A stretch of DNA of 31,709 bases from a virus: positions 1 to 31,709 of the IMG/VR virus record IMGVR_UViG_3300027710_001321; one strand, given 5' to 3'. Made by a program: the position numbers and the translations under genes. The notes under the pieces were generated by a model. It searched no databases. It had not been told where the DNA came from and saw only the letters and a program-made list of their open reading frames with translations. Of this stretch, positions 1 through 31,709 are shown in pieces. Every line of letters starts with the position of its first letter. Positions within the stretch are counted from its first letter, which is position 1.

Positions 1-12
1 AAATAAATTTAA

Positions 13-86
13 GCACCAGTAGCCAAGTTGGTTAAGGCCCCGAACTCATAATTCGGTTATCATAGGTTCAAGTCCTATCTGGTGTA
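13..86 (+). tRNA. tRNA-Met (CAT)
   Basis: Full cloverleaf. Acceptor stem 13-19 pairs with 79-85 (one G-T pair at the end), followed by discriminator A at 86. The anticodon stem CCGAA/TTCGG encloses loop CTCATAA, giving anticodon CAT. No CCA is encoded. CAT could also be a tRNA-Ile with lysidine at position 34; the sequence alone does not separate the two. First of four plus-strand tRNAs in a tight row, opposite in direction to the neighbouring protein genes. Confidence 0.93.
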
Positions 87-90
87 CTAA

Positions 91-163
91 TGGGGATTAA
101 CTCAGTTGGTAGAGTGGCGAACTGTTAATTCGCAAGTCGCAGGATCGAGGCCTGCATCCCCAG
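91..163 (+). tRNA. tRNA-Asn (GTT)
   Basis: Acceptor 91-97 (TGGGGAT) pairs perfectly with 156-162. Anticodon stem GCGAA/TTCGC with loop CTGTTAA gives anticodon GTT. The T arm GCAGG/CCTGC is perfect. It lies 4 nt after the Met tRNA and 4 nt before the Glu tRNA, so the four are probably cut from one transcript. Confidence 0.95.
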
Positions 164-167
164 CAAT

Positions 168-240
168 GTCTCCATGGTCTAGTGGCCTAGGACTCCACCC
201 TTTCACGGTGGCAACACGGGTTCGAATCCCGTTGGAGATA
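168..240 (+). tRNA. tRNA-Glu (TTC)
   Basis: Acceptor 168-174 pairs with 233-239 (one G-T pair), discriminator A at 240. Anticodon stem CCACC/GGTGG with loop CTTTCAC gives anticodon TTC. The T-arm is ACGGG-TTCGAAT-CCCGT. Confidence 0.95.
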
Positions 241-244
241 CTAA

Positions 245-317
245 ACCTCTGTAGTTCAGTGGACAGAACGATGGACTTCTAAGCCATGCGTCGCAAGTTC
301 GATTCTTGCCAGGGGTA
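245..317 (+). tRNA. tRNA-Arg (TCT)
   Basis: Acceptor 245-251 (ACCTCTG) pairs with 310-316 (CAGGGGT). Anticodon loop CTTCTAA gives anticodon TCT, reading AGA. The innermost pair of the anticodon stem is an A-G mismatch. AGA is a frequent Arg codon in the genes here, so the phage probably supplies this tRNA for its own codon use (inference). Confidence 0.92.
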
Positions 318-319
318 CT

Positions 320-448
320 TTACTTTTTAGGATGTTTTGGTTCGTATGGTTCAATCTTAGATTTAATACGACCATCTTTATATAGTCTTACAATCCAACC
401 ATCTTTAATTTGCATTGGATTAAATGCATGTGCTTTTTTCTTTGGCAT
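320..448 (-). CDS. Small basic protein, 42 aa
   Basis: Short open frame found by translating the gap between the tRNAs and the next gene. Its ATG overlaps the stop of the upstream gene as TAATG (446-450), a coupling arrangement repeated many times in this window. The product starts MPKKKAHAFNPMQIKDGW, is rich in Lys and has no Cys and no membrane segment. The stop lies 3 nt from the 3' end of the Arg tRNA on the other strand, so the two units converge. Function unknown; it looks like one of the small conserved proteins of actinobacterial phages, from memory only. Confidence 0.6.
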   Translation of the reverse strand: MPKKKAHAFNPMQIKDGWIVRLYKDGRIKSKIEPYEPKHPKK

Positions 449-1134
449 TATAATGTGTGTCTTTCTGTTTGATTTCTTGTATAATCTTTTCCAAAGTCAG
501 CAAACAAGGCTTTATCTTTTTCACGATTAACAATCCCTCTTGACCAAGAAAACCCTGCATCTCCACCCCACGCTAACCACATAATGTAGCCATTAGATGG
601 GTTTGCTGAGTTGCCCCAGTCCTTACCCTTCTTATCTACTTCATGGCGTGAGAAATATGAGTACATTCTCTTGACAGTACTAAGAGAGATTGTTTCTCCT
701 CTTGCTAACTGCCCTGCACGAGTCCAACCTACAGATGTTCCAGCACCATTAGCCTTACCATCTTCCTTAAACTTAATTGCTCTGCGAGCAGCAGATCGTG
801 CTCCAGCAGGTGGTGAGTATCCATCAGCCTTTGAAACCGTGTCTGTATCATACTCAACAGTATCATCATCTTCAAATAGATCATCTGCTTTTGCAGCAGG
901 AACACAATTAGGAACTGGTTTTCCATTATCTCCTGGCTTCATGCCACGCTGTACATAACCTTCCCAGCATGGATCAGCCTTTCCAATTGATGAGTCATAC
1001 ATGGCCATAGAAACCTCTGAATCGGTGTTTGGAGAGCATACAGGACAGTCTGGGCAGTCTACATTAAGTTCTTTGCAAGTCTCACATTCGCAACCCTGAT
1101 ATGTGCTTGTAGGCATCATTGAATCATCTATCAT
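448..1134 (-). CDS. Conserved phage protein, Cys-rich N-terminus, WGG motif
   Basis: 228 aa. Residues 15-33 carry five Cys including two CxxC pairs (CETC, CPDCPVC), likely metal binding. Next comes the segment CWEGYVQRGMKPGDNGKPVP (about 56-75), then an acidic linker, then a C-terminal block from about 105 (YSPPAGARSAARRAIKFKE, later GYIMWLAWGGDAGFSW). I remember both the CWxGYxxxGMK and WGGDAG blocks from phage proteins linked to head or virion genes, but I cannot name the family with certainty. An extended -10 (TGGTATACT) ends 6 nt before the ATG, so the mRNA is probably leaderless. The last codons overlap the 42-aa gene. Confidence 0.8.
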   Translation of the reverse strand: MIDDSMMPTSTYQGCECETCKELNVDCPDCPVCSPNTDSEVSMAMYDSSIGKADPCWEGYVQRGMKPGDNGKPVPNCVPAAKADDLFEDDDTVEYDTDTVSKADGYSPPAGARSAARRAIKFKEDGKANGAGTSVGWTRAGQLARGETISLSTVKRMYSYFSRHEVDKKGKDWGNSANPSNGYIMWLAWGGDAGFSWSRGIVNREKDKALFADFGKDYTRNQTERHTL

Positions 1135-1140
1135 TAGATT

Positions 1141-1149
1141 AGTATACCA
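1141..1149 (-). promoter_or_regulatory. Extended -10 promoter, probably leaderless
   Basis: On the minus strand TGGTATACT is followed by six bases and the ATG at 1134. The expected transcription start falls on or next to the A of ATG, and there is no Shine-Dalgarno sequence. No clear -35 is visible. Confidence 0.6.
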
Positions 1150-1154
1150 TATAC

Positions 1155-1739
1155 TTAAAAATCAACTGGCTCCAGCATAGACTCATCAACATCACAGACT
1201 AAATTAATAACAATAGAAAACCTAAAATCTGCTTCATTTGGAAACTCCCAGTTATGGAAAATATCACCATCAAAAAATAAGGCATACCCAGCCTTTGGGG
1301 TAAATGACTTATATAATTCTAGGCTATCCCCATCTACATGTTCTCCAGTATACTTCTTGCTATAAAAATTTGTGCTTCCATCGGCATCGTTAGCATAATA
1401 AACAAGGTTATAGTTTTTAACAACTCTTCTTAGATCTACATGGGGTTCCATTGGCCTTGGATCATTTGTCTTGCAGGTTAAGTTTGCCCTGCCTCTCAAA
1501 ATCTTGTGAACAGTCACATTGTTTTTAGCAGCAAACCTTTCTATAATATAGTCCACAATATCTTTATCCAAAGGCTCATTAACTAAGATTCCCTTGTCAG
1601 AATACTTACTTCCAGTCAAGCCAACAATTCCATCTTTTGCAGCGTTAGGACGCACAAAAAGATATGGTAAACCCTGTATCTTATTTTTTAAGTAAACAAC
1701 TTCTTCTGGTGTTAAAAAATTATTGGTATATTTATACAT
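1155..1739 (-). CDS. 2OG-Fe(II) dioxygenase
   Basis: 194 aa, a size typical of single-domain prolyl-4-hydroxylase-like enzymes. The iron facial triad is visible as H100-V-D102 (MEPHVD) and H162 (IFHNWEF); R173 in FRFSIVINL is placed to bind 2-oxoglutarate. The double-stranded beta-helix core spans about 85-182. Known chemistry of the family is oxidative hydroxylation of protein side chains or small molecules with O2 and 2-oxoglutarate; the substrate here is unknown. TGATATAAT ends 5 nt before the ATG, and this promoter overlaps the stop codon of the upstream HNH gene. One of eight oxygenase-like genes in the window. Confidence 0.88.
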   Translation of the reverse strand: MYKYTNNFLTPEEVVYLKNKIQGLPYLFVRPNAAKDGIVGLTGSKYSDKGILVNEPLDKDIVDYIIERFAAKNNVTVHKILRGRANLTCKTNDPRPMEPHVDLRRVVKNYNLVYYANDADGSTNFYSKKYTGEHVDGDSLELYKSFTPKAGYALFFDGDIFHNWEFPNEADFRFSIVINLVCDVDESMLEPVDF

Positions 1740-1744
1740 ACTTT

Positions 1745-1753
1745 ATTATATCA
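1745..1753 (-). promoter_or_regulatory. Extended -10 promoter overlapping the HNH stop codon
   Basis: TGATATAAT on the minus strand, five bases (AAAGT) before ATG at 1739. Its TGA is at the same time the stop codon (1751-1753) of the HNH gene. The short distance implies a leaderless transcript for the oxygenase gene. Confidence 0.6.
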
Positions 1754-2023
1754 TGACTGACCATTAAGCCTATTGTGAGTTCTAATCCTATGACAGTTAG
1801 CACACACTACTTCACATTTTTCGATCTCTTTCTTTATAGACTTCCAAGAAAAACCATCATGAATCATTCTTGACACATTATATTTCTTATCTCTTATATG
1901 GTCAAAATCTAAGATAATATGATTATTGATTCCACAATCTACACAGCCAGAATCTTCTTTTATCTTAGCAAGTTTTCTTTTATACTCTTGCTTATTATAG
2001 ATATCTAACTCTTTGTCAGTCAT
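1751..2023 (-). CDS. HNH endonuclease
   Basis: 90 aa from the ATG at 2023. A longer reading of the frame runs back through the structured noncoding stretch and is unlikely. Motifs: CVDCG (first zinc knuckle), ILDFDHIRDKK (the HNH core, with D-H as catalytic pair) and CEVVCANCHRIRTHNR (second zinc knuckle plus the final H/N). This is a compact free-standing HNH nuclease of the kind found in phages as homing or packaging-associated enzymes. TATAAT lies 7 nt before the ATG and no good Shine-Dalgarno precedes it, again suggesting a leaderless message. It sits directly downstream of the hairpin-rich region 2037-2262, and a homing role is possible. Confidence 0.85.
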   Translation of the reverse strand: MTDKELDIYNKQEYKRKLAKIKEDSGCVDCGINNHIILDFDHIRDKKYNVSRMIHDGFSWKSIKKEIEKCEVVCANCHRIRTHNRLNGQS

Positions 2024-2030
2024 TGCTTCT

Positions 2031-2036
2031 ATTATA
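2031..2036 (-). promoter_or_regulatory. -10 element of HNH gene
   Basis: Perfect TATAAT on the minus strand with 7 nt to the ATG at 2023. It is the same layout as at 1141 and 1745. No TG extension and no clear -35. Confidence 0.45.
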
Positions 2037-2135
2037 CCCTGCAATATTAGGGCCCCACACAGGCAATTCACCTGACTTGCGCCACGGTCTCTATCCAATG
2101 GGTAACTAATCCATCACTAAGGTCCTGTGTGGGAC
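2037..2135 (-). ncRNA. Candidate structured RNA closed by a 10-bp stem
   Basis: Positions 2054-2063 (CCCACACAGG) and 2124-2133 (CCTGTGTGGG) are perfect inverted repeats that close a domain of about 60 nt. Inside, on the minus strand, ACCU can pair with AGGU, AUGG with CCAU, and GAC with GUC, giving a possible multi-branched junction. A further hairpin (CCCU/AGGG) follows before the HNH promoter. An extended -10 (TGCTACAAT, 2142-2150) would start the RNA near 2135, just before the closing stem. I match it to no RNA family I know. The region has no credible open frame. Confidence 0.4.
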
Positions 2136-2141
2136 AATTAT

Positions 2142-2150
2142 ATTGTAGCA
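2142..2150 (-). promoter_or_regulatory. Extended -10 promoter of candidate RNA
   Basis: TGCTACAAT on the minus strand, the same TGN-TACAAT form as the plus-strand promoter at 2765. The expected start near 2135 coincides with the first base of the closed RNA domain. No consensus -35. Confidence 0.45.
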
Positions 2151-2154
2151 TAGG

Positions 2155-2262
2155 AAATGAGCAGTTTATAGACTTGCTCAGGTCCCCCAAGTTGCGATCT
2201 TGGGCTTATCCGTACTCAGCAATAGGGTTGCTAAAAGCAACTGCATGTATCATGACGGAATA
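2155..2262 (-). other. Second hairpin-rich noncoding stretch
   Basis: Between Hsp20 and the first candidate RNA there is no open frame but several perfect stems: GTTGC/GCAAC (2227-2231 with 2237-2241, 5-nt loop), CCCAAG/CTTGGG (2186-2191 with 2199-2204) and TGAGCA/TGCTCA (2158-2163 with 2175-2180). On the minus strand a TCCGT and an ACGGA could close the first part. A TATAAT (2268-2273 region) at the end of the Hsp20 gene could drive it. It may be one RNA with the 2037-2135 domain, or the leader of the HNH operon. Confidence 0.3.
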
Positions 2263-2274
2263 GTATCTATTATA

Positions 2275-2691
2275 CTACTTAATTTTAATAGATTTAGGCT
2301 TCTTTTCTTCAGGAACAATACGAACTACATGAACATGTAACATGCCGTCCTTCAGTTCTGCAGATGTTACTTCCATATATTCTCCAAGGGCAAAAGATCT
2401 TACGAACTTTCTTCCTGCAATACCCTTGTGGACTACCTCTGCATCTGTTACTTCTACAATTTCACCCTTGATAATAAGCGTTCCATTGTCTACTGATACA
2501 TCAATGTCTTCCTTAGAAAATCCAGCAATAGCCAGAGAAATCTGATATGTATCTTCATCTAGTTTAAGAAGATCGTACGGAGGATATGACTGTGAGTTTG
2601 TTTTATATGCTGTGTTTAATCGGCCTAACTCTCTGTTAAAGCCAATAAAAAAGGGATCATTGAATAGATCCATAGTTAGTTTGTTTACCAT
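2275..2691 (-). CDS. Small heat-shock protein, Hsp20/alpha-crystallin family
   Basis: 138 aa, normal for the IbpA-like group. The N-terminus DPFFIGFNREL is the typical start of bacterial Hsp20 proteins. The alpha-crystallin domain covers about 38-130 (YPPYDLLKLDEDTYQISLAI through DGMLHVHVVR). The C-terminal tail KPKSIKIK carries the I-x-I motif that docks between subunits. The family holds unfolding proteins without ATP. Phages of aquatic bacteria often carry one, perhaps to assist virion assembly. A strong AAAGGGG Shine-Dalgarno and an extended -10 at 2749-2757 precede it. It is divergent from the sulfotransferase-like gene. Confidence 0.95.
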   Translation of the reverse strand: MVNKLTMDLFNDPFFIGFNRELGRLNTAYKTNSQSYPPYDLLKLDEDTYQISLAIAGFSKEDIDVSVDNGTLIIKGEIVEVTDAEVVHKGIAGRKFVRSFALGEYMEVTSAELKDGMLHVHVVRIVPEEKKPKSIKIK

Positions 2692-2748
2692 TTTATTCCC
2701 CTTTCAAGCGAATAAGTTAATTTACCCCCCATTTGGGCAGGTATATAT

Positions 2749-2757
2749 ATTATATCA
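2749..2757 (-). promoter_or_regulatory. Extended -10 promoter for hsp20
   Basis: TGATATAAT on the minus strand, about 57 nt before the ATG at 2691, leaving a leader of roughly 50 nt that includes the Shine-Dalgarno AAAGGGG. It lies back to back with the plus-strand promoter at 2765-2773, so the two cannot easily be occupied at once. Confidence 0.6.
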
Positions 2758-2764
2758 TAGGTTG

Positions 2765-2773
2765 TGATACAAT
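2765..2773 (+). promoter_or_regulatory. Extended -10 promoter for the plus-strand gene
   Basis: TGATACAAT, 7 nt before the ATG at 2781. The expected start site is the A of the ATG and no Shine-Dalgarno is present, so the message is probably leaderless. The sequence between -10 and ATG (GTAAAGT) resembles AAAGT before the 1739 gene. Confidence 0.6.
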
Positions 2774-2780
2774 GTAAAGT

Positions 2781-3464
2781 ATGCACTCAAAAGACATACT
2801 ATTAAATGGAATGTTTAGATCTGCCAATACATATCTGGCGTTTGCCTTTCTTGAAGCAGTCGAAAATAACATTTCTGATGAATTTGACTTTAATACAAAA
2901 TGGAATCTTCAGAACCACACTCATAGTTCTGCACTACTTAAACTAAAAGATCCAGACAATGAAACAGTACATTTTGTAATATTTAGGAACCCAGAACAAC
3001 TTATTCCTAGTTTTTTTATGTTTCACTATTCTAGTGAAGAAATTAAAAATCTTAGTGACCACGAGTTAGAATCAAAAATAAGAAATGCGTGTGCCGAATA
3101 TCACAAGTATTTAAAAAATCAAATAAAGTATGGCTATGCAGAGGTTATTTTATTTGATGATATCATTAATAATATAGACAGTGTGCTTGAAAGAATACTA
3201 AAGGCTATAGACTTAGAGTATGTAAATAAAATAGACACAAAAAAAGTAAAAGCAAATCTTTTAAAAATAGATGAACAAAGATATAGAGATCCAGAAAATT
3301 TTTATAGAAACTATCATTTACCAAGAGAAGAAAAGTATCCAGAATTAAAAAATAGAGTACTAACGAAATTTAAAAAAATGCCAGAGTTTTACCTTCTTAT
3401 GAATGAATATAAAGAAATAGAAAAGGGAGCCAAAAAATTGACCCCCTTAACTATATCTAACTGA
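2781..3464 (+). CDS. Sulfotransferase-like P-loop protein
   Basis: 227 aa. The N-terminal GMFRSANTYLAFAF (10-23) has the form of the 5'-phosphosulfate-binding loop of sulfotransferases (GxxRSxNT). VHFVIFRNPEQLIPSFF (about 61-77) has the form of the 3'-phosphate-binding strand and helix (hxxRNPxxxxxS). Length and the downstream YAEVILFDDI strand fit the fold. Known members move sulfate from PAPS to sugars, lipids or Tyr; the acceptor here is unknown. It is the only protein gene on the plus strand, with its own leaderless promoter, and it meets the 3465 gene end to end. Confidence 0.72.
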   Translation: MHSKDILLNGMFRSANTYLAFAFLEAVENNISDEFDFNTKWNLQNHTHSSALLKLKDPDNETVHFVIFRNPEQLIPSFFMFHYSSEEIKNLSDHELESKIRNACAEYHKYLKNQIKYGYAEVILFDDIINNIDSVLERILKAIDLEYVNKIDTKKVKANLLKIDEQRYRDPENFYRNYHLPREEKYPELKNRVLTKFKKMPEFYLLMNEYKEIEKGAKKLTPLTISN

Positions 3465-3770
3465 TTACTCTGGTCTTGCTGCGCCTCTTGGGACTTTTCT
3501 TGCTGCTGCTTTCTTAGCAGGAGCCTTCTTTGCAGCCTTGTTAACCACCTTAGCGGTCTTAAGTGCTACATCAACCTCATCTACTGAAGGCATCTTTCCA
3601 AACGCCTTGTCATTAGGGTTGGCTGCTCTCAATGCTACGGGGATTAATGCTCCAAGTAGTGAGTACGCTAGTGTCTTTGGATCAGTTACACCAGATGCAT
3701 ACATTGCTGTTGCTGCTCCAAGTACTGATCGTCCATATGACGCTAGTGCTGCTTTAATTTGTTCATTCAT
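3465..3770 (-). CDS. Small membrane-associated protein with histone-like basic tail
   Basis: 101 aa from the ATG at 3770, chosen because AGGAGG sits 6-7 nt upstream; the longer open frame runs back through the XapX gene. The N-terminal half (ALASYGRSVLGAATAMYASG, then a second hydrophobic run around LLGALIPVALRA) could form one or two membrane helices. The C-terminus is Lys/Ala/Pro rich (KAAKKAPAKKAAARK) like histone H1 tails. Similar proteins occur in actinobacterial phages, as far as I remember, without a proven role. Holin-like or DNA-binding roles are both conceivable. Confidence 0.75.
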   Translation of the reverse strand: MNEQIKAALASYGRSVLGAATAMYASGVTDPKTLAYSLLGALIPVALRAANPNDKAFGKMPSVDEVDVALKTAKVVNKAAKKAPAKKAAARKVPRGAARPE

Positions 3771-3781
3771 TTTTATTCCTC

Positions 3782-3940
3782 CTAGGATATAAATCGTGTT
3801 AGTATTGTGAAACCAATCCATAGACCAATAATTCCTGCGACTCCCGCAAAAACTGGTGGTGCTGGTACTGGTAATTTGAATGCAGCAAACACGATGCCAC
3901 ACCCAAAACCTGTTAGTGTTGATAAAAGAACATCTTTCAT
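3782..3940 (-). CDS. XapX-like small membrane protein
   Basis: 52 aa, found by translating the gap. The pattern GxxxGIVFxxxKLPVPAPPxxxGxxGIxGxxxG (residues 11-43) matches the XapX domain family, two short hydrophobic helices joined by a Pro-rich turn. The family's function is not known. Its ATG overlaps the stop of the upstream gene as ATGA (3937-3940), and GAGGAAG gives a Shine-Dalgarno. The downstream gene starts 12 nt after its stop. Confidence 0.82.
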   Translation of the reverse strand: MKDVLLSTLTGFGCGIVFAAFKLPVPAPPVFAGVAGIIGLWIGFTILTRFIS

Positions 3941-4338
3941 TTTTCTTCCTCTGGTAACATTAGTATAAGTTTATCATATGCATTAGTTATTCTTTGAATT
4001 AGTCCATCTGTTGGTAGATCCATTACGCTGCCAAACTCCCTGAAGTACTCTATTTCAGGCCCTGCAGCCTCTTTAAACTCCTGAATAGCCACTTGAACAT
4101 CATCTATATAGTCAAATGCCCATTCTCTAGACTCAGAAATAAATTTCATAAATCCTTCTGTATTCTCTATTGGCTTTATCTCATTGCTTAAAGCCTTTTT
4201 GACACCCTGCTCTAGTAGGGCAGCCCTAAGAGAAAACTCTGCAAGATCATTCCTCAATGTTATTAGTCTTGCTCCTAGAACGGCAGATAGCAAAACAAAA
4301 AAAATAATAATTGATATTAATATTAAATTTAATATCAT
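3937..4338 (-). CDS. Membrane-anchored hypothetical protein
   Basis: 133 aa. Residues 1-24 (MILNLILISIIIFFVLLSAV) form one membrane helix with no Lys/Arg before it and R24 after it, so the rest is probably cytoplasmic. The remainder is mostly helical and charged (EFSLRAALLEQGVKKAL, IDDVQVAIQEFKEAAG), possibly a short coiled coil. No family recognised. It overlaps XapX by 4 nt and the upstream gene by 4 nt, so it is part of one translation-coupled run from 4574 to 3782. Confidence 0.75.
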   Translation of the reverse strand: MILNLILISIIIFFVLLSAVLGARLITLRNDLAEFSLRAALLEQGVKKALSNEIKPIENTEGFMKFISESREWAFDYIDDVQVAIQEFKEAAGPEIEYFREFGSVMDLPTDGLIQRITNAYDKLILMLPEEEK

Positions 4339-4574
4339 TCCTTACCACCTTCCCTAACTAATAAAACAATTGCCCCAGTATCTTCTAAGGCTTTCTTGGC
4401 TCTGACCATATACTCAACTGCACGAACCTTGTCTTCTCCAGTAAGCAACATAAAATCTTTTTCACTCGCTCTTAATGTTAAAAAGTGATCGTTGTCAATG
4501 ACATCTAGTTTAAAGTTAGCAGGAGAAAAATGAGATACGGACTTAAAGGCTCTTCTATTTTGATCTGTATACAT
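4335..4574 (-). CDS. Hypothetical protein
   Basis: 79 aa, no family recognised. A compact mixed domain is likely: NFKLDVIDNDHFLTLRASEK looks like two strands and DKVRAVEYMVRAKKALE a helix. It starts one base after the WhiB stop and overlaps the next gene by 4 nt. No Cys, no membrane segment. Confidence 0.7.
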   Translation of the reverse strand: MYTDQNRRAFKSVSHFSPANFKLDVIDNDHFLTLRASEKDFMLLTGEDKVRAVEYMVRAKKALEDTGAIVLLVREGGKE

Positions 4575-4856
4575 CTAGTTCTCCATAGTCAAATACTTCC
4601 ATGTATTTGCCCAATCATTTCTATTCTTATGCTTACTGAATTCTTTGGAGAGTTCTCCATTTTCTAAATAGATTCCTCCCCAAATTCCCCACTCTTTTTG
4701 AGATACCCCAACTGCAAAACAAGTTTTGGAGACTGGACATTGAGAACAGAGTTTGTCAATCGCTGGCCTTAGTAACTCATCTTCCTCATACTTGTCAAAG
4801 AATAGGTTAGTATCATATTCTAAGCAAGCAGCATCATCTTTCCAGTCATTCTTCAT
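4575..4856 (-). CDS. WhiB-like Fe-S transcription factor
   Basis: 93 aa. The four cluster ligands are C11, C37, C40 and C46 (C-x25-C-x2-C-x5-C), and the family turn GIWGG is at 57-61, followed by a basic stretch. WhiB proteins bind a 4Fe-4S cluster, contact the sigma factor region 4 and are confined to actinobacteria and their phages, so this gene is the best single pointer to the host. Phage copies are known to act on host transcription or superinfection in mycobacteriophages (TM4 WhiB); the target here is unknown. It lies mid-operon, 3 nt from its upstream neighbour. Confidence 0.93.
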   Translation of the reverse strand: MKNDWKDDAACLEYDTNLFFDKYEEDELLRPAIDKLCSQCPVSKTCFAVGVSQKEWGIWGGIYLENGELSKEFSKHKNRNDWANTWKYLTMEN

Positions 4857-4859
4857 GTT

Positions 4860-5069
4860 TTATTTTGTAAACCTATCTGGTATATTCCAACCATCTCTTG
4901 TTGGAGCAAACTGCTTTTGCAAATACCACTTGCCATTTACATATACTCCATGCTTTGATGTTTGTGCTAAGTCAGATCTAGTCAAATGTGTAACTGTCCA
5001 ACCAGACCAAACCAAATCTTTGTTTGATGATACAATCTTTTCCATTTTTTCTAATGTTTTTACAATCAT
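4860..5069 (-). CDS. Hypothetical protein
   Basis: 69 aa. The sequence WSGWTVTHLTRSDLAQTSKH followed by GVYVNGKWYLQKQFAP suggests a small beta-rich domain. It ends with NIPDRFTK. I recognise no family. It is preceded by an AAGGAG Shine-Dalgarno and followed after 3 nt by WhiB, so the two are probably expressed together. Confidence 0.7.
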   Translation of the reverse strand: MIVKTLEKMEKIVSSNKDLVWSGWTVTHLTRSDLAQTSKHGVYVNGKWYLQKQFAPTRDGWNIPDRFTK

Positions 5070-5078
5070 TTTATCTCC

Positions 5079-5429
5079 TTAGTATTTAAAAATTCCGACT
5101 TCGATGTTATTTGTTTTTGCAATTTCAACCAGTTTTGATGGTTGCTCACTTGCAGATGTAAAGTATGCAATGTAATTAAAATCATTGATATTATCGCTAA
5201 TCCATGATGGTGCTACCTTGTAAACTTTTATTTTTTTACCACGAGATTTTAGTCCACGCTCTGACAGGTTTACAAATTCAGAAACCATATCATTTACATT
5301 TCCTGGTCCTGCAGAGTAAATATCAAAGTTTAAGTCTGCTGGATTAATCATAGACATTGCTACAGCCATGCCACGCAACAGAACATTGTAGTCTTTAAAA
5401 CTATTAGTCCCCTGAATCCCCACTATCAT
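5079..5429 (-). CDS. SLOG-like (DUF2493-type) nucleotide-binding protein, tentative
   Basis: 116 aa. The first strand and turn (MIVGIQGTNSFKDYNVLL), then a second motif FDIYSAGPGNVNDMVSEFV and a third part GKKIKVYKVAPSW resemble the Rossmann-like SLOG fold in DUF2493/YspA proteins (G-T/S-R/N then GxxxG-x-D). Such proteins are thought to bind nucleotides or nucleotide-derived ligands. The start has a GAGGGG Shine-Dalgarno inside the end of the upstream gene, which it overlaps by 26 nt. Confidence 0.6.
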   Translation of the reverse strand: MIVGIQGTNSFKDYNVLLRGMAVAMSMINPADLNFDIYSAGPGNVNDMVSEFVNLSERGLKSRGKKIKVYKVAPSWISDNINDFNYIAYFTSASEQPSKLVEIAKTNNIEVGIFKY

Positions 5430-5826
5430 TTGATAGCCCCTCTCTTAGTTTGTCCATTATAAACAGCATCTTATCTAATTGTACCTTATCCATGCCTATT
5501 GTGTCAACTACTCTTGATCCTTCTTTGTTAATCCCCTGATCATTTATTTCTGCCTCATAGAATTTGTTATCTTTGATCCAGTATGCCATTCCGTCTAGAA
5601 CAATAACACGAACATTTGTCTTTTTTTCATACTCATAGGACTGTGTTTTTTTATTCTCTACCCTGAATATTTCTTCTGGAAGCAAAGGCTTTATCATTTC
5701 GTGTAGTGCGCTTTGTGTAAAGTTATATCTTTTTGGTTCTTCTGAAATATTAAAAAGTCTTTCAAAATATTTCATGGCAAAATAAAGTATTACTGTGGCT
5801 GTGACAGCACCAATAAGAAAATCCAT
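5404..5826 (-). CDS. Membrane-anchored hypothetical protein
   Basis: 140 aa. Residues 2-19 (DFLIGAVTATVILYFAMK) form a single N-terminal membrane helix. The rest is soluble, with a beta-rich centre (TNVRVIVLDGMAYWIKDNKF) and a helical C-terminus ending in the acidic NDSGDSGD. No family recognised. It starts 3 nt after the upstream stop and overlaps the SLOG-like gene. Confidence 0.72.
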   Translation of the reverse strand: MDFLIGAVTATVILYFAMKYFERLFNISEEPKRYNFTQSALHEMIKPLLPEEIFRVENKKTQSYEYEKKTNVRVIVLDGMAYWIKDNKFYEAEINDQGINKEGSRVVDTIGMDKVQLDKMLFIMDKLREGLSNDSGDSGD

Positions 5827-5828
5827 AT

Positions 5829-6161
5829 CTATCTCCTATGGTTTAGCATAACTCTAATTATTTCTTTTAGAGTATACTGTTTTTGTTTATCTAGTTTCAT
5901 TACTTCTTTTTCATCTAATGCCTTCTTTGTTAAAGAAACCATAGGATTTTTTTCTGTAACATCCATTTCAATAAAACCATTTTCCCAAAGACCAGATATT
6001 TCTGTTGAGAAATATGTAGAAAATTCATTGTGAAGTTTAGGATTAATATCTTTTAGTTTGTCTGTAAAGTTATACAGCATTTCTCCAGTGTCAATGTCTA
6101 CACCAGCAACTTCTAGTGCACCACTTAAAATTAAATCCTCAAAGATTCTATCTTCATCCAT
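5829..6161 (-). CDS. Phage protein, paralogue of the 6154-6375 product
   Basis: 110 aa. It shares with its upstream neighbour the pattern GA-x8-D-x2-TGEMLYNFTDKLKDINP, where the neighbour has GQMLYKITDKLREVNP, and a later L-x3-G-F-I-x-M against L-x3-G-P-M-x-M. The two are therefore tandem duplicates that have diverged. A winged-helix-like fold is conceivable from the helix-strand order but not shown. Function unknown. It overlaps the neighbour by 8 nt. Confidence 0.75.
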   Translation of the reverse strand: MDEDRIFEDLILSGALEVAGVDIDTGEMLYNFTDKLKDINPKLHNEFSTYFSTEISGLWENGFIEMDVTEKNPMVSLTKKALDEKEVMKLDKQKQYTLKEIIRVMLNHRR

Positions 6162-6375
6162 TTAGTTTCCAAACCATAGTCATTGGACCTTTATCTATTA
6201 GCCTAAACATGTGATCATTGTATTGATTGACTAACTTTTTATATATATCTGGATTAACTTCTCTGAGTTTATCAGTTATCTTATAAAGCATTTGCCCATC
6301 CTCATCAATACTATGAATCTTAATTGCGCCTTGGTCTACTAAGTGATCAACCATTGCACTTGTTCTTGGATTCAT
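6154..6375 (-). CDS. Phage protein, paralogue of the 5829-6161 product
   Basis: 73 aa from the ATG at 6375, chosen because TAA-A-ATG joins it to the thioredoxin stop and GGGAG lies in front; a longer frame would overlap thioredoxin by 47 nt. The conserved block is GQMLYKITDKLREVNPDIYK. It is shorter than its paralogue, ending just after the shared domain. Confidence 0.75.
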   Translation of the reverse strand: MNPRTSAMVDHLVDQGAIKIHSIDEDGQMLYKITDKLREVNPDIYKKLVNQYNDHMFRLIDKGPMTMVWKLNG

Positions 6376-6376
6376 T

Positions 6377-6628
6377 TTACTCTCCCAAAAATTCCAAGAA
6401 CTGATCTCTTGTTTTTGTTCCATTCATACGGGATACTTCTCTTCCATCTTCAATAAGTATATATGTTGGAACTGATTTAATTCCAAACTTTTCTAAAAGA
6501 TCTAACTCTGTATCTGCATCAATAAATAAAAAATCTATTAATCCTTCTCGCTTTAGTTCTTCAGCAACAGGCCTAGTTCTCTGACATGGGTTGCACCAAT
6601 CAGCAGTAAAGTAAAGGACATGTCTCAT
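6377..6628 (-). CDS. Thioredoxin-like protein
   Basis: 83 aa. The active site is W11-C12-N-P-C15, in the place normal for thioredoxins and glutaredoxins. The cis-Pro motif is SVPTYILIEDG (about 53-63, V-P-T). It is shorter than host thioredoxin (about 105 aa), lacking the first strand and helix, as is common for phage versions. Likely partners are ribonucleotide reductase or other disulfide enzymes; neither is encoded here. It overlaps the SNase stop by 4 nt. Confidence 0.92.
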   Translation of the reverse strand: MRHVLYFTADWCNPCQRTRPVAEELKREGLIDFLFIDADTELDLLEKFGIKSVPTYILIEDGREVSRMNGTKTRDQFLEFLGE

Positions 6629-7032
6629 TTTCCAGACTTCTTTCTAGCCTTTGCAAGCGCTCCAAAATCCTTAACCTTAGTATCTCCAAGATATCCCCAT
6701 GCATAACCATCATTAATCATCATATCGTTAAGAGATATGGTGTTACCATCTACATATACCCAGCCTAAAATGCGACCATACTTTTCAGATGAATCCATTT
6801 TCTCAGTCTTGATCACAACAGACTTAGCATCCTTAAGAGACTTCTTTAAATACTCCTTAGCCTCTAGACCTAGAGCCTTCTCAGCAAGGTCCTTTGTGCG
6901 TGACTCAGGAGTGTCAATACCAGCCAGTCTAACACGGGATGCAAACAGGATATCAAACCCTAAATCAATAAGAACATCGATGGTATCTCCATCTACAACA
7001 TTCTCTACTTTTCTTACATAGTATTCATACAT
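6625..7032 (-). CDS. Staphylococcal-nuclease-like thermonuclease
   Basis: 135 aa from the ATG at 7032. This start is preferred over one five codons upstream because GGGGGAG precedes it at good distance and TAATG overlaps the upstream stop. Catalytic residues are all visible: D14/D16 in VVDGDT, R35 and D40 in RLAGIDTPE, E43, and R87 in EKYGRILG. Calcium-dependent cleavage of DNA or RNA is the family activity. There is no signal peptide, so it acts inside the cell, perhaps in host DNA breakdown. Confidence 0.93.
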   Translation of the reverse strand: MYEYYVRKVENVVDGDTIDVLIDLGFDILFASRVRLAGIDTPESRTKDLAEKALGLEAKEYLKKSLKDAKSVVIKTEKMDSSEKYGRILGWVYVDGNTISLNDMMINDGYAWGYLGDTKVKDFGALAKARKKSGK

Positions 7033-7235
7033 TACTTTCTCCCCCATTTTATTTTATTCCAACCACGCTCATGGAAGTAATAAAGAATTGTTTTTGTAAA
7101 TACCTCAAAACTTGCAATAGCACCTGCTGTTACTGGCTCTTTGGTTATGGCCCAAGATATAACAAAGGTATCTGCTGTTCCAATGACACGCCATGTAATT
7201 GCTTTTAGTGCTGATCTTTGTTTGGTTACATTCAT
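7032..7235 (-). CDS. DUF2061 membrane protein (copy A)
   Basis: 67 aa from the ATG at 7235. A GTG 9 nt upstream is also open but the ATG sits in an ATGA overlap with a 30-codon frame. The sequence RSALKAITWRVIGTADTFV, then AGAIASFEVFTKTILYYFHE and RGWNKIKW, is diagnostic of DUF2061: two membrane helices and an HERxW end. Its function is unknown. A second, more diverged member lies at 8589-8789. Confidence 0.9.
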   Translation of the reverse strand: MNVTKQRSALKAITWRVIGTADTFVISWAITKEPVTAGAIASFEVFTKTILYYFHERGWNKIKWGRK

Positions 7236-7324
7236 GACGGCCACTCAATATTGTTTGGCTTAGTTATAAAGTTCCACACCTTAGATACCCATCTCTTTAC
7301 GTTTTTGCGTAGCCGAAATAGCAT
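7232..7324 (-). CDS. Short basic ORF, 30 aa
   Basis: Open frame in the +1 phase over the end of the kinase-nucleotidyltransferase gene, filling the 45-nt gap to DUF2061. It begins MLFRLRKNVKRWVSK and ends KPNNIEWPS. Its TGA overlaps the next ATG as ATGA, which supports translation. A GGGGG run lies about 9 nt before its ATG. It may be only a coupling peptide. Confidence is limited because most of it overlaps another gene. Confidence 0.35.
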   Translation of the reverse strand: MLFRLRKNVKRWVSKVWNFITKPNNIEWPS

Positions 7325-8042
7325 GAATGTCTGCCCCCAAATCCACTTGTTCAATCTTATATCCTACATCACGACCATATACAATGTTGGTAATGTTAGG
7401 AAGTCTTAGTACTAATGCGCCATCCATAAATTCATCCTTAGCAATATACTCTTTTACCTGATCAAACTTAAGTGGATCCTTTTCGCTTGTATTATATGTA
7501 TTACGGACTCCAAGTAGTACTTGGTCTGTTCTCTTCCCCGCTTCTTTGTAAAGAGCGTGGTGGCCTTCGTGCCATGGCTGATACCTACCCAGCATAAGAG
7601 TTGTAGGTGCAGACCAATCGTGTAGCCCAAACTTATCAATGATATGGGATGCCTTTGCTTCTGCATCTAGATTGTGACCAACAAATGATACATCAAACTC
7701 TGTTGGTCTTTCAAACATCTTGTTTGTGTCCTCAAAGCGACCCTCCGCAATTGTGTCCATAAAGACCAGAATATCTGGCTTTCCAAATGCTGCACGAGTT
7801 AGGTCTGTTGGACAAACAAAATCCACAATTACTGGCGCTACACCCTGCTTAGAGATAAGTCTTGCCATCTCACCCATACGACGAGCCTGCTCAAGTCTAT
7901 CTTCTGGGGCAAACCCTAAGTCTGAATTGACTGTTGCACGGACTTCATCTGCATTAAGATGAATGGCATTAATACGCTCTTTTAGGGCCTTTGCTAGTTC
8001 TGTTTTACCAGAACCAGGTAGGCCAATAATCTGAATAATCAT
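7281..8042 (-). CDS. P-loop kinase fused to nucleotidyltransferase
   Basis: 253 aa, two domains. Residues 1-130 hold a Walker A loop GLPGSGKT (7-14) and a kinase core like adenylylsulfate kinase (NADEVRATVNSDLGF, then VDFVCPT). Residues 145-253 hold a cytidylyl/NMN-adenylyltransferase core: LMLGRYQPWHEGHHALY with the H-x-G-H signature, GVRNTYNTSEKDPL, and the late ISATQKR. NadR of bacteria joins the same two activities in reverse order, so NAD salvage is one possibility; APS/PAPS or sugar-nucleotide chemistry is another. Translation is coupled by TAATG to the gene upstream. Confidence 0.85.
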   Translation of the reverse strand: MIIQIIGLPGSGKTELAKALKERINAIHLNADEVRATVNSDLGFAPEDRLEQARRMGEMARLISKQGVAPVIVDFVCPTDLTRAAFGKPDILVFMDTIAEGRFEDTNKMFERPTEFDVSFVGHNLDAEAKASHIIDKFGLHDWSAPTTLMLGRYQPWHEGHHALYKEAGKRTDQVLLGVRNTYNTSEKDPLKFDQVKEYIAKDEFMDGALVLRLPNITNIVYGRDVGYKIEQVDLGADIHAISATQKRKEMGI

Positions 8043-8293
8043 TAGTAGTCTTTACCCTTTGCCTTGTTTTCAACAAGTTTTTCTCGCTCATCAATGATAC
8101 TGATCATAAAAGACATCATGCTATTGTAGCCATCTGGGATTGCCATAATCTTGTTATAGTGATGTCCACAGAACAAGAGATCCCCACTGATACCCGTTAC
8201 TTTAACTAAGGCTTCAGCGCTGCATCTATCACAACGGTCATGTGGAGATAGTTGCCAATCTTGCTTAACCTCATCTTTAATCATTGTAAACAT
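8042..8293 (-). CDS. DUF7455-like zinc-binding protein
   Basis: 83 aa from the ATG at 8293; an ATG three codons on (8284) lies 7 nt from a TATAAT and is an alternative, leaderless start. The core LSPHDRCDRCSAEALVKVTG then GDLLFCGHHYNKI gives a C-x2-C...C-x2-H zinc site, a pattern I associate with a small actinobacterial family (DUF7455). Role unknown. It is coupled by TAATG to the kinase-nucleotidyltransferase gene. Confidence 0.8.
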   Translation of the reverse strand: MFTMIKDEVKQDWQLSPHDRCDRCSAEALVKVTGISGDLLFCGHHYNKIMAIPDGYNSMMSFMISIIDEREKLVENKAKGKDY

Positions 8294-8297
8294 TATA

Positions 8298-8483
8298 CTA
8301 CTTCTTTCTGTTGTCGGTGGAATAAAATCCAGAACCATTAAAAACGGCTCCTACATTAGAGTATACACGAACTAAAGGCTTATTGCAAGTCTCACACTCA
8401 TACCCTGGATCTTCTTCAGAAATACCACGAGTTTTTAAATATCTCGTAGCACAAACCATACAATCATATTCATATGCTGGCAT
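8298..8483 (-). CDS. FmdB-type zinc ribbon protein
   Basis: 61 aa. MPAYEYDCMVCATRY starts the typical zinc ribbon, CETCNKP supplies the second C-x2-C, and FNGSGFYSTDNR is the classic FmdB C-terminal signature. The family is annotated as putative regulatory proteins, without a proven DNA target. The stop is followed after 4 nt by the DUF7455-like gene. Confidence 0.92.
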   Translation of the reverse strand: MPAYEYDCMVCATRYLKTRGISEEDPGYECETCNKPLVRVYSNVGAVFNGSGFYSTDNRKK

Positions 8484-8487
8484 AATG

Positions 8488-8589
8488 TTACTTTTTCTTT
8501 TTAAGTTGCCAAATTGGAAGGTTAATCTTAGTATCTTCTAGTTTGTAGCCAAGAATAGAAACAAATAGTCTAATAATTTTAATTCTCAT
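8488..8589 (-). CDS. Short basic ORF, 33 aa
   Basis: Found by translating the gap. Its ATG overlaps the DUF2061-B stop as TAATG (8587-8591). The peptide begins MRIKIIRLFVSILGYKLED and ends QLKKKK: a hydrophobic-basic N-terminus and a basic tail. The stop is 4 nt before the FmdB ATG. No family recognised; the position and exact coupling favour a real gene. Confidence 0.55.
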   Translation of the reverse strand: MRIKIIRLFVSILGYKLEDTKINLPIWQLKKKK

Positions 8590-8789
8590 TACTTTACCTT
8601 ATTTCCAAACTTTGCCCACACTCTTTCGTGAAGAAAATATCCAAGTGCTTCCCAACCGATATAAATAAGAGCACCAAGACTAGCATACTCCCACTCACCA
8701 GTAAATAAATAAATCACACCAGCAACTCCAACAAGGTGAAATGTTTCCCAACTTGCTGTCTTTAGTAAAGTTCTTCTAGTTGATTCCAT
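8589..8789 (-). CDS. DUF2061-like membrane protein (copy B)
   Basis: 66 aa from the ATG at 8789, which overlaps the endolysin stop as TAATG. RRTLLKTASWETFHLVGVAG, then ASLGALIYIGWEALGYFLHE and RVWAKFG, match the DUF2061 layout with two membrane helices and the HERxW ending. It differs from copy A at about half of the positions, so the duplication is old or the two were gained separately. Position right after the endolysin allows a lysis role (inference). Confidence 0.85.
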   Translation of the reverse strand: MESTRRTLLKTASWETFHLVGVAGVIYLFTGEWEYASLGALIYIGWEALGYFLHERVWAKFGNKVK

Positions 8790-9427
8790 TATAGAGCCAC
8801 AGAACCCTTTCCTCCGCCACCTGATGACTTCTTTACAGCAGGCTTTGCAGGTGTTGATGCTACCTTGTTTAGCAACGGAGCATTTTCTTCTCCAGTATAA
8901 ACTGGACGACCCCAACCAACTACAGCATTAACCAACTTCTTCTTATTGTTCTTTACATAGCCACGAGTCTTCTCAACGCACATTCCTCCGTTGCGCTGAT
9001 CTCCCTTTGCAGTTCCTGATGTATTTCCTTCAACAACTTGGATAGTTCCATCGCCATTGTTCTTAATGCAAAGACCAACATGTGAAATACGATTTACACC
9101 GTCTTCTGGGAAATCAAAATAGATCCAGTCTCCTGGCATTGGATCATCGTTACGAGCATCTGACCAACGGCCTTCCTTCTTGAACTGATCTGACGCTGCT
9201 ACTGTTGATGCAGACTTTGGAAACTTTGAAACTCCCGCAGTAAATGCACACCAAGAAACGAATGATTGGCACCATGGTTGGAAGTTAACCTTCATCCATG
9301 CACCATACTTTGTTTCGTTATCCTTAGGACCCTCAATGGTTCCTAGTTCTTTCTTTGCAACCGCAATGATTGCTTCTACAGATCCCTTTGCTGGCTTACT
9401 AGATCCTCCTGATATTGCTTCTTTCAT
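8789..9427 (-). CDS. CHAP-domain endolysin
   Basis: 212 aa. Catalytic residues of the CHAP amidase/endopeptidase fold are visible: C53 in PWCQSFVSWC, H116 in RISHVGLC and the polar VVEGN (132-135). The domain covers about 15-170. A Pro/Lys and Gly-rich C-terminal tail (KPAVKKSSGGGGKGSVAL) follows, too short for a known wall-binding domain. No signal peptide, so export would rely on a holin. DUF2061-B directly downstream and the short helical gene upstream are coupled to it by TAATG. Confidence 0.92.
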   Translation of the reverse strand: MKEAISGGSSKPAKGSVEAIIAVAKKELGTIEGPKDNETKYGAWMKVNFQPWCQSFVSWCAFTAGVSKFPKSASTVAASDQFKKEGRWSDARNDDPMPGDWIYFDFPEDGVNRISHVGLCIKNNGDGTIQVVEGNTSGTAKGDQRNGGMCVEKTRGYVKNNKKKLVNAVVGWGRPVYTGEENAPLLNKVASTPAKPAVKKSSGGGGKGSVAL

Positions 9428-9597
9428 TACATTATCTCCTTTTCATTTTTAAATGTCATATGACTCATATCATGAACTTCTTCAAAACTTACTTTTAATG
9501 CTTGCTTAGCAAGTTTTTTATAAGCAATACAAAGTTCTTCATATTTCTTATACATAAAGTTAAGTTCTGATAAAAGTTCTTCTTCTCTATTTCTCAT
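9427..9597 (-). CDS. Short helical protein, 56 aa
   Basis: Found by translating the gap. It is coupled on both sides by TAATG overlaps, to the oxygenase upstream and the endolysin downstream. The sequence is a charged helix (MRNREEELLSELNFMYKKYE, later AYKKLAKQALKVSFEEV) suited to a coiled coil, ending HMTFKNEKEIM. AAGGAG near its end serves as the Shine-Dalgarno of the endolysin. No family recognised. Confidence 0.75.
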   Translation of the reverse strand: MRNREEELLSELNFMYKKYEELCIAYKKLAKQALKVSFEEVHDMSHMTFKNEKEIM

Positions 9598-10274
9598 TAC
9601 TCTGTCCCATCTGTATATATCTTGTTACTCATATTATGATACCAGTTAGGAAGGGCATATCTTGTTCCCTTTGTCACTGCAGCAACTTCATGAACATATA
9701 CAAACATTGATGGGAAAAAGATGGCACTGCCAGCACCTGGCTTGACTGTAACCCCATTCCCTACGTATGGAAATGTTATCTCTCCTCCATCAAAATCATC
9801 ATTTAGATATAGGACAACTGATAGCGTTCTACTGCTACTGCCATGGTCAGTATGCGCTGGCAAATACCCTGCTGTCTCATACTTTAATATACTCATGTTA
9901 TCCTCTTTGCCCTTTAAGTTTCTAGATGCATATGGGTAAATTTCTGTTGAATAGTGCTTAAAACTAGAATCAAGTGCGCTGAATAGTCTATCGGATATTG
10001 ATGAGTATTCTGCATAGTACATATCTTTTTCATTCATATCTTCTGTTCTTGGAAGCCAACGCTGTTTGCAAAAATGAAGAGTCATTGTTCCATTGTCATG
10101 ATCCCAGTTGTGCCAAGGCTTTACAAAACTTTCTGCAGCGCCTGGTACTCCATTTTTAATATCGTTTTCTATCCTATTATTTAGTTCTTCTATATCTGAA
10201 ATAATTTGATATGGATCTTCAATAAGATTTTTATAAAAAACTAAACCATCTCCTAATTTTTCATATGTAAACAT
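9597..10274 (-). CDS. 2OG-Fe(II) dioxygenase, P4H-like
   Basis: 225 aa. The triad is H141-T-D143 (LPAHTDHG) and H195 (YVHEVAAV), with R205 (GTRYALPNWY) for 2-oxoglutarate. The YLNDDFDGGEITFPY and VKPGAGSAIFFPS motifs are those of prolyl-4-hydroxylase-like enzymes. It is closely similar in layout to the 14565 and 11098 products. It is the last gene of the modification island before the lysis cassette and is coupled by TAATG to the gene upstream. Confidence 0.93.
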   Translation of the reverse strand: MFTYEKLGDGLVFYKNLIEDPYQIISDIEELNNRIENDIKNGVPGAAESFVKPWHNWDHDNGTMTLHFCKQRWLPRTEDMNEKDMYYAEYSSISDRLFSALDSSFKHYSTEIYPYASRNLKGKEDNMSILKYETAGYLPAHTDHGSSSRTLSVVLYLNDDFDGGEITFPYVGNGVTVKPGAGSAIFFPSMFVYVHEVAAVTKGTRYALPNWYHNMSNKIYTDGTE

Positions 10275-11095
10275 TATTTTCCAACTTTCTTCTCTACATT
10301 GAACATTCTCTTGTCGTCTTCAGTTAATTGTGAGTCATCTCCAAAAACTGGCTCTGGCAATCCATCAACACTCTTTACATGATCTACATATAGTTCTTGC
10401 CAAATGTGAAGTCTTTGCTTTTGAAAATCAAGGAAGTCTTTATCTTGTATGTACTCGTTGCCATAAAGATTTTTCCAATGATCCTTTCTAATTAAATGAA
10501 AGAATAAAACCTTATAGTTCTCTTCTGGATTATCCGAATTCCATGCTGGCCTGTAATGAAAGTCTAGTTCTGGTTGAACAATAATTGCATCATTTGGCTT
10601 TGTTATAAATTCTTTATCGTGTGCAATAAAACCCCAGTCACGATTTCCACCAATATGAAGATCAACCATATAGCATCCTGGAGACCAGTCTAGGTGAACT
10701 TGCAAAAATGGCTTACGGCCTTCTGCTGTTATTTGGTGATGTGCGTATAGATAATAGCCTAACTCCACATCTTTTGTTCCTAGCAAGTCTTGTGTTCTTT
10801 TGATAGCCTTATCAAAGAAATGTTGCGGAATAGTGATTGCATCTTCCCATTTATTCATTTGCTTTGTATATGCAATATCCTTGACATCTTTAGACTCTAG
10901 TATACCCTTTAATTCTTCAAAATCATTTTTATCAAAGAAGTTTTCTACTAGAAATGGATCAAAGAATAAAACATTCTTTCTAAACATTTCTTCAAATTTG
11001 AGGTAATGATCTCTACTACAAAATTTCCAGTCGATCATGCTCTCATCTGGATGATTTTCCAGCATTGCAAATGTTGTATCTCTAAAATTTACCAT
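10274..11095 (-). CDS. Probable 2OG-oxygenase-like protein
   Basis: 273 aa. Candidate iron ligands are H134-L-D136 (FLQVHLDWSPG) and H180 (LDFHYRPAW); the 2-oxoglutarate-binding basic residue is not obvious. The context between two clear oxygenases, the strand pattern of residues 110-205 and the closing VLFFHLIRK support the assignment. The N-terminal 100 residues and the helical tail are extra compared with small P4H-like enzymes. It is the most diverged of the group, and the activity is uncertain. Confidence 0.68.
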   Translation of the reverse strand: MVNFRDTTFAMLENHPDESMIDWKFCSRDHYLKFEEMFRKNVLFFDPFLVENFFDKNDFEELKGILESKDVKDIAYTKQMNKWEDAITIPQHFFDKAIKRTQDLLGTKDVELGYYLYAHHQITAEGRKPFLQVHLDWSPGCYMVDLHIGGNRDWGFIAHDKEFITKPNDAIIVQPELDFHYRPAWNSDNPEENYKVLFFHLIRKDHWKNLYGNEYIQDKDFLDFQKQRLHIWQELYVDHVKSVDGLPEPVFGDDSQLTEDDKRMFNVEKKVGK

Positions 11096-11097
11096 AA

Positions 11098-11643
11098 TTA
11101 GTCCAAGTCTGGATCTACATGTTCGAGTTGAGTTGTGTGCATATAAAGCAGAGTAGATCGTTCTCCACTTTCAACTGGTGTAATTCCGTGCTTCCAATCG
11201 CTGCCATCGCTAATAAAGAATACTCCAGAATATTTTTTTGGAACATACTCAAAGTTTTTTGCAGGGAAAAATATTGTTCCACCCTCAAAATTATCATTCA
11301 AATATATAACTGTGCTGTACTCAATAAATGGTTCTGGGTCTTGGTCATCAACATGAACCAAGCCATATCCCCCTGGGCTCCATGTAGATCCAAAACACTT
11401 GAATGTTTTTATTTCATTTGGCTCTTCTGGATTTAGTTTTTGCAATAACTCATTTGACTTTAGAGCATATTTTTTTTGTATTGCTAAAACCCGACTGTTG
11501 TATGGATATCCCGTTCCACCAAACCTAGTTTTATAATATTCTGGATAAGGATTTACCTCAGATGGTGTAGACATTTCTTCTAATAGTATCGCTGCATCTT
11601 CTGCAGATATAAAATCTTCAACAACTACTGGAACTGTAAGCAT
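11098..11643 (-). CDS. 2OG-Fe(II) dioxygenase, P4H-like
   Basis: 181 aa. H97-V-D99 (YGLVHVDDQ) and H152 (DWKHGITPV) with R162 (ERSTLLYMH) form the expected iron and cosubstrate set. VIYLNDNFEGGTIFFP is the usual P4H-like strand pair. An AGGAGG Shine-Dalgarno and an extended -10 (TGGTATAAT, 11661-11669) precede it, so it can be transcribed separately from the glycosyltransferase gene upstream. Confidence 0.92.
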   Translation of the reverse strand: MLTVPVVVEDFISAEDAAILLEEMSTPSEVNPYPEYYKTRFGGTGYPYNSRVLAIQKKYALKSNELLQKLNPEEPNEIKTFKCFGSTWSPGGYGLVHVDDQDPEPFIEYSTVIYLNDNFEGGTIFFPAKNFEYVPKKYSGVFFISDGSDWKHGITPVESGERSTLLYMHTTQLEHVDPDLD

Positions 11644-11660
11644 TTTTTTCCTCCTAACAT

Positions 11661-11669
11661 ATTATACCA
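11661..11669 (-). promoter_or_regulatory. Extended -10 promoter
   Basis: TGGTATAAT on the minus strand, 17 nt before the ATG at 11643, with an AGGAGG Shine-Dalgarno between. It lies immediately after the stop of the glycosyltransferase gene, so it makes the three downstream oxygenase genes a possible separate unit. Confidence 0.6.
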
Positions 11670-12512
11670 CTACTCTATACTTCGTACATTGCTGATAAAT
11701 CTTGTTTCATTCATCTCGTCGAGATCCATAGCGGTGTTATACGATGTGTCATCATGAGAAAATGGAAGCCATGACAGTTTGCTAAAATCAAAGCCTGTCA
11801 AACTATATAGTTTATCTACACATGAAAGACCATCAAAAAAGGCATTGGACTCTTTAACAAATAGACTTGTCACTAGGTCATAGTTATGCTTTAAAGAAAA
11901 AGGAACATAGTCTACTCCACTAATGCCACTATCAAGTCTACGGCACCATGCGCTGGCAATTGCAAAAATAGGAACATCTTTACTGCAAGCATACATTGAA
12001 TAAACTTCTTCTAATCCATAATGCTTTAGTCTAGACAAGTTTGGAAAATCTTTAAACATTTCAGTTGTCATAAAAATAAAATCTTGAGATATCCAATTAG
12101 TCATGGTTGTTGTGTTAAGTGCTGCTTTAAAATAGTTAGGATAAAACTTATATTGTGGAACAAAATTTATTAAAGCATTTCCACTAAGTACGCAAGGTCT
12201 TCCTCCATGCCCCATAACCAATTCTAAATCCCAATTTTTTTCAAACATGATTGCACCATCAATATACATAAAATAGTCTTTGTCACATTCTAATAAAGAA
12301 TTGTTTAGATATGTAAAGGGAGACTCTAGAGAGTCCCAGTAAACATGGCTATATGATACATCTGGAAACTTTTCTTCTCTATCTATGTTAACCTGGTCAT
12401 ACACTGAAACTACTATATTGTGATGACCACTCTGATTATTAATTAATGAAGATACTGCTTCTGGAAGTTCTTTACTTTTGTATCCATACACATGTACAAA
12501 TATGCTCTTCAT
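11670..12512 (-). CDS. GT60-like glycosyltransferase (GlcNAc-transferase fold)
   Basis: 280 aa from the ATG at 12512, one base after the upstream TAA; 16 extra codons upstream lie inside another gene. The start KSIFVHVYGYKSKELPEAVS plus NIVVSVYDQ, then YFMYIDGAIMFEKNWDLEL (80-98), follow the layout of GT60/GlcNAc-type transferases (IFVSI-x-YRDPEL, then IDSHMRFxxxWD). The D85-centred motif would bind the metal and sugar nucleotide. In eukaryotes GT60 caps a hydroxyproline made by a P4H on Skp1; here P4H-like enzymes are neighbours. The family call is from motif memory. Confidence 0.65.
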   Translation of the reverse strand: MKSIFVHVYGYKSKELPEAVSSLINNQSGHHNIVVSVYDQVNIDREEKFPDVSYSHVYWDSLESPFTYLNNSLLECDKDYFMYIDGAIMFEKNWDLELVMGHGGRPCVLSGNALINFVPQYKFYPNYFKAALNTTTMTNWISQDFIFMTTEMFKDFPNLSRLKHYGLEEVYSMYACSKDVPIFAIASAWCRRLDSGISGVDYVPFSLKHNYDLVTSLFVKESNAFFDGLSCVDKLYSLTGFDFSKLSWLPFSHDDTSYNTAMDLDEMNETRFISNVRSIE

Positions 12513-12513
12513 T

Positions 12514-13170
12514 TTATAGTAACGGAATCCAGTGTTGCTCAATAGTACCTGGATTATCAATCAAAGACTGAAGAGGCTCAATGTCGTATGCAAGTGTGAT
12601 TCTTGCTCCATTCCAGTTCCAGTCTCCCATGGCATGAGGATGACCCATTTCAGAAATAACTAGCCTATTATTTTTATTAACATTATCTACAACCCTACTA
12701 GTTCCATCATTAATTTGGTAATGAGTTATAGATGGCTCTGCTGCGATGCAATAGTATCCATGAAAATGTGGAGCAAATGGTCCGCCATGATCATGCCAGT
12801 TTAACTTACCAACCTCTGAGTGATTTATGTTAAACCATCCCTGGACCATATACTTTTGTTCTTCAAAATTAATTCCATAATATTCACAGGCTTCACGAGT
12901 TGCTTCTGAAATTCCTTTAAAAACATTATAGATTTCATTATTTGAAAACTGAAAAACATTGTACTCTCTCCACTTAACAGTAGAAAGACTTCCAGATTCT
13001 ACCCACGCTTCTTCCTGTCCTAATTCATCTACACCACGCAGTTTTGCTGATTGGATTAATTCATATTTTTCTGTTAAGAATTTTGAAAGTTTATCCAGGT
13101 CATTGTCTAGGTAGCGCTCAAAAAATTTATGAGGCTTAGTTGAAACCTGAACTGTCTTGCTTGCTATCAT
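12514..13170 (-). CDS. 2OG-oxygenase-like protein, His-rich core
   Basis: 218 aa. Candidate ligands cluster in LNWHDHGGPFAPHFHGYYC (H126, D127, H128, H135, H137) and GHPHAMGDWNW (H177, H179), with R190 in ARITLAYDI as cosubstrate residue. The pattern fits a double-stranded beta-helix oxygenase of the TIGR02466-like type. AAAGGGG precedes the ATG, with TATAAT at 13194. It is joined to the glycosyltransferase gene by TAA-A-ATG. Confidence 0.75.
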   Translation of the reverse strand: MIASKTVQVSTKPHKFFERYLDNDLDKLSKFLTEKYELIQSAKLRGVDELGQEEAWVESGSLSTVKWREYNVFQFSNNEIYNVFKGISEATREACEYYGINFEEQKYMVQGWFNINHSEVGKLNWHDHGGPFAPHFHGYYCIAAEPSITHYQINDGTSRVVDNVNKNNRLVISEMGHPHAMGDWNWNGARITLAYDIEPLQSLIDNPGTIEQHWIPLL

Positions 13171-13193
13171 TTTTTCCCCTTTGTTATATAACT

Positions 13194-13199
13194 ATTATA
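13194..13199 (-). promoter_or_regulatory. -10 element before the 12514-13170 gene
   Basis: TATAAT on the minus strand, preceded by TAG rather than TGN, about 24 nt before the ATG at 13170. An AAAGGGG Shine-Dalgarno lies between. No clear -35. Confidence 0.4.
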
Positions 13200-13940
13200 C
13201 TACAGATCTCTTTTGGTGTATTGCTTTTTGCGCCAGGCAAATTTTCTATAATGTGCAGTAATGTGAGACCTTCTGTTTTCAGATAGTAGTTCATGCTTGT
13301 CTAACATTTCCTGTGATTGATCAATGACCAGGTTCCAATTATCTCTCTTGATTGGAATCATCTGAGCAATTGGAGTTCCCTTTGGTATTACCCCTTCAAA
13401 ATTTCTTTTAATAAACAGCGGAAGGAAAGCAGGCAACCCCCATATATCAGAGTCAACAATACCAGATGGAGTCCAGAAAGGCAGGTCTGGTCTGTTTAGT
13501 GGCATTGTCATTAGTAAAGAGTAGTCTGGTGGAGTTTCATAAAACCAATTCATTTTAACACCAAAATGTATTGGATGAACATCATCGGGTATAGCCATAT
13601 CTACATATGGCCTTTTGTCAATAAGCATTAGGTCAGAGTCCCAAGATAGTCTTGGCTTACCACTCTTAGAAAGTTCTACTGTAAGATTTCCCTCTAGACA
13701 ATACATGTACCCAAGAGACATTGCGTCCTGAAATGGCAGACACAGTTTTGTAGAAACATTAGATCCGTCTCCACCCCTATCATTAATTGGATCGAGATTT
13801 TCTAAATCATTTGAAACATAGTGCTTTGCAAGATCACGATACCATTGAGGTATTTTTTTATATGCAGGCTCTGGTGGTAAATAGTCTGGGTGATTTCCAG
13901 CAACAAAAATAATATCAATTTCTTTATCTGTATTGCTCAT
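13200..13940 (-). CDS. DUF6065-like (cupin-type) protein
   Basis: 246 aa. PPEPAYKKIPQWYRDL opens the domain. KLCLPFQDAMSLGYMYCLEG, MNWFYETPPDYSLLMTMPLN, VDSDIWGLPAFLPLFIKRNF and IPKGTPIAQMIPIKRDNW follow in the order typical of DUF6065-like proteins, which have a beta-sandwich resembling cupins. These occur beside oxygenases in some bacterial and phage clusters, though no activity is established. It overlaps the upstream gene by 17 nt. Confidence 0.65.
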   Translation of the reverse strand: MSNTDKEIDIIFVAGNHPDYLPPEPAYKKIPQWYRDLAKHYVSNDLENLDPINDRGGDGSNVSTKLCLPFQDAMSLGYMYCLEGNLTVELSKSGKPRLSWDSDLMLIDKRPYVDMAIPDDVHPIHFGVKMNWFYETPPDYSLLMTMPLNRPDLPFWTPSGIVDSDIWGLPAFLPLFIKRNFEGVIPKGTPIAQMIPIKRDNWNLVIDQSQEMLDKHELLSENRRSHITAHYRKFAWRKKQYTKRDL

Positions 13941-14565
13941 TTATTTTTTCCAAGTCTTTGTCGTTTAGATTTAGCGTTATGTCATACATTGGTGTTCCTA
14001 TTTCAATTATACCATAATTAGAATTTTTCATATGAGCACCGAACCTTTTTATCTTAAAGTCAATAAAAGGCACATCTATAAAATCTAAAATAATATCATT
14101 TTCTTTTGTATTAATTATTGATTTCTCAGAATAAAAGCAGTCTCCTGCTGGACTAATCTCTATCATAGAATTCAGATCTATTATCCATGGCATATAAAAT
14201 TTATATGTTGGCTCGAAAGAATCTGGGTCGTCAATTTTATTTTCAGATGGATAGAACTGTCTTTGGTGACACTTATCTAAGGCATAAAGATCGTCACTTT
14301 TTATATCTACCCAAATTTCAGCATGGGTTTTTTGTCTAAGTTTTACAGTATTATTGTTTATTGACAATATTTCTGGTCTTGGGTATAGATTTGACACATA
14401 TCTATTGACTGGTTTTACTATACTATTTCTATATTTTTCTTCAATTAGAGAGTATTTTGACCATTTTGCTGGGACCCTTGATCCCGTAAGTATTTGACTA
14501 AAAGAAAGTTCAGAACTATTTAGCCAAAATTCACTTCCACGCATTCCATTTTTAACCTCAATCAT
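13924..14565 (-). CDS. Unrecognised protein of the modification island
   Basis: 213 aa. No motif I can name. The middle (YKFYMPWIIDLNSMIEISPA, then GDCFYSEKSI) and the end (IEIGTPMYDITLNLND) have the alternating short strands of a beta-sandwich and faintly recall the DUF6065-like neighbour, for example GTPxxxI near the C-terminus. It is coupled by TAATG to the oxygenase upstream and overlaps the DUF6065-like gene, so the three are translated as a unit. Confidence 0.7.
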   Translation of the reverse strand: MIEVKNGMRGSEFWLNSSELSFSQILTGSRVPAKWSKYSLIEEKYRNSIVKPVNRYVSNLYPRPEILSINNNTVKLRQKTHAEIWVDIKSDDLYALDKCHQRQFYPSENKIDDPDSFEPTYKFYMPWIIDLNSMIEISPAGDCFYSEKSIINTKENDIILDFIDVPFIDFKIKRFGAHMKNSNYGIIEIGTPMYDITLNLNDKDLEKINEQYR

Positions 14566-15236
14566 TATTTACGCATAACGATCTCATTAAAACTATCTTC
14601 TTGGTACTCATATCCACCATGGTTTGGTTCTTCTAAAAATTCCGCACCGTATTCTCTTACATCAAATCCGTGGAAGAATGGCAGTGTGTATCTTCCGACA
14701 CTACCCTCATTAGGGAAAATGCTAGTGACTTGGTGCATATAAAATGATGGGAACATGCAGAGACTTCCTGCAGAAGGTTTAAACCCATAGTCAAAGTCTT
14801 CAAAATATAGTTCTCCTCCATCAAAATCATCAGTTAGATAAACCAAAGAACTAATTGGTAGCCCTAGCCTTAACTTGTCATCTTCTGTTGGCATGCCTTC
14901 GTGACCATCTCTATGTCCTTGTAGGCCACCGCTAGTCCATCTAACTATTTCAATATCTCTTTTCCAGTTTAGCCTGGTCACCCTTAGTTCATGGGATGCA
15001 GCGTATTCTCCAATAATAAAGGTATATGCTTTTTTTTCTAACTCTATCATTAAGTCTTTAACTTCTTTATCTTTTATGCCAACAAAGGGAAACACTATTC
15101 TTCCATACTGATCTATCACATCTGAATACTTATCTTTGGATGCTATCTTTTCTGCATAAGATATAATTAAATCTGCTTCATCTTTAGTTACAAAATTTTT
15201 CTTTTCATGAATTTTACTTACATCCCAATTAAACAT
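14565..15236 (-). CDS. 2OG-Fe(II) dioxygenase, P4H-like
   Basis: 223 aa. H108-R-D110 (LQGHRDGHEG) and H168 (FYMHQVTS) bind iron; R182 (VGRYTLPFFHG) would hold 2-oxoglutarate. VYLTDDFDGGELYFED and KPSAGSLCMFPS are the conserved P4H-like strands. It overlaps the SGNH gene upstream by 8 nt, linking the oxygenase group to the SGNH/carbamoyltransferase group in one transcript. Confidence 0.93.
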   Translation of the reverse strand: MFNWDVSKIHEKKNFVTKDEADLIISYAEKIASKDKYSDVIDQYGRIVFPFVGIKDKEVKDLMIELEKKAYTFIIGEYAASHELRVTRLNWKRDIEIVRWTSGGLQGHRDGHEGMPTEDDKLRLGLPISSLVYLTDDFDGGELYFEDFDYGFKPSAGSLCMFPSFYMHQVTSIFPNEGSVGRYTLPFFHGFDVREYGAEFLEEPNHGGYEYQEDSFNEIVMRK

Positions 15237-16149
15237 TTTTCACATCCTTTTCTTTATATATTGAGGAAAACGCATCAAAAAATCTATCAGCAATTAGTTT
15301 ATGATATCCAATTCCTGGATGATTTCTATCTCTTGCCATATACCAATATGGGTCATTTTCTGTATTTTCTTCAATAGTGTATGATTCACGACTTGGTACA
15401 TCTATATAATTATTAAAGCCAAGTTCTTCTGACATCTTTTTATAATCTTCAGACCATGTGGACCAAATAAGGTCTATACCTAAGGCCCTACAAACAAATT
15501 CTAAATTATGAATGTAGTCTGTTGCAAATAAAATACTTTCTTCAATCACATAACTTTCCATAAAATGTTTTACTCCATTATTTTTTTTGTAATTTTCATG
15601 GTGTGGTTGAGTTATGGTTACCTTAATAAAACTTCTGCTATTATTTTGATCTTGATACTTTATTGTTCTTTCAAACCCTGGGAATAATACAAAAAGATAA
15701 TCTGGCTTTCCATATTTTTCTATATAGATTCTTAGGTTTTTGCAAATTTGAAAAACATTACTACCACCAAGGGCTATGTTTCTATGCTCTACATTTTTAT
15801 TTGAAACTTTTGATATCATCTTTATAACTTTTGCTGGCCATGCATAGTCCGATGGTAGGCCTGCACCATGAGTAAATGAACAACCAGAAAATAAAATATT
15901 TAAATTTTCGCCACTAAGTTTTTCAAAATGCTTCGTCCTAAATCCATCGAGATTAATCTTATAATCAAAGTATGGTCCGTCAGAAATAACTTCATGGTCG
16001 TAGAGTCTAAACTTTACCATATAGTCATCTTCATCAATTTTTATGGATTGCTCTAGATCAGAATTTACTTTACTGAAATTTTCTCCAGTTTGGTATTCAA
16101 TCTCTCTCCTATCCAAAGCACTATCAAGTAGGGAAAAATTATCAGACAA
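15229..16149 (-). CDS. SGNH/GDSL-like hydrolase, paralogue 1
   Basis: 306 aa from a TTG start with AAGGA 7 nt upstream. Blocks: GCSFTHGAGL (nucleophile S91), ALGGSN (G block), KPDYLFVLFPGFER, and D274-R-N-H277 (DRNHPG). It shares INLDGFRT, GKPDY and WSTWS with the two other SGNH genes. Family members are esterases or acyl-transfer enzymes acting on O-acyl groups. The frame stays open upstream, without ATG, to a stop near 16281, and reads KISSINPNSLYDYSSF there, so a start further upstream at ATT (16206) is possible but not needed. Confidence 0.85.
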   Translation of the reverse strand: MSDNFSLLDSALDRREIEYQTGENFSKVNSDLEQSIKIDEDDYMVKFRLYDHEVISDGPYFDYKINLDGFRTKHFEKLSGENLNILFSGCSFTHGAGLPSDYAWPAKVIKMISKVSNKNVEHRNIALGGSNVFQICKNLRIYIEKYGKPDYLFVLFPGFERTIKYQDQNNSRSFIKVTITQPHHENYKKNNGVKHFMESYVIEESILFATDYIHNLEFVCRALGIDLIWSTWSEDYKKMSEELGFNNYIDVPSRESYTIEENTENDPYWYMARDRNHPGIGYHKLIADRFFDAFSSIYKEKDVKNV

Positions 16150-16201
16150 AAGTTCATCCTTGATAAATCTAAAAGATGAATAATCGTAGAGTGAGTTTGG
16201 G

Positions 16202-16270
16202 TTAATAGATGAAATCTTCTTTTCCTGCTTTCTTGTATATTTTCCTGTAGCGCACTCTAAAGTACACCAT
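16202..16270 (-). CDS. Short basic ORF, 22 aa
   Basis: Found in the 128-nt gap between SGNH 1 and SGNH 2. It starts with ATG 7 nt after the SGNH 2 stop and reads MVYFRVRYRKIYKKAGKE, ending in IY. Six of 22 residues are Lys or Arg in the central part. The ending resembles the 25-aa ORF at 18555-18632 (YRxxxxxKKxxKxxIY in both). No Shine-Dalgarno better than AGG is seen, so it could be a chance frame. Confidence 0.35.
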   Translation of the reverse strand: MVYFRVRYRKIYKKAGKEDFIY

Positions 16271-16277
16271 CCTAAGC

Positions 16278-17126
16278 CTATTTATTATTTTTTGCATAAT
16301 CTATTATAGCATTAATTAGATTAGTTGACCATACCTTATGAGCGTTTAGCCCTTGGTGACCATCTCTTTTAATGACCTCGTTTTGCTTATATTCAAAAAA
16401 TTCAGGGTGATAATTAAATTCAATAAAGTTTTTAGAAAAGTTTAATTCTGACAATACAGAGTTTTCTAATCTACTCCATGTGCTCCAAAATAATTTTATT
16501 TGATTTATTCTACAATATTCTTCAAACATATTTATATATAAAATAAAATCTATCATTGAGTCCATATATAGTTTTCTGTTTTCTTTTATTTCTAAATGAT
16601 TAAGATCTTTCCATTCAATTGTATAAGAGTTTTCGCTATCCAACCACTTAAAAACTCTTGCAACATCTGGGAAAAGTACTACGAAGGCATCTGGCTTTCC
16701 AAATTCTTTAACATAAAGCAAACAGTTCATTATTATTTTTTGAAATCCAAAGTTGTCAATAGATAGATTATAGAATCCGTCCAGACTTAGTTCATCCTTA
16801 ATAGCATTATACGTCATTCCAGTCCAACTATCTTCTATGTTGCCACCAATTCCCTCACCTTCAGAGCACCCAGCAAAAACAAACCTATTTTTTTTACTAT
16901 CTGTTTTTTTTACAAAATCGTCTGACCTAAAACCCAGACTGTTGTAATGATAGGAAACAGAGCCATCATCTTCTGGAACTGGGATGTTGTTCATTTTAAA
17001 CATAGGAAATTCTTTTGGATGAATTGCAAATGTAGCGTTATGGTGCTCTGAACCTTCAAGGTCAGAGAAAAAGAGAGAGTTACTATTTGTATTGAGTATT
17101 GCTTTTACTATAGAGTCTTTATCCAT
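16278..17126 (-). CDS. SGNH-like protein, paralogue 2, altered catalytic end
   Basis: 282 aa. GCSEGEGIGG (S88) is the nucleophile block, GKPDAFVVLFPDVAR and WSTWSRL match paralogue 1. The last block reads R-D255-G-H257 instead of D-x-x-H, so the Asp is displaced by one position. It may be inactive or use another geometry. The N-terminus (AILNTNSNSLFF, YHYNSLGFRSDDF) shares the N-x-x-G-F/H-R motif of the trio. It overlaps the carbamoyltransferase gene by 8 nt. Confidence 0.82.
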   Translation of the reverse strand: MDKDSIVKAILNTNSNSLFFSDLEGSEHHNATFAIHPKEFPMFKMNNIPVPEDDGSVSYHYNSLGFRSDDFVKKTDSKKNRFVFAGCSEGEGIGGNIEDSWTGMTYNAIKDELSLDGFYNLSIDNFGFQKIIMNCLLYVKEFGKPDAFVVLFPDVARVFKWLDSENSYTIEWKDLNHLEIKENRKLYMDSMIDFILYINMFEEYCRINQIKLFWSTWSRLENSVLSELNFSKNFIEFNYHPEFFEYKQNEVIKRDGHQGLNAHKVWSTNLINAIIDYAKNNK

Positions 17127-18555
17127 TTTCTGATCCTATAATCTTTGTTCCATATGTTTTTTCCCATAGTTCAATATCTTTTTTATCATTCAGCAACGGC
17201 TGCCCTTTAATATTTAAACTTGTGTTTAGTAGTATAGGTACACCTGTTTGTAGGTAAAACTTATTAATTGCCCGATATAGACCTGGGTGCTGTTCTCTTG
17301 TTACAGTTTGTACTCTTGAAGTTCCATCTTGATGAACCACAGAAGGTATTTTTTCTGGCTTTAAACATTTAACTGTGTACTGCATATAAGGGCTTTCAAA
17401 GTCCATATCAAACCACTTGTGTGCATGGTCAGCCAATACAACTGGTGCAAAAGGTCTAAACAGTTCTCTTTGCTTAATTCTATTAACCTTATCCTTGATA
17501 TTAGGATCTCTTGGATCAGCGAGGATTGACCTATTCCCTAATGCTCTTGGACCATACTCTGCTCTTCCTGATGCTACTGCTACGATTCCGTCTTTTAGTA
17601 TACCGTCCACAATTTGCTGAACAGGATACTCTCCTCCAAGATCATAACCAAGATATGGGGTCTTCCACCCAAGGTGTTTTCCATACAGTGCTGCTGCTGC
17701 ACCCAAAGAACTGCCAGCATCTCCTGGATTAGGCATAATCCAAATCATGTCAAAGATATTCCAAAGTAGCGTATTTGCTGATGAGTTAAGTGCACAACCA
17801 CCCATAAATACCAAATTCTTTTTACCAGTAATGGAATAGGCCATATGCATAAAATCATTTAGCCTTTGTTGATAGACAACCTGAACTGCTGCAGCAATAT
17901 CAAATCTGTCTTGCTCTGTAATCTCCATTCCCCAGTCATTGATTCCTTTATGAAAGTTGTACTTTTGGTTTGAATATGACGGGAAGTATTCATCGACCTC
18001 TTTATAATATCTTTTCCAGTCCCCGTAAGCAGCCATTCCCATCATAATATACTCTTCTTGGTTGGGCATTAAGCCTATTAACTGTGTAAAGGCAGAATAG
18101 AATAGACCGAAACTTACTGGATAGTTTTGCTTATACTTTAATTTTATTTTATCTCCCTCTCCAACCCAAATGGTTGAAGTGTTATATTCTCCTATTGCAT
18201 CTAGTACAACAATAACGGCATTGTCGAAGGCGCTTGTATAGTATCCTGCTGCTGCATGAGAATAGTGATGACTAAAAGATTTTCTTGGTATTCCATCTAT
18301 ATTAAACCTTGGCTTCCATTCCCCAGATCCACCCCTTAAAGCCAGTCTGGAGGCCTTTAGGAGAGGCTTTTCATAATAGGCTATGTGATCTGGTCTACCA
18401 TACTGTAAAGCATCTTTTATTAAACTATCATTCACATACCAATCATTTTTTTTCTTGCTGTATCTTTCTGCATGTCCAGCAAAAAGTATTTCTCCATCTT
18501 TGATTAAAGATACGGACGCATCGTGAGAGGTTTCGTTTATTCCAAGAATAATCAT
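17119..18555 (-). CDS. Carbamoyltransferase, NodU/TobZ family
   Basis: 478 aa. The N-terminal Kae1-like domain has GINETSHDASVSLIKDG, the metal motif SFSHHYSHAAAGYY (H96, H97, H100), VVLDAIGEY and VFMGGCALNSSANT with PNPGDAGSSLGAA. The C-terminal YrdC-like part has GRAEYGPRALGNRSILADPR, RELFRPFAPVVL and PILLNTSLNIKGQP. All core blocks are present; it is somewhat shorter than TobZ. The family makes carbamoyl-adenylate from carbamoyl phosphate and ATP and moves the carbamoyl group to a sugar or antibiotic hydroxyl. Its close overlap with SGNH 2 and coupling to SGNH 3 suggest one pathway. Confidence 0.95.
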   Translation of the reverse strand: MIILGINETSHDASVSLIKDGEILFAGHAERYSKKKNDWYVNDSLIKDALQYGRPDHIAYYEKPLLKASRLALRGGSGEWKPRFNIDGIPRKSFSHHYSHAAAGYYTSAFDNAVIVVLDAIGEYNTSTIWVGEGDKIKLKYKQNYPVSFGLFYSAFTQLIGLMPNQEEYIMMGMAAYGDWKRYYKEVDEYFPSYSNQKYNFHKGINDWGMEITEQDRFDIAAAVQVVYQQRLNDFMHMAYSITGKKNLVFMGGCALNSSANTLLWNIFDMIWIMPNPGDAGSSLGAAAALYGKHLGWKTPYLGYDLGGEYPVQQIVDGILKDGIVAVASGRAEYGPRALGNRSILADPRDPNIKDKVNRIKQRELFRPFAPVVLADHAHKWFDMDFESPYMQYTVKCLKPEKIPSVVHQDGTSRVQTVTREQHPGLYRAINKFYLQTGVPILLNTSLNIKGQPLLNDKKDIELWEKTYGTKIIGSENG

Positions 18556-18632
18556 CAGTATATATACCTCTTTGGTTTTTTATTAAATCTTCTTAATCTA
18601 TACTTTAAGATTATTTTTTTTATTATGCTCAT
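18555..18632 (-). CDS. Short very basic ORF, 25 aa
   Basis: It exactly bridges SGNH 3 and the carbamoyltransferase: its ATG overlaps the SGNH 3 stop as ATGA (18629-18632) and its TGA overlaps the next ATG as TGATG. The peptide starts MSIIKKIILKYRLRRFNKK and ends KRYIY, with eleven Lys/Arg. A short amphipathic, membrane- or RNA-binding helix is possible. Exact double coupling argues for translation. Confidence 0.55.
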   Translation of the reverse strand: MSIIKKIILKYRLRRFNKKPKRYIY

Positions 18633-19411
18633 TGTTCTACCCTATCTAAAAAATGTTTTGCAAAATACATACTGGTGATAACTCCTGGATGCACAGAGTC
18701 TGCAGCGCTAACTAAAAAGTCTTTATCGTATCCGTCTAAATCATCTTTATTAAGGCTCATTAGAAAATCCTCTTCTCTTTCAAGGTCCATATTACCATAG
18801 TTTGAAAACCCTAAAGTAGAAAATATGTGACTTGTTTCATCATCCCAAGAGGATGTATATAGTTTTATTCCTAATTGACTGCAGAATATCTCAAAAGATC
18901 TATAGTACGCTTGGCAAGAATATATCATGGAGTGCTCAGACATAGTGCTAGAACTATCTAAATCATTTTGGTGGCGCATTTTAATAACAAACAAATCTCC
19001 ATCTGTAGTTGGCCAATTTGTTCTAAATAAGTCTGGAAGCAATAAGAATATGTAATCTGGTTTTCCAAATAAATTAATGTATTTATAAATATTATCGATT
19101 ATTTTTTGCACACTTCCTCCTGGATAGGAAAGCGTGAATGGTTTAGATGTGTCAAACTTTTTTGACATGCCTTTGTGTACGTGGTACTGCCATGAATAAC
19201 CTTCTGGTAGATACTCACCAAATGCCATTGAGCAACCAGCGTACAAAATATTTGTTTTGCTTTTGTCTAATACATCAAAGTCTTCAGATCTATGGCCAAA
19301 ATTATTCATCCTATATTTTATTTTTGGTATAGTTTTTTTGTTAATCTTATTAATTCTTTCTTTAAAAACATCAGTCACGCTGTACTCTTTATTAAAAGAT
19401 ATGTTTTGCAA
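18629..19411 (-). CDS. SGNH/GDSL-like hydrolase, paralogue 3
   Basis: 260 aa from the TTG at 19411. GCSMAFGEYLP (S61) and D238-S-V-H241 (ADSVHPG) give the SGNH nucleophile and Asp/His; GKPDYIFLLLPDLFR and YRMNNFGHRSEDF match the paralogues. The frame is open for 29 further codons to ATA (19498), which overlaps the protease stop as ATAA and has GGAG 7 nt upstream. That stretch (LIRNPEYFYNNKELFTK) looks coding, so the true start may be the rare ATA. Confidence 0.83.
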   Translation of the reverse strand: MQNISFNKEYSVTDVFKERINKINKKTIPKIKYRMNNFGHRSEDFDVLDKSKTNILYAGCSMAFGEYLPEGYSWQYHVHKGMSKKFDTSKPFTLSYPGGSVQKIIDNIYKYINLFGKPDYIFLLLPDLFRTNWPTTDGDLFVIKMRHQNDLDSSSTMSEHSMIYSCQAYYRSFEIFCSQLGIKLYTSSWDDETSHIFSTLGFSNYGNMDLEREEDFLMSLNKDDLDGYDKDFLVSAADSVHPGVITSMYFAKHFLDRVEQ

Positions 19412-19494
19412 AGAAGGCTCTATAGTGTTTGAAAACTCAACCTTTGTGAAAAGTTCTTTATTATTGTAGAAATATTCTGGATTTCTTATTAGGT

Positions 19495-20382
19495 TTATTT
19501 TTTTACTCCTAACTTTTTAACTATTTTTTTATTTTTGGCTGCTATTTTTTTGACAATAACTTTGGGCTTAGTAGAAACTGAATTTGCTGCAACAACAGCA
19601 GTAGTTGTTTCTTCTATTTTTGTAGACTTTATAGGTTCTAAAATTAAAGGATTTGCCAATAAAAATTCTTTTGCTTGATCTATCAGATATAAATGATGAT
19701 GGATTAGAGCATTTCTTGCTAAAGAAATTGGTTGACTATCTGATGAACAGAATGGCTTATTTGATGAAACTGTTGCTCCTAAATAGTATACATAATCATT
19801 ATCAAAAACATAGGAAGGTCCTCCAGAGTCTCCACTACATACTTCAGATAAATTATTTATTGAATAAAACTCAGTATATCCATCATGCCCGTTCATATAC
19901 GCAGGAGGATTTTTAACAAACCTAAATGCTGCACGAGATGGAGTAGAGCCATAAGAATATCTATCTATTAATCCATGCCCATAAAAATAAACAATGCTTT
20001 CTGACTCTGTAAACCTTTTGATATCCTCATAAGATGCTATCTTGATATTATTTTTTATTGGCATATCTTTATCAACAACAATTGCCATAATGTCATTTTC
20101 TCTGTTATTAACATAGTCTTTGATTGGAACAAAACTTGATATTACCCTATACATAACTTTATTATTTTTGCCTTCTTCATAAAAACTAATCAAAGTTGAA
20201 CCAGTTTTGACTGAGCAATGTTGTGCTAAGATCAAGATTCTTGTAGAGATTGGTGCTGCAGAGCAGCCAGAGTCTGTTTTTGCAACAAGAGTGTTATCTG
20301 ATACATCCTCTCCTTTATATATTGCATTTGCAGAAGGTGTAATAAAAGTAAAGAATAGCAATATCGATATAAATTTTTTCAT
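19495..20382 (-). CDS. Secreted trypsin-like serine protease
   Basis: 295 aa from the ATG at 20382 (GGAG upstream). Residues 1-20 form a signal peptide, MKKFISILLFFTFITPSANA, with an A-x-A cut site. The S1 triad is H55 (ILAQHC), D97 (REND-IMAIVV) and S186 (CSGDSGGPS). Cys pairs C40/C56 and C182/C218 could form disulfides outside the cell. A Thr/Ala/Val linker and a Lys-rich tail (KKIAAKNKKIVKKLGVKK) follow the domain. S1 proteases with export signals are rare in phages. Possible roles are trimming host surface proteins or processing the exported phage proteins; both are inference. Confidence 0.93.
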   Translation of the reverse strand: MKKFISILLFFTFITPSANAIYKGEDVSDNTLVAKTDSGCSAAPISTRILILAQHCSVKTGSTLISFYEEGKNNKVMYRVISSFVPIKDYVNNRENDIMAIVVDKDMPIKNNIKIASYEDIKRFTESESIVYFYGHGLIDRYSYGSTPSRAAFRFVKNPPAYMNGHDGYTEFYSINNLSEVCSGDSGGPSYVFDNDYVYYLGATVSSNKPFCSSDSQPISLARNALIHHHLYLIDQAKEFLLANPLILEPIKSTKIEETTTAVVAANSVSTKPKVIVKKIAAKNKKIVKKLGVKK

Positions 20383-20383
20383 A

Positions 20384-20929
20384 TTACTCCTGTGATAACG
20401 ATCCAAAGCCCATAGATACGGCGCATCTAGGTGAGTTTGCAGACACTTCGTGCCAACGACTTGGTGGACAATAAATTATATCTCCTTGGTTAAGTGTCTC
20501 TACAATGTCTATATCTGTTTCATTTTTGTAAATTGTCCATGTACTGCTACCTTGTAGTTGCCAAAAAATAACATGCTCAGGTTCATGGTGCTTTCCACCA
20601 TAAGATCCTTCTTGTGTTGTAAGACTTATGTATATCTGATGAGCATAATCTTCTTCATCTAAATCTTCAAAGTGAGGAGATTTGGCAAAAACAGAATATA
20701 GTTTATCTACAAGTAGTCTAACTTCTGGAATTCTGGTTGCTTCAATAAGTCTAAATCCATAGTCTTTATAAATTTTACTTCCAATTTGACCACCATTTAA
20801 TACATCATAATTTAATAATTCAAGAACTGTTTGCCAAGAAACATCTGGAAAATTAGAGCCACGAATAACAAAAGGGGTATTGTTTTTAAACTTACTTATG
20901 TTTTGATCATTAATTAAAGTACTAAACAC
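20384..20929 (-). CDS. JmjC-like cupin oxygenase
   Basis: 181 aa with a GTG start 5 nt after AGGAG. The iron site is H114-x-E116 (GKHHEPEHVIFWQLQGSSTW) and H160 (PPSRWHEVS), in the cupin_4/JmjC pattern H-x-(D/E)...H, with QGDIIYCPP between. Bacterial relatives (RoxA/YcfD type) hydroxylate ribosomal proteins; this one is shorter and its target is unknown. It ends one base before the trypsin-like gene's ATG context, so the two are co-transcribed. Confidence 0.87.
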   Translation of the reverse strand: MFSTLINDQNISKFKNNTPFVIRGSNFPDVSWQTVLELLNYDVLNGGQIGSKIYKDYGFRLIEATRIPEVRLLVDKLYSVFAKSPHFEDLDEEDYAHQIYISLTTQEGSYGGKHHEPEHVIFWQLQGSSTWTIYKNETDIDIVETLNQGDIIYCPPSRWHEVSANSPRCAVSMGFGSLSQE

Positions 20930-20939
20930 CTTGTCTCCT

Positions 20940-21131
20940 TTAAATCATTAGTCTGACTACATGGCAACACGGATCTCCACCGTCTTCCCACTCTTGTACT
21001 TCGTCTTCACCCATGAATTCATATCCACCATCATGTGTATTGCAGTATGGATCTGATATCCATCCTCTTTCAATACCGTTTCTTAGCCAGATACCAAATT
21101 CTGCGTCTTCTGTCTCGTCTTCTGTATGCAT
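20940..21131 (-). CDS. Small conserved Cys/His protein
   Basis: 63 aa. The pattern FGIWLRNGIERGWISDPYC, THDGGYEF and GGDPCCHVVRL, with three Cys and two His, suggests a small metal-binding fold. It resembles a short protein I have seen widely in actinobacterial phages; no function is known. TATACT lies 6 nt before its ATG, so a leaderless start is possible; AGGAG at 12 nt is rather far for a Shine-Dalgarno. Confidence 0.8.
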   Translation of the reverse strand: MHTEDETEDAEFGIWLRNGIERGWISDPYCNTHDGGYEFMGEDEVQEWEDGGDPCCHVVRLMI

Positions 21132-21146
21132 ATTTAAAGTATACTC

Positions 21147-21671
21147 CTAAAGACTGACAATGTCAACTGGGCCCATACAGGATGGGTTAAATTTAATTGC
21201 AGCGTTTACTGCTTGTGCTACTCTGTTCCTTGCATTTTTTTGTTTGTCTGTTGCGTACAGAACTCCATAAGCGTACTCTGCTCCTGAGCCCATTGCAAGA
21301 TATGGAAGTGTGTACTTAGATAAAGACATGTCAGCAGAACTATGCTCATAGATTTCTCCACGAACCGCAATGATCAAACCAAGATCTCCATCTTTAGATG
21401 TGTCAACCCAGAACTCATTATAAAATTCTTTAAGTTCTTTAATAAACTTAGTTTGCATAAACTTGTCTGTGTCTTTAATATTAGGTGCTGTTGGCTTAAA
21501 GTTATAACGGATTCTTTCTCCGTCCATTGCCCCCGCATACCCAATAAGATATGGACCTATCTTCCAAACCTTTGGTGCATCAAGTGCTAAAATAGTTCCA
21601 TCATCTGAAGCCCCACGGTCTCCAGCCATGTAGATCTTATCTTCATGTTTTACTACGGCAATACAAGTCAT
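21147..21671 (-). CDS. Proteasome-beta/HslV-like Ntn hydrolase
   Basis: 174 aa from the ATG at 21671 (GGAGAGG upstream). After removal of Met the chain begins TCIAVV; counting from that Thr, D17 (AGDRG) and K33 (APKVWKI) fall at exactly the positions of the proteasome beta triad Thr1/Asp17/Lys33. IGPYLIGYAG and LPYLAMGSGAEYAYGVL (the SGxG-like stretch) are also canonical. No propeptide. Whether it forms rings alone or with host ATPases cannot be told from sequence. It has its own promoter (TTGACA-18-TATACT) with an inverted repeat. Confidence 0.93.
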   Translation of the reverse strand: MTCIAVVKHEDKIYMAGDRGASDDGTILALDAPKVWKIGPYLIGYAGAMDGERIRYNFKPTAPNIKDTDKFMQTKFIKELKEFYNEFWVDTSKDGDLGLIIAVRGEIYEHSSADMSLSKYTLPYLAMGSGAEYAYGVLYATDKQKNARNRVAQAVNAAIKFNPSCMGPVDIVSL

Positions 21672-21677
21672 GGCAAA

Positions 21678-21728
21678 AGCCCTCTCCAGATAGGTGATAC
21701 TTAAGTATACCATTGCCTAGAGAGGGCT
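21678..21728. repeat. 9-bp inverted repeat over promoter and ribosome binding site
   Basis: AGCCCTCTC (21678-21686) and GAGAGGGCT (21720-21728) are perfect inverted copies 33 bp apart. One arm covers the Shine-Dalgarno of the Ntn hydrolase gene, the other sits in the -35/-10 spacer. Only one arm would be in the mRNA, so a protein-binding operator or DNA loop is more likely than an RNA hairpin. Confidence 0.65.
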
Positions 21729-21733
21729 GTCAA
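21704..21733 (-). promoter_or_regulatory. Consensus promoter of the Ntn hydrolase gene
   Basis: On the minus strand TTGACA (21733-21728), 18-bp spacer ending TGG, then TATACT (21709-21704). It is the only promoter in the window with a perfect -35. Start expected near 21698, leaving a leader of about 27 nt with GGAGAGG. Confidence 0.75.
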
Positions 21734-21749
21734 GCAAGGTCAATAATGA

Positions 21750-22034
21750 CTAATTAGCCTTTTTGTCTACCGTTTTAAACGCATCATTGATCTCTGCCAA
21801 TGTGAGTTTTCCATCGTCCAAAAAAGCCCTTGCCAGTCTTTCAATGACTGTTGCTACTCCTAATAGTCCTGCTAAGAATACTGCCTGAACTGTGTCAATT
21901 CCAACTACTGCTCCAGCACCAAGTACTGATAGACCAGATGCTGCAAAGACTGCGACAATACGCATAAGGATATTAGTGATTGCCTTTTGTGGGTGCTCCT
22001 TCTTAGGAGGCTCTACTACCTTTTTAGTTGCCAT
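21750..22034 (-). CDS. Holin-like membrane protein
   Basis: 94 aa from the ATG at 22034 (AGGAGG upstream); a longer frame overlaps the neighbour. The basic N-terminus (ATKKVVEPPKKEHPQK) precedes two hydrophobic stretches (VAVFAASGLSVLGAGAVVG and AVFLAGLLGVATVIERLA). The C-terminus DDGKLTLAEINDAF resembles an EF-hand-like loop often seen at the end of actinophage holin-like proteins. With its upstream neighbour it makes a pair of small membrane proteins, a common holin arrangement, but the endolysin is 12 kb away. Confidence 0.78.
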   Translation of the reverse strand: MATKKVVEPPKKEHPQKAITNILMRIVAVFAASGLSVLGAGAVVGIDTVQAVFLAGLLGVATVIERLARAFLDDGKLTLAEINDAFKTVDKKAN

Positions 22035-22036
22035 AT

Positions 22037-22243
22037 TTAGTCCTCCTTTCTTAGCGGGATTGTGATAAGCCAGATTACTGTTGTTATTAGTACTGCAATA
22101 CCAACAATGTCTCTTGCTGATCCCGTCAAAGTTAGCCATGCGATGAAGAAGCCAAGGAGAGTAAAGGCTTGTGCAATCACTTCCACCCCTGCATCTTTAA
22201 GCCATGTGAAGAATCCCTTCACAACCTTTTTGATTATTTTCAT
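22037..22243 (-). CDS. Small membrane protein, holin-like
   Basis: 68 aa. Basic amphipathic start (MKIIKKVVKGFFTWLKDAG), then two membrane helices (VIAQAFTLLGFFIAWLTLTG and IVGIAVLITTVIWLITIPL) and a charged end. GGAGG precedes the ATG inside the end of the PA14 gene. Stop and next ATG are 2 nt apart. Layout fits a class II holin or an antiholin partner of the 21750 product. Confidence 0.75.
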   Translation of the reverse strand: MKIIKKVVKGFFTWLKDAGVEVIAQAFTLLGFFIAWLTLTGSARDIVGIAVLITTVIWLITIPLRKED

Positions 22244-22244
22244 A

Positions 22245-24344
22245 TTACCTCCTCATCCCAATCATTACATTTGCAATCTGTGAAACAATGATTACTGGGA
22301 TAATGACTTCCTGGGCTTTTTCTCTCTGATCGTCTGTCATGTCCATACCCAACTCAGAGAAATTGGATAGGAGTTCTGTAACATCCACTGCAAATACTGC
22401 TCCAAGTGGGTCTGCTAAGAATGCTTCTGTTTGTACTTCTGTTACTGCATCTGCTAATGTAAATGGCATTGGTGTCTCCCCTGCAGTTTCTGCTCTGTCT
22501 GTGAACTCAACGAATGCTTCTGCAAGTGCTGGGTTAGACTTCATCTGCTCAGCAATCTGTGCAACTTCTGAAGCCTTGATACCAAGATCTTCTGCAACCT
22601 CTGCCTTTGCTTCTTGGGTTAATGCTCTAAGTGTTTGACTAACTGCTGTGATTTGTTCAGGGGATAGTTTAACTAACTTATTATCCTTGCTTGTAAGGTT
22701 GGCAATAACTCCAGATAAATCTTCTGAGGTTCCCGTTCCTTTTTCAGGAATCAGGGCTGCTAATACTTCATCTTTAATTTCTACATCTGGCTCAGCCCAA
22801 GGATTATCTTCTGGCTCTGGATCTGGTCCAGGTTCTGGGGAAGGCTCTGGAGTAGGCTCTTCAGTTGGGTCCACAACTGGCTCCTCAGATGGTTCTGGAT
22901 CTGGTGTAACCTCTGGGGTAGGTTCAGGTGTAGGCTCATCTGTAGGGTCTACTGTAGGCTCTGGAGATGGCTCTGGTGTAGGTTCTTCAGTTGGTTCATC
23001 TGTTGGCTCTGGTGAAGGCTCTGGGCTTGGCTCATCTGTTGGCTCTTCAGTTGGTTCTGGAGAAGGTTCTGGTGTGGGTTCTGGGGTAGGCTGATTGGCT
23101 GCAGCATTGGCTGCTGCTTGAGCAATAGCAGCATTTAATTCTCTTTCTGATTGCTCATCATAGTAACGCCATGCGTTATCAATAGCACTGTCAACATTAT
23201 TAATTGCTTGATTGTATGCACTAATTGCATTATTTTTATTCTGTAGTGCTGTTGCAACATTTAAAACTGAATTATCATATTCATTTATTTTATTGGTTAG
23301 TGTTTGATTGTAGCCATTAAGTGTTGAGACTGCTTGGTTATAAATATTTAATTTATCATTATATACATCTTGTGCTGAGTTCCTTGCAGCAAGTGCAGAG
23401 TTGTACGCATTTGTTTGCTCTTGTGTTGGACCTGATCCAGAAGAAAATGTATTTAAATTACAACTAAAGTTTTCTCCCCATACTCGTGGATCTCCAGCAT
23501 AGTCACAACCTGCTCCAGTCATTCCACCAGGAATTGTCCACCCAAGATGATAAGAACCTGGGCCTCCTCCGTTATACCACCATATTTCTACATCCAAAGT
23601 TTTGTCTTCAGTTACATCGTATGTTGGAGACCATGCACTCCATCTAACTCCTTGCTCCACCCAGTTATTAACAGCAGGCTGTCCGTCAATATACATTCTA
23701 AATCCATCATCTGTATATCCTGCAAATGCTACTGTTGTGAACCATGATGGAACTGTTATCTGTCCAGCAAATTTAACTACAATATTTTCATATCTATTTC
23801 CACATATTGGAAGTTGCATATAGTTTGAGTTCCATGTGCCTGAGCAGATTACAGATCCAGGGACTGCTGAATTTCCACTCCTTAATAGATTGTAGACCGT
23901 ATAAGAAAGCCCTTCTCCACCAGCACTATTCAATGCTTGTTGGGCTGTCTGTAGATTAATATTGGCTACACCAAGTGCATCATAGGCATTGTTCTTATTA
24001 GTTAAAGCAGTGGCTACTGTTACTGTTTGTCCATCTACTGCTGATTGGGCTAAGTCTTTTTCTTCAAGTGCCGTGGCTTTTGCGTCAAGAGCATCGTCAT
24101 ATAGGTCAGAGGTTTGAGTCTGGGTCTCTTTTGCAGATACGGCAAGATCATATTTATCTTCTGCTTCTTCAATTAATGATATAAACTCATCCTTATAGCC
24201 AAGATCTTCTATGCTGTTGTTAAGTTCTTGAATTTCTTGGGCTGCAACTGATAGTGGGTCGTCAGAGTGTGCACCTTCTGGGGATATAATAAGCCAGCCA
24301 AATGCTAGAAGTGTGGCTGCTAGTATGCGTATTAGTCTTTTAAT
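22245..24344 (-). CDS. Exported PA14-domain surface protein with PEPT stalk, ATT start
   Basis: 699 aa if started at ATT 24344, which has GGGGGAAAGG just upstream. The first residues, KRLIRILAATLLAFGWLII then SPEGAHS, are a complete signal peptide. No ATG, GTG or TTG occurs in frame until TTG 23933, 137 codons later. Order of parts: signal peptide, coiled coil (about 28-140), PA14-like domain (about 150-300, FRMYIDGQPAVNNW), second coiled coil (QEQTNAYNSALAARNSAQD), Pro/Glu/Thr/Ser stalk (418-514), helical domain, C-terminal hydrophobic segment VIIPVIIVSQIANVM ending in RR. It looks like a sugar-binding protein anchored in the cell envelope. Confidence 0.82.
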   Translation of the reverse strand: MKRLIRILAATLLAFGWLIISPEGAHSDDPLSVAAQEIQELNNSIEDLGYKDEFISLIEEAEDKYDLAVSAKETQTQTSDLYDDALDAKATALEEKDLAQSAVDGQTVTVATALTNKNNAYDALGVANINLQTAQQALNSAGGEGLSYTVYNLLRSGNSAVPGSVICSGTWNSNYMQLPICGNRYENIVVKFAGQITVPSWFTTVAFAGYTDDGFRMYIDGQPAVNNWVEQGVRWSAWSPTYDVTEDKTLDVEIWWYNGGGPGSYHLGWTIPGGMTGAGCDYAGDPRVWGENFSCNLNTFSSGSGPTQEQTNAYNSALAARNSAQDVYNDKLNIYNQAVSTLNGYNQTLTNKINEYDNSVLNVATALQNKNNAISAYNQAINNVDSAIDNAWRYYDEQSERELNAAIAQAAANAAANQPTPEPTPEPSPEPTEEPTDEPSPEPSPEPTDEPTEEPTPEPSPEPTVDPTDEPTPEPTPEVTPDPEPSEEPVVDPTEEPTPEPSPEPGPDPEPEDNPWAEPDVEIKDEVLAALIPEKGTGTSEDLSGVIANLTSKDNKLVKLSPEQITAVSQTLRALTQEAKAEVAEDLGIKASEVAQIAEQMKSNPALAEAFVEFTDRAETAGETPMPFTLADAVTEVQTEAFLADPLGAVFAVDVTELLSNFSELGMDMTDDQREKAQEVIIPVIIVSQIANVMIGMRR
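22803..23093 (-). repeat. PEPT-rich repeat region inside the PA14 gene
   Basis: About 97 residues made of PTPEP, PSPEP, PTEEP, PTDEP and PDPEP units. At DNA level they are imperfect 9-18-bp repeats. Such stalks span cell walls. The plus-strand Gly/Ser/Val frames here are shadows of these repeats. Confidence 0.9.
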
Positions 24345-24360
24345 TTACCTTTCCCCCTTG

Positions 24361-24375
24361 CAGACATTATGTCTG
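24361..24375. repeat. 15-bp perfect palindrome at transcription start
   Basis: CAGACAT-T-ATGTCTG, 7-bp arms around one base. It falls just downstream of the -10 at 24384-24389, around +2 to +16 of the PA14 gene's transcript. Likely an operator; an RNA hairpin with a 1-nt loop is not possible at full length. Confidence 0.6.
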
Positions 24376-24383
24376 ATAGGATG

Positions 24384-24392
24384 ATTATACCA
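24384..24392 (-). promoter_or_regulatory. Extended -10 promoter of the PA14 gene
   Basis: TGGTATAAT on the minus strand, between the terminator of the Ig-like gene and the palindrome. Start expected near 24377, leaving a leader of about 33 nt with GGGGGAAAGG. No -35 consensus. Confidence 0.65.
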
Positions 24393-24403
24393 TTTTATTG
24401 CAC

Positions 24404-24436
24404 AAAAAAGGGGACTAGCACTCAGCCAATCCCCTT
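24404..24436 (-). terminator. Rho-independent terminator after the Ig-like gene
   Basis: On the minus strand AAGGGGATTGGC, loop TGAGT, GCTAGTCCCCTT followed by a run of T. The 10- to 12-bp stem includes two G-T pairs. It separates the terminase/Ig-like unit from the PA14 unit and is the only clear factor-independent terminator seen. Confidence 0.85.
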
Positions 24437-24450
24437 AGTTGTTGGATTAA

Positions 24451-25590
24451 TTACTTAAGTAAAGTAACCTTAGCCTTTGGATTCTTTGCATTCCACTTCT
24501 TGGCAAGTGCATTGAATGATGTCTTAATTGCCTTAAGTGCAGCAGCATTATCTGCAGTCAACTTAGCAATTGTTGCATCCTTATCAAGGATAACCTTGTC
24601 AGAAGCAGCCTTTGCATCAGCAAGTGCCTTGTCTGAAGCAATCTTTGCATCAGCAAGTGCCTTAGCAGAAGCAGCCTTCTCAGCAGCAATTAGAGCAGCA
24701 TGCTCTGCTGTTGCCTTAACAAGTGCAGCATCTGCAGCAGCCTTTGCAGCAAGTGCTGCATCCTTTGCTGCAACCTGTGCAGAAAGTTCTGATGCTAGAT
24801 CACGAACTGTAATCTCTGCGAATGGTGCAAGTGTTGGAGCAGTCAAACCTGTTACAGCAGCAGCCACAGCATCTGAAGATGTTGTTGGAGCAAATGTAAT
24901 AAGTGAGCGTGTGCCAGTTGTTGGAAGTGTTGCCTTAAATGTAGCAACTCCAAAATCTGAAAGTGTAGCACCAGTTGTTGCTGTTGCTGAATCTAGTGTT
25001 GCTGTAGCAGCAAACACTGTTGCAGTAATTGACTTACCAGATACCTTGTTTCCAAATGCATCTGTTGCAGTTACTGTGATGTCCTGCTTTGTTCCTGCAG
25101 CACCTGTTGCTGGTGCTGAAAGTGTAAGGTTATTAATCTTACCAGCAGTACCCTGTACATAGTATGTAAAAGTAGTTCCCTGATTGGTAACTGTTACTGT
25201 TCCAATTGCTGTGGTCTTTGTATATACCCAGAATGTTGCAGTTGTTCCTGTACCAGTTGCAATTGTCAAGGTTGAAGAACCTGAAGATGCTCCTACTGGT
25301 GCAGCAGATGTGTGTAGTGCAGACACGATTGTTGCGTTTGTTGCTACTACAGAAACTACTGTTCCTGTGTCAACAGTTGCGACGAACTTTAGTGCGTCAG
25401 CAGCGTCAACTGAGTTGTCTGCAGGGACTGGTAATGATGCAGGTGTTGAGATTGATGAAGCGGTTGTATTGGCCGTTCCAGCAAGTTCTACAGCGACTGA
25501 CATTACAGCAGCACTTGCAGGTGATGCTACGATTGTGCCCAAAGTCATGGCTGCAACCATGGCTAGTGCGATTTTCTTAAATGAGTTCAT
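24451..25590 (-). CDS. Exported Ig-like, Ala-rich surface protein
   Basis: 379 aa. Signal peptide 1-28 (FKKIALAMVAAMTLGTIVAS with PASA cut site). Beta-rich region 30-270 includes one clear bacterial Ig/invasin-like domain (LTLSAPATGAAGTKQDITVT, DAFGNKVSGKSITATVFA). Then an Ala/Lys/Asp helical stalk (about 272-355) with repeated KALADAKxASDK units, and the end FNALAKKWNAKNPKAKVTLL. Alanine and threonine codon use makes this gene more GC-rich than its neighbours. It looks like a host envelope protein, probably acquired from an actinobacterium (inference). It ends at a strong terminator. Confidence 0.85.
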   Translation of the reverse strand: MNSFKKIALAMVAAMTLGTIVASPASAAVMSVAVELAGTANTTASSISTPASLPVPADNSVDAADALKFVATVDTGTVVSVVATNATIVSALHTSAAPVGASSGSSTLTIATGTGTTATFWVYTKTTAIGTVTVTNQGTTFTYYVQGTAGKINNLTLSAPATGAAGTKQDITVTATDAFGNKVSGKSITATVFAATATLDSATATTGATLSDFGVATFKATLPTTGTRSLITFAPTTSSDAVAAAVTGLTAPTLAPFAEITVRDLASELSAQVAAKDAALAAKAAADAALVKATAEHAALIAAEKAASAKALADAKIASDKALADAKAASDKVILDKDATIAKLTADNAAALKAIKTSFNALAKKWNAKNPKAKVTLLK

Positions 25591-25610
25591 TTAATTTATT
25601 CCTTTTCTTT

Positions 25611-27395
25611 TTATAGTAGATTTAATCTATCCAGATAATCTTTTACATCATCTGGCATAGGTTTATATTGTATCACACCGTCGTTTTTCATGTCAAATTC
25701 ACTCTTAGATCTGTCTCTAAAAGTATGAATCTCTACTTCGGTGTTGTTATTTTTTGGAGTATGAGATATAGCCCCAAAAATAGCACCACACACAGCATCA
25801 GCCAAGTCCTTTGACTTTTTGCGTGGGTGGTCAACTCTGTCATTTTTCATAATCTTCAATTGTGTTAGTTCATCAAATAGGAGTTCGATTGCTGGCATCG
25901 CCAGTCTTTCTTCATATACAAGCATTGCCATATCTTCGTAGTGCTTCTTGGCAACAGAAACAGTATCAGTTCTCATTCCAACTTGCTGAAGTTCATTTTG
26001 AATATCAAACGATTGCCAACGGTCAAACGAAACCATTCCAATATCAAACCCAAGTCTTCTAAGGTTTTGGATCCACTGTTTTACTTCTGAAAGATTTACT
26101 GGACCCTCGATCTTTGGTTCCCACCATGCTACTGCATCTACTACTACAATAGGTGCTACCTGTTCGTAGTTGTTAATGACTTGTATGTTTACCCATTTTT
26201 CTACATGGGCAATAGCAACAGCACACTTATCGTGCTTTTGTGCAAGGTCAGCATGTACATAATACTTTTTATTTGGATCTGGTTTGAATGCTTCGTCAAA
26301 CCTTCTAAAATTGTCTATTGGATTACGAAGAGTCATGCATGCTCTTACCTTTTCTGCTTGCTTAAAGAATGCATCTGAAGCAAAAGTTGGTACGCATGTA
26401 AAGCGCATCATGGCATCTCCAAGGTCTGTCATAAATGCAATCTTAAAATCATCAATACTTCTTGTTGGGTTTACTTCCCAGGTTGGTCTCTTTAGTGCAA
26501 ACACTCCTGGATATTTGTATGAAATGATCTGATCTTCGTCCCAGGAAATTTGAAACTTATTACTTGGGTCTGTATCTGGAAGTAACGGATTGATTATAAA
26601 TTCATGAGTTCTTTCTATTAATTCTTTTTCAGCAATAACTGCATCATATCTTTCTGAAATAAAGTCACCTGGATATCTAGGGAATGAAAGCAAAACAACT
26701 TTTCCAAGGTCAGGGAAACGAGAGTCTACTGATCCACGGAAAGCCTTGTAGATATTATCAGCAGTCTTTCCCTGCTCATTACCTGTTCCAACTTCAGATG
26801 CAAAACCAGAAATCTCATCAAGCACTGCAAGTAACAAGTTCAAACCCTCATGTGACTCACGCTCTGAGTGACCAGAGTAAACAGTAATTGATTTATCAAA
26901 CTCAACAGAGTCAGCCTTTGCGTTATACTTTCCAGCAAACCATGGTGACTTTTCGATCTTTGTTTTAAAACCTTTAAAGAAAACATTCTTTGCTTGCTGT
27001 GCGTTAATAGCCACATTGATAAGGTCGATAGCATCTCCAGATGGCTTACCAAAATACTTTGCTGGGTCTTTTAGGCATAGAAGTTTATATACGATGTATG
27101 AGCATGCTACGGTTGATGTGAAGTCTTTTCCAGATCCCTTGCCAAGTTGTAGAATGATTTCGTTCTTTGTGTACTTTTCATAGTACCTTGAGCCTTTTTC
27201 TTCACCCATAATATCTATAAGATCCTCTTTACGATATATCTGGCTCATTGCCTCAACAATGTCATACTGAATATCTGACAAAGGTGGCTGACCCAAATAG
27301 GACGCTGACTCAACAAATGTTTTTGCGTCTACAGGAGTTTCTTCAAAGTTATTGTTTTTAAGTACTTCTAAGAACTCATTAAACTTCGTGGACAA
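25611..27395 (-). CDS. terL: Terminase large subunit
   Basis: 594 aa from a TTG start with GAGG 9 nt upstream. ATPase: Walker A LGKGSGKD (84-91), Walker B LLLAVLDE (D193, E194). Nuclease: D383 (YVHADLAQ), D458 (VSFDRWQS), D530/D533 (KSKDLADAVCGAIFG). Both halves of the DNA-packaging motor are intact. Unlike most phages it is followed not by a portal gene but by two exported proteins. It overlaps the small-subunit-like gene by 17 nt. Confidence 0.95.
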   Translation of the reverse strand: MSTKFNEFLEVLKNNNFEETPVDAKTFVESASYLGQPPLSDIQYDIVEAMSQIYRKEDLIDIMGEEKGSRYYEKYTKNEIILQLGKGSGKDFTSTVACSYIVYKLLCLKDPAKYFGKPSGDAIDLINVAINAQQAKNVFFKGFKTKIEKSPWFAGKYNAKADSVEFDKSITVYSGHSERESHEGLNLLLAVLDEISGFASEVGTGNEQGKTADNIYKAFRGSVDSRFPDLGKVVLLSFPRYPGDFISERYDAVIAEKELIERTHEFIINPLLPDTDPSNKFQISWDEDQIISYKYPGVFALKRPTWEVNPTRSIDDFKIAFMTDLGDAMMRFTCVPTFASDAFFKQAEKVRACMTLRNPIDNFRRFDEAFKPDPNKKYYVHADLAQKHDKCAVAIAHVEKWVNIQVINNYEQVAPIVVVDAVAWWEPKIEGPVNLSEVKQWIQNLRRLGFDIGMVSFDRWQSFDIQNELQQVGMRTDTVSVAKKHYEDMAMLVYEERLAMPAIELLFDELTQLKIMKNDRVDHPRKKSKDLADAVCGAIFGAISHTPKNNNTEVEIHTFRDRSKSEFDMKNDGVIQYKPMPDDVKDYLDRLNLL

Positions 27396-27912
27396 TTGTT
27401 ATGACCTCATCATCCCTGGAGATTTTAGAAAGCCTACGCATAATCTCGTCACGGATCTCTGGGTGCTCTGTTGCTATATCTTTAAGAATATTAATCAGCA
27501 CTTCTTGTCTGTGCTCAATCTCTATCATTTCTTCTGCAAGTTCTTTGTTTTCAAGCAAGCCAGCCTTTTGAAGCATGTCGATTCTTTTAGATTCAATATC
27601 CATAACAAGTTTAATTGCAGCAGTCTTTGCACTAAGATTATTTGTCATTGAAGCCTCATCAATAACTTCGTATGTTCGTGATACCAACTTGCTATAGTGT
27701 GTGTCTGCTGCTGCTAGTGCTTCTTTGGCACGAGCACGAATTGCATCGTTAGCAGAGGCCATAACCTTCCACTCATTAATAAGAGTCACAACTCTTTGTC
27801 TTGGAATATCAAGTTGTTTTGAAATTACTGTTGGGTCATTGCCCTTTAGGTATTCTTCTACTACCTGATTAACCTGATCAAGGTGCTTAACTAAATCTTC
27901 TTCAGTTGACAT
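27379..27912 (-). CDS. Probable terminase small subunit
   Basis: 177 aa, almost entirely helical. Residues 20-50 (EEYLKGNDPTVISKQLDIPR then QRVVTLINEW) form a helix-turn-helix like that of small terminase subunits. The central EVIDEASMTNNLSAKTAAIK and the C-terminal helices would form the oligomer ring. The call rests on the HTH and on the direct overlap with terL; no conserved small-terminase signature is certain. Confidence 0.75.
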   Translation of the reverse strand: MSTEEDLVKHLDQVNQVVEEYLKGNDPTVISKQLDIPRQRVVTLINEWKVMASANDAIRARAKEALAAADTHYSKLVSRTYEVIDEASMTNNLSAKTAAIKLVMDIESKRIDMLQKAGLLENKELAEEMIEIEHRQEVLINILKDIATEHPEIRDEIMRRLSKISRDDEVITIVHEV

Positions 27913-28144
27913 ACTTGCCCTCTAGTCTATTAATTTCATCCTTGATATAAAAAATTGCCTTCTCTAAATCTTGAATTGTTTTTGCTTCATCCTTTAATCC
28001 TGCTCTCCAAAGATATTTGAACGCATTCCCAATATTAAAGTTGCGGTGTCTAGTAATTTCAATACACTCAATGCCAGATGGATCAGATGTGTAATGTCTT
28101 GGATTATTTACTTGGTCAACAGTTATGTTTAGGTTATCACTCAT
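27902..28144 (-). CDS. DUF3310 protein
   Basis: 80 aa from the second of two adjacent ATGs (28144), placed 6 nt after GGAGG. The family signature NNPRHYTSDPSGIECIEITR, FNIGNAFKYLWRAGLKDEA and DLEKAIFYIKDEI is complete. DUF3310 is often annotated as a nucleotide-kinase-like phage protein, without proof of activity. It overlaps the membrane peptide gene by 8 nt and TerS by 11 nt. Confidence 0.92.
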   Translation of the reverse strand: MSDNLNITVDQVNNPRHYTSDPSGIECIEITRHRNFNIGNAFKYLWRAGLKDEAKTIQDLEKAIFYIKDEINRLEGKYVN

Positions 28145-28259
28145 CATCTTCCTCCCAATCAAAAGTTTCTGGCATTCCTTTTAGTGTGAAGGTTGCATAC
28201 GCAAGTCCCACTGCTGATACTAACGACAAGACAAACAGAACATACTTAATTTTTTTCAT
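28137..28259 (-). CDS. Short membrane protein, 40 aa
   Basis: Found by translating the gap. MKKIKYVLFVLSLVSAVGLA is one membrane helix with a basic start; the rest, ending in DWEEDDE, is acidic. It could be a single-pass protein or a small exported peptide. Its ATG overlaps the HTH gene's stop as ATGA, and its own end contains the DUF3310 Shine-Dalgarno. Confidence 0.68.
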   Translation of the reverse strand: MKKIKYVLFVLSLVSAVGLAYATFTLKGMPETFDWEEDDE

Positions 28260-28411
28260 CGCTTTGATTTCCTTAATCCAAATTTAGCAAGGTATACGTA
28301 GATAGTTTCAACACTGGCTCCGCACTCCTTTGCAATCTCTTCTGGGGTCTTCTTGTCCATAAGATACCTCTTACGCATAAAGACTTCTGATGTATATAGT
28401 TTAGCAGCCAT
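28256..28411 (-). CDS. Small helix-turn-helix protein, 51 aa
   Basis: Found by translating the gap. MRKRYLMDKKTPEEIAKECG followed by ASVETIYVYLAKFGL is a simple HTH of the resolvase/HTH_38 type: the T-P-E-E-I-A-x-x-x-G-x-S pattern with recognition helix VETIYVYLAK. DNA binding is likely; a repressor or a packaging accessory role is possible. It begins 4 nt after the RuvC-like gene's stop and is joined by ATGA to the next gene. Confidence 0.75.
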   Translation of the reverse strand: MAAKLYTSEVFMRKRYLMDKKTPEEIAKECGASVETIYVYLAKFGLRKSKR

Positions 28412-28415
28412 GGAG

Positions 28416-28985
28416 TTATTTGTCAAGCCCAATGGCTTTATCCCAATTTTTTATAGACCAATGACCAATGCCACAAGCATCTGCCACATCATTATCTGTT
28501 ATATTTCTGTCATACTGTATATTGATAAAGTTAATTGTTCTTTGCTTTCTTAGATCTCTTTCATAGGACTTAAGCCATGAGTCTGACTTCCCTGGATTTT
28601 GTGATTTAATATATAGTTTCTCATCTTTGGATATCTTTTTGTTTCCAATAAAATTTTGCCAAGTGATTGGGGCTACTCTACCTATAACCTTAGTTCCAGA
28701 CTGTCCTGCTGCTCCAAGAATAGCCCCTTGAACCAGTGCAAGATCTGCAGCAGTCTTAGGACTATTCATAAATACTGTATGCTCAATAACGATAGCCTCA
28801 AAACCTTCGTACATATCAAGAAACGCCTTTACTTTTTTACCAGCGTCCATAACCTTTTCATAGGTATTGCTTCCTTCAAAATTGATCTTTCCAACAGTGC
28901 CCAACGCTTTTTGTTGGGTATCAAACAAAGCAAAAGCAAGACTGTTTGTGCTTGCATCAATAGCACATATAGTCTTTGGCATCAT
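28416..28985 (-). CDS. RuvC-like Holliday junction resolvase
   Basis: 189 aa from the ATG at 28985, with GGGG 7 nt upstream; ATGs at 28991 and 28982 are also possible. RNase-H-fold acidic residues: D in TICAIDASTNSLAFALFD, E in FEAIVIEHTVF, and D in ITDNDVADACGIGHW near the end, matching RuvC-type resolvases of phages. The end SIKNWDKAIGLDK is close to that of small phage RuvC proteins. It would cut branched DNA before packaging. Confidence 0.85.
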   Translation of the reverse strand: MMPKTICAIDASTNSLAFALFDTQQKALGTVGKINFEGSNTYEKVMDAGKKVKAFLDMYEGFEAIVIEHTVFMNSPKTAADLALVQGAILGAAGQSGTKVIGRVAPITWQNFIGNKKISKDEKLYIKSQNPGKSDSWLKSYERDLRKQRTINFINIQYDRNITDNDVADACGIGHWSIKNWDKAIGLDK

Positions 28986-28998
28986 CTCCATACCCCAT

Positions 28999-29283
28999 TT
29001 ATTCTTCACTGTTGCCCATACCCTTAATCTTTTTTAATGTTTTTAAAACAATTACAGGATTAACAAAACACTCTACGCATAGCGGTTCATCATTATATAT
29101 TGATAAACTTTTTTGACAACCCTTGCATTTTCTTTCTTTACCAATTCTTTTTTGACGACGAAGCACCAGATATCGCTCTGCAATTTTTTCTTTAGTTGCT
29201 TGCTCTCTGCATTGAACAGAGCAATATATCTGGTAACTAACCTCTGTATTGAATTCTGAATCACACCATTTACAATGCTTCAT
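28999..29283 (-). CDS. Double zinc-ribbon protein
   Basis: 94 aa. Two zinc sites: CKWCDSEFNTEVSYQIYCSV with CSVQC (C4, C7, C21, C25 region) and CKGC...CVEC further on. A basic helix rich in Arg/Lys (REQATKEKIAERYLVLRR) lies between. DNA or RNA binding is likely. It overlaps the Cas4-like gene by 14 nt, so the two are translated together. Confidence 0.82.
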   Translation of the reverse strand: MKHCKWCDSEFNTEVSYQIYCSVQCREQATKEKIAERYLVLRRQKRIGKERKCKGCQKSLSIYNDEPLCVECFVNPVIVLKTLKKIKGMGNSEE

Positions 29284-30064
29284 CTTTCAATGGCTCCATA
29301 GATTTTAATTTAAATTCCCCCTTGCCAGCATCTGCACAGGCCTTTTTGATTGGGCATGACTTGCAAATCTTTGAATTGGATCTGTAGTTCTTTTCAGGAA
29401 GTGTTCTATCAACCCAAGCCTTTCTAACTGATCTCATCCAATCAAATGTCTGGTCTACCCATTTACGATAATAATCATTTACCTCAACAGGAAGAATTAG
29501 CAGTTCGTGATTGTTTTTATTTTCATAAATCAAAACTGCCTTAGGCTTCTTTAAAATTTTCATATATATGAGCAATTGAATTAGATGACCACTCTTTGGC
29601 TTCATATGTGCCTTTCGGTACTCAAAGCCTTCGTTCATCATTGTCTTAATTTCACCAAGGAGTTCTTCTCCTTGCCAGTTAACAATAACATCCCCATAAC
29701 CAAAAATTGGTGGATCTGTATATGTAATCTTAAATTCTGAATCAACTAAGAAGTCTGGGACATTGCCCATAGCCTCTTGGATTCTTTCGTGAGACTTTGT
29801 TCCTGCAGTCATATTTGCTGCACTGTATGGTGTTGCGTCATCTTCAAACATCTGTCCATCAAAAGCAAGGTACCAGTATCTTGGACACTCGCCATGCCCG
29901 TAGGCAATTGTAGATGGAGCAAAAGTTTTCTTTTGAGTTTGTTTATCAATACGATTAACTGTATAGCCAGACTGAATTTTTTCAGTCAAGCCAGCAGTAT
30001 CAATTGGATGGGCTGGTGGAACTTCTTGCTTTACCATAATTTGTTGCAGTAAACTTTTTGTCAT
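29270..30064 (-). CDS. Cas4-like PD-(D/E)XK exonuclease with Fe-S cluster
   Basis: 264 aa. GHGECPRYWYLAFDG supplies the first Cys; TKSHERIQEAM the motif-I His; GYGDVIVNW the Asp; LLGEIKTM the E-x-K; SGHLIQLLIYM the Q motif. C-terminal CKSCPIKKAC gives the other three Cys of a 4Fe-4S cluster. Cas4 and AddB-like nucleases have the same set. With no cas genes near, a role in phage recombination or end processing is more likely than CRISPR adaptation. Confidence 0.9.
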   Translation of the reverse strand: MTKSLLQQIMVKQEVPPAHPIDTAGLTEKIQSGYTVNRIDKQTQKKTFAPSTIAYGHGECPRYWYLAFDGQMFEDDATPYSAANMTAGTKSHERIQEAMGNVPDFLVDSEFKITYTDPPIFGYGDVIVNWQGEELLGEIKTMMNEGFEYRKAHMKPKSGHLIQLLIYMKILKKPKAVLIYENKNNHELLILPVEVNDYYRKWVDQTFDWMRSVRKAWVDRTLPEKNYRSNSKICKSCPIKKACADAGKGEFKLKSMEPLKDEAL

Positions 30065-30088
30065 GTTTTTCTCGTTTCTATTAGTATA

Positions 30089-30097
30089 AGTATAGCA
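30089..30097 (-). promoter_or_regulatory. Extended -10 promoter before the Cas4-like gene
   Basis: TGCTATACT on the minus strand, 24 nt before the ATG at 30064, with ACGAGAAA between. It lies between the stop of the 30100 gene and the Cas4-like gene. No consensus -35. Confidence 0.5.
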
Positions 30098-30099
30098 GA

Positions 30100-30405
30100 T
30101 TAGCGAGTTATATACTTGAGTGCAGAAACAAGATTGTTAATAGACTCTGCTGCAGTATAGTAAAGGTTTTTCTTTCCACGATCCGACTTGTCAACATTAG
30201 CCATCCATGTGGCTCTAAAGGCCATCTTTGCTGCTATTGCTTGTAGTCTTACAATCTCAATAGTTGCAACCTGTGTTGGAATATCTGGCTTAATAATAAT
30301 CTTAGCAATAAAGGTTAGTGCCTGAGTGAGTTCTTCATCTTGCATGTAGTCTGCTATTTCTGCAAGACCATTAACCATATCGATAGTAGTATTTTCAGTT
30401 TGCAC
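30100..30405 (-). CDS. Conserved helical phage protein
   Basis: 101 aa from the GTG at 30405, chosen for GAGGAG 7 nt upstream. All helical. The segment RLQAIAAKMAFRATWMANVD followed by KSDRGKKNLYYTAAESI is the kind of block kept among actinobacterial phages, as I recall, without known role. A helical bundle or an accessory DNA-replication factor is possible. It overlaps the oxygenase-like gene by 11 nt. Confidence 0.75.
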   Translation of the reverse strand: MQTENTTIDMVNGLAEIADYMQDEELTQALTFIAKIIIKPDIPTQVATIEIVRLQAIAAKMAFRATWMANVDKSDRGKKNLYYTAAESINNLVSALKYITR

Positions 30406-30988
30406 TAGAAGACTCCTCTTCACGACTTATTAAAACTTTTTGTTCCCATTCCTTTTCAAGAATTTTCATTTTTTCTTTATGGTCTTCAGAGATAAACTTG
30501 TTTGGACCATCCTTGCGCTCACAGTGACAGAATATAAGATCTACCACATCATCTTCTGATAACTCAGCGTCAGTTCTCCAATGTATCTGATCTGTTCCAG
30601 AAAATATTAGCCCATCATTATCTTTTAGCAAAAATTCTTTGCCCTCAACAACTAATGGCCAATCAATTGTGGACTTAACCTGAACATCTAAAGTTAGTTT
30701 ATGAACATCAAAAGCATCATCAAAATGAGGATAAAGTTTTGGTTTATACCCAAACTTACTAGAGTATCGAGCAAACTGATAGTCAGTAAGAACCCATTCG
30801 TCTCCATAGTATTTTTGAACAATTTCTTCAAAGTGTTTTCTTAAGTCTTCTCCCAGACCAACTAGGTATGCCCTATGGCCAAGTCTTGTCTGAACTCTAG
30901 TGTTTTCTTCTGGAGTAGAATCAATAACACTATATATGTGATCTATCTGTTCTTGTGTCAATATATTCTTGATAATCATGTTTTCCAT
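30395..30988 (-). CDS. 2OG-Fe(II)-oxygenase-like protein
   Basis: 197 aa from the ATG at 30988; a GTG five codons upstream is less likely because TATAAT lies 6 nt before the ATG. H88-F-D90 (LYPHFDDAFD) and H136 (QIHWRTD) are candidate iron ligands, and the LKDNDGLIFSGTDQIHW strand pair is as in the P4H-like group. The 2-oxoglutarate-binding Arg is not clear. Unlike the others, it lies in the recombination region. Confidence 0.75.
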   Translation of the reverse strand: MENMIIKNILTQEQIDHIYSVIDSTPEENTRVQTRLGHRAYLVGLGEDLRKHFEEIVQKYYGDEWVLTDYQFARYSSKFGYKPKLYPHFDDAFDVHKLTLDVQVKSTIDWPLVVEGKEFLLKDNDGLIFSGTDQIHWRTDAELSEDDVVDLIFCHCERKDGPNKFISEDHKEKMKILEKEWEQKVLISREEESSSAN

Positions 30989-30994
30989 ATTACT

Positions 30995-31000
30995 ATTATA
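30995..31000 (-). promoter_or_regulatory. -10 element, probably leaderless
   Basis: TATAAT on the minus strand, six bases before the ATG at 30988, within the last codons of the nuclease-like gene (GTGTATAAT; TG without the spacer base). Confidence 0.5.
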
Positions 31001-31280
31001 CACCCTCCACTAGTTGTTCAAGTATGCTCATTTCAATTATTGCAAGTCTTACTTTTGTGTTGCCCTCGCCAATTACGACCACTATTGCTGGATCTTTACT
31101 ATTCTTCATAGCATCTGTAGTAGCCTTCGCCCAAACCTCTTTATTTAAAGTAAAAGATTTTCCAACTTCTTTGAAGTCTACAACAAAGTTATTCCAAGAA
31201 GCATCACCCTTTTGAGTATTACGACCAGAGTTTTTGTGCTGCTTGGCACCTATTCTTTTAGACTCACTCTTCTCCGTCAT
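30996..31280 (-). CDS. PD-(D/E)XK-like nuclease (resolvase/VRR-NUC type), tentative
   Basis: 94 aa from the ATG at 31280. KRIGAKQHKNSGRNTQKGD then WNNFVVDFKEVGKSFTLN fits the S-G-x5-K-G-D...D-x-K arrangement of Hjc-like or VRR-NUC phage nucleases, followed by the usual helix (EVWAKATTDAMKNSKDPAIV). The catalytic set would be the Asp in KGD and D-F-K. Holliday-junction cutting would be redundant with the RuvC-like gene. It overlaps the zinc protein by 17 nt. Confidence 0.65.
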   Translation of the reverse strand: MTEKSESKRIGAKQHKNSGRNTQKGDASWNNFVVDFKEVGKSFTLNKEVWAKATTDAMKNSKDPAIVVVIGEGNTKVRLAIIEMSILEQLVEGV

Positions 31281-31443
31281 CAAAATCCTTCTTTTTTCTT
31301 CTTCCTAAATACACTGTTGTCAAGTGCTTTTCTTTGCACATCCAAGTCAATGTCTTTGTTGCAGCATAACACCTTAGTGTTGGAACAATTGCCTTACAGG
31401 TATGACATGTCCATTGACCTTGATAGACTGTATACTTATCCAT
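31264..31443 (-). CDS. Small zinc-ribbon-like protein, 59 aa
   Basis: Found by translating the gap. QWTCHTCKAIVPTLRCYAAT and LTWMCKEKHLTTVYLGRRK hold a C-x2-C, a third Cys and a C-x3-H, a likely zinc knuckle, followed by a basic patch and an acidic end. Its ATG overlaps the recA stop region (ATGGATAA, different frames). No named family. Confidence 0.75.
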   Translation of the reverse strand: MDKYTVYQGQWTCHTCKAIVPTLRCYAATKTLTWMCKEKHLTTVYLGRRKKKDFDDGEE

Positions 31444-31709
31444 TTAGTTTATTCTTGATAGATTCTTGCAAGTCAAGGTCCTCTCTTACACGGTTTACAA
31501 ATGCTTCTTTACCCTGGACTTTTGAACCATCAGGCAATATGTACCATGCACCTGTTCGTTCTACAATGCCATTCAACTCTGCGGTAGTAACCAGATCACC
31601 AATGGTATCAAGACCAATATCGTCACCTCTAAAATAAAAATCATACTCACCAGACTGGAACCCTGGAGAGGTTTTGGAGAACTGGAGTTCCCACTTAATA
31701 GTTCTACCA
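31436..31709 (-). CDS. recA: RecA-like recombinase, C-terminal part (cut by window edge)
   Basis: 90 codons visible, N-terminus beyond 31709. The sequence FYFRGDDIGLDTIGDLVTTA, LNGIVERTGAWYILPDGSKV and QGKEAFVNRV corresponds to the RecA region after the core: GxxIDL, the GIVEKSGAWY-like block and the QGKExxxxxL helix. Strand exchange in phage recombination is the expected role. The ATPase motifs are outside the window. It overlaps the zinc protein gene by 8 nt. Confidence 0.88.
   Translation of the reverse strand, partial: GRTIKWELQFSKTSPGFQSGEYDFYFRGDDIGLDTIGDLVTTAELNGIVERTGAWYILPDGSKVQGKEAFVNRVREDLDLQESIKNKLNG

Follow-up and report, generated by a model that had tools for sequence, protein, structure and literature searches.

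Does a crowded run of modification-enzyme genes in a viral genome form one pathway, and what does it act on? The question is raised by positions 9597-20929 of a 31,709-nucleotide stretch of DNA (hereafter the window; IMG/VR record IMGVR_UViG_3300027710_001321) from a lake virus whose host was probably an actinobacterium. The earlier note had read this island as a pathway for the hydroxylation, glycosylation, carbamoylation and (de)acylation of a single substrate. We found that the island genes are real and, judged by sequence, mostly intact, yet the island is not one pathway.

Gene content of the island

The island contains 14 ORFs, all on the minus strand and spaced by -47 to +128 bases, and its proteins recur in the same order across tens of other contigs, which is more than chance. 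The profile matches and conserved residues listed here bear out the dense set of modification enzymes noticed before, and these enzymes are apparently active. Cassette refers to the core of the island (11098-14565), in the order D6065b-D6065-2OG218-GT-P4H.

9597-10274, minus: P4H225, 2OG oxygenase (PF13640, E 4e-15); follows the cassette in some relatives
10274-11095, minus: AH273, putative oxygenase (phrog_2954, E 1e-4); follows the cassette in some relatives
11098-11643, minus: P4H181, prolyl-hydroxylase-like 2OG oxygenase; closes the cassette
11670-12560, minus: GT296, GT60-related glycosyltransferase (PF11397, 19.7 bits); cassette member
12514-13170, minus: 2OG218, putative 2OG oxygenase (phrog_2696, conserved His/Arg); cassette member
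13200-13940, minus: D6065, DUF6065-like protein, predicted dUTPase-like fold (phrog_7084, E 2e-31)
13924-14565, minus: D6065b, second DUF6065-like protein; opens the cassette
14565-15236, minus: P4H223, 2OG oxygenase adjoining the cassette (PF13640, E 4e-6)
15229-16149, minus: SGNH-like protein 1, carbamoyltransferase module (Ser/Asp/His present)
16278-17126, minus: SGNH-like protein 2 (Ser present, aligned Asp absent)
17119-18555, minus: O-carbamoyltransferase, TobZ/NodU family, separate module (PF16861, E 8e-54; PF02543, E 3e-34)
18629-19411, minus: SGNH-like protein 3 (Ser/Asp/His present)
19495-20406, minus: trypsin-like protease with a signal-peptide-like start (PF00089, E 1e-7)
20384-20929, minus: JmjC-like cupin (JmjC_2, E 2e-8)

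The protease and the second DUF6065-like ORF had been left out of the earlier note.

The five 2OG-type oxygenases proposed earlier differ in their evidence. P4H225 and P4H223 match PF13640 directly, and all four PDB matches of P4H225 are prolyl hydroxylases. For P4H181, the window protein has no Pfam match and is linked to phrog_2297/61; 11 of 15 orthologues match PF13640, the iron ligands HxD...H and the Arg (H97, D99, H152, R162) are kept in 32/32 orthologues, and the four PDB matches of its profile (E up to 0.01, best 2e-8) are all prolyl hydroxylases. By residues and sequence relation, P4H181 is a prolyl hydroxylase-type 2OG oxygenase; hydroxylation of proline is its putative activity. The sole profile match of 2OG218 is a family of unknown function, and we regarded this protein as a putative 2OG oxygenase because of its conserved His and Arg, which is a reading. 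AH273 keeps HxD and a distal His in 10/10 relatives, and its only profile match is weak.

The glycosyltransferase had been called GT60-like. Relatedness holds, but GT296 is classed only as GT60-related: the window protein lies below the PF11397 gathering score of 21. One of four other cassette glycosyltransferases reached 21.0 bits and three had no match to PF11397; the GT296 profile matches (98.5%) a second family of these phages, of which 3/3 tested members pass PF11397. A PDB sequence search with two glycosyltransferase profiles gave nothing useful. GlcNAc transfer to hydroxyproline or Thr is the putative activity of GT296.

The DUF6065-like pair and possible DNA modification

The DUF6065-like label given before to D6065 is upheld by phrog_7084, and its PF19541 score (15.5 bits) falls under the cut-off of 26.6. 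D6065 is predicted to adopt a dUTPase-like fold: its AlphaFold2 model (pLDDT 78) gave a Foldseek E of 3e-4, and all 50 matches listed were dUTPases (Z 9.3-10.2). With reference to dUTPase motifs I-V, we take GIVDSDIWG at 160 to be motif III-like and IPKGTPIAQ at 185 to be motif IV-like; by eye, no clear motif II or V was seen in D6065. For D6065b, whose model has a pLDDT of 96, the rows listed in the fold search were also all dUTPases, but with Z at most 5.7, and no Foldseek match in the PDB had E < 0.001. Its profile link to D6065 is weak (44%, E 2e-4). Searched against a viral fold library, D6065b had one close match, an unnamed phage protein (E 2.5e-20); four weaker matches below 0.001 came next, followed by herpesvirus dUTPases. 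None of 66 pattern matches to D6065b in cellular genomes was confirmed, and our search of the open-access literature found no description of DUF6065.

Such a fold raises the possibility that these two proteins act together with the 2OG oxygenases, the glycosyltransferase and the carbamoyltransferase to produce a hypermodified base. In favour of this idea are the predicted fold of D6065, the class II ribonucleotide reductase genes that neighbour DUF6065 and a known phage carbamoyltransferase acting on 5hmC (PMC8670742). In the modified contigs of that study, the carbamoyltransferase is paired with a thymidylate-synthase relative (PMC8670742). Here that relative was absent from 14/14 long contigs, and the Tet/JBP (PF12851) matches found in 10/14 were all under the cut-off (0/14 over it), which makes DNA or nucleotide modification very unlikely.

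A cassette conserved in order

To describe the order of the core, 80 loci were chosen by D6065b alone, of which 72 had enough DNA behind this gene and 8 too little; labelled genes were counted and unlabelled ORFs between them passed over. The next labelled gene after D6065b was D6065 in 72/72 loci, the glycosyltransferase then followed in 72/72, and P4H came directly after it in 66/72. Thus, the five-gene cassette D6065b-D6065-2OG218-GT-P4H behaves as a block. The cassette usually adjoins lysis-type genes, away from tail genes. In ten loci (L198, L202, L206, L216, L217, L219, L220, L225, L299 and L300) it stands behind the gene of a tail-region adhesin with [FY]xF[ST]P repeats, and at many more loci the adhesin and the reductase are separated by DUF6065 and other 2OG genes. 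Its glycosyltransferases share low identity among relatives (24-54%).

The carbamoyltransferase and neighbouring genes

Both Pfam domains of the carbamoyltransferase exceed their cut-offs, and GdmN and TobZ are among its PDB relatives (E to 4e-52), which confirms the NodU/TobZ-type assignment; the JmjC-like cupin keeps HxD/E and a distal His in 13/13 relatives. The three SGNH paralogues do cluster together, and the Ser/Asp/His set is kept in 105/110 members of the cluster and 2/3 window ORFs; no SGNH family was matched in Pfam (E 0.1) or PHROG. In most relatives the slot of the trypsin-like protease is held by a subtilase (PF00082, E 1e-9).

If the carbamoyltransferase, SGNH proteins, oxygenases and glycosyltransferase acted on one substrate, they would be expected to travel together, and all of them are indeed grouped together in the window genome and several relatives. 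However, the carbamoyltransferase was found in 14/19 cassette-bearing and 5/11 other long contigs (p 0.24), although part of these contigs had been picked by that gene; five of the 19 cassette-bearing contigs lack it, and five of the 11 without a detected cassette have it. Because the carbamoyltransferase/SGNH genes sit at several genome positions among relatives and their co-occurrence is patchy, we consider them independent of the cassette. The single pathway of the earlier note is therefore highly improbable: the five-gene cassette comes and goes as a unit, and the carbamoyltransferase/SGNH module is separate. The best explanation treats this module as cargo apart from the cassette, and likewise the protease and the JmjC gene.

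Relationship between the cassette and adhesin repeats

In the window genome, the adhesin gene lies far from the island. We scored the adhesin motif [FYW][SGATNVD]F[STAVI]P, which was chosen after the first batch. D6065b was present in 34 of the 82 long contigs searched. Among the 37 contigs compared, the motif occurred in 25/27 cassette-bearing and 0/10 cassette-free contigs, the terminase-to-lysin interval having been inspected in all ten of the latter. Where the cassette lies tens of kilobases from the adhesin, the counts were 16/18 and 0/10 (p 5e-6, kinship ignored). The comparison left out 14 contigs without an adhesin match (G006, G014, G030, G031, G033, G035, G037-G042, G046 and G048), seven of which carry the cassette (G006, G014, G040, G041, G042, G046 and G048), and 31 with an adhesin (13 FFPP, 13 with the FxP motif and 5 with neither) in which D6065b was not found and the terminase was absent or the contig ended soon behind it. 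The exceptions were cassette-bearing G065 and G077, which have YNFYN repeats without the motif; cassette-bearing G002, G004, G016, G034 and G047 have mainly FGAF repeats and 1-5 motifs. On the terminase tree, whose placement of the long G043 branch may be wrong, four independent pairs stood on supported branches (three without G076), on average 3.8 pointing the same way and 0 the opposite way; four pairs cannot reach p 0.05.

2OG oxygenase genes behind the adhesin were counted in 72 loci, four of unassigned type, that were kept from 135 after loci without reductase or adhesin and duplicates had been dropped. The number was 0 in 25/25 FGAF types, 0-4 in 25 FxP types and 2-8 in 18 FFPP types; 8/25 FxP adhesins had no local 2OG oxygenase. 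Of the 25 FGAF-type adhesins, 8 are rich in proline elsewhere (stretches with 18-28 Pro per 100), still with no oxygenase behind. The adhesin repeat region lies at 37780-39147 in G001 and at 1498-2856 in L413. An intein-like end of the adhesin was considered and rejected: for L413 the matches to Intein_splicing (E 0.008) and Hint (E 0.013) were both under the Pfam cut-off, and Pfam found nothing of this kind in the adhesin of the window genome. A PA14-like protein (22245-23933) was also considered as a substrate and rejected, its proline-rich repeats occurring with and without the cassette.

Because the presence of the cassette tracks the adhesin repeat pattern, it is suggested that these viruses may chemically dress their own attachment protein. 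The association could also arise if cassette and adhesin blocks were simply cargo of a gene-exchange hot spot. Strong gene replacement between conserved flanks and the few independent pairs on the tree are compatible with this, the local adhesin-oxygenase pattern could be linkage, and scattered 2OG and carbamoyltransferase genes are reported for cyanophages in PMC3037559. However, the internal order stays constant despite the low glycosyltransferase identity, and the association persists over tens of kilobases; we regard mere recombination as improbable. Somewhat less improbable, but still unlikely, is a common cause via the host, in which the cassette changes a molecule on the surface of the host (receptor change or superinfection exclusion), phages of that type of host also use FxP adhesins, and enzyme and adhesin never meet. 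The usual place of the cassette beside lysis-type genes speaks for such a cause, and surface modification is a glycosyltransferase role proposed for freshwater actinophages in PMC10202952; the ten loci with the cassette behind the adhesin itself, and the many more with DUF6065 and other 2OG genes between adhesin and reductase, speak against it.

Proposed function of the cassette

Modification of the phage's own adhesin is the explanation we prefer, and we give an even chance to the proposal that the core is a self-contained cassette acting post-translationally on the repeat region of this tail-region protein, presumably a part of the virion. A virion protein was among the substrates guessed at in the earlier note. 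The prolyl-hydroxylase-like enzymes would add a hydroxyl to proline or to an adjacent residue of the [FY]xF[ST]P repeats, and the GT60-related enzyme would then attach a sugar to it, in the way that Gnt1 follows PhyA in the modification of Skp1. A further hydroxyl may come from the other 2OG oxygenase, and the two DUF6065-like proteins, of putative dUTPase-like fold, may assist, perhaps as binders of a nucleotide sugar or of the repeat protein. Once decorated, the adhesin could serve attachment, shielding or stability. A broader proposal, which we offer more tentatively, is that freshwater, probably actinobacterial, phages build hydroxyproline-rich glycosylated tail adhesins, each repeat type (YSFTP/FGFSP, FFPP and FGAF) having its own 2OG hydroxylase set, the FxP type adding a GT60-related glycosyltransferase and dUTPase-fold helpers, and repeats and enzymes being swapped together.

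The genomes of aquatic phages often carry 2OG oxygenase genes, DUF6065 genes and genes for odd glycosyltransferases for which no substrate is known, and one ordered set is tied here to a concrete, testable protein. If the proposal is true, bacteriophages would possess a pathway of hydroxyproline glycosylation directed at an adhesin, of which we found no description in the open-access literature; the arrays of prolyl-hydroxylase-like genes that follow FFPP adhesins would also be explained, and DUF6065 would gain a pathway.

Comparison with known systems

In mycobacteriophages, the decoration of virion proteins by phage-encoded glycosyltransferases has been proposed or demonstrated. Unlike in that system, hydroxylases are found here, in an ordered cassette that tracks adhesin repeat type. 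T4-like cyanophages have the same broad 2OG and carbamoyltransferase families with a patchy distribution, according to PMC3037559, whereas GT296, D6065b and 2OG218 had no match in 50,697 phage records; P4H181 reached only 26% identity among the matches listed. In haloviruses such as HF2 and HJTV-1, DUF6065 also lies between tail-fibre/adhesin genes and the class II reductase gene, but as a single gene on the opposite strand, with no cassette in the two stretches inspected. A further likeness is to Skp1 modification by PhyA and Gnt1 in Dictyostelium and Toxoplasma, where a prolyl-hydroxylase-like 2OG enzyme is paired with a transferase of GT60, to which the hydroxyproline GlcNAc transferase Gnt1 belongs (PMC6939170). 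The system proposed here differs in that the genes belong to phages, the glycosyltransferase is only distantly related and of putative activity, two DUF6065-like proteins without counterpart there are added, and the proposed target is a repeat adhesin.

Virus and genomic context

The terminase was at most 55% identical to those of Stanwilliamsviridae-type phages of Streptomyces (taxonomy line: Karimac), in which the gene order exonuclease, RuvC, terminase was the same. A WhiB-like ORF (4575-4856) points to an actinobacterial host, and whiB is described as a freshwater actinophage marker (PMC6802176; PMC10202952). It should be noted that the names WhiB, HSP20 and lysin/CHAP (8789-9427) are readings of the sequence, as is the NadR label of one window ORF, which falls among adenylyl-sulfate kinase and nucleotidyltransferase models. 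The window sequence, a virus record of 31,709 bases, was contained in a 109,057-base contig (locus L002, genome G001) at G001:73448-105156 (8 of 8 40-mers, one per 4 kb, collinear), and the compared proteins were 99-100% identical. Other features of the window were as follows:

13-318 (plus): four tRNAs (Met, Asn, Glu, Arg); most genes lie on the other strand
2781-3464: weak sulfotransferase match, possibly a sulfation gene
7281-8042: adenylyl-sulfate-kinase-like plus nucleotidyltransferase ORF, possibly a sulfation gene
21147-21713: phage-borne proteasome/HslV-like hydrolase gene, conserved and adjoining the island
24451-25590: conserved Ala-rich ORF with a signal-peptide-like start, immediately behind the terminase in most relatives

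Two modules in the island

The island (9597-20929) comprises fourteen tightly packed minus-strand ORFs. Family searches agreed with most names proposed in the earlier note, including the carbamoyltransferase, the 2OG oxygenases, the JmjC-like cupin and a DUF6065-like protein; the glycosyltransferase scored just below the PF11397 cut-off, and the three SGNH-like proteins were related to one another but matched no SGNH family in these searches. A trypsin-like protease, whose slot usually holds a subtilase in relatives, and a second DUF6065-like ORF had not been listed.

Comparison of 80 related loci chosen by carbamoyltransferase and 80 chosen by terminase revealed that the flanks were kept and the interior was swapped out. 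The carbamoyltransferase and its SGNH-like neighbours were found at several genome positions; in L065, L077 and L054, this module was adjoined by PF11397 glycosyltransferases or their cluster mates. A second block, hereafter the cassette, had a constant order (all minus strand):

13924-14565: D6065b, the second DUF6065-like ORF
13200-13940: D6065, a DUF6065-like protein
12514-13170: 2OG218, a putative 2OG oxygenase
11670-12560: GT296, the glycosyltransferase (GT)
11098-11643: P4H181, prolyl-hydroxylase-like (P4H)

The cassette was present in 27 of the 58 loci showing both proteasome-like and lysin-like flanks (window and its twin L002 counted), lying between these flanks in all 27. Among 80 loci selected by D6065b only, 72 had at least 3.5 kb behind this gene; when labelled genes were counted, D6065 came next and GT lay downstream in 72/72. 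The genes between D6065b and GT were D6065-2OG218 (53), D6065-D6065 (14), a longer form (4) or D6065 alone (1), and GT was followed by P4H in 66 loci, 2OG218 in 4, and a reductase and a NadR-like gene in 1 each. Thus, part of the island does behave as a block. However, the single pathway on one substrate proposed earlier is not supported, since the modules occur independently: the carbamoyltransferase was found in 14/19 long contigs with the cassette and 5/11 without a cassette match (P=0.24; 30 contigs, part of them chosen by carbamoyltransferase). The two modules are not coupled in this set.

Cassette enzymes

The HxD, H and R residues were retained in 32/32 P4H181 orthologues, and the four PDB sequences found with the P4H181 profile were all prolyl hydroxylases. 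Only one of five tested cassette GTs reached the PF11397 cut-off; the family gave a profile-profile match (98.5%) to a second glycosyltransferase family of these phages, three tested members of which were clear PF11397 proteins. PF11397 is by name a GlcNAc transferase family, which we take to be GT60. The GT60 enzyme Gnt1 is described as placing GlcNAc on hydroxyproline produced by PhyA (PMC6939170). The predicted DUF6065 model (pLDDT 78, 21-row alignment) resembled dUTPases in all 50 matches listed (Z 9.3-10.2), and the predicted D6065b model (pLDDT 96, 47-row alignment) gave the same dUTPase list at Z of at most 5.7; profile comparison linked the two proteins weakly.

Cassette and adhesin repeat type

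The relevant features of G001 were as follows:

37780-39147: 455-residue protein, the putative adhesin
37006-37740: third DUF6065 gene of G001, between adhesin and reductase genes
34859-36892: B12-dependent ribonucleotide reductase

The 455-residue protein itself had no Pfam or PHROG match; its sequence can be read as FN3-like domains plus fifteen (Y/F)SF(T/V)P repeats, with an end that resembles an intein. Two homologues matched fn3 and gave weak hits to a family of minor tail proteins, while adjoining genes matched tail-fibre families; we infer an adhesin located in the virion. Two adhesin-like repeat proteins of the same phage, at L248:17780-19147 (minus) and L408:1498-2766 (minus), had an intein-like end (starting with Cys, ending with VVHNSKV), for which Pfam gave weak support in the homologue L413 and none in these two proteins themselves. 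Four repeat types were distinguished:

Type A: [FY]xF[ST]P
Type B: FGAF
Type C: FFPP or FFSPP
Type D: YNFYN

We searched 82 long contigs for D6065b and terminase, and 37 with an adhesin and known cassette state entered the test. The motif [FYW][SGATNVD]F[STAVI]P was found in 25/27 cassette-bearing versus 0/10 cassette-free contigs (P=2e-7, kinship ignored), and FFPP repeats in 0/27 versus 9/10. The exceptions were G065 and G077 (type D, cassette without motif), G018 (type B, lacking both the cassette and FFPP) and five cassette genomes in which FGAF repeats predominate and just 1-5 motifs occur. The definition of the motif postdates the first two batches; in the third batch (21 contigs obtained with adhesin queries), the motif was found in 6/8 versus 0/3 and FFPP in 0/8 versus 3/3.

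The cassette lay within a few genes behind the adhesin in L198, L202, L206, L216, L217, L219, L220, L225, L299 and L300, and tens of kilobases away in 18 of the 27 cassette-bearing contigs. With distant cassettes only, the motif was found in 16/18 versus 0/10 (P=5e-6, kinship ignored). In a terminase tree covering 33 genomes, the cassette state changed eight times. Supported branches held four independent pairs, too few to attain 0.05; on average, adhesin type shifted in the same direction in 3.8 of them, and in none did it shift in the opposite one. Terminases of G062 (cassette-free, FFPP) and G004 (cassette-bearing) were 93.9% identical, so cassette and adhesin type can both differ between close terminases.

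Oxygenases behind the adhesin

The 2OG oxygenases in the adhesin-to-reductase interval were counted in 72 distinct loci. Type B adhesins had none (25/25 loci; mostly obtained by a DUF6065 query and related to one another, although the six from the reductase query also lacked oxygenases), type A had 0-4 (25 loci, zero in 8) and type C had 2-8 (18 loci, at least 5 in 17). Oxygenase number correlated with proline density (Spearman 0.59); however, 8/25 type B adhesins had other proline-rich stretches and no oxygenase, which opposes a simple proline rule. This local pattern could be explained by linkage, whereas that of the distant cassettes could not. In L301, L314 and L319, arrays of at least five prolyl-hydroxylase-like genes, accompanied by DUF6065 genes, lay behind FFPP-repeat adhesins, upstream of the reductase gene.

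In our reading, the cassette would hydroxylate and then glycosylate the adhesin FxP ([FY]xF[ST]P) repeats, and the oxygenase arrays behind FFPP adhesins would be its counterpart. The comparisons establish gene order, residues and co-occurrence, whereas substrate, chemistry and sugar are presumptive. The chief rivals of this reading are a shared cause in the type of host and a functionless exchange of cargo.

Comparison with known systems

DNA modification as an alternative role is weakened: a thymidylate-synthase relative was absent from 14/14 long contigs and no Tet/JBP protein exceeded the cut-off, a contrast to the 5hmC carbamoyltransferase described in PMC8670742. Among 50,697 phage records, GT296, D6065b and 2OG218 had no match, P4H181 had 46 cyanophage matches (26% identity in the eight listed) and D6065 had 50 (49 haloviruses and one cyanophage). 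Two haloviruses resemble G001 in carrying DUF6065 between tail-fibre/adhesin genes and the class II reductase gene.
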